DNA of 64,000 bases from the NCBI RefSeq assembly GCF_036556685.1, contig NZ_CP140614.1, positions 2,170,001-2,234,000 on the forward strand, read 5' to 3'. Positions 1 to 64,000 of the stretch are shown piece by piece. The notes below the pieces were generated by a model. That model was not told the origin of the DNA and did not search any database. It was given only the letters and a program-made list of their open reading frames with translations. The DNA comes from Sulfurospirillum sp. 1612. Lineage in GTDB: Bacteria; Campylobacterota; Campylobacteria; Campylobacterales; Sulfurospirillaceae. The stretch's first letter is position 1. Each line of letters begins with the position of its first letter. Made by a program: the position numbers and the translations under genes.

Positions 1-393
1 GATAGGTACCGTTTCTTTGAAATAGCGTCTTATAAGATTAGTATAGACCAAACTCGCACGATCAGGTCGCTTGGTATTTTTGCCACCAGGAGTATAGTCA
101 TCATCGCTTCTGAATTTTTTCGTCGCCGTGTAGTTGGAGACCATCGAATCCACACTACCACCACTCACACCCCAAAACAGTCTTGGTTCGCCCAATCGTT
201 TGATATCAACATCTGAGGTAATATCAGGTTGGCCGATGATACCCACGCGATATCCGGCATTTTCTAAAATCCTACCAACCACAGCAACGCCCATATAAGG
301 GCTGTCGATATAAGCATCAGAGGTTATCAGTATCACATCAAGATGCCGCCATCCGCGTTTTTTCATCTCCGCTCTTGTAGTGGGTAAAAACAT
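1..393 (-). CDS. ygiQ: YgiQ-family radical SAM protein, N-terminal part (cut by window edge)
   Basis: This is the first 131 codons of a gene that runs off the left edge. The translation starts MFLPTTRAEMKKRGW and continues with DVILITSDAYIDSPYMG and GYRVGIIGQPD, then GEPRLFWGVSGGSVDSM, which are the conserved N-terminal blocks of the YgiQ (UPF0313) group of radical SAM proteins. The cobalamin-binding-like N-terminal fold is visible; the CxxxCxxC cluster motif would lie beyond the window. The start at 393 has an AGGAG ribosome site five bases upstream. Function in the cell is not established for the family. It is transcribed in the same direction as the formate hydrogenlyase genes but lies beyond a terminator. 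Confidence 0.85.
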   Translation of the reverse strand, partial: MFLPTTRAEMKKRGWRHLDVILITSDAYIDSPYMGVAVVGRILENAGYRVGIIGQPDITSDVDIKRLGEPRLFWGVSGGSVDSMVSNYTATKKFRSDDDYTPGGKNTKRPDRASLVYTNLIRRYFKETVPI

Positions 394-494
394 AAATCTC
401 CTAAGCTTTCTTTAGTAAAACTAATATACCATATCCGCTCTATAAATCGGCTTTTTAGCTGTGTTTTTTCAAATAAATAGAAAACAAAAGTAGA

Positions 495-520
495 GAAAGA
501 GAGCCAAAAGACTCTCTTTC
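495..520 (-). terminator. Rho-independent terminator after the fdhF-1 gene
   Basis: A 9-bp perfect stem (GAAAGAGAG paired with CTCTCTTTC, 8-base loop) is followed on the minus strand by a T-rich tract. It lies 20 bases after the stop of the formate dehydrogenase gene and separates that gene from ygiQ. Confidence 0.75.
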
Positions 521-539
521 TTAATAGAAGAGATGAATA

Positions 540-2786
540 CTAAGCGTGCGCTTCAGCATCCGTAAAGATAATCTTCTCTGAATAAAACTTGACACGTTTC
601 TCTGCCAATACTGCTGCATATTCGCTTTTTGAAATTTTATGAAACCGTACTGCCGCTTTATAAGTCGGTGTGCGCGTGATAGGATCAGCACCCTCACCGG
701 TCAATTCATTGGCGTGACCTTCCCAATAATGAAAGGCCATCTGCATCACCTCATCAGGCACAATCGGGGTGACTTCCACCTTCACGGCAATCTTACCATA
801 CCGACTCTCAACAGCCATATAATCACCATCTTCGACACCGTATCTGGTTGCTGTCTTTTCATTGATTTCACCGCAAGGGCCATGAATATCTGCACCCTCT
901 TCAAGTGCAGGTGAGCGACGTGTCATCGTCCCAACCGTATATTGATACACTTTTCTTGTTGTCAACAACTCAATAGGATATTCCTCATCTCTGGGTTCAT
1001 CCACAGAACCTGCCATCCGTGGATAGCCTTCTGGCAGATCAAGTATGGTATCCATCGCTTCTTCTGCTTGTTGGATATATTTTTTATCCTCCACAAACAC
1101 AACTGGAGCAAAATTCGCTTTTTGATCGGGTGTGAGAAACTTCATATCTAGATACAAGGACTTTGTTCCCGGATGGTTTTCCGTTGGACAAGGCCAATGC
1201 AAACCATGTTCGCGCTCTAAACGATAATAACTCATACCACCATATCGGTGGGGATCTACTTTTCGTACCTCTTCCCAAATCTCTTCTGGTTTCAAATAAT
1301 CAAATCCTTTAGCCCCCATCTTTTGGGCTAATAAACAGACGATTTCCCAATCTTGCTTCACATCACCAACAGGCTGAACGGCCATATGATTGAGTTGTAC
1401 TCTTCGCTCAGCATTGGTATAGCATCCCTCTTTTTCAGGGCCGCAAACAGCTGGTAATACGACATCAGCCTTGAGTGCTGTTTCTGTCAAGAAAATATCT
1501 TGGACGATATACAAATCAACATGAGCCAAAGCTTTTAGCAAATGATTGGTATTGGGGTCTGAAATGACCGGATTTTCACCGATAGTCCAAAATATCTTGA
1601 CGCTATCATTGAGAATGACATCGGGGATATCCGTACGTCTTACTCCTACTTTATCATTCAACTTACAATCCCAAAATTTTTCGTACCAAGCTTTGGCTTT
1701 GGCATCATAAACTTTTTCACCACTTGGGAAGATATCGGGCAAAATCCCCATATCACAAGCCCCTTGGACATTTTGTTGCCCACGAAGCGGTAAATCTCCT
1801 GAACCCAACACTCCGATATTGCCAGTTGCAAGCATCAGATTGGAGACATCATAAACATTACCGACACCATGATTAAAATGGGTCACACCCATGCCGTGTG
1901 TGATTACCGCCGGTTTGATTGTCGCATACATTCTAGCGGCCTCTTCGATCAATTGAGCCGGAACACCACTGCTTTCTGCCACTTTTTCAGGGCTGTATTC
2001 TTTGACAATCTTTTTGATATACTCAAACCCATGAGTATATTGATTGATAAAGGCTTCATCTTGCAGATTATTTTCAATAATATAATGCAACATCGCATTG
2101 ATAACCGGAATATTATGTTCAGGTTTCAATTGCAAATGAAGGTCTGCTTTTTGAGCCATCTCTGTTTGTATTGGATCAATGACGATCAACTTCGCACCTC
2201 TATTGAGTGCTCTTTGGATATACATCGCTGCAATTGGATGAGCATTTTCTGGATTTGAACCCACCATCAAAATACAGTTACTATGTTCTGCTATCTCTGT
2301 GAAACTATTTGTCGCTGCACCACAACCTATTGTTTTAGCCAGACCGGCTACTGTTGGGGCATGTCAAATACGAGCACAGTGATCAATATTATTTGTACCG
2401 ATGATGGCACGCATAAATTTTTGTGCGACATAGTTTTCTTCCAAAGTACATCTTGAAGAAAAATTACCGGCTATGGCATCGGGACCATAATTTTCTTTTG
2501 CTTCTCTCATCTTAGAAGCGACCAAATCCAGTGCTTCATCCCAAGAGGATTCTGTGAGTTCACCATCTTTGGCAAAAACACCATCTTTTTTTCGAATCAA
2601 GGGTTTTTTCAATCGATCATTTGCACCGACATAATCCCAACCATACAACCCTTTTAAACACAATTCGCCGTCATTAACATAATCATTGCAACTACCTTTG
2701 GCTTTGACGATCCTGTTATCTTTGACAGACAAATCGACATTGCATCCTGTCCCGCAATAGGGACAGATGACTCTTGTCTCTTTCAT
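540..2786 (-). CDS. fdhF: Formate dehydrogenase, selenocysteine-containing, cytoplasmic (FDH-H type), copy 1
   Basis: Molybdopterin enzyme of about 748 residues that oxidises formate to CO2. Without Sec decoding it looks like two pieces (540-2270 and 2364-2786). They are one reading frame interrupted only by TGA at 2364-2366, in the context HCARI-Sec-HAPTVAGLA, where FDH-H carries its catalytic selenocysteine (here residue 141). The N terminus has the [4Fe-4S] ligands Cys8, Cys11, Cys15 and Cys43. There is no TAT signal, so it should be cytoplasmic. An AAGGAAAC ribosome site precedes the ATG. It follows focA but is separated from it by a terminator, and it has its own upstream palindromic operator, so it is probably transcribed apart from the hydrogenase operon. 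Its partner could be the hydrogenase at 4-13 kb or another electron carrier. Confidence 0.93.
2336..2350 (-). promoter_or_regulatory. SECIS-type hairpin of fdhF copy 1
   Basis: Thirteen bases after the in-frame TGA the minus strand reads TAGCC-GGTCT-GGCTA, a 5-bp stem with a five-base loop containing GGU. The bacterial SelB-binding hairpin of E. coli fdhF has the same design, a short stem with an AGGUCU loop close to the UGA. It supports decoding of the TGA as selenocysteine. Confidence 0.8.
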
Positions 2787-2835
2787 ACTGTTTCCTTTTA
2801 TATGATATAAAACATCAATAAATTACATTTATTAA

Positions 2836-2856
2836 GATATGCAAATTTTGCATATC
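2836..2856 (-). promoter_or_regulatory. 21-bp perfect palindrome, probable ModE-type Mo/W operator for fdhF-1
   Basis: Arms GATATGCAAA and TTTGCATATC are exact inverted repeats around one central base. The site is 50-70 bp upstream of the fdhF-1 start and downstream of the focA terminator. Related elements occur at 37641, 39230 and 45081, always with ATTTTGCAYAT on the plus strand. Assignment to the ModE-like protein at 37.7 kb is an inference from where the copies lie. Confidence 0.65.
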
Positions 2857-2868
2857 ACCAGTTAAAAA

Positions 2869-2893
2869 AAATCTCCTCTTTACAAGGAGATTT
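2869..2893 (-). terminator. Rho-independent terminator after focA
   Basis: Stem AAATCTCCT/AGGAGATTT with a seven-base loop is followed on the minus strand by a run of T. It should end the long hydrogenlyase-focA transcript before fdhF-1. Confidence 0.85.
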
Positions 2894-2910
2894 TTAAAAC
2901 GATTCTAAAA

Positions 2911-3762
2911 TTACACGTCTTTTGGTTTAAAATCTGGTTTATTGGCGATAAAGCCCAAAATACCGACGAAAAATACACCTCCTACGATATTGCCCGCAGT
3001 AACAGGGGCTAGATTATGAAAAAATCCTGATATATTTAACGTGGACAATTTTGCCACAGAAATGTGAGATAGAGCAGCCAATGCATCGATATCTCCATGT
3101 ACTTGTACTAAATAATACGCTTTGGCCAATAATCCCATTGAGATGATAAACATATTTGCGACGCAGTGTTCATAACCAGAAGCGACGAATGCTGCGATAA
3201 TAAAAGCAATCGCAAGAACTTTACCCGCTGTATCTTTGGCACCCATAGCCGCCCAAACAGCCATACAGACAAATACGTTACAAAAAATACCACGGATGAA
3301 TGCTGGCTCAACTCCAAGTGCTGTTTTACCCGCACCTAAGTGTAAGAAATGCATCAAAATCTCGCCACCATACTTCAACGGTAACTCAGAGCGAAAATAC
3401 ATATAGGCGATTAATGCAGATCCTACGAAGTTGAAAATCCATACAATAACCCAATAAGAAATCATTTTAGCAAATGATAGTTTTTTGTCATAAGTAGAGA
3501 CACCGGACATAACCGAACTGGTAAATAAATGACCACCAAAAAACACCACCATCATCAAACCGACGGAGAAGGCAAAACCACCGATAAAATTGGCGATCCC
3601 CGGAGTTTCAACACCGACGGTGGCATGGGCCCAAAAAATATCACCCATCCCGATGGAACCCCCTGCCATGACTGACATAATAACAACACTCAACAAAGGC
3701 ATCGTCGCCTTATGCTTTAAACCACTTGATACATCATTAGCTATTTCTGCTGGTGACAACAT
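2911..3762 (-). CDS. focA: Formate/nitrite-family channel (FocA)
   Basis: An inner-membrane protein of 283 residues with about six membrane spans, matching the pentameric formate-nitrite transporter family. It starts MLSPAEIANDVSSGLKHKA, and the later GYEHCVANMF block contains the conserved pore histidine. It should move formate across the inner membrane. Being the last gene of the hydrogenlyase operon, 15 bases after the hydrogenase protease gene, it probably supplies formate to the FDH-hydrogenase complex. A terminator follows. Formate is preferred over nitrite as substrate because of the neighbours. Confidence 0.9.
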   Translation of the reverse strand: MLSPAEIANDVSSGLKHKATMPLLSVVIMSVMAGGSIGMGDIFWAHATVGVETPGIANFIGGFAFSVGLMMVVFFGGHLFTSSVMSGVSTYDKKLSFAKMISYWVIVWIFNFVGSALIAYMYFRSELPLKYGGEILMHFLHLGAGKTALGVEPAFIRGIFCNVFVCMAVWAAMGAKDTAGKVLAIAFIIAAFVASGYEHCVANMFIISMGLLAKAYYLVQVHGDIDALAALSHISVAKLSTLNISGFFHNLAPVTAGNIVGGVFFVGILGFIANKPDFKPKDV

Positions 3763-3777
3763 ATTTTTTTCCCTTTT

Positions 3778-4224
3778 TTATACGTTAAAAATGTTTTCGA
3801 TTTCTCTCATCTTGTCCATCGCCCGATGTGCTGTTGCCTCAGCTTCAGCAGAAAGATCAGGATTGAATTCGAGAACATTTTCGATATCAACATTGAGTCC
3901 CAAAAACAGGACAACTTTACAAAATTTCCTTATGTAGCTCAATAAAATAGGCATCGGCAAATTATGGGTTGTATACATATAATCCACATCATCGCTGATG
4001 TCTATGAGCTCGACACTGCCCACATTGACTCCGGTCATCGCATCGGCAACCACAATCAAATCAGGAGCGTATTCTCGCAACTTATTAAATTCACTCTCTG
4101 GCGTATCTTGTCCGTCAAATATCTTCCAATCAGGATTCTCTTTTTCGAGAAGTTTTCCGAGAAATGGTGCAACACCGTCATCTCCCATCATGGAATTTCC
4201 TACTGATAAAAATGCCTTTTTCAT
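3778..4224 (-). CDS. hycI: Hydrogenase large-subunit maturation endopeptidase (HycI type)
   Basis: A nickel-dependent protease of the HycI/HyaD family (about 148 residues). It starts MKKAFLSVGNSMMGDDGVAP, giving the GN-x-MMGDDG block of the family, and has the metal-ligand histidine region in TTHNLPM. It should remove the C-terminal tail of HyfG after nickel insertion; that tail is present here (33 residues after DPCYSCTER). The start at 4224 is chosen because its ATGA overlaps the stop of hycH, and a GGAAAC ribosome site is at the right distance. A longer start at 4245 is possible. Confidence 0.87.
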   Translation of the reverse strand: MKKAFLSVGNSMMGDDGVAPFLGKLLEKENPDWKIFDGQDTPESEFNKLREYAPDLIVVADAMTGVNVGSVELIDISDDVDYMYTTHNLPMPILLSYIRKFCKVVLFLGLNVDIENVLEFNPDLSAEAEATAHRAMDKMREIENIFNV

Positions 4225-4571
4225 ATTTGTTTCCTGATGATCCAATAACCCTCTTTTAAAGAGAACAAAATCGTTTTAAGATCACTTTCTGGCATCTCAG
4301 AATTCAATTTTTCTAGATGTTCTGGAAAGATTTCGATCTCAAAATAACGCTTCAGATTTCCTAATTTAAATTGAGCATATTCCCCACATTTTGCCACCTC
4401 ACCCATATACTCATCTTCGTCAATCTCAGCTATTTTTTCTATGAAATCAATCGTACCAATCCCATGGCCCACAGCCATAGAAAAGACTTTGACTTGCTCG
4501 AGTTCTGGAGGCAACTGGTTTTTCGAAGGCTCAACTTGTCGTTTTGTTAATCTACATATTTGAATCATCAT
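4221..4571 (-). CDS. hycH: Formate hydrogenlyase maturation protein, HycH/HyfJ family
   Basis: A 116-residue soluble protein lying between the small subunit gene and the protease gene, the place that hycH holds in E. coli. It contains KVFSMAVGHGIGTIDFIEKI and ends in a conserved-looking FSLKEGYWIIRKQI. The family is needed for assembly of the hydrogen-evolving hydrogenase, but its exact step is unknown. ATG codons at 4571 and 4568 are both possible; AGGAG is better spaced for the second. The stop overlaps the next start as ATGA, indicating translational coupling. Confidence 0.75.
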   Translation of the reverse strand: MMIQICRLTKRQVEPSKNQLPPELEQVKVFSMAVGHGIGTIDFIEKIAEIDEDEYMGEVAKCGEYAQFKLGNLKRYFEIEIFPEHLEKLNSEMPESDLKTILFSLKEGYWIIRKQI

Positions 4572-4586
4572 GACACTCCTATTGCA

Positions 4587-5429
4587 TTAAAGGTTACTGA
4601 TATCTATCGCACATTCTTCAGAATTTGACGCATTGACATGAGCGAGATAAACAGCATTGTGAATCAACCCCATACACTCTTTATATCGTACGTCTTCTTC
4701 ACGCGAAATCGCCGCATCCATCGTAATTTTTGCAACAAATGGATCATGAATATTTTTGGACTGACCCACCGCTTCAATATACTTAGCACTAAGTTTGCGG
4801 CCATAAATATAACCCATCAATCGCTTGGCTTCTGCATAAACATCACGTTCAAACAAAATATTTCCAAAAACAGATTTTTCAACTTTTGGAGGGATTCCAT
4901 TATCTTCTTTTTCATCAATAAGATGAATTTTCTGATCCAACAATCCAAGTGCTGTTGCAATCCCATAAATCGTACTTGCAGGATGTGGTGGGCACCCAGG
5001 AATCCAGACATCCACAGGAATCACTTTATCAATACCACCCCAAACAGAGTAAGCATCATGAAAAATGCCACCCGTAGAACCACACGCACCATAAGCGATT
5101 ACAATCTTTGGATCTGGTGTTGCTTCATACGCCCGCAAAAGGGGATAATACATCTGTCTTGTCAACGGTCCGGTACACAAGAGAATATCTGCATGACGTG
5201 GACTTGCGACGAGTTTAAATCCAAAACGCTCCGGATCCCACATTGGTGTGATGGATGCGAAAATTTCAATTTCACAACCATTACATGAGCCACAATCGAC
5301 GCGATACACGCTAAAGCTTCTCTTCACATTTTTGAGAAGTTCAAGCTTTGCTTCAACACTGTTGGCATCTTGAATCTCTTGTGGCACGACATACGTTTTT
5401 GGCTTGGCATGAACATTAATCTGTCTCAT
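4587..5429 (-). CDS. hyfI: Group 4 [NiFe]-hydrogenase small subunit (HycG/HyfI, NuoB-like)
   Basis: Small subunit of about 280 residues holding one [4Fe-4S] cluster next to the nickel-iron subunit. The ligands are visible as [18 protein letters not shown] and PGCPPHP. Unlike uptake hydrogenases it has no TAT signal, which fits a complex facing the cytoplasm. The start at 5429 has AGGAG six bases upstream and overlaps the hyfH stop as ATGA; the ORF could extend to 5456 but that start is less well placed. The C-terminal extension of about 100 residues beyond the NuoB core contains [18 protein letters not shown]. Confidence 0.93.
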
Positions 5430-5962
5430 TTGTTGCTCCTTATAAAATAGTGACAAGCTTGCTCAACTGCTTTTTTCTTTTTACATTCAGGACACGTATA
5501 AAGATGTTCCACTTTGGCGTCAAAACCCTCAGTGCTCCAGCCAACATTTTTTAATCTTTCGATATCATATGCAATCAGTCTTTTTGTCGTATAAGGTTTT
5601 TTACAAACATGACAATATTCGACTTCGAGCTCCCCTCGTACTTTCAAATCATCTTTATTAAATTTCACCGCTGTTTCAAACTCATGTGATAAAAATACAG
5701 CATTTGTAGGGCATACTTCATCACATCGTCCACAATAGATGCAACGTCCGCAATCAAATTCCCAAACCAACTTCGTGCCAGTTTTGTTCAATTTCACATT
5801 GATGGCATTGGAAGGACAAGCTACGGCACATGCAGTACAACCGATACATTTAGCATAATCATAATTTGGTTTTCCACGAAAATTCTCAGGAACCTCATAG
5901 GGTTCAAATGGATAAGCATATGTGGCTCCTCCATATTTTCGTGTCATATCTAATAGTTTCAT
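5426..5962 (-). CDS. hyfH: Hydrogenase 2x[4Fe-4S] subunit (HycF/HyfH, NuoI-like)
   Basis: A 178-residue ferredoxin-like subunit that carries electrons to the catalytic dimer. Two cluster motifs are clear: [16 protein letters not shown] near residue 40 and [19 protein letters not shown] near residue 70. A C-terminal pair of CxxC motifs (CHVCKKPY and CPECKKKK) looks like a small zinc-binding module, as in HycF. AAGGAA precedes the start. It lies between hyfG and hyfI with tight spacing and shares ATGA with hyfI. Confidence 0.92.
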
Positions 5963-5974
5963 ATTAGTTCCTTC

Positions 5975-7714
5975 CTAATTTTTTATTGGAGAATTTTTGA
6001 GCGTCTGTGAATATTGTTTCAAATCTTTATGAGTCAAAATTTTTGACTTTTTATTCTTAACATCCACAACCGTCACTCTCTCAGTACAAGAATAACAAGG
6101 ATCTAGTGAACACACAATCAAAGCAGCATCTGCAATAGTGTTACCTTGAAATTGGTATCTCAAAGAAGGCCAGTTATTATAAGTAGCCGCACGACAACGC
6201 CATCTATAAACTTTTTGAGAGCCTCCGTGCATAATCCAATGTATATTTTCTCCACGTGGTGCTTCAACATTACCCACACCATAAGCCTCAGGCAAAATCA
6301 AACGCTGTGATTTAATCATCAACGCACCAGCTGGCATCATCTCAAAACATTGTCGTATGATAGAGAGTGATTCTAATAGCTCTTTATATCGAACGGTTTC
6401 TCTAGCAAACACATCGCCACCGTCTTCTGTAATCACTTTAAAATCAACATTTTGGTAAAAATCAAAAGGATGGTCATATCGGCTATCGCGTTTGAAACCA
6501 CTTCCTCTCATATTCGGACCAACGGGTGAAAAATCACGTGCAATCTGCTTATCGAGCATCCCCACGCCTTTCCATCTTCCAATTTGTGCTTTATCATCCA
6601 TCACAGCGTCCCAAATCTCTTTGATTTGTGTTTCCATAATCTCAAGTAACGCCATCCCTTTTTTGATTTCATCACCACTGATATCCCGTCGCAATCCGCC
6701 AACAATCACATTGCCGTAAGTTTTACGTCCACCAGTGACCAATTGTGCCAATTCCATCGAATACTCACGAATTCTAAAGATTTGCATAAATGCGGTAACA
6801 TTACCGGTGACTTCACACGCCAAACCAATATTAAGTAGATGCGAGTGCAAGCGTTCGATCTCAAGACACACGACACGCAATGCTTGTGCTCTTTGTGGAA
6901 TTTCCAGACCCACAGCACGCTCGGCTGCTTCAATACAAGCAATCGCATGCGCATAGCCACAGATTCCACAAACGCGCTCAGCCAAAAATCCCATCTGATC
7001 ATAATTCATTCGGTTTTCAGCCAATTTTTCCATACCACGGTGTTGATAAAAGAGTCGATAATCCGCATCGATGATGGTATCACCATCACAATATAATCGA
7101 AAGTGTCCCGCCTCATCACTCGTAATATGCAACGGTCCAAGAGGCACGTCAACCACGCCACCGGTTCCCTCAGGAGACAGAAATTTGTAATCAGGTTCAT
7201 CTTGATGTGCATAAGCATCCGGGCGATATCGATAATCCATGGCATCTTTTTTCAAAGGATGTAATCCATCGGGCCAATCATCCGCCAATACCAATCGTCT
7301 TGGATCTGGCAAACCAACGGCTACCAAACCAAACATATCATACGCTTCTCTCTCATACCAAACCGCTGCGGGTACTTTACACGTCACAGATGGAAATGTT
7401 GGATCATTTCCTGGCACATATGCCTTCACTGTCATCCAACATTTTTCATCTTGTGGCAATTCATCATCAGGGGTCATCTTGCCCCCTTCCATAGATAAAA
7501 CGTAATAAAGGGCATAATTACCGTTTAATTGTCGCTCATCATTAGGAGTCATCGTAGAGAGCCAGCCACCCATATCATAATAGAGCATTCTCACAGCTTC
7601 TGGCAAATCATTACGATCCACAGTGATGGTGATCTGATCTTCACATTGTCGTGTCACCTCATGAATGGTTATCTTTTCTCTTACTTTATTTATAAATCTT
7701 TCACCTTTTTTCAT
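5975..7714 (-). CDS. hyfG: Group 4 [NiFe]-hydrogenase large subunit (HycE/HyfG, NuoC-NuoD fusion)
   Basis: Catalytic subunit of 579 residues. Residues 1-170 are the NuoC-like 30-kDa domain and the rest is the NuoD-like 49-kDa domain. Nickel ligands are present: RVCGICGYAH (Cys249, Cys252) and DPCYSCTER (538-546). After the terminal Arg a tail of 33 residues remains, the expected substrate for HycI cleavage. AAGGAGATC precedes the ATG. It should reduce protons to hydrogen with electrons from formate dehydrogenase; running in reverse is possible. Confidence 0.96.
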   Translation of the reverse strand: MKKGERFINKVREKITIHEVTRQCEDQITITVDRNDLPEAVRMLYYDMGGWLSTMTPNDERQLNGNYALYYVLSMEGGKMTPDDELPQDEKCWMTVKAYVPGNDPTFPSVTCKVPAAVWYEREAYDMFGLVAVGLPDPRRLVLADDWPDGLHPLKKDAMDYRYRPDAYAHQDEPDYKFLSPEGTGGVVDVPLGPLHITSDEAGHFRLYCDGDTIIDADYRLFYQHRGMEKLAENRMNYDQMGFLAERVCGICGYAHAIACIEAAERAVGLEIPQRAQALRVVCLEIERLHSHLLNIGLACEVTGNVTAFMQIFRIREYSMELAQLVTGGRKTYGNVIVGGLRRDISGDEIKKGMALLEIMETQIKEIWDAVMDDKAQIGRWKGVGMLDKQIARDFSPVGPNMRGSGFKRDSRYDHPFDFYQNVDFKVITEDGGDVFARETVRYKELLESLSIIRQCFEMMPAGALMIKSQRLILPEAYGVGNVEAPRGENIHWIMHGGSQKVYRWRCRAATYNNWPSLRYQFQGNTIADAALIVCSLDPCYSCTERVTVVDVKNKKSKILTHKDLKQYSQTLKNSPIKN

Positions 7715-7724
7715 CTGGATCTCC

Positions 7725-9209
7725 TTATGAAGGTATTACAATTTTAACTGCATTTTGAAGCAGTGTTGTCCACTCAGGAACGGTACAAAGACCAAAAATC
7801 AATATCAGTGCAGCAAGTCCAACCAAAGGAAGATTTGCGCTCCATTCAACTTCTCCGGAGAGCACTTTGGTTCTGGGATCACCAAAGGTAGCAAGATTGT
7901 AGTGAGAAAAGTCTGCTATGAAAATAATGATCAAACCAATAATAAAAATTGTGACAGGAAATGCTAAACCCGTAGCGATTGATGTTTTGATCATCAAAAA
8001 TTCACTCACAAAGATAGCAAAACCGGGTACACCAATCAAAGACAAGATTGAGATACAAAATAATATCGCGGTAATTGGTGCGATTCTGATGAGTCCCCCC
8101 ATCTTCGTCATGTCACGTGTGCCATAAATTTTAACCAAGTTCCCCGTGATACAAAATGCCAATGCTTTTGTAACAGAGTGTGCCAATGCGTGAAAAAATA
8201 CTGCGAACATTCCAAATATGCCACCCACGCCCATACCAAAAGCGATAACGCCCATATGTGCAACAGAGTGGTATGCGAACATTCTCTTGACATCATGCTG
8301 TCGTAACAAGAAGAATGCTGAGATCATGATCGTCACCAAACCACTGATAAGCATCATGATCTGGACATATTCAAATCCAACCATAGAGTTACCCACGATG
8401 GCGTAATATCGAATGAGCGCCAAAATAGCACATTTCAATAAAATCCCTGACAACATAGCAGATGCTGGTGCCGGACCTTCTGCATGAACATCGGGCAACC
8501 ACGTATGGGTTGGAGCAAGTCCCGCTTTGGTGCCATAACCGATCAATGCAAATACAAAGATGAGTTTGAGGGCATCGGGATTGATTTCTTTTGCATGGGC
8601 CATTAACGTAGTCCATAGCATGATATCTTCACTATCGTGAACGACAGCATATCCTGCACTATAAAGTAATACCGTAGCATAAAGTGCAAAAGCCAAACCG
8701 ATACTACAAATGACGATATATTTCCAACCGCTTTCAGTCGATCGCTTACCCTTGAAAAGTGCGACCATAAATACGGAAGATAATGTTGTTGCTTCGATTG
8801 CAACCCACATCAAGACAATATTATTAGAAAGGACAGAAAATGTCATCGTAAATACAAAAAGATGTGACAAGGCAAAAAACAATCGCGTGTCTTTGACATT
8901 AATCTCTTTTTTGTCTACTTCCCACTGCATGTATTTGATAGAATATAGATTGACTAATAAACCCGTTACCGCAATCAAAGAGATAAATACTCCTCCCACT
9001 GCATCGATAAAAAGCATTTTATTGACAGCATAATAGACAGCGCCATTTACCACGCTCATCACCGCTTTTAGCCCAATCACCGCTTCAATGATTGCACCGA
9101 CGACATGGAGGGTGCTCAGTGTTTTAAAATTGTTTGGTGCAAACCAGATGATTGCTGATACAACCAGTGGCACCACCAAAAGTAAGATAATTAATAATTG
9201 CATATCCAT
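7725..9209 (-). CDS. hyfF: Hydrogenase antiporter-like membrane subunit (HyfF type)
   Basis: An integral membrane protein of 494 residues related to the NuoL/M/N and Mrp antiporter subunits. Signatures include the block YGTKAGLAPTHTWLPDVHAEGPAPAS and the following helix with LLRQHDVKRMFAYHSVAHMG, which hold the conserved lysine and histidine residues of the proton path. About 14 membrane spans are expected. It is the second of two antiporter-like subunits in this operon (the other is hyfB). A third (HyfD) is not seen, which makes the membrane arm intermediate between E. coli Hyc and Hyf. Confidence 0.9.
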   Translation of the reverse strand: MDMQLLIILLLVVPLVVSAIIWFAPNNFKTLSTLHVVGAIIEAVIGLKAVMSVVNGAVYYAVNKMLFIDAVGGVFISLIAVTGLLVNLYSIKYMQWEVDKKEINVKDTRLFFALSHLFVFTMTFSVLSNNIVLMWVAIEATTLSSVFMVALFKGKRSTESGWKYIVICSIGLAFALYATVLLYSAGYAVVHDSEDIMLWTTLMAHAKEINPDALKLIFVFALIGYGTKAGLAPTHTWLPDVHAEGPAPASAMLSGILLKCAILALIRYYAIVGNSMVGFEYVQIMMLISGLVTIMISAFFLLRQHDVKRMFAYHSVAHMGVIAFGMGVGGIFGMFAVFFHALAHSVTKALAFCITGNLVKIYGTRDMTKMGGLIRIAPITAILFCISILSLIGVPGFAIFVSEFLMIKTSIATGLAFPVTIFIIGLIIIFIADFSHYNLATFGDPRTKVLSGEVEWSANLPLVGLAALILIFGLCTVPEWTTLLQNAVKIVIPS

Positions 9210-9214
9210 CTCTT

Positions 9215-9859
9215 CTATCCTTTCAATTCTGTCGCTTTGGAAACATCCAAAGAACCGAAATACTTATAAAATCTCTCTGCCAATGTCGCCATAATGAGCA
9301 CTGCAAAAATGGCATCGGTCAAAATTCCAAGTTCAGCAATCTCTGGAGAATTATATGCCATCACCGCTAATGAGAGGTGGATGCCATTTTCAAACATACA
9401 ATAAGCCAATATCTGTTTGAAAGCAGAATTTCTAAGAATAAATCCAAAAACTCCCATCATAAAAAGTACAATAGAGGCTATCAAAGGGATGGATTCTTTG
9501 ATCAAAGAAAACTCCATAAAGATAGGATAGATTGACATCGCAATGGCAAGTGAAAAGCCCATCGCAATGATAGGGCTAACAAAAAAGCCTTGTGTTGGTT
9601 CATCTTCATACACAAGTTTTAGTTTTTGAATCAAACGAAACAGTACAAAAGGGACAAAAATCACTTTTGTAACTGTCGCGATAATGGCCCAACCAAAAAG
9701 CTCTTCAGCATGATGTATCACACCTAGGTAATAAAAAACGGATACCAATAACATGGTTTGTATGATATAGGTATAAACAGATAATTTATACTTCCGCAAT
9801 GAAAACACAAGTAACGATGTCACCATCATTAAAATTGATAATATACTGATAACATCCAT
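9215..9859 (-). CDS. hyfE: Hydrogenase membrane subunit HyfE (NuoK-like)
   Basis: A hydrophobic protein of 214 residues with about six or seven membrane helices. The C-terminal part resembles NuoK/MnhC: FILRNSAFKQILAYCMFENG with a glutamate in a membrane helix, then TDAIFAVLIMATLAERFYKYFG. It starts directly after hyfC with one base between them. HyfE is present in E. coli hydrogenase 4 but has no counterpart in hydrogenase 3, so it marks this complex as hydrogenase-4-like. Confidence 0.88.
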   Translation of the reverse strand: MDVISILSILMMVTSLLVFSLRKYKLSVYTYIIQTMLLVSVFYYLGVIHHAEELFGWAIIATVTKVIFVPFVLFRLIQKLKLVYEDEPTQGFFVSPIIAMGFSLAIAMSIYPIFMEFSLIKESIPLIASIVLFMMGVFGFILRNSAFKQILAYCMFENGIHLSLAVMAYNSPEIAELGILTDAIFAVLIMATLAERFYKYFGSLDVSKATELKG

Positions 9860-9860
9860 C

Positions 9861-10784
9861 TTACGCTCCTACTATATATAAAATGAGTGATACAAATGAT
9901 ACGCCAAGTGCGGCTAAAGCATTAGATCGCATACTGGTTAACAATTTGTATCGTGGTCCAAAGTTATCAATGAAAACAGCAGCAACATAAAAGATACCCG
10001 CTTCTATGATAAATACGACCAAAGCTAAAATAGGATTTGAAAAATTCCATGGTTCGAAAATACTCAAAAACATACTGATCATGGCAAATTGTTTCAATAT
10101 AAAACCCGCATGTGCGATGCCAAAATCTGAACCGGAATATTCGCCTAAAACCCCTTCTTGAAGCTCTTGTTCTGCTTCTGCCAAGTCATATGGATTTCTA
10201 CCGCTCTCTACGTACATCGCCCATAGAAATGAGATGGATGCTACCGCAAATGCTGGGATGTGATATCCAATGACGCCACTTCGTACCATTTCTTGAATCG
10301 AAGCCAAATTGCTGGTTTGTGCCAACAACATGACCACCAACAAACTGGTTATCATAACCGGCTCTACAAAAACCGCCAACATTTGTTCGCGACTACCACC
10401 AACCCCAGCAAATGGGTTACCTGAATCAATGGATGCCGCACCAAAGATGAAGCGAAACATCGCACTAAGATAAACAATAATAAAAATATCAGAACAAGAA
10501 CCTGCTAAAGTATTGGGTCCATACATAATTGGCATCACTGCCAATAATGCCGCGCCGGTACCAAACATAATGTAAGCACCATAACGGAATACCCAGTGTG
10601 AACACGCAGGCAAGGTTCTACTTCTTGTAAACAATTTAAAAATATCTCGATAGGTTTGAAAAAAATCAGGCGGTCCCTTACGCGCTTGTAATCGCGCGCG
10701 TAACACTCTAGCAACACCATCAAACAAAGGAGCTATTGCTGCAATTGCGACAACTTGAAAAATCATCCAAAATAAACTAATCAT
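9861..10784 (-). CDS. hyfC: Hydrogenase membrane anchor subunit (HycD/HyfC, NuoH-like)
   Basis: A 307-residue membrane protein that links the soluble hydrogenase arm to the antiporter-like subunits. NuoH-type features are the N-terminal loop RVLRARLQARKGPPDFFQTYRD and the acidic loop NPYDLAEAEQELQEGVLGEYSG. AAGGAGGCG precedes the start. It sits between hyfB and hyfE in the usual order. Confidence 0.94.
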   Translation of the reverse strand: MISLFWMIFQVVAIAAIAPLFDGVARVLRARLQARKGPPDFFQTYRDIFKLFTRSRTLPACSHWVFRYGAYIMFGTGAALLAVMPIMYGPNTLAGSCSDIFIIVYLSAMFRFIFGAASIDSGNPFAGVGGSREQMLAVFVEPVMITSLLVVMLLAQTSNLASIQEMVRSGVIGYHIPAFAVASISFLWAMYVESGRNPYDLAEAEQELQEGVLGEYSGSDFGIAHAGFILKQFAMISMFLSIFEPWNFSNPILALVVFIIEAGIFYVAAVFIDNFGPRYKLLTSMRSNALAALGVSFVSLILYIVGA

Positions 10785-10796
10785 AATCTCGCCTCC

Positions 10797-12764
10797 TTAT
10801 ATCATTTGGCTAATGCCGATAAATGCACACAGCGCAATCAGCGTATACGTACAATACATGGAAGTACTACCATTTTGCATTGCCCCGATTTTTTTGGTTA
10901 TATAGGCTATGGCATTAATCACCGGTGCATAAAACAAACCCCACCAAATATCATTAGGATGATCATTATAAATCACCGGTTTAAAATATCCTTGAGAGAT
11001 TACTTTTGGCTTACTTCTGAATAACCATTCCATTAAGCGACGAAGATCACCGGTAAAAGGTCCCGCTACCATTTGCATGCGGCTACTGTATTTAAATCCA
11101 CACGCCCAAGGATCCGTTTCTCTTGGTACGGTTTTATTCTTACCAAAGATGGCAACGATAATAAAAGGTAAAATCATAGCGCCGGTGATAACTAGAGTCA
11201 CGATAGGTAAAGAAATCGTAGAACCAATTGGTGATGCGATATACAAGCTACCAGGAGCTACTTCATACAATCCGTGAGTAAAAGAGGTAACAACACCGAC
11301 AATCTTAGCGGCAATCACATTAGCACCGATTCCAAAAACAAAACAACCCGCGACCAATAACATCATTCCAATTACCATCGTCAACGGTGATTCTTTTGCT
11401 TTGTCAAATATTTTCATATCTCTTGGAGTTCCTGCAAAAATAACTGCATATAATTTTAAGTGAATGACAACCAAGACACCCGTCAAGGCAAGTGCAACCA
11501 CAGCCATTGAAAAAACACCCCGCTCAAGGATACTATTGCCAAGTGCGCCTTGCATCATGCCTTGATACGTAAACCATTCACTGACAAATCCATTCAACGG
11601 TGGCAGTGCTGCAATCCCCATGACACCCACAAACATACCCACAGCGGTAAATGGCATTTTCTTAGCCAAACCACCGAGGACTTCGATTTGTTTGGTGCCG
11701 GTTGCAAATAACACGCTTCCCGCACATAAAAATAATAAACCTTTGAAAATTGCGTGGTTCACAGTATGGTATAAACCACCCAAGAAGCCGATTGTCGCAA
11801 GTGCTGGAGAGTGAATAGCCAGACCATAAATCCCTGTACCCACACCTAATAAAATAATGCCGATGTTTTCGACTGAGTGATACGCCAACAATGCTTTGTA
11901 ATCGTGTTGGATCAAGGCATAAAGCACGCCAAGTAATGAGGAGAGTGCACCAACCACAACGATAAGGATTCCCCACCAAGGCATGAGAGGCAACCATAAA
12001 GAGAATTTGATAATCGCAAAGATTGCCACTTTAATCATGACACCACTCATGAGAGCAGATACATTAGTCGGTGCTGCTGGGTGTGCTTGTGGAAGCCACA
12101 CATGAAAAGGAAACATTCCCGCTTTTGAACCAAATCCAATAAACGCTAATATAAAAGCCAAACTAGCAAGCCCCGGGCTCAAAGTAACCGATGCAAAAGA
12201 GCTAAATTGAATTGACCCGGAGGCATGTGCCAATATCAAGAAAGCAGCAATGATACACATCGCACCGAGTTCTGCAATTCCTAGATATAGCATAATTGCT
12301 TTTAGTGACGCTTTTGAATCATTAAAAGCAATCAAGAAGGCAGATGCAATCGTCATACTCTCCCAAAAAATCATAAACCAAAACACATCAGAGGCACTCA
12401 ATACCAACATCATTGAAACGATAAAGATATTAAATAACGCAGCCATCACGCCCAAATTTCCTCTCTCTTCATATTCAACACAGTACGAAATCGCATAAAT
12501 CGATGACGCCAATGAAATCAATGAAATAACAAATGAGAAAAAATTTCCCAATGGATGCAATGTGAGACTTGGTTCATAAATGAGCCCAGACCACAATGTC
12601 ACGACCTCAGTCGCTCCTAAATGTGCTGCAAAATAATATACCCCATAAGCCGAAGCGATAGCGGATATCCCAAATCCGACTTTCGCGGCCAATCGACCTT
12701 GCTTGTACATCAACAATGACACAACGCAGCCGATGAGGTATAGCATATAAACTTGTACCATCAT
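10797..12764 (-). CDS. hyfB: Hydrogenase antiporter-like membrane subunit (HyfB/HycC, NuoL-like)
   Basis: A protein of 655 residues with about 16 membrane helices. The proton-translocation core contains FGSKAGMFPFHVWLPQAHPAAP and LIQHDYKALLAYHSVENIG, with the conserved Lys and His of the antiporter family. The C terminus (PWACGFKYSSRMQM, then a lateral stretch with GPFTGDLRRLMEW) is the part characteristic of HycC/HyfB. AAAGGAG precedes tandem ATG codons. It is expected to couple hydrogen evolution to ion movement. Confidence 0.94.
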   Translation of the reverse strand: MMVQVYMLYLIGCVVSLLMYKQGRLAAKVGFGISAIASAYGVYYFAAHLGATEVVTLWSGLIYEPSLTLHPLGNFFSFVISLISLASSIYAISYCVEYEERGNLGVMAALFNIFIVSMMLVLSASDVFWFMIFWESMTIASAFLIAFNDSKASLKAIMLYLGIAELGAMCIIAAFLILAHASGSIQFSSFASVTLSPGLASLAFILAFIGFGSKAGMFPFHVWLPQAHPAAPTNVSALMSGVMIKVAIFAIIKFSLWLPLMPWWGILIVVVGALSSLLGVLYALIQHDYKALLAYHSVENIGIILLGVGTGIYGLAIHSPALATIGFLGGLYHTVNHAIFKGLLFLCAGSVLFATGTKQIEVLGGLAKKMPFTAVGMFVGVMGIAALPPLNGFVSEWFTYQGMMQGALGNSILERGVFSMAVVALALTGVLVVIHLKLYAVIFAGTPRDMKIFDKAKESPLTMVIGMMLLVAGCFVFGIGANVIAAKIVGVVTSFTHGLYEVAPGSLYIASPIGSTISLPIVTLVITGAMILPFIIVAIFGKNKTVPRETDPWACGFKYSSRMQMVAGPFTGDLRRLMEWLFRSKPKVISQGYFKPVIYNDHPNDIWWGLFYAPVINAIAYITKKIGAMQNGSTSMYCTYTLIALCAFIGISQMI

Positions 12765-12779
12765 AACTCCTTTTTTACA

Positions 12780-13352
12780 TTACACATGGTGTCTCTTTGT
12801 TGTTTCAACAAAGGACGCGACGGTATTTTTTGCTTTTGCTTCGATGGTCGCTTGCGAATCAATAAACATCAATGCACCAGTAGGACATACAGCAACACAA
12901 GCAGGTCCATCTTCTCTTCCATTACACAAATCACACTTGACTGCGATACTTTTCGCACCAATTTCAGATTCTGTGGCGAGATTATAGTTGGGTTCCATAT
13001 TGTAATTTACAGAAGGCATCTTTTCAGCTTCTGCTCGGATGGCACCAAATGGACACGCAATGGTACACATCTTACAACCAATACAAAGGTCTTCATAGAC
13101 CTCAATATAGTTGTTTTTACCAAATCGCAAAGCGCCTACGGGACACACATTGGCACAAGGGGCATCGTCACATTGACGGCATTGATTTGGCATCGTACCC
13201 CCATCTACTCTCGATACAACAAGACGCGGAGTTGCAAGTTTTCCTCTCTCATAGGCTGACTCATAACAAGCAGCCATACAAGTAGCACATCCAATACAAG
13301 TCTCTGGATTTGCTATCACAAATTTATTAGTACTAGCACCTAGTTGCATCAT
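12780..13352 (-). CDS. hyfA: Electron-transfer ferredoxin subunit (HycB/HyfA), four [4Fe-4S] motifs
   Basis: A 190-residue polyferredoxin that should pass electrons from the formate dehydrogenase to the hydrogenase. Motifs in order: CIGCATCMAACYE, CRQCDDAPCANVCPVGAL, CIGCKMCTIACPFGAI, and CDLCNGREDGPACVAVCPTGAL. Its ATG overlaps the stop of the preceding formate dehydrogenase (TAATG) and is served by AAGGAG inside that gene, so the two proteins are made together. This coupling identifies the upstream FDH as the main partner of the hydrogenase. Confidence 0.92.
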   Translation of the reverse strand: MMQLGASTNKFVIANPETCIGCATCMAACYESAYERGKLATPRLVVSRVDGGTMPNQCRQCDDAPCANVCPVGALRFGKNNYIEVYEDLCIGCKMCTIACPFGAIRAEAEKMPSVNYNMEPNYNLATESEIGAKSIAVKCDLCNGREDGPACVAVCPTGALMFIDSQATIEAKAKNTVASFVETTKRHHV

Positions 13353-15589
13353 TATCTCCTTTTCGCATAATTTTGTTGTGATGGATGCATCAATTCATCC
13401 GCTTTAATTCTGAAAGAGATAAATTCTTCTTCACTTAATCGTCGGATGCCAGCAATCGTCATTTTTAGAGGACTCATACCCGATAATGGATCTCTATCAT
13501 CTGGGTTAGCCAATTCATTTCCATCGGCTTCGGCATAATGAAATGTTGTAAAAATAGTCCCATGTCGAAGGTCTGGATTGACCAATACTTTTGCTGCGAT
13601 CTTGCCTCTTTTATTCTCAACCAAAGCATAACAGTTGTCTTCGAGGTTTTTATCATGAGCGATATCTTCACTCACTTCAATCACTGGTCCCATAATCCCT
13701 GCACCCATCTCCAATGCGCGACATTCTCGTGTCATCGTGCCGGTATGATAATGATAAACTTTTCTTCCGGTTGTAAACATACACGGATATTCTTCATTCA
13801 CACGCTCACTCACAGCTCCGGAACCCACAGGATAATCATCAGGAATATTCAAGGTTTCTCGTAACTCTTTTTCAAGTCGTGCTCTTTGTGTTTTGTCTTC
13901 TGTATAAATAACCGGTGCTAATCTGAATTTTCCATCCGGCAACATCGATTTGTTGTCGCTGTATAAATCAGGAGTACCGGGATGGTCTTCAGTCGGACAA
14001 GGCCACGTCACACCATTTTCTTTTTCAAGTCTGGCATAAGATATTCCGCCATAAAATGGAGGATGGACTTTTCTAACTTCATTCCAAATCTCTTCTACTC
14101 TCAAATAATCAAATCCCTTAAGCCCGATTCTATTGGCGATATTTGCAATCACTTTCCAATCTGCTTCCAAACCAGCGGCTGGTGCGACTGCTTTTCTGAC
14201 AAGCTGAACTCTTCTTGCGGTATTAATAAACGTACCATCTCGCTCACCCCAACTCGCAGCCGGTAATACGACATCTGCTCTTTGCGCTGTTTCTGTGAGG
14301 AAAATGTCTTGTACGATAAAGGTATCAAGATAATCAATCGCATGGACAAAGTGTTCAGTCCATGGATCACTCATCACAGGATTTTCTCCAAAAACATAGA
14401 GAAGCTTGACATCACCCTCTTCGATTCTATGTGGGATTTCCGTCAATTGATAACCAACTTTATCACTGATTTCATAACCCCAGATCTCTTTGATGTGTGC
14501 ACGAACATTCGCATCTGTCACAGGACCATTTGGAACGATATTTGGCAAGGCCGCCATATCACAAGAACCTTGTACGTTGTTTTGTCCTCTTAGTGGATTG
14601 ACACCCGCACCTTTTTTACCAAGATTTCCTGTAAGAACTGCAAGATTTGCAGCGGAGTAAATGTTAGATGTACCATCTGTGAATTGTGTCATACCCATGG
14701 TATAACAAAACGCAGCGGCACCGGCTTTGGCATACATTTCCGCAACTTCTACCACGGTACTTGCCAAAATCCCTGTTTCTTTTTCAACACGCTGTGGTGT
14801 AAAATCTTTAACAGCATATTTTAGATATTCAAAACCAACACTGTATTTTTCTACAAATTCTTTGTCATATAAATCATTTTCAATAATATGATTCATCATG
14901 GCATTTAAAAAAGGAATATTGTAGCCAGTAGGTATTTGAACGTAGATATCTGCTTTTTTAGCCATATCTGTTTTTTTAGGATCGATTACGATCATTTTCG
15001 CACCGCGCTCAACACCGCGCAACATTTGCATGGCGATGATAGGGTGACATTCACTTGTATTTGTTCCCATCAAAAACAATACATCACTATCGGTTGCAAA
15101 TTCTGTAAAATCGTTTGTCATGGTGCCATTTCCCAATGTTTTAGCCAAACCGGCTACTGTAGGACCATGTCAGAGACGAGCGCAGTGATCTATATTGTTT
15201 GTACCTAATACTCTAAAGAGTTTTTGAAAGACATAATTATCTTCGTTTGTGCAACGAGCTGAAGAAAAACCCGCAATGCTATTTGCACCATTGACTTCGA
15301 CTGTTGTTTTCATGCGTGAGGCTACAAAATCATAGGCCTCATCAAAACTCACTTCAACCAAATCGCCGTCTTTTGAAAAAACGCCGTCTTTTTTCCGGAT
15401 GAGAGGTTTTGTGATTCTTCTTGGAGAATTTATAAATTCCCAGCCAAATAAACCTTTCAAGCACAATTCACCATCATTAACATGGTGCCCTTTTGTTGGT
15501 TCTGCTTTGACGATTTTTCCATCATCAACAAACAGATCAATATTGCAGCCGGTGCCACAATAAGGACAGGTTGTTTGAAACTTTTCCAT
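13352..15589 (-). CDS. fdhF: Formate dehydrogenase, selenocysteine-containing (FDH-H type), copy 2, hydrogenlyase partner
   Basis: First gene of the hydrogenlyase operon. A frame of about 745 residues is interrupted only by TGA at 15170-15172 in the context HCARL-Sec-HGPTVAGLA (Sec140); taken as a stop, the TGA splits it into 15170-15589 and 13352-15148. N-terminal cluster ligands are Cys8, Cys11, Cys15 and Cys43. No export signal is present. It differs from copy 1 at many positions, so the two are old paralogues and not a recent duplication. It oxidises formate and hands electrons to the overlapping polyferredoxin. Upstream lies the intergenic repeat at 15.7 kb and the divergent Crp/Fnr gene. 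Confidence 0.94.
15142..15156 (-). promoter_or_regulatory. SECIS-type hairpin of fdhF copy 2
   Basis: The minus strand reads TAGCC-GGTTT-GGCTA starting 13 bases after the TGA. The stem is identical to that of fdhF copy 1 and the loop again contains GGU. Confidence 0.8.
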
Positions 15590-15707
15590 CTTTTCCCTTT
15601 CGGTGGTTTTTAAAATCAGAAAGCATAAAAGGCCTAAAATAAGGGATTAGCCTCAGATACTTTATAGAATTTAAGTGGAATATTATCAGATAAAGTTATT
15701 TGTGTCT

Positions 15708-15753
15708 GTCGCAAAACTGACATGTCGCAAATCTGACATGTCAGTTTTGCGAC
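15708..15753. promoter_or_regulatory. Three-copy operator: two direct and one inverted 16-mer forming a 46-bp perfect palindrome
   Basis: The unit GTCGCAAAACTGACAT occurs at 15708-15723, again with one change (A to T) at 15724-15739, and inverted at 15738-15753. As a result positions 15708-15726 and 15735-15753 are exact 19-bp inverted repeats around eight bases. It lies about midway between the fdhF-2 start (15589) and the Crp/Fnr gene start (15885), so it could serve both promoters. Binding by the adjacent Crp/Fnr protein is inferred. Confidence 0.75.
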
Positions 15754-15809
15754 GAATTATAATTCAGAAAAAAGTGACATTTTTTATCTCAATTTTTTCA
15801 CATTTGTGC

Positions 15810-15821
15810 TGATTTAAATCA
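15810..15821 (+). promoter_or_regulatory. FNR-box-like palindrome upstream of the Crp/Fnr gene
   Basis: TGATTTAAATCA is a perfect 12-bp palindrome matching the inner part of the FNR consensus (TTGAT-N4-ATCAA). It is 64-75 bp upstream of the regulator start. It could be a site for this protein itself or for another FNR-type regulator. Confidence 0.4.
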
Positions 15822-15884
15822 CTGATTTATGATATTGTTTAAGAAAAATAGATATAATAGATAGATACTAATAGAAGGCACAAT

Positions 15885-16529
15885 ATGATATCAAGTAGAA
15901 TTCGAATAGACTCTGTCAATCTTTCCGCTGTTCTTTCAGAAGCTGAGTTTAAATCGATTCCTGTTAAAAAATTTAGAAAAGATAATATTATTTATGATGA
16001 TGGAACGCTTACATTATATGTATTTAAAAGCGGTAGAGCAAAAGCGATTATTTATGAAGGCGATGAAGCATTTATTTTATACTATCTTACCACCAACAAT
16101 ATTATTATTCCAGAAGACTCTTGCGCTATTGAATTTACAGAAGATAGTGAGGTTTTTGTCATTGATGCTAATAAATTTTCTCATTTTTTTGAAAATAGCG
16201 CATTTGCCACTGCTGTCATCAACTCCTTAAAACAACGTGCTGTCATGGAGCGTAGAATTATCAAAAATCTCGCTTTCAAAAGTTGCAAAAATAGATTGGC
16301 CGCTTTTTTACTCGAGATTACGCTCTCACAAAACGGTGCCATAGAAAATGAGATGACCATTACGATGGACCTCTCTATCAAGGAATTATCTGCATTTATT
16401 GGCTCAAAACGCCAAACTGTTTCGACACTCTTTAATACCCTGATTCGAGATAAAATCCTCATTCGAGGTGAGGACAATCAATACATCGTCAACAAAGTTG
16501 AAAAACTCTACAAATGGAAAGTCAGCTAA
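15885..16529 (+). CDS. Crp/Fnr-family transcription regulator divergent from the hydrogenlyase operon
   Basis: A 214-residue protein with an N-terminal cyclic-nucleotide-binding-like beta domain (about 1-115), a dimer helix (INSLKQRAVMERRIIKNLAF) and a C-terminal winged helix with ELSAFIGSKRQTVSTLFNTLIRDKIL. It has no cysteine cluster at the N terminus like that of FNR (only two Cys are seen), so it is not an obvious oxygen-sensing iron-sulphur FNR; the ligand is unknown. AGAAGG precedes the ATG. E. coli uses the sigma-54 activator FhlA for its hydrogenlyase, so a Crp/Fnr protein here would be a different control scheme. The pairing rests on divergent placement and the shared operator region. 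Confidence 0.85.
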   Translation: MISSRIRIDSVNLSAVLSEAEFKSIPVKKFRKDNIIYDDGTLTLYVFKSGRAKAIIYEGDEAFILYYLTTNNIIIPEDSCAIEFTEDSEVFVIDANKFSHFFENSAFATAVINSLKQRAVMERRIIKNLAFKSCKNRLAAFLLEITLSQNGAIENEMTITMDLSIKELSAFIGSKRQTVSTLFNTLIRDKILIRGEDNQYIVNKVEKLYKWKVS

Positions 16530-16536
16530 GCCCTTC

Positions 16537-16737
16537 ATGATGGAAGAGAAAATCATCACCTGCCCATATTGCTGGGAATCAATTCACGTCTATCTTGAAC
16601 CGGATATTGGAGAAGAGAAGATTTGTATTATTGAAGATTGTTCTGTCTGTTGTCGACCGATTGAGCTCATATATGGTATAAAAAATGGCAATATAAAGCT
16701 TTATGATTATCATGAGATAGAAGGCAATCGCTTTTAG
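16537..16737 (+). CDS. CPXCG-motif cysteine-rich small protein
   Basis: A 66-residue protein beginning MMEEKIITCPYCWESIHVYL and continuing with IEDCSVCCRPIELIY. The paired CPYC and C-SVCC motifs with RPIEL match the CPXCG small protein family, likely a zinc-ribbon fold. It begins seven bases after the Crp/Fnr stop and is probably cotranscribed with it. No good ribosome site is visible, and ATG at 16540 is an alternative. Function unknown. Confidence 0.75.
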   Translation: MMEEKIITCPYCWESIHVYLEPDIGEEKICIIEDCSVCCRPIELIYGIKNGNIKLYDYHEIEGNRF

Positions 16738-16753
16738 CCATCCGCCTCATATC

Positions 16754-16830
16754 TGGAGCTGATGGCGGGACTTGAACCCGCGACCTCTTGATTACGAATC
16801 AAGTGCTCTAGCCAGCTGAGCTACATCAGC
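16754..16830 (-). tRNA. tRNA-Thr (anticodon CGT)
   Basis: The minus strand gives a full cloverleaf: acceptor GCTGATG paired with CATCAGC, a D arm with AGCTCAGCTGGCTAGAGC, an anticodon stem CTTGA/TCAAG with loop TTCGTAA, a T arm GCGGGTTCAAGTCCCGC, and an encoded CCA end. The anticodon CGT (plus-strand 16794-16796) reads ACG threonine codons. Confidence 0.95.
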
Positions 16831-16896
16831 AAATAAAGACCGCAATTATATCAAGGAATCTGTAATATTTTACTTATACAATCAGATTTTTAAAAC

Positions 16897-17607
16897 TTAT
16901 TTCAAAAAGGTTTCCACATCTGCTGCAATCTCATCAATCGCCTCACTTGCTTTTTTATAGAGTACCTTAGTATAAAGGCGGTCGTTTATAGCAGGACTCG
17001 GCTCTAGATTATTGAGGATTGAGATTTTGATGGTTGGATTTAAAAACATATCGGTATTAATGACATAGCCGCTTGTCCCAATCACAACCAACATTTCGCA
17101 ATCATCAAACGCTCGGTACAACAGTTGATAATTGGGAGCTGCTTCACCAAACATCACAATATAAGGACGCACTTTATCACTGCCGCAAATCGGGCATTTT
17201 CCACCAAAACTCTGAGCGGTTTTCTGATAACCCACATCATAAACCTCTTGGCATCGTTCGCACTCTAAATTGGTCAAAAATCCATGAAGATGCACGACCT
17301 CATCGGCTTTTAATCCCGCTTTTTCAAACAAATTATCGACATTTTGTGTGATCACAGCAATCTCTTTGGGATACTTTTTTTTAAGTTTGGCGATGATTGT
17401 ATGGGCATGATTTGGTTTTTTGTCTTTTAATTCGATTCTTCTTTGATCATAAAAATCTAACGTCTGAGCTCGATTACTCACCAAACATCCCACGGTGCAA
17501 ATATCCTCAACACGATATTTTTCCCATAACCCATCACTGTCTCGAAACGTACTGATACCAGATTCAGCACTCACACCAGCCCCCGTTAAAATGATGACTT
17601 TTGACAT
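16897..17607 (-). CDS. cobB: NAD-dependent protein deacylase (sirtuin, CobB class)
   Basis: A 236-residue sirtuin that removes acyl groups from lysines using NAD. Motifs: GAGVSAESGISTFRD for NAD binding, ITQNVDNLFEKAG, the catalytic HLHG, and a zinc site with CERCQ and CPICG. The FYDQRR segment contains the Tyr-x-x-Arg pair that in class III sirtuins (E. coli CobB, SIRT5) binds acidic acyl groups, so desuccinylase activity is plausible. AAGGAG precedes the start. It stands alone, divergent from the phosphatase gene. Confidence 0.93.
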   Translation of the reverse strand: MSKVIILTGAGVSAESGISTFRDSDGLWEKYRVEDICTVGCLVSNRAQTLDFYDQRRIELKDKKPNHAHTIIAKLKKKYPKEIAVITQNVDNLFEKAGLKADEVVHLHGFLTNLECERCQEVYDVGYQKTAQSFGGKCPICGSDKVRPYIVMFGEAAPNYQLLYRAFDDCEMLVVIGTSGYVINTDMFLNPTIKISILNNLEPSPAINDRLYTKVLYKKASEAIDEIAADVETFLK

Positions 17608-17758
17608 CTTTTGCTCCTTTTGATTTTCTCATCAAATAGAGGTTTATTGTATAGCAAATCGATTTATATTCAAATAAATAACTCCATTGCATCATAGTAT
17701 CATGATAAGAAGTTAATCATAACTTGGCTAAAATGACAAAAAACTTATAGGAAATTTT

Positions 17759-18529
17759 ATGTTACGCTCACTTCAACTTTTCGAAATCGCACAAACATGC
17801 AAAGACCTCTTTATTGAGGGATTTTATACCCAAAAAGATATTCAATACAAAGGAACGGTTGATTTAGTCACACAATATGACAAAGAAATCGAAAAAAAGC
17901 TGACTCAAAAATTACAAGAAGTCTTTCCCATGTATACGGTGGTTGGGGAAGAAAATACTCAAACCATCACCTATCCCAAGCGTGCCATCTATCTAGACCC
18001 GATTGATGGGACGACCAATTTCGTACATGGCATCCCCCATTGTGCCATCAGCATCGGAATGTGGGAAGATGGTCTACCCGTTGCCGCGCTTGTTTACAAT
18101 CCCATACTCGATGAGGCCTTTCGTGCCGATGTTGGAAAAGGCGCGTTTTTAGGAGAGAAACAACTTCACGTCTCCACCCAAACCCTACTCCAACAATCTC
18201 TCATCGCCACAGGATTTCCTTATACTAAAGTCAAAAAAGGGAAAGATTATCAATGGGTGATACAGTGCCTTAGTAATCTCTTGCCATTGTGTCGTGATAT
18301 TAGGCGCTTTGGTGCGGCTTCTTTGGATCTTTGTTATTTAGCCAAAGGGACTTTTGATGCGTATTATGAGTGCAATCTCAAGCCTTGGGATGTGAGTGCG
18401 GGAGTGCTCATCTTACAAGAAGCCGGCGGTCGGTTCACTAATGAAAAAGCCCAACCGTACCGCTTGTCAGATCACATCATCGTCGCGAGTAATGGCCACA
18501 TTCATGAGGCACTCTTAGCGCAACTTTGA
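17759..18529 (+). CDS. Inositol-monophosphatase-family phosphatase
   Basis: A 256-residue Mg-dependent phosphatase of the IMPase/SuhB group. The metal-binding signature is DPIDGTTNFVHGIP, with GEEN upstream and WDVSAGVLILQEAGG near the end. Substrates in this family include inositol phosphates, and in bacteria related phosphates; the true one cannot be told here. It ends one base before the convergent hydrolase gene. Confidence 0.88.
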   Translation: MLRSLQLFEIAQTCKDLFIEGFYTQKDIQYKGTVDLVTQYDKEIEKKLTQKLQEVFPMYTVVGEENTQTITYPKRAIYLDPIDGTTNFVHGIPHCAISIGMWEDGLPVAALVYNPILDEAFRADVGKGAFLGEKQLHVSTQTLLQQSLIATGFPYTKVKKGKDYQWVIQCLSNLLPLCRDIRRFGAASLDLCYLAKGTFDAYYECNLKPWDVSAGVLILQEAGGRFTNEKAQPYRLSDHIIVASNGHIHEALLAQL

Positions 18530-18530
18530 G

Positions 18531-19109
18531 TTAGGATAATGTTTCGATTATCTCTGCTGTCGTCCCGCGCTCGCCGATTCGAGGGAAAATGTACTGGACG
18601 CTGTGATTGTGTGCCTCAAGCACGCGATCACTCATCGCATCAAGAGCAAAAGTAAGGTTATAACCCAATTCACTCGCTGCGCGTGCGGTACCCTCCACAC
18701 CAATACTGGTTGAAATACCGCCTAAGACGATTCCGGTGATATTTTTCTCTTGTAATTTTCGGTGTAATGCAGTGTTATAAAAAGCATTCCATGTATTTTT
18801 GGTCACATAGATATCTTTGGGTTCTACCTCTAATACTGGAGAGATTTTCAAAAAGGCATCTTGCTTCACTTCGGTATCAAGTACTTGGCTCATATCTCCA
18901 GATACTTCGACGCGCACGCGTGTCCATGTAGCGCCAATGGGATTGACATTGACGATAACAATCGGCAATTTAGCGTGACGAAACGCGCGTATTAAACTAT
19001 TGGCATTGGCAAGCAGTTGATCGATAGGATGTGCTTTTTCTCCCGCGATAATGCCTTGCTGTAGGTCGATTAAAACCAACGCTGTCTTTTCATCGAGTTT
19101 ACTCATCAT
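18531..19109 (-). CDS. Isochorismatase-like hydrolase lacking the amidase cysteine
   Basis: A Rossmann-like alpha/beta hydrolase of about 192 residues in the isochorismatase superfamily. The catalytic Asp (LIDLQQGI) and Lys (VTKNTWNAF) are visible, but the position of the nucleophilic Cys reads GGISTSIGVEGTARAA, that is, Gly in place of Cys. True isochorismatases also lack the Cys, while nicotinamidase-type amidases need it, so amidase activity is unlikely. Several ATG codons occur at the start; 19109 has the best spacing from AAGGAG. Substrate unknown. Confidence 0.8.
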   Translation of the reverse strand: MMSKLDEKTALVLIDLQQGIIAGEKAHPIDQLLANANSLIRAFRHAKLPIVIVNVNPIGATWTRVRVEVSGDMSQVLDTEVKQDAFLKISPVLEVEPKDIYVTKNTWNAFYNTALHRKLQEKNITGIVLGGISTSIGVEGTARAASELGYNLTFALDAMSDRVLEAHNHSVQYIFPRIGERGTTAEIIETLS

Positions 19110-19130
19110 TATCATACTCCTTTATTCACT

Positions 19131-19565
19131 TCACTGAGGATACGCCACCACATTCACATTTTTGAGTTTATTATCAACGATGGTGTATTCAAGTTCAGTC
19201 CCTTGCATCAATCTTTGTTTAACATAACATACCAATCCATTGTCTAATGTCGTTTTATATGCTTCGATTTCATTGCCAGATAATGCTCCGATAATCCCAC
19301 CGATTGCCGCACCGATTAGAGCGCCTTTGACATTATCGCCACCAACCAAAGCACCACCCACCGCACCGACGCCGACACCTGTGAGTACCGCAACTTGAGA
19401 ATTATCGACGATGACTTTCTCTTGTGAAACGACATAAGCTTGATGAAAGACACGGGAGACTTTGTTGCCATCGGGAGTATTAACCGCCATTCCATTACTC
19501 GCACACCCACCAAAACCTAACAATGCACTGAATACTATTGCCACACTAATGATTATCTTTTTCAT
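19131..19565 (-). CDS. Glycine-zipper outer-membrane lipoprotein (SlyB/Rick_17kDa type)
   Basis: A 144-residue exported protein. It has an N-terminal signal with a lipobox-like end (LGFGGC) and then a glycine-zipper hairpin, GVGAVGGALVGG followed by GALIGAAIGGIIGALSG, typical of small outer-membrane 17-kDa-antigen-like lipoproteins. AAGGAG precedes the start. It overlaps the end of the upstream cysteine-rich gene by 20 bases, so the pair is probably one transcript. Likely an envelope-integrity role, by family. Confidence 0.78.
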   Translation of the reverse strand: MKKIIISVAIVFSALLGFGGCASNGMAVNTPDGNKVSRVFHQAYVVSQEKVIVDNSQVAVLTGVGVGAVGGALVGGDNVKGALIGAAIGGIIGALSGNEIEAYKTTLDNGLVCYVKQRLMQGTELEYTIVDNKLKNVNVVAYPQ

Positions 19566-20007
19566 CTGTTTTCTCCTTATGATTGCCTCTACAAGAGGTA
19601 TCTTTCATGATATTATTCCATTTTTTGTCAAACAGTTTCTTAACAAATTTTTCTTGATGCGGCACAATACAGTTGGAGCAATCTTGATGCAAGGCATCCT
19701 TACTCTCAAAAATCGCACCTTTTTTGTGATGAATACTGCAAAAGCTATAAAGTCGCTTTTCACCTACCTTGTGACTTCCCGTATCATCAAACCGAAAATA
19801 GGGACAAGCACACAAATAGCAGTTGAGTTTTTCCATATCATGACACTTTTTATTTTGAGCATAAAGGGGACAAAAATCTGGCTCTTTTTGTACCATATTG
19901 TCATAATCAAAATAGGTGATAATCGCCTCAATACTGTTGCCTTCAAGTTTCGCCATAATGGCAGCGTGTTTTTTGGAGTGCGCATCACACCATTGCTGAT
20001 AGGTCAT
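19546..20007 (-). CDS. Cysteine-rich small-domain protein (PF04071-like)
   Basis: A 153-residue soluble protein with about ten cysteines. The blocks LNCYLCACPYFRF and DCSNCIVPHQEK resemble the cysteine-rich small domain in which FNCLFCYCPLY and KDCSxCxxPH are conserved. The pattern suggests metal binding. No function is established. It precedes and overlaps the lipoprotein gene. Confidence 0.65.
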   Translation of the reverse strand: MTYQQWCDAHSKKHAAIMAKLEGNSIEAIITYFDYDNMVQKEPDFCPLYAQNKKCHDMEKLNCYLCACPYFRFDDTGSHKVGEKRLYSFCSIHHKKGAIFESKDALHQDCSNCIVPHQEKFVKKLFDKKWNNIMKDTSCRGNHKEKTDEKDNH

Positions 20008-20137
20008 ACATCCTCTTTAAACTGATTTTGTTCTATTGTAACACAAAAAATCAAACGAATATCAGAAAATTTCACAAACTAAATCCTCTTACATCATTTT
20101 ATGCTACTATATCTTAAACAATAGCTAGGGAGTGACG

Positions 20138-20647
20138 ATGCAAGAGGCATATCAAAAGATAAATGCAAATGACGACCAGCACAGGACGCTTGTAGCACAA
20201 CAATCTTTGAATACCTTAATAGCAGCAGCCCCAAATATGAACGATTTGATTCAATTTCACCGAAATCACAAATTTTTCTTGCAATCAAAAGATGAGCGCC
20301 TTTATCGTGAGCTTGGATACATTGTCGGAAATCATGAGAACAAAAGCTTGCATGAGATAATAGCGCAGTATCAGAGCTGTTTTCACATAATCATCAAGAA
20401 AAAAACGACACTAAAACAAAGCGTTAACGCCGTACAACACATGGCAGGCTTTCTCAAAAATGACCTCACCAAAGCAGAAAAAACACAACTTCATCAACAC
20501 ATTGAAGAGGTTGCACAACAGCGTGACGCTATGAGTGCCATCTTGCGCACATTGAAGCGTTATGCTCGCAAATATAACAATACCTATCTTCTCAATCAGA
20601 CATTGCTAAATCTCTGTTACCAAGAGGTGAAGCAACACAAAAGATAA
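20138..20647 (+). CDS. DUF1722 / YbgA-like protein
   Basis: A helical soluble protein of 169 residues. Features shared with the YbgA domain are HRNHKFFLQSKDERLYRELGYIVGN, the AVQHMAGFLKNDLTKAEK stretch corresponding to the conserved NVLxHxxGYFK, and the final YNNTYLLNQTLLN. The family function is unknown; in some bacteria it is linked to DNA photolyase genes. The start at 20138 has GGGAG at good spacing; a GTG at 20132 is less likely. Confidence 0.6.
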   Translation: MQEAYQKINANDDQHRTLVAQQSLNTLIAAAPNMNDLIQFHRNHKFFLQSKDERLYRELGYIVGNHENKSLHEIIAQYQSCFHIIIKKKTTLKQSVNAVQHMAGFLKNDLTKAEKTQLHQHIEEVAQQRDAMSAILRTLKRYARKYNNTYLLNQTLLNLCYQEVKQHKR

Positions 20648-20713
20648 GCTATAAAGATGCATCGCAAGATTAAAATTCAGGCATAATAGCATAAGAAAAA
20701 TATTGGAGCGAAA

Positions 20714-21247
20714 ATGGTAAAATATCTCTTAATACTCGTCATGACATTACATCTTTTTGGAGGAGCCCCTATGAGCATTTATGATATTGAGGTCAAAACC
20801 ATCGATGGCAAAACTATCACGCTTGAGAAGTATAAAGGGGAGGTTATGTTGATTGTCAATGTCGCCAGTAAATGTGGATTTACACCCCAATACAAGGGCT
20901 TGGAAGATTTATACGCAAAATATCATGAGAGGGGATTTCGTATCTTAGGATTTCCATGCAATCAGTTTCTCTCACAAGAACCCGGAAGCAATCAAGAGAT
21001 TGCCAAGTTTTGCTCACTCACCTATGGGGTGACATTTGATATGTTTGCCAAAATTGATGTCAATGGCGATACGGCACACCCGCTTTATCAATATCTCAAA
21101 GCCCAAGAACCTGGTTTCATGGGAACGGAATTTATCAAGTGGAATTTTACAAAGTTTTTAGTCGATAGACAGGGGAATGTCATCAAACGTTATGCGCCAT
21201 CAACAGAACCAAAAGAGATAGAAAAAGATATCGAAAAATTATTATAA
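20714..21247 (+). CDS. Glutathione-peroxidase-family peroxidase (Cys type)
   Basis: A thioredoxin-fold peroxidase with all family blocks: [12 protein letters not shown] (peroxidatic Cys54 counted from the first ATG), [17 protein letters not shown] with a second Cys, and [13 protein letters not shown]. It probably reduces hydroperoxides with thioredoxin, as most bacterial Cys homologues do. Two starts are plausible: 20714 (ribosome site GGAGCG), which adds a hydrophobic 19-residue leader like a signal peptide, and 20771 (strong GGAGGAG), which gives a cytoplasmic enzyme starting MSIYDIEV. Confidence 0.88.
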
Positions 21248-21254
21248 AGGAATC

Positions 21255-21521
21255 ATGATGTTAAAAGAATTACTCTATACCGGAATGGGAGCAGCTGTTG
21301 TTTTTAAAGAACGAGTCGAAGATGAGATGAAAAAGCTTGAAGAAAAAGGCAAAATCAATACCCAAGATGCCAAAAGTTTTTTAGAATCCATCGAGAAAAA
21401 AGGTAAAGAAGAAGATGAGAGAGTTAAAGAAAAATTAAAATCAACACTGAAAGAGATCATCGATGAACTCGGACTTGCCACCAAAGCAGATTTGGAAAAA
21501 CTCAAAGAGGATCTAAAATAA
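21255..21521 (+). CDS. Phasin-like coiled-coil small protein
   Basis: An 88-residue protein with a short hydrophobic N terminus (ELLYTGMGAAVVFKER) and a long charged helix full of Lys and Glu. This resembles small phasin-superfamily proteins often encoded before UbiB-type kinases. Tandem ATG codons (21255, 21258) follow AAGGAATC. It is seven bases after the peroxidase and is probably in an operon with it and the kinase gene. Confidence 0.6.
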   Translation: MMLKELLYTGMGAAVVFKERVEDEMKKLEEKGKINTQDAKSFLESIEKKGKEEDERVKEKLKSTLKEIIDELGLATKADLEKLKEDLK

Positions 21522-21670
21522 AATCATCTATTTCTAAGCTAAAATACTACAAAATCACACGTATTTACAGTATTTTCAGATTTTTACTAACCATCTATCT
21601 GGTCATCAAAAAGCGTGAGAGTTTTCTAGGCATCAGGGCGCTCAAACCCAAAAAACTCAAGCAAACCATT

Positions 21671-23074
21671 GTGACATTGGGAGCGAGCTTCATCAAACTC
21701 GCACAAGTCTTAGCCACGCGCTCAGATTTTTTTGATGAGGAGTATCTCCGTGAGCTCAAAGAGCTTCATGATAAACTCCCGCCCATGAAACCGCATGAAT
21801 TTGAGCAGGTTTTCAAGCAATCTTTTAGTGCCGATACTTTTGCATCATGTGATCCCCAACCCATCGCCTCAGCGTCTATCGGGCAAGTGCATATCGCCTA
21901 CACCCACCAAGGGGAAAAACTCGCGGTCAAATTAAGACGCTATGACATCCAACGTAAAGTGCGTGCGGATATTCAGATTATTACCCTTTTTAATGCCCTA
22001 TTTAAGCCGCTTTTTTCACACTACACTAAAAACTCTATCGAGGCGGTTATTAGTGAGTTTTCAAAGATGATTTTGCAAGAGGTGAGTTTCACGCATGAAT
22101 TACAAAATCTCATCAAATTTTCACAAACCTACAAAGACAGCGGTGTCAAATTTCCCACGCCTTTTATCCAATATTGTAGTGAAACAGCTTTGGTCATGAG
22201 CTTTGAGGAGGGATTTCGATTTGATGATAAAGCACACATTTTACAACATGATATCGATTTTCATCAGATTATTGCCAAGCTTGTGAACTTCTATACCCAA
22301 CAGATGCTCATAAACGGCTATTTTCACGCCGATCCCCATCCGGGCAACCTTCTTGTCACAAAAGAAGGCGGATTGATTCTATTGGATTTTGGGATGGTCA
22401 AAACCATACCCAACTATGCAAGGATTGCGATTATTTCACTCATCAAAGCAGCGCATGAGCAAGATTATGAAACCTACATCAGTGCGTCTAAAAAATTAGG
22501 CACCATCGCCTATGAAGCACCGGTGTCAGAATTGGCCGAATTTACCAGTCAAATGTTTGATATCTTTTCAAATAATAATCTCTCCAGCGAATCGATGCAA
22601 AAGCTGGCCTTTGATGTCTTGAGCTCTACAAGAAATCTGCCTTTTAAGTTACCCAGTGATGCCATCTATATCCTCAGAGTCAGCGCAATTGTAGAAGGAC
22701 TTGGTACGACTTATATAGAAAATTTCAATGGGATAAAAGATATCCTGCCAATTTTACAGCAGAATATTCCCAAGGCTTTGGGAGCTAAAGAGAGTATCAT
22801 CGAAACTTTGATTGATGAGATTAAAGATTTGCCTTTTATTACCAAAGATTTTAAAACTGCCCTGCGAAAAATCAGCAATGATGAACTCACAGTGGAACTC
22901 TCAAACGATCAAGTAGATTGGCTCAAAAAGAGCTTGCACGATCAAGTCAAATCTTATGCCGTATCATTTGTTTTTTTAATCAGCAGTATTGCCGTGCTTT
23001 TGTATGATAAAAGTCTTAAAGAGCTAGCTCTTGGGCTTTTTGTATTTGGCATTGCGAGAATTTTATATAAATAA
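21671..23074 (+). CDS. ABC1/UbiB-family atypical kinase
   Basis: At least 467 residues of an atypical kinase or ATPase of the UbiB/ADCK group. Motifs: a KxGQ-like block that here reads FIKLAQ, PIASASIGQVH, a nucleotide-binding lysine in LAVKLRR, and FHADPHPGNLL followed by LLDFGMV. Two C-terminal membrane helices are present. The frame stays open back to 21467 and encodes a plausible extension (FLLTIYLVIKKRESFLGIRAL), but contains no ATG, GTG or TTG there. The GTG at 21671 is therefore the first usual start, and the real N terminus may lie upstream, for example at the ATA at 21518 behind AGAGG. Confidence 0.82.
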   Translation: MTLGASFIKLAQVLATRSDFFDEEYLRELKELHDKLPPMKPHEFEQVFKQSFSADTFASCDPQPIASASIGQVHIAYTHQGEKLAVKLRRYDIQRKVRADIQIITLFNALFKPLFSHYTKNSIEAVISEFSKMILQEVSFTHELQNLIKFSQTYKDSGVKFPTPFIQYCSETALVMSFEEGFRFDDKAHILQHDIDFHQIIAKLVNFYTQQMLINGYFHADPHPGNLLVTKEGGLILLDFGMVKTIPNYARIAIISLIKAAHEQDYETYISASKKLGTIAYEAPVSELAEFTSQMFDIFSNNNLSSESMQKLAFDVLSSTRNLPFKLPSDAIYILRVSAIVEGLGTTYIENFNGIKDILPILQQNIPKALGAKESIIETLIDEIKDLPFITKDFKTALRKISNDELTVELSNDQVDWLKKSLHDQVKSYAVSFVFLISSIAVLLYDKSLKELALGLFVFGIARILYK

Positions 23075-23087
23075 CAAAGGAATCCCC

Positions 23088-23489
23088 ATGCAAATAGAAA
23101 TCTCAACTCCCGCGCTCTTATTTCCCGCCGTTTCTTTGTTGTTGCTTGCCTATACCAACCGTTTTTTGGCAACAGCGAGTTTAATCAGACTGTTAAATAA
23201 CCAAACCAAAGAAAACAACCAGATAGATCTCACCGGACAAATCAACAATCTTAAAAAAAGAGTCGAACTCACAAAATGGATGCAATTTTTTGGTGTGGTT
23301 TCCATACTCTTATGCACCATCTCTATGTTTGCACTCTTTTTGGATTATGTGGAATTGGGTAAGCAAGTCTTTGGTCTTAGTTTGATTGCGATGTGCCTCT
23401 CCTTGGTCTTATCACTATGGGAAGTGGTCATCTCATCGCACGCGATCAATCTGGCATTGAAAGATATGGATTCAAAATGCCAGCAATAA
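23088..23489 (+). CDS. DUF2721 membrane protein
   Basis: A 133-residue protein with an N-terminal membrane helix (ALLFPAVSLLLLAYTNRFL), a short charged loop (INNLKKRVELTKWMQF) and two further helices. This is the layout of the DUF2721 family. AAAGGAATC precedes the ATG at 23088; the open frame extends further upstream over the kinase end but without a better start. Likely cotranscribed with the kinase gene. Function unknown. Confidence 0.7.
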   Translation: MQIEISTPALLFPAVSLLLLAYTNRFLATASLIRLLNNQTKENNQIDLTGQINNLKKRVELTKWMQFFGVVSILLCTISMFALFLDYVELGKQVFGLSLIAMCLSLVLSLWEVVISSHAINLALKDMDSKCQQ

Positions 23490-23519
23490 CTCCAACATCA
23501 TGATAAAAAGGAATAGAAG

Positions 23520-24344
23520 ATGAAAATAGCACTCAATGGCGCTTCTGGCTTTGTCGGAGGACACATCAAAAACAGATTTCAAGACCACGTCATCATTGAG
23601 AAAACCGATAGTGAGGCGATGATTTTGGAAAAGCTCAAAGACGTAGATGTCGCTATCAACTTAGCCGGTGCGCCCATCATCAAGAAATGGGATGAAGACT
23701 ACAAGCAACTCTTGATAGAGAGTCGCATTGAGAGCACCCGCAAACTGGTTAATGCCCTCAATCAAAGCGCCTGTTCCCAATTCATCTCCGCTTCTGCTAT
23801 TGGAATCTATCCCAATGATGTGGCGTGCGATGAAACGACGCATTCTTACGCGGAGGATTTTTTGGCACAGCTGGTACAGCGTTGGGAAGAAGAAGCGCAA
23901 ACATGTCACAAACCAACGGCAATTTTACGATTTGGCGTCGTGCTAGGAAATGATGGTGGGGCACTCAAACAAATGCTACCGGCTTTTAAGATGGGCTTGG
24001 GTGGGATTATAGGTTATGGCAAGATGATGACAAGCTGGATTGATATTGACGATTTGATCAATATTTATACCTTTATCATTGAAAACAAATTAAGTGGTAT
24101 CTTCAATGCCACCGCACCGCATCCCATCAGTAATTATGAATTGACAAAGACGCTTGGAAAAGTTTTGTTTCGCCCCACGCTATTGCCACTTCCTGAGTCA
24201 TTTTTGACCTTAATGTTTGGCGAAGCGGCCAGTGTCATGATCGATTCAAAAGAGGTTTATCCAAAAAATCTACAAGCACAAGGGTTTGAATTTTCATATC
24301 CAAATATCGAAACTTCGCTCCGACATCTTTTGAAAAAGCAGTGA
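23520..24344 (+). CDS. TIGR01777-family NAD-dependent epimerase/dehydratase
   Basis: A 274-residue SDR-fold protein. It starts MKIALNGASGFVGGHIK (nucleotide-binding GxxGxxG) and contains INLAGAPIIKKW, SASAIGIYP, and RFGVVLGNDGGALKQMLPAFKMGLGG, all hallmarks of the YfcH/TIGR01777 group. The catalytic activity of the group is not known. It ends eight bases before the convergent phosphodiesterase gene. Confidence 0.85.
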   Translation: MKIALNGASGFVGGHIKNRFQDHVIIEKTDSEAMILEKLKDVDVAINLAGAPIIKKWDEDYKQLLIESRIESTRKLVNALNQSACSQFISASAIGIYPNDVACDETTHSYAEDFLAQLVQRWEEEAQTCHKPTAILRFGVVLGNDGGALKQMLPAFKMGLGGIIGYGKMMTSWIDIDDLINIYTFIIENKLSGIFNATAPHPISNYELTKTLGKVLFRPTLLPLPESFLTLMFGEAASVMIDSKEVYPKNLQAQGFEFSYPNIETSLRHLLKKQ

Positions 24345-24352
24345 CCTACTCT

Positions 24353-25162
24353 TCATACAAAATCTGTAAAGACCGACTTGACGCCCCATTTGAAAAGCTG
24401 ATCGATATCTTTTTGCTCATTGACCGTAAAGACATTGACATAAAATCCTGCCTCATTGAGTTCTTTAATAAGCGCCTCTGAGGTGATTTCTATATCGAGA
24501 TGATAACTGCTCACGGAGAGCTTTTTGAGATAATTGACAAGATCTTCAGGATGTGATTTTTCTTGGAGTGCCGCGGTCACAATGTTAGGATCGAGATCAT
24601 GTAATTGTTTGAGATATTTGTGATTAAACGATGAGATACAAACATACTCTTGCATCTGCATACGCTTCACAATATCCAACACGCTTGCTGCAGCATGATC
24701 ATCAAAGGCGGTATTACTCATATCTTTGATCTCTATATTGGCTAACATTCTATTGCTTTTCAAATAAATCAACAGCGCCTCTAGCGTTAAAATTGTCTGC
24801 TTTTCTAACTCTAGCAAATCATGCTTTGAAGCGGTCCCCAGCTTGATAGTACCAAAGGTATCATCGCGTACAAACCAGGAGCCAAAATCGAGTTTTTTTA
24901 ACATATCATGATCATAATCTGAAACCGAGTACGGCGGTTTAAATTCAGGGTGTTCACGGACATCACTGGTGCGCTCTAGCGTATCATCATGGATAATCAC
25001 CGCCACACCATCACGACTAAATCCCACATCAAATTCTACTAAATCACAGCGTCCATTGGCATAAGCGAAAGCTGACATGGTATTTTCTGCCCGATACGCC
25101 CGTGCACCACGATGGGCGATAATGAGATGTTTATCTCTCTTAAAATGATCCCAAAATTGCAT
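24353..25162 (-). CDS. Glycerophosphodiester phosphodiesterase
   Basis: A cytoplasmic 269-residue GDPD enzyme that splits glycerophosphodiesters into sn-glycerol-3-phosphate and an alcohol. Key motifs are IIAHRGARAYRAENTM, DLVEFDVGFSRDG and VIIHDDTLERTSD, holding the catalytic His pair and the metal ligands (Glu, Asp). No signal peptide is seen. It is the last gene of the transporter operon, one base after potC, so the imported substrate may be a glycerophosphodiester. The product would be used by GlpD encoded upstream. Confidence 0.92.
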   Translation of the reverse strand: MQFWDHFKRDKHLIIAHRGARAYRAENTMSAFAYANGRCDLVEFDVGFSRDGVAVIIHDDTLERTSDVREHPEFKPPYSVSDYDHDMLKKLDFGSWFVRDDTFGTIKLGTASKHDLLELEKQTILTLEALLIYLKSNRMLANIEIKDMSNTAFDDHAAASVLDIVKRMQMQEYVCISSFNHKYLKQLHDLDPNIVTAALQEKSHPEDLVNYLKKLSVSSYHLDIEITSEALIKELNEAGFYVNVFTVNEQKDIDQLFKWGVKSVFTDFV

Positions 25163-25163
25163 A

Positions 25164-26024
25164 TCAGCGCACTTCTTCTTTTTTTGTAAAGACTAAATTC
25201 ATCACCGCCATCACCGAAGTTGTCACAATCAATAAAAATGAAATCGCATTGATGATTGGCGTACTACCATCACGTACTTGAAGGTAGAGATTAATCGGCA
25301 AGGTCGTGTCTGATCCGACGAGAAAAAGTGTCGTATTGAAATTTTCAAAACTCATCAAAAAGGCTACGGCTCCTGCCCCGATGAGAGAGGGTTTTAAAAA
25401 TGGCAAAATAATCAATCGAATCGTATCAAAACGACTCGCCCCTAGGTTCAGTGCCGCTTCTGAGAGGCTATTGTCAAATTTTTTGAGTCGCGACGAGACC
25501 ACTAAGAGGACAAAAGTCGAGATAAATGAAAACTGTCCGATAACTACCAGCCAAAAGCTCGGTCGCAACACTCCAACATCCCAACCCAAATGATCTTCGA
25601 CAAAGGTTCCCGCACTATTGGTCGCCAAAAGCAAAGAAATCCCCAAGATAACACCAGGAATGACCAAAGGAGCCAGTGCTAAAAAATAGAGTCCTTGTTT
25701 AAAGCGAAAATTCTCGCGCTCAAACAAAAAAGCACCCATCGTCCCAAGAATCAATGAAAAAATGGATACAAAAAATGCCGTCTGAATACTCACAAGAATA
25801 CTTTGTAATGAGTTGGCATCATGTAATAATCCTACACGCTCTCTTGTATCAGAGAGAAACCAATCGAGCGAAAATCCTTTCCACGGCAAAGAGGGAAAAT
25901 CAGAATTATTAAAAGCCAAAACACACGTAATCACCAAAGGAGCAAATAAAAAGATATAAAAAGCAATCACATAAATCAAAAATGCCGTATCATACTTTTT
26001 ACTGCGGGGAAGAGAGCGTATCAT
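25164..26024 (-). CDS. potC: PotC-type ABC transporter permease
   Basis: A 286-residue inner-membrane permease with about six helices. The ATPase-contact loop reads EAALNLGASRFDTIRLIILP, the usual EAA motif. Its start overlaps the potB stop (ATGA). By family it would belong to a spermidine/putrescine importer, but the same permease class serves other small cationic or polyol substrates, and the flanking GDPD and GlpD genes argue for a glycerol derivative. Confidence 0.85.
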   Translation of the reverse strand: MIRSLPRSKKYDTAFLIYVIAFYIFLFAPLVITCVLAFNNSDFPSLPWKGFSLDWFLSDTRERVGLLHDANSLQSILVSIQTAFFVSIFSLILGTMGAFLFERENFRFKQGLYFLALAPLVIPGVILGISLLLATNSAGTFVEDHLGWDVGVLRPSFWLVVIGQFSFISTFVLLVVSSRLKKFDNSLSEAALNLGASRFDTIRLIILPFLKPSLIGAGAVAFLMSFENFNTTLFLVGSDTTLPINLYLQVRDGSTPIINAISFLLIVTTSVMAVMNLVFTKKEEVR

Positions 26025-26878
26025 GAGAGTGCCTTTGTGAGATTTTGTCTGCTAATTTTGAGTCCAATCCAAATAATAGCAGAAGAGAGAATCAAGAGTA
26101 AAAATCCAAATGCCGCACCTTGATTCCAATTGAAACTAGCGATGAATTGATTGTAAATTTGTTCGGTAAACCATAGAGAGTTTTTGCCACCCATGAGGTT
26201 TGGGGTCAAGTAATTTCCCAAGGTTAACATAAAGACGACAATCGAACCAGAGACGATGCCCGGAGCGGCATAGGGAATGATAATTTTAAAAAAGATGATG
26301 AATTTTGAAGCGCCCAAATCCATACCCGCTTCGATGTAACTATCATCCATACCTTCTAATGCAGAAATGAGTGGCACCACCATAAATAACATCGAAGTAT
26401 ATACCAATCCCATCACCATCGTGACATCATTATAAAGCATCTCAATGGGCTTATGAATCAATCCGAATTTCATCAAAAAGAAGTTGATGACGCCACTTTC
26501 ACGTAACAAAATCATCCAGCCATAGACCCGTACCAATTCACTCACCCAAAAGGGCATCAAGAGTAAAATGGTCATAAAGCCTTTATACTTCGGAGAGACG
26601 ACTTTGGTGATATAAAAGGCAATCGGAAAGGTGACAACAAAGGTCAAAAAAGTCACGAGTATCGAGTAAATCGCCGTTCTTGCAAAAGTATACCAATAGA
26701 CTTTTTCGGTAAAAAACTCCCGATAATTTTCCAAACTCCAGACCATATTTCCCGCGTCATTTTCAAATTTGAGTGACATCAAAAACAGATCAATTTGAGG
26801 CAGGACTATGAGCAAAAAGAGCCACAGAAATACGGGGACAAAAAAGATATAAAACCCGAGTTTTAGATGTTTTTTCAT
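26021..26878 (-). CDS. potB: PotB-type ABC transporter permease
   Basis: An inner-membrane permease of about 285 residues, with an EAA loop EAGMDLGASKFIIFFKIIIP and about six helices. The start at 26878 is chosen because its ATG overlaps the potA stop as ATGA; a GTG at 26890 would add four residues. It forms the translocation pore together with PotC. Confidence 0.85.
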   Translation of the reverse strand: MKKHLKLGFYIFFVPVFLWLFLLIVLPQIDLFLMSLKFENDAGNMVWSLENYREFFTEKVYWYTFARTAIYSILVTFLTFVVTFPIAFYITKVVSPKYKGFMTILLLMPFWVSELVRVYGWMILLRESGVINFFLMKFGLIHKPIEMLYNDVTMVMGLVYTSMLFMVVPLISALEGMDDSYIEAGMDLGASKFIIFFKIIIPYAAPGIVSGSIVVFMLTLGNYLTPNLMGGKNSLWFTEQIYNQFIASFNWNQGAAFGFLLLILSSAIIWIGLKISRQNLTKALS

Positions 26879-27942
26879 GTGCGGTAACACTTACAATCTT
26901 CAAGATGTACGCCAGCTTTTACAACATCGCCTTCTTTGATGTGTGAAAATTCTCTATTTTGTGGTAAAGAGACCATGAGTTCGTGAGAATTATCTAAAAA
27001 GCTTGCCAATATCTTTGTATTAGACCCATCAAATAAAATCGTTTTGACTTTGAGGTCCAAATAATTCATACCCTTCATATCAGATTTTGGGAACAGTGCG
27101 ATGGCCTCAGGTCGTACAAAAAGCGTACAATCACTTTGTATATCTGTATCTATAAAAACAGACAAAAACTCAGCGCCTTCTTTGGTTTTTACAGACCCAT
27201 CACTATTTTTAACGGCCTCAAATCGGTTGGTCTCGCCAACAAAACCGGCGACAAAACTTGTCTTTGGATTGGCATAGAGATTTTGAGGGGTATCTATCTG
27301 CTCCAAATGTCCTTGATTCATAACCGCGACTTTATCACTCATAACAAGCGCTTCGGATTGATCGTGTGTAATATAGATAAAGGTCGTTCCAATCTCATGT
27401 TGCAGTTTTTTGAGTTCGATTTTCATCTGTTCTCGTAACTTCAAATCCAACGCACCAAGAGGTTCATCCAATAATAGGATAGACGGTGACAAAACCAAAG
27501 ATCTGGCAATGGCAACGCGCTGTTTTTGACCACCTGAGAGTGCTTGAACGTTTTGCTTTTGATAGCCACCAAGTTGTACGATTTCTAACATCGCATCAAC
27601 TTTTTTCTTAATCTCTGATTTGCTCACTTTTTGACGCTTGAGTCCAAAAGCAACATTTTCTTCCACGCTCATCATCGGGAATAGCGCCAAATTTTGAAAA
27701 ACAAGATTCACAGGTCTTTTGTTGGGCGATACACCAATCATCTCCTCGCCATTAATCAAAATACTCCCCGAAGTTGGTTCTAAAAATCCGGCTATCATCC
27801 GAAGCAGTGTTGTCTTTCCACAGCCCGATGGTCCCAATATGGAAAAAAACTTTCCCTCTTCTACTTGGAAATTTACGCCATCGACGGCTTTGAAATCTCC
27901 AAAACTTTTTTTGAGATCAATAATCTCTAAAACATTTTGCAT
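26875..27942 (-). CDS. potA: PotA-type ABC transporter ATPase
   Basis: A 355-residue ATPase: Walker A GPSGCGKTTLLRM, signature LSGGQKQRVAIARSL, Walker B LLLDEPLGALD, and a C-terminal TOBE-like regulatory domain of about 110 residues. It powers the PotBC channel. It follows the binding-protein gene after a stable hairpin that may lower its expression relative to that gene. Confidence 0.9.
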   Translation of the reverse strand: MQNVLEIIDLKKSFGDFKAVDGVNFQVEEGKFFSILGPSGCGKTTLLRMIAGFLEPTSGSILINGEEMIGVSPNKRPVNLVFQNLALFPMMSVEENVAFGLKRQKVSKSEIKKKVDAMLEIVQLGGYQKQNVQALSGGQKQRVAIARSLVLSPSILLLDEPLGALDLKLREQMKIELKKLQHEIGTTFIYITHDQSEALVMSDKVAVMNQGHLEQIDTPQNLYANPKTSFVAGFVGETNRFEAVKNSDGSVKTKEGAEFLSVFIDTDIQSDCTLFVRPEAIALFPKSDMKGMNYLDLKVKTILFDGSNTKILASFLDNSHELMVSLPQNREFSHIKEGDVVKAGVHLEDCKCYRT

Positions 27943-27959
27943 ATATCATCCTGAAGAAA

Positions 27960-27983
27960 GAGAGAAAGCGAACACTTTCTCTC
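27960..27983 (-). terminator. Intra-operon hairpin between the binding-protein gene and potA
   Basis: The 9-bp perfect stem GAGAGAAAG/CTTTCTCTC with a six-base loop is followed on the minus strand by TTTCTTC. It lies 14 bases after the binding-protein stop. It could be a partial terminator or an mRNA-end stabiliser that makes the binding protein more abundant than the membrane parts. Confidence 0.6.
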
Positions 27984-27996
27984 TTGTTGTTTTGTT

Positions 27997-29058
27997 TTAT
28001 TGTGCTGATTTAACGATATCTAAAATTTTGCCTTCTATTTTTTCGAGTCGTGCTGGAACCGGTGGATACCACTTGATATTATCAATATCTGCTTTGGTAA
28101 AGGTTCTCTCGAAATTGTCTTTTTTCTCTGCATTCAAGAATTTGTTCGCACCCTTTGATGCCGTACCATAACCTTGATTGTTGGTGAAATACGCTGCATT
28201 TTCCGGTTTTAGCATGAAGTTAATCCATCGGTATGCCGCAGCCACATTTCGCGATTTTGAAGGAATCGCAAAGGTATCAATCCATCCCAAAGCGCCGCTT
28301 TTTGGGGCGACAAAGTCGATATCAGGATTTTCTTTGTGTAGCTTCCAGCCACCGCCATCCCAGCCCATCGCTACGGTCACTTCACCACTTCTGAGCATAC
28401 TCAAAAGCGCGTCACCATTGGCCCAATAGTTGTTAACTAAAGGTTTGGCTTTAATCAAATCTTGACCCACTTTATCCATCAATTTGGCATAAGCTTTTGC
28501 ATCAGAATATGCGGCAAAAGGATCCGCTCCCTTTGCAAATGCGACGCCTATCAAAGTCGGTCGTTTGAGGCGATAGGAGATTTTACCTTTATATTTTGGA
28601 TTCAAAAGATCGCTATAATCTTTGGCATCCGGAGCCAATTTCTTATTGACGATGAGTCCAGATGTTCCATAACAAAACGGTACTGCATAAGATTTACCTT
28701 TGACTTTGGTATTTTTCTTCACCGCATTTAACATCGATGGGACAAACTCTTTTGTATCTATTTTAGAATAATCAATCGGTTGGTAGATTTTATATTTTGC
28801 TTGAACCGAACTGATACGATCTTGTGAAGGTTGCGCGAGATCAAACCCACCCCCACGAGTGGCCCGTAGTTTTGCAATCATCTCTTCGTTATTTGAGAAC
28901 GTCAATTCCACTTTGATTCCGGTTTGCTTCTCAAATTTATCAACCAAAGCTTGAGGAGCATACCCTTTCCATGTCAAAATTCTCAATGTTTCTTGAGCCA
29001 TTAAACTGCTACCAAGTACCAAAGTTGCAGCGGTTGCAACCATCATGAGTTTTTTCAT
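27997..29058 (-). CDS. potD: PotD-type periplasmic binding protein
   Basis: A 353-residue exported protein with signal peptide MKKLMMVATAATLVLGSSLMA and mature start QETLRILTWKGYAPQ, typical of the PotD/PotF cluster of solute-binding proteins. The core has NNEEMIAKLRATRGGGFDLAQPSQD and MGWDGGGWKLHKENPDIDFVAPKSGA. The ligand cannot be read from sequence; polyamine is the default family guess, while the operon context (GlpD upstream, GDPD downstream) suggests a glycerophosphodiester or related compound. Confidence 0.85.
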   Translation of the reverse strand: MKKLMMVATAATLVLGSSLMAQETLRILTWKGYAPQALVDKFEKQTGIKVELTFSNNEEMIAKLRATRGGGFDLAQPSQDRISSVQAKYKIYQPIDYSKIDTKEFVPSMLNAVKKNTKVKGKSYAVPFCYGTSGLIVNKKLAPDAKDYSDLLNPKYKGKISYRLKRPTLIGVAFAKGADPFAAYSDAKAYAKLMDKVGQDLIKAKPLVNNYWANGDALLSMLRSGEVTVAMGWDGGGWKLHKENPDIDFVAPKSGALGWIDTFAIPSKSRNVAAAYRWINFMLKPENAAYFTNNQGYGTASKGANKFLNAEKKDNFERTFTKADIDNIKWYPPVPARLEKIEGKILDIVKSAQ

Positions 29059-29080
29059 TTTTTCTCCTAATTAAGATTAG

Positions 29081-29109
29081 AGGGTGCCCTTCATTTTTCA
29101 AAACACCCT
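29081..29109 (-). terminator. Weak hairpin between glpD and potD
   Basis: Stem AGGGTG/CACCCT with a 17-base loop and no clear T run. It may be a weak terminator or part of the potD leader. Confidence 0.3.
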
Positions 29110-29156
29110 ACATATATTATACACAAAAAGTATTACAAAATGAGAACAATGATTGT

Positions 29157-30743
29157 CTAAATACTGTTATCTAGAATCTGTTTTGCCTCGTGTAACTTTT
29201 TAACATACTTCGCATCACTCCATGCAAATACTTCTTTTAAAATACCCGTCACCACTTCAAGACTCGTCTGCGTGGCCACAGTGTCAATCAGACCAAGATT
29301 ACAACGACGTACGAGAAAATCCAAGGGCGTTTCGACGAATTCATGCGCCACAGCATAATAAACTTCTGCTCTTAGATAAGGATACGCCGGATGCAATTTT
29401 TCCGCGCCATAAATCTTAATAAAATCAGCCACATCTAAAGCGCGCGTCCCATACGCTTGAATCAAATGCTCTTTAACACTCGTTTCAAGTGCCATTGATG
29501 CAATCTTTTCTTGAGTGATTTTGAGAGGAGTTTCACTGCCAAAAAGTTTGAAATCTTTGGTCTGGCACTTTTTAAAATCTTTTTCTCTTCGTGTTTTTTG
29601 GACAACATCCATGACATCTTCTGCCATCTTGCGGTAAGATGTCCATTTGCCTCCGGCAATCGTGATTAATCCTGATTTTGATTCTTCTATATAATGTTCT
29701 CGTACCAATTCTTTGGTGTCCGCTGTATGTTTGAGTGTGACTAATGGTCGCAAGCCTGACCATGCTGAGAGGATGTCGCTTTTTTGAATATCAATGCTAA
29801 AATATTTTCTCATGTGTCGTAAAAGATACTCGATATCTTTCTCTTTGACTTCAGGATGGTCCACCGCTTTCGCCTCTTCATCCGTTGTCCCTACTAAACA
29901 TTTATCAAGGTATGGCAGCATAAAAAGGACCCTACCATCTTCGGTTTTAGGAATCATGAGGCCTTCTTCATTGGGAAGAAATTTTTTATCTACGAGGATA
30001 TGAATACCCGAACTCGCTTCGACAATTGGGCTAACACTTGGGTCATCCATACGTCTGATATCATCACAAAATACCCCCGTGGCATTGATAACACAATCTG
30101 CCCGCACTAAATATTGACTCTCGTTGATTTTATCTTGGACTCGCACGGCTTTAATCTTGCCAGCCTCGTGTTCAAAGGATAAAACTTCATGATAATTTCG
30201 AACAACACATCCCTTTTTCTTGGCACTTTGAAGTAAAGCAATGGCCATCCGACTGTCATTAAATGCGCCATCAAAGTATCGCACGCCTCCGGCTAAGCCC
30301 TCTTTTTTGACACTCGGGAAAATTTTCATGATTTCATTTTTACTGACAATGCGGCTCTTACCCAGACGTCTTTTGCCAGAGATGAGATCATAAAGTGCAA
30401 GACCGATATAAATATAAGGAATTTCATACCATTTATACAAAGGGGTGACCAATGTCATGGCATGGGCTAAGTGTGGTGCATTGTGCAAGATCCGGTAGCG
30501 CTCTTTTAAACCTTCACGCACAAGATCAAACTGACTTTTGTCGAACTTTTTGACAGCTGCTTCTAAGTAACGAACCCCACCGTGTACCAGTTTGGTACTG
30601 CGACTGCTCGTCCCTTCTGCAAAATCGTTTTTTTCTAAAAGCAAACACTTAAACCCGCGAAGTGTCGCATCCAAAGCCGTCCCAGCTCCTGTGGCACCGC
30701 CACCTATGATAACCAAGTCGTATTGTTCTTCTGTTGTTTTCAT
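29157..30743 (-). CDS. glpD: FAD-dependent glycerol-3-phosphate dehydrogenase
   Basis: An enzyme of about 528 residues that oxidises sn-glycerol-3-phosphate to dihydroxyacetone phosphate and passes electrons to the quinone pool at the membrane. The N terminus has the FAD motif DLVIIGGGATGAGTALDATLRG, then EGTSSRSTKLVHGGVRYLE; a later block GLITIAGGKWTSYRKMAED is also conserved. The start at 30743 is preferred because it puts the FAD motif at the usual distance; a GTG at 30815 would add 24 residues but has a poor ribosome site. It lies between a thioesterase gene and the transporter operon. Confidence 0.92.
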   Translation of the reverse strand: MKTTEEQYDLVIIGGGATGAGTALDATLRGFKCLLLEKNDFAEGTSSRSTKLVHGGVRYLEAAVKKFDKSQFDLVREGLKERYRILHNAPHLAHAMTLVTPLYKWYEIPYIYIGLALYDLISGKRRLGKSRIVSKNEIMKIFPSVKKEGLAGGVRYFDGAFNDSRMAIALLQSAKKKGCVVRNYHEVLSFEHEAGKIKAVRVQDKINESQYLVRADCVINATGVFCDDIRRMDDPSVSPIVEASSGIHILVDKKFLPNEEGLMIPKTEDGRVLFMLPYLDKCLVGTTDEEAKAVDHPEVKEKDIEYLLRHMRKYFSIDIQKSDILSAWSGLRPLVTLKHTADTKELVREHYIEESKSGLITIAGGKWTSYRKMAEDVMDVVQKTRREKDFKKCQTKDFKLFGSETPLKITQEKIASMALETSVKEHLIQAYGTRALDVADFIKIYGAEKLHPAYPYLRAEVYYAVAHEFVETPLDFLVRRCNLGLIDTVATQTSLEVVTGILKEVFAWSDAKYVKKLHEAKQILDNSI

Positions 30744-30881
30744 ATCACTTCTTAATTGTCTGTATGGTTTATCCAATAACGCAATAAAAATTTTATCCCA
30801 ACTTTGCTTTGTCACGCCTTTAGATTTATGTTTAGCTTTGCCATCAACAGGGTGATAACTTTTAAGATATGTGGCTTTTTT

Positions 30882-31313
30882 TCAACGCTTCGCTGCGTCA
30901 CGTCTCTCAATTCCCAGTGCCTTTAGATACTCATCATCACATTCAATGGGTTTTTTCTTTCCTTCATGATTCACAGAAACATAAGTAATATCGGCGCTCG
31001 TGACATGTAAACATCGGCGCTCTCCTTGATACAATCGTTCCGCATTGACTTCAACGGCGACTTTGACAGAGGTGCGACCTACTTTGATGACTTTACTGTA
31101 AAAACTCACCGCATCACCCACATAAATTGGCTCTCTGAATTCTAAAGAATTCACCTTGACCGTCACCACACTTTCAATCGGCAAATCTCGTGTTGCCAAT
31201 GATCCAGCTAAATCAATATGAGACATAATCCAACCACCGAAAATATTACCAGCAGGATTGGTATCTTTTGGCATCGCAACCACTTTTATTCGCGGTTCAC
31301 CCATTTCATTCAT
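30882..31313 (-). CDS. yciA: YciA-type acyl-CoA thioesterase (hot-dog fold)
   Basis: A 143-residue hot-dog enzyme hydrolysing acyl-CoA esters. The family blocks are visible: MPKDTNPAGNIFGGWIMSHIDLAGSLA, VNSLEFREPIYVGDAVSFYSKV and GRTSVKVAVEV. Its start overlaps the stop of the upstream membrane-protein gene as ATGA. The stop (TGA at 30882-30884) is in frame with glpD downstream, but no SECIS hairpin follows and the two proteins look separate. Confidence 0.9.
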   Translation of the reverse strand: MNEMGEPRIKVVAMPKDTNPAGNIFGGWIMSHIDLAGSLATRDLPIESVVTVKVNSLEFREPIYVGDAVSFYSKVIKVGRTSVKVAVEVNAERLYQGERRCLHVTSADITYVSVNHEGKKKPIECDDEYLKALGIERRDAAKR

Positions 31314-31552
31314 TTCATTGCTCCCAATAATTTAAAATATACCATAAAAAATTCACAGAAAATTCTCCATAAAAGTTCACATATCAACATAATGCTCACC
31401 ATAAAAAACTTCATTTTATAAGAATGGACGTGAAGGTGGTACTTTTTGGAGAAGAAGAGTACTAAAAATGGTATTATAATTGCCCCAAAAAAATAGACAA
31501 AACCTATAATATAAGGCGTGATTAAAAAATCAAAACTAAAAAAATCTAACAT
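31310..31552 (-). CDS. DUF4282-like small membrane protein
   Basis: An 80-residue protein with two or three hydrophobic helices starting FFSFDFLITPYIIGFVYFFGA, similar to the opening of DUF4282 proteins (FxSFDxxITPxII). It is coupled to yciA by ATGA overlap. Function unknown. Confidence 0.6.
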   Translation of the reverse strand: MLDFFSFDFLITPYIIGFVYFFGAIIIPFLVLFFSKKYHLHVHSYKMKFFMVSIMLICELLWRIFCEFFMVYFKLLGAMK

Positions 31553-31576
31553 CGCACCTTCTTTATATAGTAAAAT

Positions 31577-31604
31577 CGTGGAGATTATAAAAATAATCTC
31601 TACG
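31577..31604 (-). terminator. Terminator-like hairpin overlapping the selD stop codon
   Basis: A stem of 12 positions with one G-U or mismatched pair (CGTGGAGATTAT against ATAATCTCTACG, four-base loop) is followed on the minus strand by ATTTTACT. The selD stop codon TAG lies inside the stem. Confidence 0.6.
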
Positions 31605-32640
31605 ATAAAATTAATGCTTTTTGATCTTTCTTCTCGCGCACCTCAGCAATGATAGCACTGTATTCAAAACCCTCATCATGCAATCGTTTCAACAATGCCG
31701 GTGCATCTTTTTGAGACACAGCTATCAAAAGGCCTCCTGATGTTTGCGCATCAAAAAAGAAAATCTCTTCATCATATTGATTTTGAATCTCTACATGCTC
31801 TTGGACATGTGTTTTATTATTATATGTACCCGCAGGGATAATGCCCATATCGGCAAGGTCCAAAGCTTCAGATAAAATCGGTATAGACTTGAAATCAAAA
31901 GCAATACTGACCTTATTGGCACTCATCTCATACGCATGTCCCCCCAAACCAAAACCGGTGACATCGGTACAAGCACTCACATCAAAATCCTTCATGATAA
32001 CAGAAGGCTGATAATTGAGTTGCGCCAAAATCTCCGCCACTTTGATGGCACTTGAAGCCTCAAGCATATCCGCTTTAATCGCGGTGGTTAACACTCCCAT
32101 ACCAATTGGTTTGGTTAAAATCAAAACATCTCCAATGCGAGGAGTATCATTGTGATAAATATGTTCAGGATGTACAAAACCACTCACACTCAGTCCATAC
32201 AACATCTCAGGAGTTTCAATCGTGTGCCCACCTACGACAACGCCACCACACTCTTGTATTTTGCTTTGTCCTCCCTCAAGTATCTCTTTGAGGACACTTT
32301 TAGGATGGTGACATCCATCAAACCCGACGATATTCATCGCTGTGGCTACTTTCGCTCCCATAGCAAAAACATCGCTGAGCGAATTGGCTGCGGCAATTTG
32401 TCCATAGACAAAAGGGTCATCAACCACCGGAGTAATAATATCAACCGTCTGAACTAATGCAACACTCTCATCAATTTGATAAATAGCAGCATCATCACTG
32501 CTGTCCATACCAACAAGGACATGTTCATTTTCACAGTTTAATCCACCAAGTGCCAATGTCAGCTCACCCGGAGCTAATTTAGCGGCTCAACCTGCGGCTT
32601 TCACATACTTTGTTAGTTTTGCGTCATTATTTAATTTCAC
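31600..32640 (-). CDS. selD: Selenide, water dikinase, itself a selenoprotein
   Basis: SelD makes selenophosphate from selenide and ATP for selenocysteine synthesis. Reading from the GTG at 32640 (AGGAA seven bases upstream) gives VKLNNDAKLTKYVKAAG, then TGA at 32587-32589 (codon 18), then AAKLAPGELTLALGGL. The TGA holds the position of the catalytic Cys/Sec in SelD proteins, and a SECIS-like hairpin follows at 11 bases. Full length is 346 residues, near E. coli SelD (347). If the TGA is read as a stop, only an N-terminally shortened 318-residue ORF starting at 32556 remains. It is nine bases after yedF. Later motifs include GFGLGGHAYEMS and DAQTSGGLLIAV. Confidence 0.93.
32561..32575 (-). 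promoter_or_regulatory. SECIS-type hairpin of selD
   Basis: Eleven bases after the TGA the minus strand reads AGCTC-CGGGT-GAGCT, a 5-bp stem with a five-base loop ending GGGU. Size, distance and loop composition match the three FDH hairpins in the window. Confidence 0.75.
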
Positions 32641-32649
32641 TTTTTTTCC

Positions 32650-33240
32650 TTAAAGGGAAATGGTATTCTCAGATTCCAATAACATTTCAACAGTGGCATA
32701 GGCATTACCAATTTTTCCTACTTTTAAGTCATCGACGACATTAAAATATTCTAAACACACGCCACATGAATAAATTTCGACACCCTTGCTTTCAAGTGCT
32801 TGCAATGATTGTATCACATCATGATCAGCCGGTGCTGTGGTTAATTTGACTGCTTCATTGACGCAAATGATTTGATTGGGTAGTTTTGGAAGTTCTAAGA
32901 TGGATTTCAAAAATCCTGCCATTAGTTTTTCACCTAATTCTCCCGAACCAACTTTATCGGTTTTGAGAAACAGTGTTTTATTATAAAATCGGTCATCCCC
33001 ATCACTAGCAACAACGGCACAAGCATATCCCTTGATAATACTAATCACCGCCGTGCCATCATCGGACTCTTCCATTCTGGATTCATAGCCTGCTTTTGTG
33101 GCAAAACGTGTCACGTTTTCTTTGGATGATATGGAATTGACTTTGACCTCTAAAATAGAATCATCTGGTAATTCTTCTAAAGCTTTTTTGGTTTTGAGTA
33201 CCGGCTCAGGGCACGCTAGATTACAACAATCTATCTTCAT
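32650..33240 (-). CDS. yedF: Selenium-metabolism sulfurtransferase-like protein YedF
   Basis: A 196-residue fusion of a TusA-like domain (residues 1-70) with a DsrE-like domain. The TusA motif reads CCNLACPEPVLKTKKAL, and the second domain carries YSCGVCLEYF. This two-domain form is known as the selenium-linked YedF protein and occurs beside selD in many selenium users; it is thought to handle selenide or perselenide. Cotranscribed with selD. Confidence 0.88.
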   Translation of the reverse strand: MKIDCCNLACPEPVLKTKKALEELPDDSILEVKVNSISSKENVTRFATKAGYESRMEESDDGTAVISIIKGYACAVVASDGDDRFYNKTLFLKTDKVGSGELGEKLMAGFLKSILELPKLPNQIICVNEAVKLTTAPADHDVIQSLQALESKGVEIYSCGVCLEYFNVVDDLKVGKIGNAYATVEMLLESENTISL

Positions 33241-33408
33241 TTTTTCTCCTTAATTTATTGCATATTTCGAAATTTTTCTCTTTTCACTGATGTTATGAGC
33301 AGAAATTTCAGCACTGTTTTTTTGATAATTTATTTTGATTTTTAAAATGACAGATAAATTTCGTGAGTAAAAATATTGTCTACCTAAACCTTAGGTCTTA
33401 TTTTTGAT

Positions 33409-33594
33409 CTATTTTAATAGACCATCAATCCATGCTTGTGCCGCTTCAATAGTCTCAAATCGTTGACTTTTTGCGACTTGTGTCACCCCTTCATAAAATC
33501 GAACTCTAATTCCATCTTGTACTTGGTCAATCTTGATTCTAGTGATTCTATCTTTGTTTAGATACACTCTATCATTTAGTTTGATAAACATCAT
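33409..33594 (-). CDS. Hypothetical small protein
   Basis: A 61-residue soluble protein (MMFIKLNDRVYLNKDRIT...) with alternating charged strands and a C-terminal helix (RFETIEAAQAWIDGLL). It resembles short beta-rich proteins but I do not recognise the family. GGAGAC precedes tandem ATG codons. It lies between yedF and the TetR gene with more than 90 bases on each side, so it is probably its own unit. Confidence 0.55.
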   Translation of the reverse strand: MMFIKLNDRVYLNKDRITRIKIDQVQDGIRVRFYEGVTQVAKSQRFETIEAAQAWIDGLLK

Positions 33595-33691
33595 GTCTCC
33601 TTTAAATTTCCATCACTATATCATAGTGAAAGCGTGTGATAATTCTATCATATTTCATGTAAGAAAGTATTGATGTGACTGATTAAACAAT

Positions 33692-34273
33692 CTATTTCAA
33701 AGAATTATAAATCGTCTCAGCAACCTCATCACGATAAATGTCAATACTATCTTGAAATACATGTTCGCCGCTTAAAAAAGTCATCCCCCCTAAAATACCC
33801 GCAATACTCGAAAAGGCAACAAAAAAGTTTTTGTCTCTAAATTCCCCATTATCAACACCATCTTGTATGTATCGCTCTACTTCATTGATAAACTCTTTAG
33901 CTAAGGCAAATCCACAATTATCCTCTTCACAAAATAATTCCCTATTAGATAGGTAGACTCTGAAGAAATATTCAATCATTTCTGGATATTTTTGGATAAA
34001 GCCAAAATACTCCCCCACAAATATGTGCATCTTCTCTTGTTGTGATATCTCTTTGTTGTTAATATAAGCCAAACTATTGGCTAATTTTTTCGTCACAAAT
34101 TTTATAGCTGCGCGTGCCAAAATTTTTTTAGAAGGAAAATAATTATAAAAATTACCAACACTCATCCCTATATCTTGTGCAATTTGGGCTATGGTTGTGT
34201 TATAGAACCCTTGTTTTGAAAAAACTTTGAGTGCGGCAGAGATAATCATATTTTGTTTTTTGATTTTATTCAT
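33692..34273 (-). CDS. TetR-family transcription regulator
   Basis: A regulator of about 193 residues with the N-terminal TetR helix-turn-helix (IISAALKVFSKQGFYNTTIAQIAQDIGMSVGNFYNYFPSK) and a C-terminal ligand domain with EYFFRVYLSNRELF. The start at 34273 has AAGGA eight bases upstream; the frame extends to 34348 but lacks a better site. It is divergent from the rhodanese gene, which it may control; the shared region contains the palindrome GAATATTC. Ligand unknown. Confidence 0.88.
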   Translation of the reverse strand: MNKIKKQNMIISAALKVFSKQGFYNTTIAQIAQDIGMSVGNFYNYFPSKKILARAAIKFVTKKLANSLAYINNKEISQQEKMHIFVGEYFGFIQKYPEMIEYFFRVYLSNRELFCEEDNCGFALAKEFINEVERYIQDGVDNGEFRDKNFFVAFSSIAGILGGMTFLSGEHVFQDSIDIYRDEVAETIYNSLK

Positions 34274-34411
34274 CAAAAATCCTTTCAGACAGTCAATTTT
34301 ATAAATTGTAACAAAAGATTTATAATAGTGCGCTGAATATTCATTCATATAAATTAATATTGTCTTATGAGTAAATTTGGTAATATTTTTTAAACAAAAA
34401 AGGAGAAAAGT

Positions 34412-34906
34412 ATGAAAAATTTGTTCAAAATGGTTGCAATTTTAGTGATTGCTGCCTTGTCACTCAATGCAGCTAATGCCAAAGATGCTAAGCTTAAAGC
34501 AGAAATGATGTCTGCGTGGAAAGCTCAAGGTGCCGCGGCTCAAAAGGTAACAAAAGGTATTACTGATAAAGAATTAATCAAATGGATGAAAGAAGATAGA
34601 GATTTTGTCCTAGTTGATGTAAGAGAGCCAAAAGAAGTGGCTGCCGGTACGATTTTATGGATGGATTTCAAAGCAATCCCAAGAGGAATGGTTGCACCAG
34701 CTGTTGGCAAACAGTTAGCATTAAAACCAAGTCAAACCATTGTATTTTATTGTAAATTTGGAATTAGAAGTGCCTATGCCGCACAAGAATTACAAAAATT
34801 TTATGGCTTTAAAAACGTCTACTATCTCAAAGGTGGTATCACAAACTGGCTCAAACAAGGTCATGAAATTAGCAATTTATTAGGGGAGCTAAAATTAGCT
34901 AAATAA
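34412..34906 (+). CDS. Exported rhodanese-domain protein
   Basis: A 164-residue protein with a signal peptide (hydrophobic residues 7-22, then NAANAKD) and one rhodanese domain. VDVREPKEVAAG opens the domain and the active loop is FYCKFGIRSAYAAQEL with the catalytic Cys. Expected in the periplasm, possibly handling sulfur or selenium compounds given the yedF-selD genes nearby, but this is only context. AAGGAG precedes the start. Confidence 0.87.
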   Translation: MKNLFKMVAILVIAALSLNAANAKDAKLKAEMMSAWKAQGAAAQKVTKGITDKELIKWMKEDRDFVLVDVREPKEVAAGTILWMDFKAIPRGMVAPAVGKQLALKPSQTIVFYCKFGIRSAYAAQELQKFYGFKNVYYLKGGITNWLKQGHEISNLLGELKLAK

Positions 34907-34915
34907 TTTCATTTT

Positions 34916-34941
34916 AAAGTAAGCCGATACAGGCTTACTTT
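34916..34941. terminator. Bidirectional terminator between the rhodanese gene and wtpB
   Basis: Ten-bp perfect stem AAAGTAAGCC/GGCTTACTTT with a six-base loop between two convergent genes; the wtpB stop codon lies within the right arm. Confidence 0.75.
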
Positions 34942-35708
34942 AATCTATTATTCACAAATCTCACAGCCAAAAATAAACAAATCGAGACCATAATCATCGC
35001 TGCTGCTACGGGTGCTGAGTATTTTAACCCGAAACTATTAAAACGATCAAATATCAAGACCGGTGCCACCATTGGATGATAGGCGATAATGACCACAGCG
35101 CCAAACTCACCCAACCCACGACTCCACATCATCAATGCACCATTAATAATATCATTGCGTGAATTTGGTAGTACAATCCGAAAAAACGTACTAAAATGGC
35201 TCGCGCCTAAAGTTCGAGCAACATATTCGTATTCAACATCAACTTTTTTAAATCCCTCTTTGGCACTATTAATCAAAAAAGGTGCAGAGAGAAACATCAT
35301 CGCACTCACGATTCCGGTCGTCGTATCAATAAATCCAAGCCCCAAATAAGAGAGTGCTTCTCCAATATAGCCATTATCAAACGCAATCAAAAGCGCAATA
35401 CCTGCTGCTGTATGAGGCACCATAACGGGGATGTCAATGATGGATTCTAAAACTGATTTACCGAAAAACTCATGCCGCGCTATTAAATAAGCCAAAGGAA
35501 TCCCAGTAACACAAACAAACGCAACAGAATAGAGTGCTGCTTTTATCGTAAGAAAGATTGCATTATAAACTTCAGCATCTTTCAACGTATCTATCACCCC
35601 AAATAATCCTACATTGATAAATAACTTAATCAAAGGAATCGTCAAAAAAAGGACGATAATGGAGGATAAAAATAGAAAAATCAACACAAAACTTTTATCT
35701 TTTATCAT
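34935..35708 (-). CDS. wtpB: Tungstate/molybdate ABC transporter permease
   Basis: A 257-residue inner-membrane permease with about six helices. The EAA loop is EYVARTLGASHFSTFFRIVLP, and DIPVMVPHTAAGIALLIAF is typical of the ModB/WtpB class. The start overlaps the wtpC stop by ATGA. It forms the membrane pore for oxyanion import with WtpA and WtpC. Confidence 0.88.
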   Translation of the reverse strand: MIKDKSFVLIFLFLSSIIVLFLTIPLIKLFINVGLFGVIDTLKDAEVYNAIFLTIKAALYSVAFVCVTGIPLAYLIARHEFFGKSVLESIIDIPVMVPHTAAGIALLIAFDNGYIGEALSYLGLGFIDTTTGIVSAMMFLSAPFLINSAKEGFKKVDVEYEYVARTLGASHFSTFFRIVLPNSRNDIINGALMMWSRGLGEFGAVVIIAYHPMVAPVLIFDRFNSFGLKYSAPVAAAMIMVSICLFLAVRFVNNRLK

Positions 35709-36682
35709 ATGAATGCGATGTCCTTTTTGTTGATATTAAGAAAATAATCATGCCCCTCTTGTAAATCAAAATTTTCAAAAATAATCTGAGGAATTTTAAC
35801 AAAGAAAAGCATCTCACCAGATTTTGCAAATATTTTATAGTGATCACTAATCCCCATAATCGTCTCAATAGTACAAGGAAAGTTGTAACATTGATCCACG
35901 CGTTGGGAAGATATTTTGATTTTATTAGGATCAATGGAAAAAAATCGATTTTCCTGATCAAATCCTAAAAAGGTTGATGGAAAGATATTTTTAAATCCCA
36001 AAAACTTTGCAACCTCAATACTTGTTGGCTTGTTTAAAACCTCGTCTGTTTTCCCCGTCTGCAAAATCTTACCATCGAGAATAATCGCAATCTTATCCGC
36101 AAGATATGAGGCTTCGCGGAAATTGTGAGTGACGTGTACAATCGTAATTTGATACCGTTTAACAATATCTTTCAATGACTTCATGATAGTATTACGAAAC
36201 GTGGGATCCACAGCACTCAAGGGTTCATCTAATAACAAAAGTTTCGGTCTTGAATAGATGGCACGAGCGATGGCGACTCGTTGCTTTTCTCCACCGCTCA
36301 AGTTGGTAATTTTACGATCTAAAATCTTTTTGATTTGTAAAAAATCTATCAAATCTTGAAACAATTCTTTTTCATTCTCAATTTTTTTGTATCGTGATGA
36401 AAAAACAATATTTTCCCTAACATTCATATTAGGGAAGAGTTTAAAATCTTGATAAACAAACCCGAAATTTCTTCGTTCTGGAGGCAAATTTGTAATTTCT
36501 TTGCCATCAAAAGAGATACTTCCTTCAACGCTTTGAATACCCGCCAGCGCTTCTAGCAACATGGTTTTACCGCTACCGGTTTTGCCTAAGATCACAAAAT
36601 AAGAATTTGTTTCTACCTCAAAAGAGAGTTTTTGTAAAACAAAACTCCCTTTTTTGAGAAAAAGATTTTCAACTTTTAACAT
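35705..36682 (-). CDS. wtpC: Tungstate/molybdate ABC transporter ATPase
   Basis: A 325-residue ATPase with Walker A GKTGSGKTMLLEAL, signature LSGGEKQRVAIARA and Walker B LLLDEPLSAVD. The last 100 residues form an accessory domain that may be regulatory. It overlaps both neighbours by a few bases. Confidence 0.88.
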   Translation of the reverse strand: MLKVENLFLKKGSFVLQKLSFEVETNSYFVILGKTGSGKTMLLEALAGIQSVEGSISFDGKEITNLPPERRNFGFVYQDFKLFPNMNVRENIVFSSRYKKIENEKELFQDLIDFLQIKKILDRKITNLSGGEKQRVAIARAIYSRPKLLLLDEPLSAVDPTFRNTIMKSLKDIVKRYQITIVHVTHNFREASYLADKIAIILDGKILQTGKTDEVLNKPTSIEVAKFLGFKNIFPSTFLGFDQENRFFSIDPNKIKISSQRVDQCYNFPCTIETIMGISDHYKIFAKSGEMLFFVKIPQIIFENFDLQEGHDYFLNINKKDIAFI

Positions 36683-37629
36683 TATTTTCCTAGAATACTA
36701 GCATCGCCAGTGATTACTGGTGGGTTAATAACACCTTGTCCGTTTTTACGCATAATAGCTTGTCCCTCAGCTGAGAGTACAAAATTTACAAATTTAACCG
36801 CACCATCTTTATTGATTGGTGATTTTGCATTTTGAACCACAGTCAAACCATAAACCATTGGTGAGCCTTTTTTAACAACCCAAGTTCCAGGTTTTTTGCC
36901 TGTAATTTTAAAAGTGGCTTGTTTGTAATATTTTGCATATTTAGCACTTTTAAGAGAAATTTTCTCAGGTAATGAGATGTATTTGAGTCCATGTTGTTGT
37001 GCTACTGATTTATAAATGTAGAGATAATCATAAGCCCCTGCTTCTAAAAGTCCTAACAAATCTGTCTCTTTCGGTCGTACGACTACTTTGTTTTTGTTCT
37101 CTTCGCCATTGGTATAACTATCGCCATAACCAAACAGTTTTTTAAACAAACCCGGTTCTTTATAATAATCTTCTGCTAGTTTAGTCACCAACATCGTTCG
37201 ATATCCACAAGGGTCTAGATTTGGATTAGAATGTCCTACTTTGACACCGGGTCTCAAAAATATTTTGGTCCAATTTTTTTCATTAATTTCATTGGCAAAT
37301 TTTGATTTTGCAGTATAGGCCAAGACCATTTCATTGGTCGCAAAATGCGCATCAAATTTTGCATTTTTTGGGATGAGTAAATTGTCGATGACTTTATAAT
37401 CCGCACTGGCCATCACGTCCGCTGGTTTGCCGATATCGGTTATTTTTCTCGCACATGCCCGACTTCCCGCTGGCTCTCTTAAGACTTTATATTGTGGATA
37501 TTTAGCCTCAAATACTTTAGATATCTCCGAAAAAGGTACCGATAAACTTCCTGCATGGAAAATAATAATATTTTCTTTTGCAAACCCAAGTGTTGCAACT
37601 AATCCTAACGCTAAAACCAATTTTTTCAT
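36682..37629 (-). CDS. wtpA: Tungstate/molybdate-binding periplasmic protein (WtpA type)
   Basis: A 315-residue binding protein with a short signal peptide (cleavage near GFAKEN). The block IIIFHAGSLSVPFSEI, REPAGSRACARKITDIGKPADVMASADY and the SNPNLDPCGYRTM loop correspond to WtpA proteins, which bind tungstate and molybdate with high affinity, as distinct from ModA and TupA. A probable Mo/W operator covers the region 12-32 bases before the start. Tungstate preference is not proven by sequence. Confidence 0.88.
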   Translation of the reverse strand: MKKLVLALGLVATLGFAKENIIIFHAGSLSVPFSEISKVFEAKYPQYKVLREPAGSRACARKITDIGKPADVMASADYKVIDNLLIPKNAKFDAHFATNEMVLAYTAKSKFANEINEKNWTKIFLRPGVKVGHSNPNLDPCGYRTMLVTKLAEDYYKEPGLFKKLFGYGDSYTNGEENKNKVVVRPKETDLLGLLEAGAYDYLYIYKSVAQQHGLKYISLPEKISLKSAKYAKYYKQATFKITGKKPGTWVVKKGSPMVYGLTVVQNAKSPINKDGAVKFVNFVLSAEGQAIMRKNGQGVINPPVITGDASILGK

Positions 37630-37640
37630 AAAAACTCCTT

Positions 37641-37661
37641 AATATGTAATTTTTGCACATT
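37641..37661 (-). promoter_or_regulatory. Probable ModE-type operator upstream of wtpA
   Basis: Plus strand AATATGTAAT, one T, then TTTGCACATT aligns base for base with the elements at 2836, 39230 and 45081. It ends 12 bases before the wtpA start, so it would overlap the promoter or transcript start, consistent with repression. Confidence 0.6.
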
Positions 37662-37673
37662 ACTATGCAATAA

Positions 37674-37695
37674 AAAGACTGCTATCTCAGTCTTT
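37674..37695 (-). terminator. Terminator after modE, overlapping its stop codon
   Basis: Eight-bp stem AAAGACTG/CAGTCTTT with a six-base loop is followed on the minus strand by TTATTG. The modE TGA lies inside the hairpin. Confidence 0.75.
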
Positions 37696-38427
37696 AAACT
37701 CTCTTTTGTTTCGAGGTTTCAAAAACAATTCTTTAAAACGCTCATTGGCATACGCCTCTATATCTTTTTCCAATTGTTTGTAATTATTAATATATTCATC
37801 GGCAAGTGGTGTCAGTTTGCTACCACTATTCTCACCTCCTCCTTGTTGGGATTCCACTAATACATCATCTAAATTTTTTTGAAGTATTTTAACATGGCTC
37901 CAAGTTTTTTTATAACTCATTTTGAGTTTTTGTGCCGCTCCTGCAATTGAGCCTTCTTGTTCAATCAATTCTAAAACTTCTGTTTTTCCCTTACCAAAGA
38001 GTAATTCTCCTTCTTGGTTTTCAATCCAAGTTTTTGTCTTGACATAGAGTCTGCTGCGTCGTTTTTCTTTAAAACATCCCAACTCACAATAAGTCACATC
38101 CATATTTTTCTCTTTGATAGTCCCACGGATTTTTTTAAGTCCGATACCTCCGGCTGCACTTCTGGCATCTTTGCAGCGGATTCTGTTTTTGTCATCAATA
38201 AAAGGTGCCATTTTTTCCAAAGCCACCTCACTAAATTCACCCGTACCTTTTAAATTACCAAATTGACCGAGCTCACACCCTGCGATGCGAATACCCAACT
38301 CTTTTGCCTTATCCCCAACTTCTAAGATAGGAGTTTTTGTTTTGGCTGAGATTTTAAAAGCATCTTTGCAATCCAACTTTCCTTCTGTATTGAGATTTTC
38401 TTTGATAATTGTTTCAAGATTCGACAT
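37687..38427 (-). CDS. modE: ModE-like Mo/W regulator with an N-terminal duplicated cysteine domain
   Basis: A 246-residue protein. The C-terminal part (from about 140) is the ModE winged helix: GKTEVLELIEQEGSIAGAAQKLKMSYKKTW and LVESQQGGGENSGSKLT. No Mop/TOBE molybdate-binding domain follows. Instead residues 1-125 hold two related repeats, each CKDA then about 30 residues on CELGxF (Cys20/Cys51 and Cys85/Cys114, plus Cys118). C. jejuni also has a single ModE-like protein lacking the Mo-binding domain, encoded beside fdh genes, that controls both Mo and W transporters. The repeats may bind a metal or iron-sulphur cluster; this is inference. Confidence 0.87.
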   Translation of the reverse strand: MSNLETIIKENLNTEGKLDCKDAFKISAKTKTPILEVGDKAKELGIRIAGCELGQFGNLKGTGEFSEVALEKMAPFIDDKNRIRCKDARSAAGGIGLKKIRGTIKEKNMDVTYCELGCFKEKRRSRLYVKTKTWIENQEGELLFGKGKTEVLELIEQEGSIAGAAQKLKMSYKKTWSHVKILQKNLDDVLVESQQGGGENSGSKLTPLADEYINNYKQLEKDIEAYANERFKELFLKPRNKREFKD

Positions 38428-39211
38428 GGATTCTCTCCGGATTTCTATAAATATTCATGCTCTGTCCTCTGACAAAACCAATCAGCGTTAAGCCAAATTT
38501 TGCAGCAATATTCACCCCTCTACAAGTAGAAGCGGTGCGAGAAGCTAGAATCGGAATTTGATGCATCACCGCTTTGGCCACCATTTCGGAACTCAATCTG
38601 CCACTGACCATCAAAAAAGCACGATTGACACTGTGTCCGGCTAGTAAAGCTTTGCCAACGGCTTTATCGATAGTATTGTGTTGTGCAATATCTTCACCGA
38701 TAAAATAGATCGAATCATCAATGTGAATTTTTGCCGTATGCACGCACCCGGTTTGCTCATAAAGAGGGCATTGGGTGTAAAATTCTCCCATCTCTTTGAA
38801 AAGGAGGTTTGCATCGATATAAAAATCATCCTGCATCACTTTGGCTTCGATGGATTTGAGTGAAATATGCGTACTTGCCCCACGACCACAGCCGCTGACA
38901 ATCACGCCTTCTGTGTTTAATTTATCACTACTCGCTTCGTTGATTGTTGCTTTGATATCTGCTTTGTAGATTTTGGTATCGATATCAGTGATTTCAAACT
39001 GTGTGATATCTGAAACTTTTTCAATAATATTTTCACTAATTAGGTAACCAATACTCAATTCTTTTAGATCTGTAGGTGTCGCCATCAAAGAGACAATGCG
39101 TTTGCCATTGATATTAATATCCAACTTAATTTCACGAATCACCGTATCATCGGTTTCAAATTTTTTATTATTTTTAATTTTCGTCACTTGTGTTGTAAAA
39201 ATTGGTCCCAT
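38414..39211 (-). CDS. fdhD: Formate dehydrogenase accessory sulfurtransferase FdhD
   Basis: A 265-residue protein needed to sulfurate the molybdenum cofactor of formate dehydrogenases. It contains SLMATPTDLKELSIGYLISENII and a C-terminal FDH-specific block ILASRTASTCRGVNIA with FVRGQSMNIY. The catalytic loop, CGVC in E. coli, here reads SGCGRG (Cys108), so the second Cys of the pair is missing. It overlaps the modE start by 14 bases, coupling the two genes. A probable Mo/W operator is 19-39 bases before its start. Confidence 0.9.
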   Translation of the reverse strand: MGPIFTTQVTKIKNNKKFETDDTVIREIKLDININGKRIVSLMATPTDLKELSIGYLISENIIEKVSDITQFEITDIDTKIYKADIKATINEASSDKLNTEGVIVSGCGRGASTHISLKSIEAKVMQDDFYIDANLLFKEMGEFYTQCPLYEQTGCVHTAKIHIDDSIYFIGEDIAQHNTIDKAVGKALLAGHSVNRAFLMVSGRLSSEMVAKAVMHQIPILASRTASTCRGVNIAAKFGLTLIGFVRGQSMNIYRNPERIHVES

Positions 39212-39229
39212 TTTTCGTCACTTTTTAGT

Positions 39230-39250
39230 AATATTTTAATTTTGCACATT
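39230..39250 (-). promoter_or_regulatory. Probable ModE-type operator upstream of fdhD-modE
   Basis: Plus strand AATATTTTAA, one T, TTTGCACATT, aligned with three other copies. In gene direction it directly follows TATACTTATAA, a possible -10 region, so a bound protein would block transcription; this would also give modE autoregulation. Confidence 0.6.
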
Positions 39251-39265
39251 TATAAGTATAACAAA

Positions 39266-39293
39266 TGCCAATACTCTGGTTTGAGTATTGGCA
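39266..39293 (-). terminator. Terminator after the fdhABC operon
   Basis: Eleven-bp perfect stem TGCCAATACTC/GAGTATTGGCA with a six-base loop, 18 bases after the fdhC stop. Followed by ATTTG on the minus strand; it separates fdhC from the fdhD promoter. Confidence 0.75.
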
Positions 39294-39310
39294 ATATAGC
39301 GAAAAAAAGA

Positions 39311-40234
39311 TTAAATCTTCCCCTCTTTTTTTAATTTTTTATAATAAGATGAGTGAAGATGTGCCACTTCGTCTTCTTCTTTGTAGCCATCTTTCATACT
39401 TTGCAATGAACCCTTTATCGCAAATACTGACATATAAATATGTGTCAAGAAAAGTGCTAAAACGGCAAAGCCTAAAATATTATGAACTAATGCACTCAAT
39501 CGCAACAGATCAATTTGCGTCATATCTAAGCTTTTAGCAATTCCCAAATCAAAGTTTTGGAAAAACATCGCAGCGCCAGTTATAATCATGACAATACCAC
39601 CAAGCGTTGCAATCCAAAACCACATCTTCTGTCCTGCATTGAATTTTCCGGCAGGTACCTCAATTTTCTTTTTACTTAAATATCCTCCTACAATGAAAAG
39701 CCACTTGACATCATCAAAGGTAGGAAGCATCTCTTTGAACCAAGATATAAACATCGGGATCACAGATATAATAAAAACCGGTGTAAAATATCCATGCAAT
39801 TCTCTCGCGATTCGAATCGGCTCACCACCGCCTAAGTATTTTCCAAAAACCATCATCAAACCCGTTGGGATTAATACAACAAAAGCAACAGCTGCAACCC
39901 AATGGACAATCCGATTAAAAAGCGTAAAAAAGTAAATCCTTTTTCCGCCATGTATAAAGCGTTTTGCTCCAATAATTAGGTAATGCAGTAAAAATACTAA
40001 AGGCACTCCGATAAGAATACCCAAAAAAATGACCTTAAAATAGTGCGCTTGAAGATAGGTAAATAAATCTCCAAATTTTTGATAATCCAAGATATTTGTA
40101 ATCATTTGGGAAGAGACCAAAAGGTCTCCTCCCTGACTTGGAGCGATATCTTTAGATGCCAATGGTACTTTGCCCGTTAATTCTCTTGCATACAAACCCA
40201 GTATACTAAGCGAGAGCAATATTAATTTTTTCAT
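39311..40234 (-). CDS. fdhC: Formate dehydrogenase cytochrome b subunit
   Basis: A 307-residue membrane subunit that passes electrons from the periplasmic FDH to menaquinone. It has a signal peptide, a first helix around 50-80, then a diheme cytochrome b core with helices carrying histidines (FNRIVHWVAAVAF, ELHGYFTPVF, RLSALVHNILGFAVLALFLTHIYMSVF). Last gene of the fdhA-fdhB-fdhC group, as in Campylobacter. Confidence 0.92.
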   Translation of the reverse strand: MKKLILLSLSILGLYARELTGKVPLASKDIAPSQGGDLLVSSQMITNILDYQKFGDLFTYLQAHYFKVIFLGILIGVPLVFLLHYLIIGAKRFIHGGKRIYFFTLFNRIVHWVAAVAFVVLIPTGLMMVFGKYLGGGEPIRIARELHGYFTPVFIISVIPMFISWFKEMLPTFDDVKWLFIVGGYLSKKKIEVPAGKFNAGQKMWFWIATLGGIVMIITGAAMFFQNFDLGIAKSLDMTQIDLLRLSALVHNILGFAVLALFLTHIYMSVFAIKGSLQSMKDGYKEEDEVAHLHSSYYKKLKKEGKI

Positions 40235-40246
40235 GACATCCCTTCA

Positions 40247-40846
40247 TCAATTTTTATACGCAACGCTCCAGCCATTTGGAACCGACTGAACCCCATGTCC
40301 CCTTGATGCTACACGCTCACGGTAGATTTTAGAAACATCTTCACTATCCCCAACGAGTAGTGCTTTGGTAGAACACATCGCCGCACAAACAGGAACTTTT
40401 CCCTCTGCAATACGATTTTGTCCATAAAGCTCACGCTCTTTGGCAGAATTTGTAGGTTCAGGTCCCCCTGCACACATTGTACATTTATCCATCACACCGC
40501 GAGTGCCAAAAGCACCATCTTGTGGAAATTGTGGCGCGCCAAAAGGACAGGCATAAAGGCAATAACCACAACCAATACAAGTATTTTTATCATGAAGCAC
40601 AATTCCGTCTTCTCTAATATAAAAACAATCCACCGGACACACTTGCTCACAAGGAGCATCCGTACAGTGCATACACGCCATTGACGTGGAGAATTCTTTA
40701 CCTTCTACCCCTTCATTAAGGGTGACAACTTTCCGTCTGCTGATACCAACAGGGAGCTCATGTGCCTCAGCACATGCAATGCTACATCCGTCACAATCAA
40801 TACATCTGGCCTCATCGCAATAAAATTTCATTCTTGCATAACTCAT
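40247..40846 (-). CDS. fdhB: Formate dehydrogenase iron-sulfur subunit
   Basis: A 199-residue ferredoxin-like subunit with four [4Fe-4S] motifs: CIDCDGCSIACAEA, CMHCTDAPCEQVCPVDC, CIGCGYCLYACPFGAP, and CTMCAGG with later cysteines (VPVCAAMCSTKA). It lacks its own export signal and is probably carried out with FdhA by the TAT route. The start at 40846 has AGGGGG upstream; the ORF extends to 40951 into fdhA but without support. Confidence 0.92.
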   Translation of the reverse strand: MSYARMKFYCDEARCIDCDGCSIACAEAHELPVGISRRKVVTLNEGVEGKEFSTSMACMHCTDAPCEQVCPVDCFYIREDGIVLHDKNTCIGCGYCLYACPFGAPQFPQDGAFGTRGVMDKCTMCAGGPEPTNSAKERELYGQNRIAEGKVPVCAAMCSTKALLVGDSEDVSKIYRERVASRGHGVQSVPNGWSVAYKN

Positions 40847-40856
40847 TTCACACCCC

Positions 40857-43688
40857 CTACGCTTTTTCGATGCGGCATAATCCGCCTTTAGTTTCAGGAA
40901 GCTGAGTGATGATGTCATAGCCGTAATTTGTAACCGTATTGGCGCTTTCACCTATCGCATAAGGTTTTGTACCTTCTGGGTAATGCGAGCTTCGATCCTG
41001 CCCTTGAAAATATCCGGCAAAGTGCATCGGTAAAAAGATTCTATCAGCACTAACACTGTAAGAGTATCTGGCTCTTACTTTCACTTTTGTTCCCTCAGGA
41101 GAGTGAACCCACATCATGCTACCATTTTTGATACCATGATCAGCGGCTAAGTCTGGATTAATATCACAGAACATTTCCGGTGTGAGTTTCGCAAGATATT
41201 TTGATGCTCTTGTTTCCATCCCGGCACCATTCATATTGACCAATCGTCCTGTGACTAGGTTGATCGGGAATTTTTTACTCCAATCCTCTTTGGTTTGCTC
41301 ACTGATATATCTGGTGTCAACCCTAAAGTGATTTGGTTTGTCTGGATAACTTGGGTACTCTTTGACCAAATCTTCTCTTGGAGAGTGAAGTGGTTCTCTG
41401 TGCATTGGTATTTTATCCGGGAAGTTCCATACAATCGCACGGGCTCTTGCATTTCCATATGGCGCAATGCCCCGTTCCATACATTTTTCTGCGATAATAT
41501 TACTCGTATCTACTTTCCAGTTCGCACCGATTCGTTTCTTTTCATCTTCTGTCAGTGTAATACCGAGTACTTTTTCGATGTTTTTGGCTGTGATTTCAGG
41601 ATATCCGTTTGGATTAGCAGAATCTTTAGGCGCTGAGCCTTTAGATGCTAACAAATCATGACCATCATGTTCTAGTCCAAATCGATTTCTAAATCCCATA
41701 CCACCCTCAGCAACGGATCTGTGAATATCATAAAGGATTGGGCTGCCGGAGTGTGTTTCTGTCCAACAAGGCCAAGGCAATCCATAATACTCACCCTTCA
41801 TCGGACCGTATCCTTTGAGCGTGATTTGGTCGAATTTATCCCAGTTTTCTTGGTGTTTTTTGAGTCGTGCTGATGTCCATCCTGTGAGTCCGATTGTTTT
41901 GATGATTCGGGCAAACTCATCGGTGGCATCTTCTGGCCATTTGAATGTTTTCTTGTTTTCTTTCATCAACATACCCTTGGTGAGTTGATCGTAAAAACCT
42001 AATCTTTTGGCCAATTCAAACATCACTTCTTCATCCGGTTTGCTTTCATAAAGTGGATCCACTACCTTACTACGCCATTGTACCGATCGGTTGGTTGCAG
42101 TAACGGAACCGCTGGTTTCAAATTGAGTCGCGGCAGGAAGTAAGAAAACATTGTCTTTTTTGTCTGTTAAAACCGCAGCTTCATTGACAAAAGGATCGGC
42201 TAAGACGATCAATTCAAGATTGTCCAATGCTTCTTTGACTTTTGCTTGTTGTGCAATTGAGGTGATACCATTTCCCATAACAAAAAGTGCTTTGAGGTTC
42301 GTACCGCCATTGTGGATTGCATCTTCACCTGGATTTCCAGCCAATACTCCAGCCCACCAACGTGCAAGCGAGAAGCCTTTGGCATTCATCATCTTTTTAT
42401 TTTTAAATCTACTTTTGACCCATTCGTAATCAACACCCCATGATTTACAGAAGTATTTCCATGAGCCATCACTTAGACCATAGTATCCAGGAAGTGTATC
42501 TGCAAGACATGCAAAATCTGTAGCACCTTGGACATTATCATGACCTCTTAGAATATTGGTTCCACCACCTTCTTCACCCATGTTTCCAAGAGCAAGTTGG
42601 ATAATCGGAGCCAAACGAGTATTAGAACTACCGATTGAGTGTTGTGTCAAGCCCATCGCCCATACGAGAGTTCCCGGTCTTGATTTTGCATAGACTCTTG
42701 TAATTTGCATTAATTTTTCAGCTGGAACGCCTGTGACGTTGGCAACAACATCTGGTGTCCATTTTTTGGCTTCTTTTCTAATCTCATCCATGCCATACAC
42801 TCTGGCATCGATAAATTCTTTATCATCCCAACCATTTTCAAATATGATATTGAGCATACCATACATAAATGCGATATCCGTACCCGGTCGCACTCTAGCA
42901 TATAAATCTGCTTTGGCTGCTGTTCTGGTATATCGAGGATCGATAACGATTAATTGTGCATTATTTCTCTCTTTAGCAATTAGGAAATGTCTAAAACCAA
43001 CAGGATGGTTTACCGCAGGATTGGCTCCAAATATAATGATCGCTTTTGCATTCTGAATATCATTCAATGAATTCGTCATAGCGCCATAACCCCATGTATT
43101 CGCCACACCGGCGACTGTTGTGCTATGTCAAATTCGAGCTTGGTGATCGATGTTATTAGTTCCAAACATGGCAGCAAACTTTCTAAAATAATAAGCTTGC
43201 TCATTGCTAAATTTCGCAGAACCTAGGAACATTGCTGCATCCGGTCCACTTGTTTTTCTTAAATCTTCCAATTTTGTGGCTATTTGATCAAGGGCACTAT
43301 CCCAACTGATACGCTTCCACTGACCATTTTCTCTTTTCATTGGATGTTTAAGTCTCACTTCGGCTCTGACATTATCAATCATGTCAGCACCCTTACAACA
43401 ATGTCCGCCCAAACTAACGGGGTGGTCTTGCGCCACTTCTTGTCTTACCCAAACACCGTTTTGTACTTCTGCATTAATACCACATCCTACTGAACATGAG
43501 GTACATACTGATTTGACAAACTTCGATCCAGGGAAAGGATTTTTGATCTCTTCCTCCGTTGCCGGTCTCATCACGCCTTCGCTTGCAAATGCACTGGTAG
43601 CACCAAATGCACCGGCGACAGCTGCCATTTTTAAAAATGACCTACGACCGATTCGGGTGGAGAGCGCTTTTTGAGTTGTGTTTTCCAT
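40857..43688 (-). CDS. fdhA: Periplasmic formate dehydrogenase catalytic subunit, selenocysteine and TAT signal
   Basis: A molybdenum or tungsten bis-MGD enzyme of about 943 residues. The TGA at 43128-43130 lies in frame in DHQARI-Sec-HSTTVAGVANTWG, and the frame continues to 40857; read as a stop, it splits the gene into 43128-43694 and 40857-43106. The N terminus has a twin-arginine signal (GRRSFLKMAA) and a [4Fe-4S] site (VCTSCSVGCGI with CCKG later). It oxidises formate in the periplasm for respiration with FdhB and FdhC. ATG 43688 with GGAGAC eight bases upstream is preferred over TTG 43694. Confidence 0.95.
43100..43114 (-). promoter_or_regulatory. SECIS-type hairpin of fdhA
   Basis: The minus strand reads TCGCC-GGTGT-GGCGA starting 13 bases after the TGA. 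Same geometry as the two fdhF hairpins, with a compensatory A/T to C/G change within the stem. Confidence 0.8.
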
Positions 43689-43706
43689 ACTCAATGTCTC
43701 CTATTT

Positions 43707-43907
43707 CTATAACGCGGTTCGATAATATTCATCCCACGCTTCTGTTTTCTTGTAGAGAATCTCTTTTTTATCAGAGTGTCCTACAACAACGCCATTTGAA
43801 CTGTATGTACTACTTTTTGTAGCTGCGGTTGCTGCCACAGTACCGACGGCACTTACGGCACCGACAACGGCTGCTTTTTTCAAAAAGCTACGTCTTTTCT
43901 CTTCCAT
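43707..43907 (-). CDS. Small twin-arginine-signal protein of formate dehydrogenase loci
   Basis: A 66-residue protein starting MEEKRRSFLKKAAVVGAVSA (twin-arginine signal) and ending with a short soluble part (KKEILYKKTEAWDEYYRTAL). Such small TAT proteins are regularly found just before fdhA in this phylum. Role unknown; it may help export or assembly. AAGGAGG precedes ATG 43907; the longer frame to 43961 has no good start. Confidence 0.8.
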   Translation of the reverse strand: MEEKRRSFLKKAAVVGAVSAVGTVAATAATKSSTYSSNGVVVGHSDKKEILYKKTEAWDEYYRTAL

Positions 43908-44002
43908 ATAGTCCTCCTTGCTAAAATTTACTTCTTGACACCAAGAAGTTTTGAAAAACAATTTAAAAATTGTCTTTCAAAAGTTCTATTGTTATCTCTT
44001 GC

Positions 44003-44026
44003 CGGCGTGGGAAAACCCCCACACCG
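44003..44026 (-). other. Hairpin between torD and the TAT-protein gene
   Basis: CGGCGTGGG and CCCACACCG form a 9-position stem (one G-T pair) around six bases. It has no T tract, so it more likely stabilises mRNA or is a processing site than a terminator. Confidence 0.45.
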
Positions 44027-44031
44027 ATTCA

Positions 44032-44817
44032 TTATAGAATATCTTTAAATTCTTCAGTGGTCGATGAATCTTCGATACTACACGAAGAGACTAACGAATC
44101 TGCTTCTCGTTTTGCTCTATTCTCAGCCCGTCTTTTTGCTTCCACGTCACTAATATATTCACACGATTCAGTCGCCGTGGCTACGACAGGTTTTTCTTTT
44201 GGTAATGGTTTTTTTACATCAAAATACAAGCGCTCAAATTCTAAAAAAGCATTGAGTACAACAGCCAAAGATCGATACGCATTGGCTTTGTCATGTTCAT
44301 AAAGGTTTACGATAAATTCATCGAAAAATTCATTGATAATTTCGGTAAACAGACAATGTTGTACTGTCTCATATTGGGTTTCACCTTTTAAAATCAATTC
44401 AATTAATTCGTGCATAAATGTTACCAAAAATCCCACGCTGTCTTCATTATCATAATAATTTGCTTCGTTTCGTCTAATTTTGGTTTTTCCTAAAAAGTTT
44501 TTAACCGCAACGCGTTTCTTTCCGCTCTCCACCCCTTCATCATAATACGAGGCCGTATCTCGCAATGCGCGAGAATCTGGGTCATTAAATATATAATCAT
44601 ATTCATCGCACAACCCGCTCTCATGGTAGGTTTGAATAAATTCCTTGATCTCCTTAAGGGCTTCGCATGAGTTTTCATCAAGTGGATTAGAAATCATTAC
44701 ATCTAAAACTTCCAAAAGCCCATCAAACCGGTTTGGACGTGTTGTAAATACTAACATTTTGCTAAAAAAGCCATAATAAAGTGATCGTGCTTTGTAAAGA
44801 GATTCTTTTTGTGTCAC
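44032..44817 (-). CDS. TorD/DmsD-family chaperone for formate dehydrogenase
   Basis: A 261-residue all-helical protein. The start (GTG, behind AAGGAAGC) gives MTQKESLYKARSLYYGFFSKML; the middle has YYDEG, and MHELIELILKG is the TorD-like region. Members bind the TAT signal of one molybdoenzyme until the cofactor is inserted; here the client should be FdhA. C. jejuni has a similar gene (FdhM) at the same place. The last 60 residues are a charged tail of unknown role. Confidence 0.8.
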   Translation of the reverse strand: MTQKESLYKARSLYYGFFSKMLVFTTRPNRFDGLLEVLDVMISNPLDENSCEALKEIKEFIQTYHESGLCDEYDYIFNDPDSRALRDTASYYDEGVESGKKRVAVKNFLGKTKIRRNEANYYDNEDSVGFLVTFMHELIELILKGETQYETVQHCLFTEIINEFFDEFIVNLYEHDKANAYRSLAVVLNAFLEFERLYFDVKKPLPKEKPVVATATESCEYISDVEAKRRAENRAKREADSLVSSCSIEDSSTTEEFKDIL

Positions 44818-44962
44818 GTGCTTCCTTTTTATTTAAAGTAAATAAAAATAGACCAATTTGACTCTGTCTAAAAAAAGACTAAAAAAGCCAAAATAAAAGT
44901 CCATCTATTCCCACTATATGGGAAGATTGTAAAGTTTTATCAAACTTCAATCTGCTTACTTT

Positions 44963-45000
44963 CTAGATAAACAAATAGATACTAGGTAAACAATTGTTTA
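44963..45000. promoter_or_regulatory. Palindrome TAAACAATTGTTTA with direct repeats, probable regulator site
   Basis: CTAGATAAACAA (44963-44974) and CTAGGTAAACAA (44982-44993) are direct repeats 19 bp apart. The second joins TTGTTTA to make a perfect 14-bp palindrome (44987-45000). The five-N4-five form TAAAC-aatt-GTTTA resembles Crp/Fnr-type sites, for example NssR of Campylobacter (TTAAC-N4-GTTAA). The binding protein is unknown. Confidence 0.5.
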
Positions 45001-45080
45001 TCAATACAGTAAATCTACCATATCTAGGCTTAGACGAGAATTGGACTAAAAAAGTAACAGAATTGCTTAAATATGCCTTA

Positions 45081-45101
45081 AATATTCAAATTTTGCATAT
45101 T
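45081..45101 (-). promoter_or_regulatory. Probable ModE-type operator upstream of the torD-fdhA operon
   Basis: Plus strand AATATTCAAA, one T, TTTGCATATT is a palindrome with a single mismatch and differs from the perfect site at 2836 by three bases. It lies 264 bases before the torD start. Confidence 0.6.
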
Positions 45102-45113
45102 ACTAGGAGGAGG

Positions 45114-45138
45114 AAAACGGAATCAGTGAGACCGTTTT
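45114..45138. terminator. Terminator-like hairpin after the polyferredoxin gene
   Basis: Seven-bp stem AAAACGG/CCGTTTT with an 11-base loop. The T run is better on the plus strand (TTTTTTG) than on the minus strand, although the gene ending here is on the minus strand. Confidence 0.45.
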
Positions 45139-45144
45139 TTGTAT

Positions 45145-46830
45145 TTATTTGTTTTGCTCTTCTTCTCTAACTTTTTCTAGATAAGAATTTAGCACCACTT
45201 TAGGCTTACAATCAGCACAGCAATAAAGGCTTCTGATTTTGACCTCATCATCGCCAAATATCGGTGTCATGATATCTGCAATTTTTTTAATGGCTTTGAC
45301 CGTAGCAAACTCTTTGCCGCACTCAACACAGGCGAAAAGTTCGTCTTTTGCCATCACTTTTTGAGTAAACCAATCGGGTTTGAGGCTGATTTCATCTTTG
45401 ACGACTCTCAAACAATCGGCTTCTGGACAGGTTACCTCACAATAGCCACAATCGGTACAGATTGAGGCATTGAATCGTAAGCTATTGTCTTCAGGATGCG
45501 CGGTGAGGGCTCTCACATTACAAGCGCCTACACAACTCAAACACAGTGTACAATTGGCTTCATTGATCTCAACACGACCATAATGGACATGTTCGCCAGT
45601 CTTGACGACACCCAAATCATCCTCACCCACAAGATGCGCCAGTCTCGCAGAAAAGATTTCACGTTTTTTTAAATCTTTTTCATTAATACCATACTGACAT
45701 TCGCTCAATGATTCAAGTGCACCAAAAGCATCAGCTAATGCTTCTGAATCTTGACAAACATAAATCGCTTTTTTGTGATATTTTTTTTCAAAAATTTCAT
45801 TGACCATCATGATAGCATCTCCTGTGCCTTTGGAGATAAAATCTGTATAGAAAATCACCGGATTTCCACTCGTTTGCAATAGTGTCATGAAATGTGCCTC
45901 ATGAAGAAACTTTTCACCTGCAATCATAAAAGGAAGAACCTGTTTTGGCAAATCAACACGAATGGATTCAAGCGCCATCTTTTCAGGGATTATCAAAGCA
46001 ATTTGATCGCGAAAATAACTACTTACTTCACTAAAAGCAACGCGAGGCATCTGCGTATAATCAAGCGCGCCACTAGGACACACACTCACACATCCCCCAC
46101 AACCGTGGCAATCCACATGAGAAAAGACCAAATGCTTGCTCTCATCCTCTTTTAAAATCGAAACCGTTGGACAGACTTCAGCACACTTGCCACAGATCTC
46201 TTCGCGTCGCTCATGATACTGACAAATCGAGGAGTCATAGGTGACAAAATTTTTGTATTTATAGCCTTCTAAATTCTCTTTTACCTTCTTATAGATAGTA
46301 TCAATATCTAAGACATTAGGATCAAAAGTCCCACTTTGCTTCATCGCAAATACGGGAGCATCAGGCCAGATAATTTGATCGCATTCCAAAGCATATTCTT
46401 CTGCATCTTTTAAAATTGTCACATTGAGTTTGCCAATATGTCCATTGACATCTAAAATCATCTCCGGATTTAAAGTAATGCTCATCAAGGCATCATCTTC
46501 AAGAAAAGGTGCATAAATATCACTTTTTTCATCTTGCGTTACAATCAGTAACTTATTGCCTACGGGCTCTTCATAATCAACATATTGTGCTAAATCAAAG
46601 TTATCCGCTCGTATATCATAGAGCTTTTTGACGTTAGTAATTTTTTGGCGTATGTCATCTTGTGAATGTTTTAAATAGAAGTTAATTTCCGGTGCATAGA
46701 TTTGTGTATTTTTAATATTTTCATTTGAGACTAAATACTCTTGCTCATCCTGCTCATGTGCTACGGTGATACTCTCATCAAGAGGAAAATCAAGCTTTTC
46801 TTTAGAGAGAAATAGATATTCATTTTGCAT
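45145..46830 (-). CDS. Cytoplasmic polyferredoxin of formate dehydrogenase loci
   Basis: A 561-residue protein with four ferredoxin-type cluster motifs (ICGKCAEVCPT, CHGCGGCVSVCPSGAL, CTLCLSCVGACNVRAL, CTDCGYCEVTCPEADCL) and a C-terminal pair of CxxC sites (CVECGKEF and CCADC). Residues 1-190 have no cysteine motifs. No signal peptide is seen, so it is cytoplasmic. Proteins of this kind are found upstream of fdh genes in Campylobacterota; the electron partners are not known. Expressed divergently from the sensor operon. Confidence 0.8.
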   Translation of the reverse strand: MQNEYLFLSKEKLDFPLDESITVAHEQDEQEYLVSNENIKNTQIYAPEINFYLKHSQDDIRQKITNVKKLYDIRADNFDLAQYVDYEEPVGNKLLIVTQDEKSDIYAPFLEDDALMSITLNPEMILDVNGHIGKLNVTILKDAEEYALECDQIIWPDAPVFAMKQSGTFDPNVLDIDTIYKKVKENLEGYKYKNFVTYDSSICQYHERREEICGKCAEVCPTVSILKEDESKHLVFSHVDCHGCGGCVSVCPSGALDYTQMPRVAFSEVSSYFRDQIALIIPEKMALESIRVDLPKQVLPFMIAGEKFLHEAHFMTLLQTSGNPVIFYTDFISKGTGDAIMMVNEIFEKKYHKKAIYVCQDSEALADAFGALESLSECQYGINEKDLKKREIFSARLAHLVGEDDLGVVKTGEHVHYGRVEINEANCTLCLSCVGACNVRALTAHPEDNSLRFNASICTDCGYCEVTCPEADCLRVVKDEISLKPDWFTQKVMAKDELFACVECGKEFATVKAIKKIADIMTPIFGDDEVKIRSLYCCADCKPKVVLNSYLEKVREEEQNK

Positions 46831-46998
46831 GGTTGCGTTACCTTTTGGTCAAAATTATTTGACTAGATTGTAATTTTTTTTGAATTAATACCTCCTTAAT
46901 TAAAATACTAATTTTATCATTTTATATCCATATTTTGCAGTAAAGATTAAAAAAATTTCAGATATAATATTTTCAAAATATCAAGAAGGATCACCGTT

Positions 46999-48159
46999 TT
47001 GGTCAAAAAAAGTTATATATTAGTCGCCCTAATTTTTGTGACAATACTGATAGGAACGTTATTCTCTTATACGCATGATCCATTAAAAGACCAAAATGAA
47101 ATCCGGCTCGGTGCCTCTTTGCCGCTCAGCGGCATCAACCAAAACTTAGGCAAAGAGATTGTCATAGGGGCTGATACCTATTTTCAAAGCGTCAATGCAA
47201 CCGGAGGCGTACACCATAAAAAAATCAAATTCATCTACTATGATGACAAATATGAACCAGAGATCACCTGGAGTAATACAAAGCGTCTCATTGATCATGA
47301 TAGCGTTTTTGCGCTTTTTGAATTTGTCGGAACGCCCACGACCAAAAAAATCCTACCCCTTGTGGAAAAACGTGGCATTCCTTTTATCGCCCCTTATACT
47401 GGTGCCTCGTTTTTACGCAATCCCAAATTTAAAAATATTATTAATTTTAGAAGTTCGTATCAAGAAGAAGTTGATGCCCTCATTGGATACTTGACCAAAA
47501 ACAAAAAGTTTTCAAAATTTTCAATTTTCTATCAAAATGATGATTATGGACGCGAAGGATACATTGCACTCTTAAAGGCATTGAAAAAAAGAGGCTTAGC
47601 GCTTGTCAGCGAAGGTACCTACAAGAGAAATACCCTCTTTGTGAAGCAAGCCCTCTATGATATCAAAGACAAAAAGCCCGAAGCCGTCATCTTAATCGGT
47701 TCGTATAAACCCACGGCCCGTTTTATCAAAAAAGCGAGAAAAGACAAGAGTTTCAAATCTGTCATCTTCTGTCCCATCTCTTTTGTCAATGCCAATGCAT
47801 TGATGGAAGAATTACACAATAATGGGCACAATTTACTCTTTTCTCAAACCGTACCCACCTATACTAACAACACCGCACAAGCACAAGAGTATTTGAAACT
47901 ATTGCAAACCTTTCATCCGCATCATCCCCCAACGTTTGCCTCATTTGAATCTTTTTTGGCAGCTAAAGTTTTAGTCAAAAGTATTGAAAAAATCAAAGGG
48001 AATATCACCACAAAAAAGTTTCTTGAAAATATCAAGACACCCCAAGAACACACACTTGAGGATGTCAATGTTCACTATAAGCATTCGCAACTACTCAACA
48101 GTGTGTATCTACTCAAATTCCAAGATGGTATCTTTAAAACAATTTGTGAGAAAAAATGA
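46999..48159 (+). CDS. Periplasmic binding protein of the Leu/Ile/Val type, sensor component
   Basis: A 386-residue protein of the type I periplasmic-binding fold (Peripla_BP_6): IRLGASLPLSGINQNLGKEI, FFxYYDDKYEPE-like strand, FEFVGTPTTKKILPLVEKRGIPFIAPYTG. An N-terminal hydrophobic segment is a signal or anchor with no obvious cleavage site, so it may stay attached to the membrane. The start is TTG at 46999 behind AAGGA. No ABC permease or ATPase is nearby; the stop overlaps a histidine-kinase start (ATGA). That suggests a ligand-sensing partner of the kinase, as in AioX-AioS-AioR systems. Ligand unknown. Confidence 0.82.
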   Translation: MVKKSYILVALIFVTILIGTLFSYTHDPLKDQNEIRLGASLPLSGINQNLGKEIVIGADTYFQSVNATGGVHHKKIKFIYYDDKYEPEITWSNTKRLIDHDSVFALFEFVGTPTTKKILPLVEKRGIPFIAPYTGASFLRNPKFKNIINFRSSYQEEVDALIGYLTKNKKFSKFSIFYQNDDYGREGYIALLKALKKRGLALVSEGTYKRNTLFVKQALYDIKDKKPEAVILIGSYKPTARFIKKARKDKSFKSVIFCPISFVNANALMEELHNNGHNLLFSQTVPTYTNNTAQAQEYLKLLQTFHPHHPPTFASFESFLAAKVLVKSIEKIKGNITTKKFLENIKTPQEHTLEDVNVHYKHSQLLNSVYLLKFQDGIFKTICEKK

Positions 48160-49757
48160 ATGCTTTTGTGACGTATATCAATAAAATCTTAGAAAAAATC
48201 ACCTTTACAAGTAAGACCAAGATATTAATTGGAACAACCTTTGGAGGGACGATTATCATCGGATTTTTGATGTTCATTTCGATTTTTGCTCTAAAATATG
48301 ATTTTGAAGTCTTATTTCAAAATTATACCGCCCCGCAGGTGAAACTCGAAGAAATCAAAGATATTTATCAAGTCAATATCAAAGAAACACTCAATGCCAT
48401 CGAAAATCAACAAATTAGCAATCAAGAGGGCATTGAAGTCCTACTGATTGCCAAACAAATTATTAAAAAACAGTGGAAGGAATACAAGCGGGGCACAGAA
48501 AAATCCATCGGAGGATTGCCAGAATTTGCCAATAATTGGCTTAACTTCTTTTTGCGCCCGCACAAAGATAACAATAACAATGAATTTACAAACCGCATCA
48601 TCAATAATATAGAAGAAAAAATTCACAGCATCGATGAAAAAACCACCATCTTAATCACCTTACTCAAAAACAATACCAAAGAAATCACCCACGATCAAAA
48701 AATCAATGATATTATTTTGGAGACCAACTCCATTAGTATCTATCTCTCGAGTCTCATTACGAACAATTTACAACATGCTATCTCCAAAAAAGAGGCCAAT
48801 GACCAGCTTTTTAGCACGAGTACCTATATGTTAATCCTGCTCATCAGCCTCACTTTTGCCTTTGTTGTCTTAGTCTCAATCATCATCATTAACAACTTTA
48901 AACACCTCCACTATACCCTAGAAGAGAATGTCATGAGAAAAACCAAAGCACTGCGTCAACTCAATAGTTCTCTGGAGAGTCGTATCAAAAAAGAGGTCGA
49001 AAACAGCAGAAAGCGCGATAATATTATGTTTCAACAAGCTAGGCTCGCTAGGATGGGTGAGGTATTACAAAATATCGCCCATCAATGGCGCCAACCGCTT
49101 GGCACTTTGATGATGATCGTGCAAAGTTTTCAGAGCAAGTTTTATGCAGGGAAACTCGATGTCGAATTTGTTGACAGTCGTGTTGAAGATGCGCTAAAAG
49201 TCGGCAAAAATATGTCGGATACCTTAGAAGATTTTAGAAACTTTTTTATGCCCAATCGTACCAAAGAGATTTTTGATGTCAAAGAGGCCATCAATAAAGC
49301 CATCAGCCTCTCAAAATATCAACTCAAAAAAGAGTACATAGAACTCACAAGCAATCGTGCGGGTTCCATCCAACTCTACGGTTTCAAAAATGAGCTGATT
49401 CATGTGATTTTAAACCTCATTAGCAATTCCAAAGATGTCCTCACATCACAACAAAATCTAGAATCCAAAAAGATACGCATCATCTTAAAACAGACACGCA
49501 AAAACATCCTCATCAGCGTCATCGACAATGGCGGCGGCATAAAAGATGATATAATATCTAAGATATTTGATCCCTATTTTACCACAAAACACAAGAGTAT
49601 TGGCACGGGAATCGGCCTTTATATGTCGAAACAATTAGTAGAAAAACATATGAATGGAAAAATCAGTTGTAAGAATATTATCCATCGATTTGGAGAAGAC
49701 AAATTTTTTCAATGCGCGATGTTTAGTGTAGAACTACCACTCAAAGGAGAGGCATAA
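48156..49757 (+). CDS. Sensor histidine kinase partner of the binding protein
   Basis: A 533-residue kinase. Helix at about 25-45, a periplasmic helical domain to about 220, a second helix at about 222-245, then a coiled coil. The phospho-acceptor block is ARMGEVLQNIAHQWRQPLGTL (His in HQWRQPL, usual in Campylobacterota). ATP-binding boxes: ELIHVILNLISNSKDVL, VIDNGGGI and FDPYFTTKHKSIGTGIGLY. It overlaps both neighbours by a few bases, so binding protein, kinase and regulator are translated together. Confidence 0.9.
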   Translation: MNAFVTYINKILEKITFTSKTKILIGTTFGGTIIIGFLMFISIFALKYDFEVLFQNYTAPQVKLEEIKDIYQVNIKETLNAIENQQISNQEGIEVLLIAKQIIKKQWKEYKRGTEKSIGGLPEFANNWLNFFLRPHKDNNNNEFTNRIINNIEEKIHSIDEKTTILITLLKNNTKEITHDQKINDIILETNSISIYLSSLITNNLQHAISKKEANDQLFSTSTYMLILLISLTFAFVVLVSIIIINNFKHLHYTLEENVMRKTKALRQLNSSLESRIKKEVENSRKRDNIMFQQARLARMGEVLQNIAHQWRQPLGTLMMIVQSFQSKFYAGKLDVEFVDSRVEDALKVGKNMSDTLEDFRNFFMPNRTKEIFDVKEAINKAISLSKYQLKKEYIELTSNRAGSIQLYGFKNELIHVILNLISNSKDVLTSQQNLESKKIRIILKQTRKNILISVIDNGGGIKDDIISKIFDPYFTTKHKSIGTGIGLYMSKQLVEKHMNGKISCKNIIHRFGEDKFFQCAMFSVELPLKGEA

Positions 49758-50431
49758 TGCAAAAAAGAAATCTTGATTTACTCGGGAACTTTAACGTACT
49801 GTATCTTGAGGATGAGCCCGAACTTCTCAAACACACATTTTCAGCCTTAGAAGATTTTGTCGGCACGATTTTTCCGGTACCTACCTGTGAGGAAGCCCTC
49901 AAAGTTCTCAAAACCAACAAAGTCGATATTATCATCGCCGATATCAATCTCAAATATGAAAATGGTATCGAATTTTTAAGATCTTTGAAATACGAACATG
50001 GCTATGAAATACCGGCCATCTTAACCACCGCCTTTACCGATACAGAATATTTACTTGATGCAATTAAACTCAAGATTGATGATTATATTGTCAAACCCAT
50101 CAGCATCAAAGATCTTCTCAATTCCATTCACGATACACTGTTGCCTAAGATGCAACAAAAAGAGATTGAACGCTCTTATAATATGATTAAAACCATCTCT
50201 GCGATTATTGATGGGAAACAAATCGAATTAATTAAGTTTATCATCAAAAATCTCGATCATGATAATATGTTTAACTACTCCTATGGCGATATTATGGAAA
50301 AAGTCGATGTGAGTAAACCCACGGTTATCAAAGTGTTTCGTCAACTCGCTGAAAAAGAAATTTTGGTAAAAATCCAAAATAAAAAGTATTTTTTTGACGA
50401 AAACAAACTACCCAATCCAAACGAGGAATGA
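49757..50431 (+). CDS. Response regulator with an unusual winged-helix output domain
   Basis: A 224-residue regulator: receiver domain 10-125 with phospho-acceptor Asp62 (IIIADINLKYENG) and YIVKPISI, then a C-terminal helix-turn-helix (about 150-215) reading GDIMEKVDVSKPTVIKVFRQLAEKEILVKI and a beta wing with NKKYFFDE. The output domain looks like MarR/RepL-type winged helices and not like OmpR, NarL or NtrC outputs. Its TGA ends one base before selA starts. Target genes are not known; selAB and the divergent polyferredoxin-fdh genes are candidates. Confidence 0.85.
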   Translation: MQKRNLDLLGNFNVLYLEDEPELLKHTFSALEDFVGTIFPVPTCEEALKVLKTNKVDIIIADINLKYENGIEFLRSLKYEHGYEIPAILTTAFTDTEYLLDAIKLKIDDYIVKPISIKDLLNSIHDTLLPKMQQKEIERSYNMIKTISAIIDGKQIELIKFIIKNLDHDNMFNYSYGDIMEKVDVSKPTVIKVFRQLAEKEILVKIQNKKYFFDENKLPNPNEE

Positions 50432-50432
50432 C

Positions 50433-51776
50433 ATGAAGAATAAATTTCGAGAAATCCCAAAGATAGATAAAATAGCACAAGATCCAATCTTTGAGGGATT
50501 AAACCAAAAACTTATACTTAAAATAGCCAAAGAGAAGATTGAAGCATTACGCGAAGCCTTGCGATCTGGAACAATAGAAAAAATTGACCAATCAGAACTT
50601 TTAGAAGCGGTCAAAAAAAGCTATCATGATCTCTTTTCTCCTTCACTCAAGCAGCTCATCAATGCAACAGGAGTCATCTTGCACACCAATATGGGCAGAA
50701 GCCTCATCAGTGAAACGTTGATAGAGAGAGCCAAACCAATCTTGTGTAACTACTCAAACCTCGAATACGATCTTGAACACGGTTGCCGTGGTGAGCGATA
50801 CGAACATGTCAGCCGTCATATGATCAATCTCTTAGGCGTGGAAGATGTCCTTGTGGTCAACAATAATGCCAGTGCGGTATTTTTAATCCTCAATACCTTC
50901 GCCAAAGGGAAAGAAGTCATCGTTTCCCGAGGTGAACTGGTCGAAATTGGCGGCAGTTTTAGGATTCCTGAGGTGATGAGTCAAAGCGGAGCCATCTTGC
51001 GAGAAGTAGGTGCCACAAACAAAACAAAACTCAGCGATTATGATAAGGCACTCAGTGATAATAGTGTCATGATTATGAAGGTACACAAATCCAACTTTTC
51101 CATCGAAGGATTTAGCGAAGAGACTCCTTATGAAGAGATTCAAAATCTCGCACAAACCCATCATCTTTTAGATTACTATGATTTAGGAAGCGGTTATATT
51201 CCCACTTTGCCTTATCATCTCGGTCAAAAAGAGCACTCCTTGCCACAAATTCTCAAATCCAAGCCCTCCTTGATTAGTTTTAGTGGTGACAAACTCTTTG
51301 GCAGTGTTCAAGCGGGGATTATCGCAGGGAAAAAAGAGCTCATCAGCGAACTCAAAAAAAATCAACTTCTTAGAATGTTGCGCGTCGATAAGATTACGCT
51401 CGCACTCTTAGAAGAGACGATTAAATCCTATCTTAAAGAGGAATTTGAAGACATCCCGACATTAGACATGCTCTTTACCGAGGTCCAAACACTAAAAGAG
51501 CGGGCGCTCAAAGTGCAAGAAGATATCGGAATAACACGATGTGACGTGATTGACAGTACGACCGTCATGGGAGGGGGCACGCTGCCAAATCGTGAATTTC
51601 CAACCGTCGCATTGCACATCAAAGGGAAAGCTGAAGTTTTAGAGAAAGAGTTTAGAAATCACCATATCATCGGACGCATCGAAAATGATAAGTTTTTACT
51701 TGATTTTAGAAGTATTTTACCTAGAATCGATGCCATATTAACCCAAAAGATCAAAGCGATCTTAACAATCAAATAA
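50433..51776 (+). CDS. selA: L-seryl-tRNA(Sec) selenium transferase
   Basis: A 447-residue PLP enzyme that turns Ser-tRNA(Sec) into Sec-tRNA(Sec) using selenophosphate. The PLP lysine is Lys287 in ISFSGDKLFGSVQAG; other blocks are INATGVILHTNMGRS and VNNNASAVFLIL. The start at 50433 has GAGGAA upstream, one base after the response-regulator stop, so it is in one transcript with the three-gene sensor. Length is slightly below E. coli SelA (463). Confidence 0.95.
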   Translation: MKNKFREIPKIDKIAQDPIFEGLNQKLILKIAKEKIEALREALRSGTIEKIDQSELLEAVKKSYHDLFSPSLKQLINATGVILHTNMGRSLISETLIERAKPILCNYSNLEYDLEHGCRGERYEHVSRHMINLLGVEDVLVVNNNASAVFLILNTFAKGKEVIVSRGELVEIGGSFRIPEVMSQSGAILREVGATNKTKLSDYDKALSDNSVMIMKVHKSNFSIEGFSEETPYEEIQNLAQTHHLLDYYDLGSGYIPTLPYHLGQKEHSLPQILKSKPSLISFSGDKLFGSVQAGIIAGKKELISELKKNQLLRMLRVDKITLALLEETIKSYLKEEFEDIPTLDMLFTEVQTLKERALKVQEDIGITRCDVIDSTTVMGGGTLPNREFPTVALHIKGKAEVLEKEFRNHHIIGRIENDKFLLDFRSILPRIDAILTQKIKAILTIK

Positions 51777-51826
51777 TATGTCTTTTGAGACATTTGTATG
51801 ACCAATATTAAAGAGAGATAAGCAAC

Positions 51827-53662
51827 ATGAAATACATAATAGTAGGAACTGCCGGTCACGTAGACCATGGAAAAACCGCACTCATCGAAGCGATGACTGG
51901 ATTCAGTGGAGACAGTTTAGAAGAAGAAAAACGTCGAGGTATCACGATAGATTTGAGTTTTTCACATCTACAAAATGACGATATTAATGTCGCCTTTATT
52001 GACGTTCCCGGTCATGAGAAACTTTTGAAAAATATGATTGCGGGGGCTTTTGGTTTTGATGCCAGCTTGGTTGTTGTTGATGCCAATGAGGGATTAAAAC
52101 CTCAAACCATTGAACATCTTGAAATTCTCAATCTATTACACGTCAAAAACATCATCATCGCACTCACCAAAAGTGATCTTGCAACAGATGAAATCCTCAC
52201 GACGCGAGAAAGCGAAATCAGAGAATATATCAAAACCCTTCAAAATCTAGAGATATTTGACCTTTTAAAAGTGAGTATTTATGATCAAGATTCGATACAA
52301 AAACTCAAAGAGTCTCTATTCTCCTTGCCCCTTTTAGAGAAAGAGAGTAATGGATTATTTCGCTACTATATCGACCGATCTTTTTCACTCTCAGGCGTCG
52401 GACAAGTCGTCACCGGCACCGTGCTTGATGGCAGTATCGCAGTCGGCGATAAAATCTTCGCACCAGAGCTCAATCAAGAATTTAAAATCAAAAATTTACA
52501 AGTCCATGACCACGATGTCCCCAATGCCCTCAGTTCTCAAAGAACGGCTATCAATCTACAAGGCACGTTGAAATCACCACTCAAACGTGGTACCCTTTTG
52601 TGTAAAAAAGGGTTTATTAAAGGGTTTAATAATGTTGATGCTTGGGTTGAAGGCATCGCTTCTCACAAAATCAAGCATAACACTTCAGTGAACCTTTTCA
52701 TTGGGACCAAACAAGTCGAAGCTAAAATTCTTCTCTTAGAAGGGGTGGAACCCATCGAGCGGGGATTTGCGACACTTTGTTTTAAACAGAAACTTTTTTT
52801 GGTACATAATGAGCCTTTTATCCTCTCAACAAGCGGCAGAACTATCGGGGGTGGGCGCATCTTGAACCCCATCAACGATCCTTTGAAAAAACGCGTCAAA
52901 CTCGAACTCCTCTCAGCCCTACGCGATGATGATTTTGATCGTGCCTTTTCAATACTCTCATCGACGCATAAACGTGGTTTTGGACTCATCTCCTCAAATC
53001 AACGCTTTGGGCTGAGCCATGATGAAGCCATCGCAGTGGCTGATAGACTCGATGATGTATTTGTAGATGAGCAAGGATTGGTCATTTATCCGACTTTAAT
53101 CAAAACGGAATTAAAACAAATCATCAAAAATATCTATGCAAAAAATCAATATGCCCTCCTCTCACCCGCCTCTTTATCGTTGAAAATCAAGTGGGCAAGT
53201 GTCTCCCTTTTACAAGATATCTTGACCACGTTATGTGATGAGGGACTCTTGAAATTGGAAAATGGAATTTATAAGAATGCCGAAATCAAAATTGATGACA
53301 TCAATAAACTCATTGAAGATAAAATATTTGAGACTTTAGAGAAATCCGATATCACCCCCGATGCGCCTTATAATATTTATGATGCATTGGATATTGATAA
53401 AAAAATTGGAGATAATGCCCTCAAAAACCTCACAAAAGCACGAAAAGTGGTACGACTCGCACACAATCTCTTTGTCACCTCACAAGTGCTGAGCAAAATC
53501 GTCGCAAAAATGCGAGACATTATGCTCAAAGAGGGCTATATTGATATCAGCTCTTTTAAAAAACATTTTAATATCAGTCGTAAATATCTCGTTGCGTATC
53601 TTGATTATCTTGATGAATTTGATGATATCAATAAGCAAGACAACCGAAGATCACTCATCTAA
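51827..53662 (+). CDS. selB: Selenocysteine-specific elongation factor
   Basis: A 611-residue GTPase that carries Sec-tRNA(Sec) to UGA codons followed by a SECIS hairpin. G motifs: GTAGHVDHGKTALIEAMTG, the DVPGHE switch and TKSD. The C-terminal half (from about 350) has the winged-helix repeats that bind the hairpin; the last reads ISSFKKHFNISRKYLVAYLDYLDE. Close to E. coli SelB in length (614). Fifty bases after selA, same strand. tRNA-Sec is not found in the window. Confidence 0.95.
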   Translation: MKYIIVGTAGHVDHGKTALIEAMTGFSGDSLEEEKRRGITIDLSFSHLQNDDINVAFIDVPGHEKLLKNMIAGAFGFDASLVVVDANEGLKPQTIEHLEILNLLHVKNIIIALTKSDLATDEILTTRESEIREYIKTLQNLEIFDLLKVSIYDQDSIQKLKESLFSLPLLEKESNGLFRYYIDRSFSLSGVGQVVTGTVLDGSIAVGDKIFAPELNQEFKIKNLQVHDHDVPNALSSQRTAINLQGTLKSPLKRGTLLCKKGFIKGFNNVDAWVEGIASHKIKHNTSVNLFIGTKQVEAKILLLEGVEPIERGFATLCFKQKLFLVHNEPFILSTSGRTIGGGRILNPINDPLKKRVKLELLSALRDDDFDRAFSILSSTHKRGFGLISSNQRFGLSHDEAIAVADRLDDVFVDEQGLVIYPTLIKTELKQIIKNIYAKNQYALLSPASLSLKIKWASVSLLQDILTTLCDEGLLKLENGIYKNAEIKIDDINKLIEDKIFETLEKSDITPDAPYNIYDALDIDKKIGDNALKNLTKARKVVRLAHNLFVTSQVLSKIVAKMRDIMLKEGYIDISSFKKHFNISRKYLVAYLDYLDEFDDINKQDNRRSLI

Positions 53663-53669
53663 TCTGTGT

Positions 53670-53694
53670 CCCTCGCGATTATTATTAGCGAGGG
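53670..53694. terminator. Hairpin between the convergent selB and DUF6515 genes
   Basis: Seven-bp stem CCCTCGC/GCGAGGG with an 11-base loop, eight bases after selB and overlapping the end of the convergent gene. No T tract on either side, so termination is uncertain. Confidence 0.45.
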
Positions 53695-54443
53695 TTCACG
53701 ACAATATAGACATCATGACCATTTTGACGTGACTTTGAAAGATAGTGTCCATCAATCCAATAGTAATTAACACCGTTTAAAATACGCTCCGTCGCTCCCG
53801 CAGGCAAACTCTCAAAAACAGTCCCAATCGCATAGGGAGTATCAAGAGCCGTGTCATCATCAACATATTGAGGGGATGACACACTCACGGGTTGACTCGG
53901 ACTTTCAACAATGCGATACCCTTGTGGGGAATCAGACCAGACATAATAGGTTTGATCATAAACATAATAATCCTGACCATAGAGGTGCATCAAAGCATAT
54001 CCTACAGGGAGTACCGGGACAATAGCGCCAATAGGAGGTCTCACGATGATATAGGCTCCTTGGTGTGGTTTATAAAATACTCCATTATGTCGGTAATACC
54101 GAATACCTTTAAAACGAAACATTCGTGCTTGACTCGGTTTGGAGTGCACCACACGTCCCCAGCGTCGCGCTTTTGGTATCGATTTATAGTGCTTTACATT
54201 GCGATTTTGCACCACCCGCGTTTTTTTGACTTGAACTTTCGTAGTACGACGCTCAACCTTTTTGTGCACTACTTTTTTGTGCACTACCTTATGTTTCACT
54301 ACTCTTTGTTTTTGTTGGTGTACCGTTTTTTTGACCGCTTTACGTTCGTGTTTTTTATACTCTTCTGAGCGTGGAGCAGCATAAAGCGACGCCCCTACAA
54401 AACAACACAATATTAAAAGTTTTAGTATATTTTGACCATACAT
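53685..54443 (-). CDS. DUF6515-type exported protein with Lys/Val/His repeats
   Basis: About 252 residues. A signal peptide (LLILCCFVGASLYA) is followed by a highly basic region with repeats such as KHKVVHKKVVHKKVE, then a conserved domain with YYRHNGVFYKPHQGAYIIVRPP and GAIVPVLPVGYALMHLYGQDYY, as in DUF6515 proteins. Envelope location is expected; function unknown. ATG 54443, seven bases after AGGAGG, is preferred over 54449. Confidence 0.75.
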   Translation of the reverse strand: MYGQNILKLLILCCFVGASLYAAPRSEEYKKHERKAVKKTVHQQKQRVVKHKVVHKKVVHKKVERRTTKVQVKKTRVVQNRNVKHYKSIPKARRWGRVVHSKPSQARMFRFKGIRYYRHNGVFYKPHQGAYIIVRPPIGAIVPVLPVGYALMHLYGQDYYVYDQTYYVWSDSPQGYRIVESPSQPVSVSSPQYVDDDTALDTPYAIGTVFESLPAGATERILNGVNYYWIDGHYLSKSRQNGHDVYIVVNPR

Positions 54444-54590
54444 AAACATGCCTCCTTATATCAAAATTTTAAATATTCTTAAATATCATGATACCATTTC
54501 AAATGGCCCAAATGTTAATCAACTGACAATAGATTTATAATATATTTAATTAAAAGCGGTAAAATACTTTCAAATAATACCAAGGAAATC

Positions 54591-55298
54591 ATGATGAAAA
54601 CAAGTATAGTCCTATCCCTTGCCTTACTTGCTAGTGCCGCTTTTAGTGCAACCAATGATGAAATTATCACACATTTTAAAAATCAAATCCCTTTGTCTCA
54701 TATACAAATTAAAGTATTGTCAAGACAACAAATTTCAAAAGATTTGGATTATGTTTCTCTTCACATCACAGATGGACAAAATAACCAAAATATTTCAATT
54801 TTTACTCATGGAGATTATATTTTTCCAGATGCAATCGACCTCAAAACCGGGATGAGTATAAAAGACAAAATGCAACGCGTACAAATCAATAAAAATATTG
54901 CCAAAGTCTTCAAAGCAGAAGACCCGAAGTATATCATATCCATCGGTCATGATCCCCAAAAAGAGACGCTGGTAATCTTCTCAGACCCTGAGTGTCCATT
55001 TTGTAAAAAAGAGCTTGATGGCATTGAAAATGATCTCAAAAAATATAATATCAAAATGATTTTTACGCCCGTTCATGATAGAAGCTCTTTGGCAAAATCT
55101 TATTTGATTTATAAATACATCAAAGATGCCAAGACAGATGCACAAAAAATCAAAATCATCAGAAAATATTTTGAATCTGGTGCCAATGAACAAGTCAACA
55201 ATTCCAATGTCCAAAAAATAGATACGTTACGACAAAAATACTTCCAAGCAGGTATTAATGGAACACCTTATAAGGTTATGGAGAAAGATTTACAATAA
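54591..55298 (+). CDS. DsbC/DsbG-like periplasmic thiol-disulfide protein
   Basis: A 235-residue exported protein (signal peptide with SAAFSA). After an N-terminal dimer-like domain, the thioredoxin fold carries SDPECPFCKKEL (CxxC as CPFC) near 135-140 and NGTPYKV as a cis-Pro region. It probably isomerises or reduces disulfides in the periplasm. Two ATG codons (54591, 54594) follow AAGGAAAT. Confidence 0.85.
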   Translation: MMKTSIVLSLALLASAAFSATNDEIITHFKNQIPLSHIQIKVLSRQQISKDLDYVSLHITDGQNNQNISIFTHGDYIFPDAIDLKTGMSIKDKMQRVQINKNIAKVFKAEDPKYIISIGHDPQKETLVIFSDPECPFCKKELDGIENDLKKYNIKMIFTPVHDRSSLAKSYLIYKYIKDAKTDAQKIKIIRKYFESGANEQVNNSNVQKIDTLRQKYFQAGINGTPYKVMEKDLQ

Positions 55299-55361
55299 AA
55301 TTAGGATTTTACAATCTTTTGATGCTATAATATAACGCATTCTCACACAAAAGGTTGCGTG

Positions 55362-57404
55362 ATGGAATATGAAAATCAATTATTTGTTATCATCATTATT
55401 TTATCAGTCCTCCTATTGTACGTTTTTTTTAATTCAAAAATAAAGCTTAATCGCCTAGAAAAACGGCTTTATGATGAATCTGAGTCTGAAAGATTTCTAG
55501 ATATTTTACCTTTGCCCATTTTTTATGAAACCAAACACAACCGTGCGATATTTACCAATAAATCTTTTAATTTACTTTTTGGAATCAACAAAAAAAAAGC
55601 CCTAGAAACTTTATCTCTTCCTTACCGCAATCCTATCGAAAAGATCACATTTCTGTGTGATAATGATATCAAGAAACAACTCTTAGTCTACTCCGCACAT
55701 ACCTTCGATGCCAACAAAAATATAACAGCCACCATCCGCACACTGGTCGATATTGATGAGATGCAACATGTCATCGACAACCTCCTCGCTACCAAACAGC
55801 GCTATGGACTTGCTGTAGATCACGCACTCTTTGGCGTTTGGGATTGGGATATTCTCAAAGATACCTTTGATGTCTCCGCACAATGGAAACATATCATGGG
55901 ATACCAAGAGGATGAAGCTCCCAAAAATCTCAATGCCTGGTTGCGCTTAGTCGCTCCCAAAAATATGGCACACATCAACGAGGCTATTAGAAGACATTTG
56001 GATGGAGAGAGTGAACTCTTTATTGCCGAACATGAGGTAAAATCATCACAAGGAAGAAAGTGGGTTCAAATCCGAGGCAAGGCCATCCGTGATGCCCACA
56101 ATCAAGCCACCAGATTTTCAGGCCTCATCTTTGATATCACAGAAGAGAAACAAAAAGATATCCAACACCATCAAAGCCAAAAACTCTTCGCTAGTTTTAT
56201 GGACAGTCTCCCCGCCATCGCATTTATCAAAGATATCAATCATCGCTACATCTATCTCAATAGTTTTTATCAAGATTATATTGGATTTAAAGAGTGGAAA
56301 AATAAAACGCCTCATGAGATTTTTGATAAAAAAACAGCAGATAGCATTGTAGAAAATGATCGTAAAGCATTTTATGAAGGTCAAAAACAACATGCTGAAG
56401 TGATTCCAAATGCCGAAGGTACCTTGAAATATTTCAGAGCCTATAAATTTGCCATTGATGCAGGAAATGATGAGAAATTTATCTGTGGATTTGGTATCGA
56501 CAGCACCAAAGAAAAACTCTACTTAGATGAAATTAATTTGTACTCAAAAATCTTCAACAACACCACAGAAAGTATCATCATGACAGATGAAAAGTTCCAT
56601 ATTATCTCAGTCAATAAGGCTTTTGAAGAGAATTTAGGATATACCAGTAAAGAAATCATGGGTAAAAAACCCAACTTTTTGAGACCTAGAGGAGGAGATG
56701 GTACCCGCTATGAAAAGATGGACAAAGCACTCAAAGAGAAGGGAAGATTTTCGGGTGAACTACTCGTAGCAACCAAACAAGGCACGCTCATCCCAGAGTT
56801 GGTCAATGCCAGTTCGATTAAAAATGACCAAGGCGAAGTCATCAATTATTTTGCAATCTACCAAAGTATTGTCCAACAAAAAGAGACCGAAAACAAGCTA
56901 AAGAAAATGGCACAATATGATAATCTAACAAAACTGCCCAATCGATTTTTATTTCGTTTCCGACTCCTCAATGCCTTTGAGCGTATGGAGCAAAGCGACA
57001 TGAAAACGGCATTGGTGTTTGTGGATTTGGATGACTTTAAAAATGTCAATGATACATTAGGTCATGATGCCGGCGATATCGTCTTGGTGCAAACGGCTAA
57101 AAAAATATCTGAGAGCATTCGCAAAAATGATACGGTCGCACGTCTTGGAGGTGATGAGTTTGTCATCATTTTAGAAGACATACAAAATCTAGAAAATCTC
57201 AAAAGAATCTGTCAAAAGATTATAACAAATCTACACCAACCTTTTCCTCTCCTTGGGACAACGTACCGCATTAGTGCGAGTTTAGGCGTCAGTATCAGTC
57301 CAGATCATACTAAAAACTATCGAGAATTATTGAAATTTGCAGATAAAGCCATGTACCAGGCTAAGAATAAAGGGAAAAACACTATCGTATTCTACAAATC
57401 ATGA
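55362..57404 (+). CDS. Membrane-anchored PAS-GGDEF diguanylate cyclase
   Basis: A protein of 680 residues that should make cyclic di-GMP. One N-terminal membrane helix (LFVIIIILSVLLLYVFF), then at least three PAS-type domains: one around GVWDWDILKDTF, one around DSLPAIAFIKDINHRYIYLN and one around NNTTESIIMTDEKFHIISVN. The C-terminal cyclase has ARLGGDEFVIIL, with an RKND allosteric site five residues before it. No EAL domain. The first PAS core contains Trp-Asp-Trp-like residues; cofactors are unknown. Confidence 0.92.
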   Translation: MEYENQLFVIIIILSVLLLYVFFNSKIKLNRLEKRLYDESESERFLDILPLPIFYETKHNRAIFTNKSFNLLFGINKKKALETLSLPYRNPIEKITFLCDNDIKKQLLVYSAHTFDANKNITATIRTLVDIDEMQHVIDNLLATKQRYGLAVDHALFGVWDWDILKDTFDVSAQWKHIMGYQEDEAPKNLNAWLRLVAPKNMAHINEAIRRHLDGESELFIAEHEVKSSQGRKWVQIRGKAIRDAHNQATRFSGLIFDITEEKQKDIQHHQSQKLFASFMDSLPAIAFIKDINHRYIYLNSFYQDYIGFKEWKNKTPHEIFDKKTADSIVENDRKAFYEGQKQHAEVIPNAEGTLKYFRAYKFAIDAGNDEKFICGFGIDSTKEKLYLDEINLYSKIFNNTTESIIMTDEKFHIISVNKAFEENLGYTSKEIMGKKPNFLRPRGGDGTRYEKMDKALKEKGRFSGELLVATKQGTLIPELVNASSIKNDQGEVINYFAIYQSIVQQKETENKLKKMAQYDNLTKLPNRFLFRFRLLNAFERMEQSDMKTALVFVDLDDFKNVNDTLGHDAGDIVLVQTAKKISESIRKNDTVARLGGDEFVIILEDIQNLENLKRICQKIITNLHQPFPLLGTTYRISASLGVSISPDHTKNYRELLKFADKAMYQAKNKGKNTIVFYKS

Positions 57405-57466
57405 TTAACGACTCATTCACATAGATATGCTATGATTCTTGTTACGATTATACAAGGAGGAGAGAA

Positions 57467-58144
57467 TTGAAAGCCAATCTTTTAATGATTGAAGATGATA
57501 CAGAACTTGCAGATTTATTATGTGCATTTTTATCAAAGTACAATATTAATGTCACCAATTATGAAGATCCTTTTTTGGGTATTAGCGCCCTTAACATCGG
57601 CACATTTGATCTCGTCATCTTAGACCTTTCATTGCCAGGATTAGACGGTTTGGAGATATGCAAAGAAATCCGAGAAAAATCCAATATCCCTATCATCATC
57701 TCATCGGCTAGAAGTGATGTCGAAGATAAAATTATCGGCCTCATGCTAGGGGCGGATGATTACCTGCCAAAACCTTATGAACCCAAAGAGCTATATGCCC
57801 GTATCATCAGTGTTTTGAGACGTTATAAAGTCAATATTGATGACAAAGAAGAACACTCCAATATCTTTCATGTCGATAAAAACGCCATGCTGATTACCTT
57901 TGAAGGAGAAGCATTACAACTCACCAAAGCAGAATATGAAGTATTAAGTCATCTTATTGAGAAAAAAAACTGTGCCGTAACACGAACCGAATTGATTAAC
58001 AGTTCTCATTCACTCAGTAGTGAAAATGAGAGTCGCAGTCTGGATGTTCTCATCAGTAGAATACGACAGAAACTCGGCGAAACTTCAAAAAATCCAAAAT
58101 ACATCCACTCCATCCGCGGAATGGGATACAGGCTTCAAGTTTGA
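57467..58144 (+). CDS. OmpR-type response regulator (ArsR-of-ArsRS-like)
   Basis: A 225-residue regulator with receiver Asp53 (LVILDLSLPGLDG), DDYLPKPYEPKEL and an OmpR-type winged helix (LTKAEYEVLSHLIEKK, SLDVLISRIRQKLGE, IRGMGYRLQV). TTG start behind AAGGAGG. It overlaps the kinase start. The pair resembles the Campylobacterota ArsRS acid-response family; the signal here is unknown. Not to be confused with the arsenic repressor at 63 kb. Confidence 0.87.
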   Translation: MKANLLMIEDDTELADLLCAFLSKYNINVTNYEDPFLGISALNIGTFDLVILDLSLPGLDGLEICKEIREKSNIPIIISSARSDVEDKIIGLMLGADDYLPKPYEPKELYARIISVLRRYKVNIDDKEEHSNIFHVDKNAMLITFEGEALQLTKAEYEVLSHLIEKKNCAVTRTELINSSHSLSSENESRSLDVLISRIRQKLGETSKNPKYIHSIRGMGYRLQV

Positions 58145-59406
58145 AATGGTACCACTCTATCATCACGAAAATCTCCTTGATTTTTTTGTTGGCACTGTTT
58201 GGGATTGGTACGGTTTTATTTTTATTTGTTAATCATGAAAGAGAAAAAGAATTCGCCAGTATCAAAGGTTATGCCCGATATGCCCTGCATTCATCTTTCA
58301 ACCATACCACGAAGCAATTCGATTTTGAACATCTAAAAAATCTTGGTTTTAAACAAATTACCGATAAAAAACTGCGGGGCAATATACTCAAACAAAAAGA
58401 GCGATTTGGGCCACAACATTTCAATCAAAATCCTATGATGATGCGCCGTATGCCACGAATGAAGCTCGAAGCAGTCGTATATAAAAATCAGATTTATCTC
58501 ATATTGCGATATGAAAATAGAAAAAATTTTGTCTTTACAACGCCTTATGAAAAAGAGTTTTTATCAACCCTCATCTATCCTTCAATCTTTATACTTTTAG
58601 TGATTTTACTCTATATTGTGATTATTAAAAACATCTTGCCACTTTATAGCCTTCGGCACAAGATACAGCGCTTTGCCGATGGTGATTATGATATTGACTG
58701 CAACAGTAAAAACAAAGATGAAATCGGAATTTTATCCAATGATTTCGATCATGCCGTCAAAAAAATCAAACGCCTAAGAGATTCAAGACAACTTTTTTTG
58801 CGTAATATCATGCATGAGCTCAAAACGCCCATTGCTAAAGGCAAATTTGCAACCGAACTCGCCGAGGATGTCACATTAAAAAAGACACTGAGTAATATTT
58901 TTCAACGACAAGAGAGCCTCTTAGAAGAATTCTCGAGAATCGAAAAGCTCAGCGCCAATGAACTTAAAATAAAACGCCAACCTTATCTTTTGGAAGATGT
59001 TTTGGATTTTGCACTGGATATTTTAAATCATGATGCAAAAAAAGTTGAAAAAAATCTCACTCCTGTGAAAATCAATGTGGACTTTGAACTCTTTGGCACC
59101 GCGTTGAAAAACCTACTGGATAATGGTATCAATTATGCATACGATGCCAAGGTGAAGATTTGCAATACCAAAGATTCCATCACCATTAGTAATCGAGGCG
59201 ATGCGCTTGATGTTCCTTTGGAAAAGTATAAAGAACCCTTCTATTTAGGGGGTAAAAAGCAAAAAAGCTCACGGGGATTGGGGTTTGGTCTTTATATCAC
59301 ACTGCGTATCATCGAACTGCATCACATGACCCTCACATATCAACGCGATGGCGAAGAGAACATCTTTATGATTGCATTTCAAAGTGAGGACACAACACAC
59401 GCTTAG
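58141..59406 (+). CDS. Sensor histidine kinase (ArsS-like)
   Basis: A 421-residue kinase with two membrane helices (IISLIFLLALFGIGTV-like near residue 10-30 and LIYPSIFILLVILLYIVII near 150-165) flanking a periplasmic domain, then HAMP, then the H-box NIMHELKTPIAKGKFATEL, typical of ArsS proteins. ATP boxes include NLLDNGINYAYDA and SSRGLGFGLYI. Start codon is TTG at 58141, overlapping the regulator stop. The periplasmic region has MMMRRMPRMKLE, a Met/Arg-rich stretch that could touch metal. Confidence 0.85.
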   Translation: MKWYHSIITKISLIFLLALFGIGTVLFLFVNHEREKEFASIKGYARYALHSSFNHTTKQFDFEHLKNLGFKQITDKKLRGNILKQKERFGPQHFNQNPMMMRRMPRMKLEAVVYKNQIYLILRYENRKNFVFTTPYEKEFLSTLIYPSIFILLVILLYIVIIKNILPLYSLRHKIQRFADGDYDIDCNSKNKDEIGILSNDFDHAVKKIKRLRDSRQLFLRNIMHELKTPIAKGKFATELAEDVTLKKTLSNIFQRQESLLEEFSRIEKLSANELKIKRQPYLLEDVLDFALDILNHDAKKVEKNLTPVKINVDFELFGTALKNLLDNGINYAYDAKVKICNTKDSITISNRGDALDVPLEKYKEPFYLGGKKQKSSRGLGFGLYITLRIIELHHMTLTYQRDGEENIFMIAFQSEDTTHA

Positions 59407-60284
59407 CAATCATTGCAACACGCATACTCCATCTGCCATGTCGTATGGGTGATATGAAATTCATCATGAGCAATTTTTGTGAGCGTTTTCATCAACGCAT
59501 TGGATTCAGCAACATTAAGATTGGCATCTAAGCGCACATGAGCTTCTAAAAAAATATCATGATCGTTTAATTGCCACACATGCACATGATGAATATCTTG
59601 GACTAAGGGCACAGATTGAAATCGCGTCTTTAGCCGTTGCATATCCAAATGTTTGGGACTGTTTTGCATCAAGATATCAATACTTTGTGCCACAATTCCA
59701 TAGGACATATAAATCAGATAAAACGCGATGATGAGTGTCATGAGGGCATCAATCCAATAAATATGCCAAAACATCATCGCAACACCACCCAATAATACAG
59801 CAACCGAGGTCATGACATCACTTAAAAGGTGCAAATATGCTGATTTAATATTTAAATTATGCGCAGAATCCTCTTTGATCAAAAGCACACTTACAAAATT
59901 GAGGATAATACTCAAAAGTGCCAAGGCAATCACCCAGAAAGATTTGATCTCCACAGGATTCATCCATTTGCCAATCGCTTCTATTATCAGATAAAAACCA
60001 ATACCAACTAGCACCGTGGCATTGAATAATGAGGCGAGTATCTCCGCTCTTTTGTATCCAAATGTTTTGGTCTCTGTCCTAGGTCTTGCAGCCATTTTAT
60101 GGGTTACATAGCTAAGAACAAGAGCGATAACATCACTAAAATTATGCAAAGCATCACTCAGCAGCGCAAGCGAACCTGAGATAATACCTCCGATGATTTG
60201 AGCGATGGTGATGATGATATTGAGAAGAATCGTAATAAAAAGATTCTTCCCGCTTACATGATGGTGATGATGATGTTCAGACAT
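59403..60284 (-). CDS. CDF-family metal efflux transporter (CzcD type) with natural His-rich N terminus
   Basis: A 293-residue cation diffusion facilitator with six helices. Metal-site residues are in ALLSDALHNFSDV and YLHLLSDVMTSV (H-x-x-x-D and D-x-x-x-D forms), with a C-terminal cytoplasmic domain. It starts MSEHHHHHHVSGKN and ends EYACCNDC, both likely metal-binding. Probably exports zinc, cobalt or cadmium. It is the last gene of the arsenic operon, 44 bases after the small thioredoxin gene, and ends convergent to the kinase gene with a four-base overlap. Confidence 0.88.
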   Translation of the reverse strand: MSEHHHHHHVSGKNLFITILLNIIITIAQIIGGIISGSLALLSDALHNFSDVIALVLSYVTHKMAARPRTETKTFGYKRAEILASLFNATVLVGIGFYLIIEAIGKWMNPVEIKSFWVIALALLSIILNFVSVLLIKEDSAHNLNIKSAYLHLLSDVMTSVAVLLGGVAMMFWHIYWIDALMTLIIAFYLIYMSYGIVAQSIDILMQNSPKHLDMQRLKTRFQSVPLVQDIHHVHVWQLNDHDIFLEAHVRLDANLNVAESNALMKTLTKIAHDEFHITHTTWQMEYACCNDC

Positions 60285-60328
60285 ACGCTTACCTTTTTTT
60301 ATATATTCGGTATTTTATCGAAATCACA

Positions 60329-60565
60329 TCAAACATTTTTTAAAATTTCTAAAATCTCCTCTTTGTTCAAAACTTTTCCCGTTGTTTTCACCACCCCATC
60401 AATCACAAGTGCTGGGGTACTCATCACATCATACTCCATAATTTTTTGAATATCTTCTACTTTTTCCACACTATGAAATCCGCCAAAATCTGCTACGGCA
60501 TCTTTTACAACTTTTTCCAATGTTTTGCATTTTGCACAACCGGTTCCTAATACTTCAATTTTCAT
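60329..60565 (-). CDS. Small thioredoxin-like protein (TM0996/MTH895 type)
   Basis: A 78-residue redox protein with the active site GTGCAKCKTLEKVV and the partner segment VMSTPALVIDGVV (cis-Pro). Proteins of this type are often encoded next to DUF318 permeases and arsenic genes and may reduce or transfer metalloids. Preceded by the permease gene at 12 bases. Confidence 0.85.
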   Translation of the reverse strand: MKIEVLGTGCAKCKTLEKVVKDAVADFGGFHSVEKVEDIQKIMEYDVMSTPALVIDGVVKTTGKVLNKEEILEILKNV

Positions 60566-60577
60566 TATTTTTCCTTT

Positions 60578-61522
60578 CTATAAAATAGCATTAAATAAAT
60601 ATCCAATGGCAATAATACCACACCCCACAATCCCAAAGAAGAGACCAATAAGCTTCACATGTAAGATTTTTTTGAGAATCATCGCCTCAGGCAAGCTCAA
60701 AGCCGTCACGGCCATCATGAAGCTCAACGCCGTTCCAAGCAACATCCCCTTAGATGTCAACACTTCTACCAAAGGCATTACACCCGCAGCATTGGAGTAC
60801 ATCGGAATCCCCATCAACACCGCAATCAATACTGCAAATGGATTATCGGCTCCTGCATATTTTGCGATAAAATCCGTAGGCACATAACCGTGAATAAACG
60901 CACCAATACCCACCCCAATTAAGACGTAAATATAGATTTTTTTGAAGATATCGCTCGTATAAGCCCATGCTTCGTTGAGTCTTTGTTTGAATGTCAGCTT
61001 GATTTTGATCTCATCCAACTCCCCTTCCATCGGTTTGACACTGAGTAATATGTATTTTTCCATATTCAATTTACCGATAAAGTAACCACCAAAAATTGCT
61101 ACTAAAAGACCAAATCCAATATAAATCGCGGTGATTTTCCAACCAAAAAGGCCAAACAAAAGAGCGATGGCAATCTCATTGTTCAAAGGCGAACTAATCA
61201 AAAAGCTAAACGTCACACCAAGAGGAATCCTCGCTTGAATAAAGCCTAAGAATAAAGGAATCGCGCTACAACTACAAAACGGGGTGATGATCCCAAACAC
61301 TGCGGCAAGCACATTGCCATAAAACTGTGATTTTCCCTGCAAATATGCTCTAACATACTCGGTATTAAAATGCGTCCTCAGATAAGAAACCACAAAAATA
61401 ATTGTAATCAATAAAAACCAAATCTTAATCGTATCATAGATGAAAAAATTCAACGTCGCATTGACGCGTCCACTCAAGCCTAAAATATCAACGGTCAAAT
61501 AATCGACCATACTCTGTAACAT
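60578..61522 (-). CDS. DUF318/ArsP-type permease
   Basis: A 314-residue membrane protein with about eight to ten helices and the motif FCSCSAIPLFLGFI, typical of PF03773. Members include ArsP, which exports organic arsenicals, and other permeases of unknown substrate. The position between arsC and the thioredoxin gene supports an arsenic or thiol-metalloid role. Confidence 0.82.
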   Translation of the reverse strand: MLQSMVDYLTVDILGLSGRVNATLNFFIYDTIKIWFLLITIIFVVSYLRTHFNTEYVRAYLQGKSQFYGNVLAAVFGIITPFCSCSAIPLFLGFIQARIPLGVTFSFLISSPLNNEIAIALLFGLFGWKITAIYIGFGLLVAIFGGYFIGKLNMEKYILLSVKPMEGELDEIKIKLTFKQRLNEAWAYTSDIFKKIYIYVLIGVGIGAFIHGYVPTDFIAKYAGADNPFAVLIAVLMGIPMYSNAAGVMPLVEVLTSKGMLLGTALSFMMAVTALSLPEAMILKKILHVKLIGLFFGIVGCGIIAIGYLFNAIL

Positions 61523-61528
61523 AACTTT

Positions 61529-61927
61529 TTACTCCAATTCTGTTTTAATTTTTTCTAATAAGAGACTTTTGAGCTCTTCATACAAGCGCACAAATGCCTC
61601 ATAATCCTCCCCATCAGGATCAGCAAATCCAACATGGATTTTTTTGATAGCACGGGGAAACATCGGGCACGTCTCTTTAGCATGATCACACACGGTCACC
61701 ACCAAATCAAAATCCTCATCCAAGACTTCATCCAAAGTTTTGGAATGATAAGAAGCATCCCAAATCCCCTGCTCTTCTAGCACACGCTTAGCATGAGGAT
61801 TCACGCGACCACTGGCTTTTACCCCACTACTTTTGGCTTCGATACCTTCTAAAAACGCATTGACAAGCGCTTCAGCCATAATACTTCGGCAACTATTGCC
61901 CGTACATAAAATCAACACTTTTTTCAT
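61529..61927 (-). CDS. arsC: Arsenate reductase, thioredoxin-coupled (low-molecular-weight phosphatase fold)
   Basis: A 132-residue enzyme reducing arsenate to arsenite. P-loop LCTGNSCRS with the first Cys, and the redox pair in VVTVCDHAKETCP. This is the thioredoxin-type ArsC of S. aureus pI258 rather than the glutaredoxin-type. Between arsB and the permease gene in the operon. Confidence 0.93.
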   Translation of the reverse strand: MKKVLILCTGNSCRSIMAEALVNAFLEGIEAKSSGVKASGRVNPHAKRVLEEQGIWDASYHSKTLDEVLDEDFDLVVTVCDHAKETCPMFPRAIKKIHVGFADPDGEDYEAFVRLYEELKSLLLEKIKTELE

Positions 61928-61939
61928 TGTCTGTCTCCT

Positions 61940-63193
61940 CTAAACCAAGCTGAGTAACACGATTAACAACACCGGTGGTGTCACCAAAAGACCAAATTTA
62001 CTATACTGCCAAAATCCTATCTTGATGCCCTTTTGTGCAAGCACATGAAGCCAAAGCAACGTGGCAAGCGACCCAAAAGGTGTCATCTTTGGTCCTAAAT
62101 TACATCCGATGATATTGGCATAAGCCAAAAGATGATTGGGAACATCATGTAATGAGATATCCATAATCATCACCGTTGGCATATTGTTCATAATCGCACT
62201 CAAAAAGGCTGATATAAAACCCGTCCCTAGCACGGCTATAAGATTTCCCTGTTGGCTAAGTGTATGTAAAATCGTCGCTAAATAATCAGTCAACCCCGCA
62301 TTTTTCAGACCATAAACCACAATATAAAGTCCGATACTAAACCACACCACTTGCCAAGGAGCATTTTTTATCGTCAGCCACGCTTTGGCACTTTTTGTAT
62401 AGCTCGCAATGGCTAAAAATACTAATCCTCCCCCCAGTGCAAAAAGGCTAATCGGGAGATGAAAATGATCACCGATAAAATAGCCCGCGAGCAAAATTGC
62501 TAAAAAAAGCCAGCTAAATTTAAAAAGCATTTTGTTTTTGAGCACATCATCTTCATTTTTCAACAAACGAATATCAACCGCTTTTGGGATATCTTTACGC
62601 AACACAATCCACAAAACAACAATAGAGACTATCGTACTGATAAGATAAGGCGCCCACATATTTTGAAGATACTCTAAAAATCCGATATGAAAATAATTAG
62701 CGGTGACAATATTGGTGAGGTTTGAAAAAACAAACGGCAAAGAAGCACTATCACTAATAAAGCCTCCGGCTAATAAAAAGGCTAAAATCGTCTTGGTATT
62801 GAGCTTCAAAACCCGCATCTTTGCAAGCAAAATCGGTGTTAAAATCAGAGCAGCCCCATCATTGGCAAAAAGAGCAGAAACAAAAGAGCCCAAACTCAAA
62901 GAGTAGATAAACATCAAAGTGCCATTTCCTTTTGAGAGTTTGGCCATCTTGATGGCACACCATTCAAAAAAACCAATCTCATCTAAAACCATAGAAAGGA
63001 TGATAATCCCTACAAAGGCAAGTGTGGCATCCCAAACAATGCCCGTGACGGTCACAATATCATGAACACTCACCACACCCAAAACCAACGCGATGATAGC
63101 CCCAATGATGGCAGTCGTCCCGATTTGTAACCCTTTAGGTTGCCAAATCACAAAAAGAAGGGTGAGTAAAAACAGACTAGTTGCGAGTATCAT
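61940..63193 (-). CDS. arsB: Arsenite efflux pump ArsB
   Basis: A membrane transporter of about 417 residues with some 12 helices. LFANDGAALILTPILLAKM, NLTNIVTANYF and NMPTVMIMDIS match the ArsB/NhaD group. It exports arsenite from the cytoplasm. ATG 63193 is preferred; GTG 63202 is too close to AAGGA. It overlaps the end of arsR, giving coupling. Confidence 0.92.
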   Translation of the reverse strand: MILATSLFLLTLLFVIWQPKGLQIGTTAIIGAIIALVLGVVSVHDIVTVTGIVWDATLAFVGIIILSMVLDEIGFFEWCAIKMAKLSKGNGTLMFIYSLSLGSFVSALFANDGAALILTPILLAKMRVLKLNTKTILAFLLAGGFISDSASLPFVFSNLTNIVTANYFHIGFLEYLQNMWAPYLISTIVSIVVLWIVLRKDIPKAVDIRLLKNEDDVLKNKMLFKFSWLFLAILLAGYFIGDHFHLPISLFALGGGLVFLAIASYTKSAKAWLTIKNAPWQVVWFSIGLYIVVYGLKNAGLTDYLATILHTLSQQGNLIAVLGTGFISAFLSAIMNNMPTVMIMDISLHDVPNHLLAYANIIGCNLGPKMTPFGSLATLLWLHVLAQKGIKIGFWQYSKFGLLVTPPVLLIVLLSLV

Positions 63194-63500
63194 CGAGGTC
63201 ACATCCTTTGTCTAATTTTGGAATTTCAATATCGAGATAACCAATCTCTTTTAAAATAGCTTGACGAAATGCATCAAGTGGCGTTCTGATACTATAATGG
63301 GCCCATCGTCCCCTGCGTTCTACTTTTAAAAATCCCGCCTCTTTCAAAATCTTTAGGTGTCGTGATACGCGTGATTGAATCATCTCAAAGGAGTTTTCGA
63401 TATCACAAACACAGACTTCACCATGCATATCAATAAATCTGAGAATTTGTACTCTTGTCTCATCATTCGTTGCGCCAATAGTCTTCAAAAATATATCCAT
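63177..63500 (-). CDS. arsR: Arsenic-responsive repressor ArsR
   Basis: A 107-residue winged-helix repressor. HGEVCVCDIENSF carries the two close cysteines that bind arsenite, and SRVSRHLKILKEAGFLKVERRG is the DNA-binding helix. It should repress the operon from the palindrome at 63544. Confidence 0.93.
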   Translation of the reverse strand: MDIFLKTIGATNDETRVQILRFIDMHGEVCVCDIENSFEMIQSRVSRHLKILKEAGFLKVERRGRWAHYSIRTPLDAFRQAILKEIGYLDIEIPKLDKGCDLDDTRN

Positions 63501-63543
63501 GATGCGTGCTCCTTTTATAATTTTTTCGAAAGTATAGCAGAAT

Positions 63544-63581
63544 AATTACAATATATCAAGATATGTTGATATATTGTAATT
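63544..63581 (-). promoter_or_regulatory. ArsR-type operator, 16-bp perfect inverted repeat
   Basis: Arms AATTACAATATATCAA and TTGATATATTGTAATT are exact inverted repeats around six bases, with the ATCAA-N6-TTGAT core of ArsR-family sites. It is 44 bp upstream of arsR, between arsR and the divergent chemoreceptor gene. Confidence 0.8.
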
Positions 63582-63645
63582 AAGTTTTTATAAATCCCTA
63601 AAATTGTATTATTCTCCAATATTTATTGATTAGAAGGATTCTTTC

Positions 63646-64000
63646 ATGAAACTTGCCACAAAAACACTACTTGTCGTTTTAAGCTTCTTGACACTGACTG
63701 CTGTGTCAATCGTCAGTATTTCAGCCTATTTCAGCTATCAAAATAGCCAAAAATATCAAAATGAATTTAAAAAACAAATCCTTAATCAAGCAAAAGAAAA
63801 AGTGAAAACGGAAATTGATATTGCCATAAGCACCGCACAATCTCTCTATCAAGAAGAGAAGAAACTCGGCTTCAAAGAAGAACGAATTAAAGAGGATATT
63901 AAAAATGCACTCCGAGGTATCTCTTTTGATAAAGGAGAAGGATATTTTTTCATATATGATACACAAGGCATTCGCGTGATGCACCCAAAACTCACAGATA
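63646..64000 (+). CDS. Cache-domain membrane receptor, N-terminal part (cut by window edge)
   Basis: The first 118 codons of a gene that runs off the right edge. One N-terminal membrane helix (TLLVVLSFLTLTAVSIVSI) leads into a helical stalk and a Cache-type sensing domain with KGEGYFFIYDTQGIRVMHPKL, typical of single-Cache (sCache_2) chemoreceptors and kinases. The signalling part is outside the window, so chemoreceptor versus kinase is not decided. AGAAGGA precedes the ATG. Confidence 0.8.
   Translation, partial: MKLATKTLLVVLSFLTLTAVSIVSISAYFSYQNSQKYQNEFKKQILNQAKEKVKTEIDIAISTAQSLYQEEKKLGFKEERIKEDIKNALRGISFDKGEGYFFIYDTQGIRVMHPKLTD

Follow-up and report, generated by a model that had tools for sequence, protein, structure and literature searches.

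A binding protein and two-component system between formate dehydrogenase and selenocysteine genes in Sulfurospirillum as a candidate regulator of both

In E. coli, TMAO respiration is under the TorT-TorS-TorR system, in which TorS is a hybrid kinase with receiver and HPt domains and the response regulator (RR) has an OmpR-type output. Like the locus described here, it combines a type I periplasmic binding protein (PBP), a sensor histidine kinase (HK) with a helical sensor domain and an RR, and it is associated with a respiratory molybdoenzyme operon containing a TorD-type chaperone. However, our PBP is of the Peripla_BP_6/LIVBP-like kind with an anchor in the membrane, the HK is non-hybrid, the RR is of the RepL type, and the putative targets are formate dehydrogenase (FDH) and selenocysteine (Sec) biosynthesis. 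The original prediction had compared the locus to AioX-AioS-AioR, the regulators of arsenite oxidation. This analogy holds for a binding protein, HK and RR that form a dedicated sensor without a transporter, but it is looser than that to TorT-TorS-TorR, as binding-protein family, target and output domain all differ. To our knowledge, the Sec machinery of bacteria is mostly regarded as constitutive or as adjusted by selenium and translation feedback, and no account of a link between a binding-protein/two-component system and Sec synthesis plus FDH was found in the literature examined.

There are also related systems within the Campylobacterota. PceS-PceP, which belongs to PCE respiration in Sulfurospirillum and thus to the same bacterial family, has a winged-helix RR whose sites lie at respiratory promoters and overlap the -35 region, but PceS is a 7-TM membrane sensor without binding protein, and PceP is OmpR-type and binds CTATW-N17-CTATW (PMC7755780). 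BumS-BumR of C. jejuni is likewise a two-component system and responds to small carboxylates, but BumS senses via a PAS domain, acts as a phosphatase and works without a binding protein (PMC11796366). The PAS sensor and the missing binding protein rule it out as a homologous system, and the same paper makes no mention of FDH. FdhTU, also from C. jejuni, affects FDH expression through selenium use, but it consists of accessory proteins for selenium acquisition or use that act post-transcriptionally and is not a two-component system (review PMC6682613).

The window, i.e. the whole stretch of 64,000 nucleotides from Sulfurospirillum sp. 1612 that was analysed, contains five genes, PBP-HK-RR-selA-selB, which profile searches identified as real, correctly placed open reading frames running head to tail on the + strand. 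A block encoding a polyferredoxin-like protein (polyFd), a TorD-like chaperone and the Sec-containing FDH (fdhABC) runs divergently from them. In the following, PBP-HK-RR is referred to as the system or triad.

46999..48159, + strand: PBP, TTG start (Peripla_BP_6, E=1e-43); membrane-anchored type I periplasmic protein, putative ligand sensor subunit
48156..49757, + strand: HK (HATPase_c, 3.5e-18); ATGA overlap with PBP
49757..50431, + strand: RR (Response_reg, 2e-19, plus RepL-type winged helix); one-base overlap with the HK stop
50433..51776, + strand: selA, L-seryl-tRNA(Sec) selenium transferase (TIGR00474, 523 bits, cut-off 268)
51827..53662, + strand: selB, Sec-specific elongation factor (TIGR00475, 319 bits, cut-off 242); 50 bp past selA
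46831..46998, no strand: divergent promoter region, 168 bp, between polyFd and PBP
45145..46830, - strand: polyFd, first gene of the divergent FDH block
44032..44817, - strand: TorD/NarJ-like FDH chaperone (Nitrate_red_del)
40857..43694, - strand: fdhA, catalytic subunit of the Sec-FDH; in-frame TGA at the Sec site, codon 189 in the called ORF
40247..40951, - strand: fdhB (NCBIfam FDH3_beta)
39311..40234, - strand: fdhC, FDH gamma (cytochrome b) subunit
38414..39211, - strand: fdhD, sulfurtransferase

The tight junctions and the divergent polyferredoxin-FDH neighbour claimed by the original prediction were both borne out, including the single base that separates the RR stop from the selA ATG at 50433; its wording "fused in operon" has to be corrected, as the genes are co-linear and no protein fusion is present. 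Beyond fdhD there follow a ModE-like regulator and then wtpA, an ATPase gene and wtpB. The genome has a complete Sec decoding set, comprising selA, selB, selD (at 31600 of the window), tRNA-Sec (G000:C1:2142969, 63.4 bits) and fdhA as a selenoprotein gene with in-frame UGA. The search for Rfam elements in the window returned one tRNA and nothing else.

The PBP starts with a TTG codon that is conserved in relatives from the same family, and its N-terminus is a hydrophobic anchor without lipobox or AxA site. Its AlphaFold2 model (pLDDT 93.7) shows the type I fold, with 4kv7 and 3lop (no ligand stated) as best Foldseek matches. No cognate permease or ATPase genes lie beside the PBP gene in the window, and the PBP neighbours in the relatives are HK and polyFd; the sole permease on the FDH side is the tungstate permease WtpB, about 11 kb away and with a binding protein of its own. 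Since the PBP has no partner permease, carries such an anchor and almost always adjoins the HK in the relatives' loci, it looks like a dedicated sensor subunit, as had been proposed from the lack of a nearby permease.

The HK consists of a transmembrane helix, an all-helical periplasmic domain, a second transmembrane helix, a DHp domain and an intact CA domain, with HK853 as Foldseek match. No receiver or HPt follows the CA domain, the protein being complete at residue 533, and the HK is hence non-hybrid. The phosphoacceptor H309 lies in NIAHQWRQPL, of which HQWRQPL is invariant in 36 sequences together with the N and G boxes. In the RR, the receiver residues D62, T91 and K113 are invariant, and the output domain is a RepL-type winged helix, not an OmpR-type one. 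HK and RR carry the sequence hallmarks of a two-component system, namely phospho-His, ATPase domain, phospho-Asp and DNA-binding output. HK-RR orphans in three other loci (L063, L064 and L102) sit among unrelated genes and were set aside.

The gene order, whose loss in other genomes would have spoken against the proposed link, is kept: selA directly follows the RR gene in 20 of 21 other Campylobacterota loci. On this recurrence in homologous loci from other genomes, the five-gene arrangement is far beyond chance. In the one exception (L025) the triad is retained and lies divergent from selD-selA-selB, with a palindrome of the kind described below in the intergenic region. The RR-selA gaps are short or overlapping throughout the Sulfurospirillaceae arrangement, the value of 570 bp for L027 being an artefact of a fragmented ORF. 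Wherever the relatives' contig reaches that far, the triad is divergent from polyFd-torD-fdhA. In Arcobacteraceae and other families it is still divergent from polyFd-FDH, even if the sel genes are found elsewhere. Among genomes of the window's own family, HK and selA occur together in 20 genomes, and the two genomes without an HK ortholog also lack selA. Two Arcobacteraceae genomes without selA, with Cys instead of Sec in their FDH, retain the complete system; some members of this family contain both Sec- and Cys-FDH (see also PMC2147049). In Campylobacter-type loci (L107-L110) the same divergent pair exists, but polyFd faces selA-selB with no triad in between and with no palindrome before polyFd or selA. 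Therefore, adjacency of polyFd and selA-selB alone does not need regulation.

The promoter regions of the two divergent units contain the following elements.

46846..46865, no strand: palindrome TGGTCAAAATTATTTGACTA (consensus TGGTAAA-N6-TTTACCA), candidate operator for the RR, located around +1 of the polyFd promoter
44984..45003, no strand: second palindrome, AGGTAAACAATTGTTTATCA, which precedes the torD-like gene and the FDH genes
46867..46872, - strand: putative polyFd -10, TACAAT
46884..46900, - strand: direct repeat aTTAAG-N5-aTTAAt (consensus TTTAAG-N5-TTTAAG), upstream of the polyFd -10
45066..45082, - strand: perfect TTTAAG-N5-TTTAAG repeat, upstream of the torD-like gene; the only one in the 64-kb window, 0.02 expected
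46963..46968, + strand: putative -10 (TATAAT) of the PBP-HK-RR-selA-selB operon

The palindrome at 46846..46865 is the sole match to GGTMAAN6TTKACY in the 2.38-Mb genome; such genome-wide searches were pattern searches, and matrix scans were run on individual locus sequences. In nearly all loci with the system, a palindrome with fixed N6 spacing lies 13-24 bp from the polyFd start. When a matrix trained on polyFd promoters only was applied to loci with the system whose sel genes are detached, it also recovered the palindrome upstream of selD in 18 of 21 cases, against 0.03 expected on the basis of dinucleotide shuffles, and upstream of selA in 6 of 23; the background of the matrix was 9 matches in 597 kb. 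In loci without the system, the scan found the palindrome at 0 of 4 selD, 0 of 11 selA and 0 of 7 polyFd promoters, a co-distribution which is not fully independent of phylogeny, because these loci are few and mostly from Campylobacter. One of them, L110, has a single 14.6-bit match upstream of fdhA. Conversely, L065, L066, L096 and L099-L101 bear the system without a recognisable polyFd palindrome, and therefore site or regulator has probably drifted there. A palindrome-like match within the L065 and L066 PBP genes was discounted, as it encodes a conserved TVKEILP stretch. In the window's own genome, selD has no palindrome, and the two further Sec-FDHs in the window are not marked by one. Apart from the exceptional loci just named, a putative operator is common to FDH and Sec promoters and co-occurs with the system. 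Gene order, its conservation, the palindrome and this co-distribution are established as far as sequence comparison goes.

We consider it likely that a periplasmic-ligand two-component system resembling TorT/TorS/TorR co-controls respiratory FDH and Sec synthesis. The anchored PBP would capture a small ligand and act on the all-helical periplasmic domain of the HK, phosphate would pass from H309 to D62 of the RR, and its winged helix would read TTTA(A/C)N half-sites in the polyFd and torD/fdh promoters, primarily the palindrome TGGTAAA-N6-TTTACCA. In the Sulfurospirillaceae-like arrangement selA-selB might be brought in by read-through; in Arcobacteraceae and relatives the link might be this palindrome, placed upstream of selD and in some cases of selA. 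Phosphorelay, binding of the RR to the palindrome and sign of control are what we infer here, activation being judged more likely than repression. The ligand might be formate or a different small carboxylate connected with the use of FDH, but this is a guess that we hold only tentatively. Control of the Sec machinery or the FDHs by a ligand such as formate, a selenium oxyanion or an electron acceptor had been suggested at the outset, and the triad is indeed tied to both by gene order and shared palindrome; judged by its distribution, however, FDH and not Sec is the primary, more widely kept partner, and the Sec genes would form one branch of a joint FDH-plus-Sec regulon. This is because the selA-less genomes with Cys-FDH keep the system and because, in families whose operon no longer includes selAB, the triad and polyFd-FDH are still divergent.

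The same observations might be taken further, in that control by the system is confined to the polyFd/FDH block and the triad itself, with selA-selB as passengers without regulatory meaning, FDH being their main customer. The system is found together with FDH more widely than next to selAB, and besides the two selA-less genomes there are the Campylobacter-type pairs that do without the system. We regard this as unlikely, though, since detached sel genes carry the palindrome, above all selD, and since the close RR-selA junctions are kept in Sulfurospirillaceae. A little less weight goes to the assumption that the palindrome is the site of another regulator, for instance a selenium-, molybdate- or redox-responsive repressor, while the system uses other sites or targets. 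An unrelated regulator of the same distribution could bind it; its position overlapping about +1 of the polyFd promoter is repressor-like, and several system-bearing loci lack it. Against this speak the loci without the system, in which no tested polyFd, selD or selA promoter carried it, and L082, where ModE-like and FdhD-like genes adjoin selAB and no palindrome was found. Moreover, a sister PBP-HK-RR system has related palindromes upstream of its own PBP gene (16.6 bits in L077, 11.9 bits in L117, weaker in L076 and L062), a supportive finding that would be expected if RRs of this family read such sites.

It is rather improbable that the system is a selenium sensor which matches Sec-enzyme production to supply and sets the choice between Sec- and Cys-FDH in some Arcobacteraceae. 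The palindrome occurs at selD and selA and also, in two genomes, at a YedF/DsrE-like gene; this would suit such a role, as would the genomes with both FDH types, but the system is complete in the selA-less Cys-FDH genomes, and in L086 the palindrome lies in the region before the Cys-FDH gene, opposite to a simple switch. L086, L105 and L106 speak against a simple selenium sensor as well as against a Sec/Cys-FDH switch. That the PBP serves an unlinked amino-acid-type ABC transporter and stands beside the two-component system by accident is hardly credible: among solved structures its nearest relatives belong to the ABC-type Leu/Ile/Val-binding family, but no permease lies nearby, the N-terminal anchor has neither lipobox nor AxA site, and the PBP is co-inherited with HK and RR across many genera.

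Joint control of FDH and Sec synthesis would put the Sec machinery and the enzyme it chiefly serves into one regulon, governed by a two-component system that senses a ligand, as conserved order and shared putative operator suggest. The chances seem about even that an extracytoplasmic ligand, acting via the anchored PBP, switches both the selenoenzyme FDH and the UGA-recoding genes selD, selA and selB across much of the Campylobacterota; if so, use of the 21st amino acid would be under signal-responsive transcriptional control in these bacteria. The system is also a candidate FDH regulator for this phylum, for which the review cited above describes none (PMC6682613). The palindrome supplies short, testable DNA sites, and genomes with the sensor but without Sec, or with Sec but without the sensor, offer natural comparisons. 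In S. multivorans, Fdh2, which apparently corresponds to the FDH described here, reached values of 9.1-9.3 when cells were grown on formate and of 8.0-8.9 when they were grown on pyruvate, and FdhD was more abundant with formate (PMC4585668). The same study labels Fdh2 constitutive, and therefore any response may be modest.

The TTTAAG direct repeat, also considered as RR site, was set back to a possible second element. Owing to its similarity to the general C. jejuni -35 consensus TTTAAGTNTT (PMC7755780) it is perhaps not RR-specific, and the copy at 46884..46900 may overlap a Campylobacterota -35-like element. Repeat plus -10 is unspecific, since its 3 genome-wide matches do not exceed the reversed control. 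A promoter serving selA alone may lie inside the RR gene, as a consensus scan for promoters does not discriminate there: it gave 39 matches versus 21.7 in shuffles, and these were spread throughout the coding region.

The window comes from a complete Campylobacterota genome of 2.38 Mb (G000:C1:2170001-2234000), and the five open reading frames of the proposed operon were confirmed in the predicted order and with the predicted near-overlaps:

46999-48159, + strand: periplasmic binding protein (PBP) of type I, open reading frame confirmed
48156-49757, + strand: sensor kinase (HK), ATGA overlap with the PBP gene
49757-50431, + strand: response regulator (RR), overlaps the HK stop by one base
from 50433, + strand: selA, starts one base past the RR stop
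51827-53662, + strand: selB, open reading frame confirmed

The divergent side comprises, in this order, a polyferredoxin gene (polyFd), a TorD-like chaperone gene (Nitrate_red_del), fdhA with an in-frame TGA, fdhB (FDH3_beta), fdhC and fdhD, followed by a ModE-like regulator and the tungstate transporter WtpA/ATPase/WtpB. selD and yedF lie farther left in the window than this formate dehydrogenase (FDH) block, and tRNA-Sec is encoded elsewhere in the genome.

The gene order is kept in other genomes, as the original prediction required. A search with the HK led to 21 other Campylobacterota loci, and in 20 of them selA directly follows the RR gene, with selB behind it where the contig reaches that far; PBP and HK precede the RR gene, and polyFd-torD-fdhA is divergent in the loci that cover this side. 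In the remaining locus (L025), the PBP-HK-RR triad and selD-selA-selB point away from each other. Of 397 Campylobacterota genomes drawn, 126 had HK matches and 260 had selA. Judged from the neighbourhoods, the triad and polyFd-torD-fdhA are once more divergent in the Arcobacteraceae-like family f7 and in f8, f12, f4 and f5 (anonymous labels, taxon names on them being inferred), where selD, selA and selB are usually 2-20 kb off or farther; the RR directly adjoins selA in f1, f12 and part of f3. In the Campylobacter-type loci L107-L110, polyFd faces selA-selB with no triad in between, and these genomes lack PBP and RR.

By HK search and tree, the window's HK clusters with Sulfurospirillum and vent Campylobacteraceae MAGs, and the tree is ordered broadly by family with a paralogous sister system set apart. 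In the window's genome this sister triad lies at about 202-205 kb (G000:C1:201980-205388; L062:6981-10389, + strand), with a PII-type gene downstream of it. There, two reading frames share the PBP of this triad, which has a single frame in the relatives L077 and L076; the split is due either to a recent frameshift or to a sequencing error. An HK-RR pair that is a close relative of the FDH-linked one, yet has neither PBP nor FDH genes beside it (L063:6761-8942, L064:7536-9723, L102:947-3137) is possibly a repurposed or orphan sensor; selA was not found in this genus.

The proposal of ligand control of selenocysteine (Sec) synthesis is too narrow, since genomes without Sec keep the triad with FDH. 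In two of them (G298 and G373) the triad is complete, yet selA gives no match; the Sec position of their FDH is encoded by TGT (Cys), and triad and polyFd-FDH remain divergent (L105, L106), which argues that the triad would serve FDH first. Because both genomes fall into separate parts of the HK tree, two independent Sec losses are suggested. The Sec genes appear to be part of the regulon. In the window's family, selA is present in 20/20 genomes with an HK ortholog, and the two genomes without HK also lack selA; in f7, selA occurs in 32 of the 34 genomes with HK, and a single genome (G260) has selA without HK. The reading should therefore be widened to a putative ligand control of an FDH regulon that includes Sec synthesis. 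Systems of this kind are known, but neither the module nor its set of targets has, to our knowledge, been described.

The PBP is modelled with confidence as a type I fold (pLDDT 93.7), closest to 4kv7 (TM 0.83) and 3lop. Since the ortholog N-termini carry a basic-hydrophobic stretch with neither lipobox nor AxA motif, we read them as a probable membrane anchor. The HK model combines a long helical periplasmic domain, predicted with moderate confidence (pTM 0.45), with a standard kinase core. The modelled division of labour between PBP and HK resembles TorT/TorS, but the system has neither hybrid domains of the TorS type nor an OmpR-type RR and is therefore not classed in that family. The PBP start codon appears to be TTG, at 46999 and in all complete Sulfurospirillaceae-type orthologs (L007-L021, L024, L026, L027), which suggests that low translation of the sensor subunit is conserved.

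Alignment of the polyFd/PBP intergenic regions across loci revealed a palindrome, TGGTAAA-N6-TTTACCA, with arms six bases apart, at a distance of 13-24 bp from the start of polyFd. On its upstream side are a TACAAT-like -10 element and a TTTAAG-N5-TTTAAG repeat, whose spacing of 5 stands out among 0-12 (mean mismatches 2.11 vs 3.88 in shuffles). The window's palindrome (46846-46865) is the sole GGTMAAN6TTKACY match in the whole genome; between one and three GGTAAAN6TTTACC sites occur in relatives. The window holds three distinct catalytic genes of the FDH type (40857-43694, about 540-2783 and about 13421-15577, all on the - strand). Each reads TGA in frame at its Sec site, within a conserved ARI/ARL-U-H context, and only 40857-43694 has the palindrome upstream. 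A further site was found:

44984-45003: second palindrome, upstream of the torD-like gene, 16.8 bits

The only perfect TTTAAG-N5-TTTAAG in the 64 kb (45066-45082; 0.02 expected) lies upstream of it. Where polyFd has moved (L086), the palindrome occurs both at polyFd and in the fdhA-side intergenic region, and the rearranged L025 has it in the region separating PBP from selD.

An independent test used a matrix from polyFd promoters only, a threshold of at least 14 bits and expectations from dinucleotide shuffles; the matrix background is 9 matches in 597 kb. In genomes with the system and detached sel genes, 18/21 selD promoters reach the threshold (0.03 expected), as do 6/23 selA promoters in genomes with the system. 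Among loci without it, which are few and related to one another, none of 7 polyFd, 4 selD and 11 selA promoters does; a single fdhA upstream region (L110) attains 14.6 bits. This co-distribution supports the palindrome as a candidate RR site, and so do the half-site TTTA(A/C)N common to palindrome and repeat and, in four genomes, related palindromes located 62-87 bp upstream of the PBP gene of the sister system (16.6, 11.9, 8.5 and 6.7 bits). A good palindrome is missing from some of the divergent loci that have the system (L065, L066, L096, L099-L101). The repeat is similar to the general -35 consensus of C. jejuni, TTTAAGTNTT (PMC7755780), and is therefore not counted as RR-specific.

One genus (g20), which is Campylobacteraceae-like, has a strongly diverged PBP (L099:5825-6889, L100:10210-11241) or none (L101:7231-8742) and has lost the palindrome, with HK-RR-selA-selB kept, an apparent stepwise decay of the sensor. 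In Arcobacteraceae, clusters for a transglutaminase-core, a MerT-like membrane and a heavy-metal-associated-domain protein (L085:8136-9838, L086:6419-8116, L142:754-2449) lie near FDH, selD or yedF-like genes with the palindrome about 150 bp upstream and are possible metal or selenium uptake members of the regulon. Short YedF/DsrE-like genes (L140:6081-6422, - strand; L142:2688-3032, + strand) have the palindrome 83-90 bp upstream.

As ligand, we would guess formate or a related small carboxylate; a selenium signal seems less likely, because genomes without Sec retain the system. In S. multivorans the Fdh2 set (FdhA2, FdhB2, FdhI2, the chaperone FdhX1 and FdhD), apparently corresponding to the window's locus by gene content only, was found at 9.1-9.3 in formate-grown vs 8.0-8.9 in pyruvate-grown cells and is classed as constitutive by the authors (PMC4585668). 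A modest formate response of FDH is possible. The parts seen of a review on the regulation of Campylobacterota respiration name no two-component system for FDH (PMC6682613), and full-text literature searches gave no description of a link between the triad and FDH/Sec genes, a weak absence as subscription literature is mostly outside their reach. In S. multivorans, the locus tags of transposase genes (SMUL_2876-2877) directly follow that of FdhX1 (SMUL_2875; PMC7755780), and the FDH/sensor locus of that strain may therefore be disrupted by an insertion.
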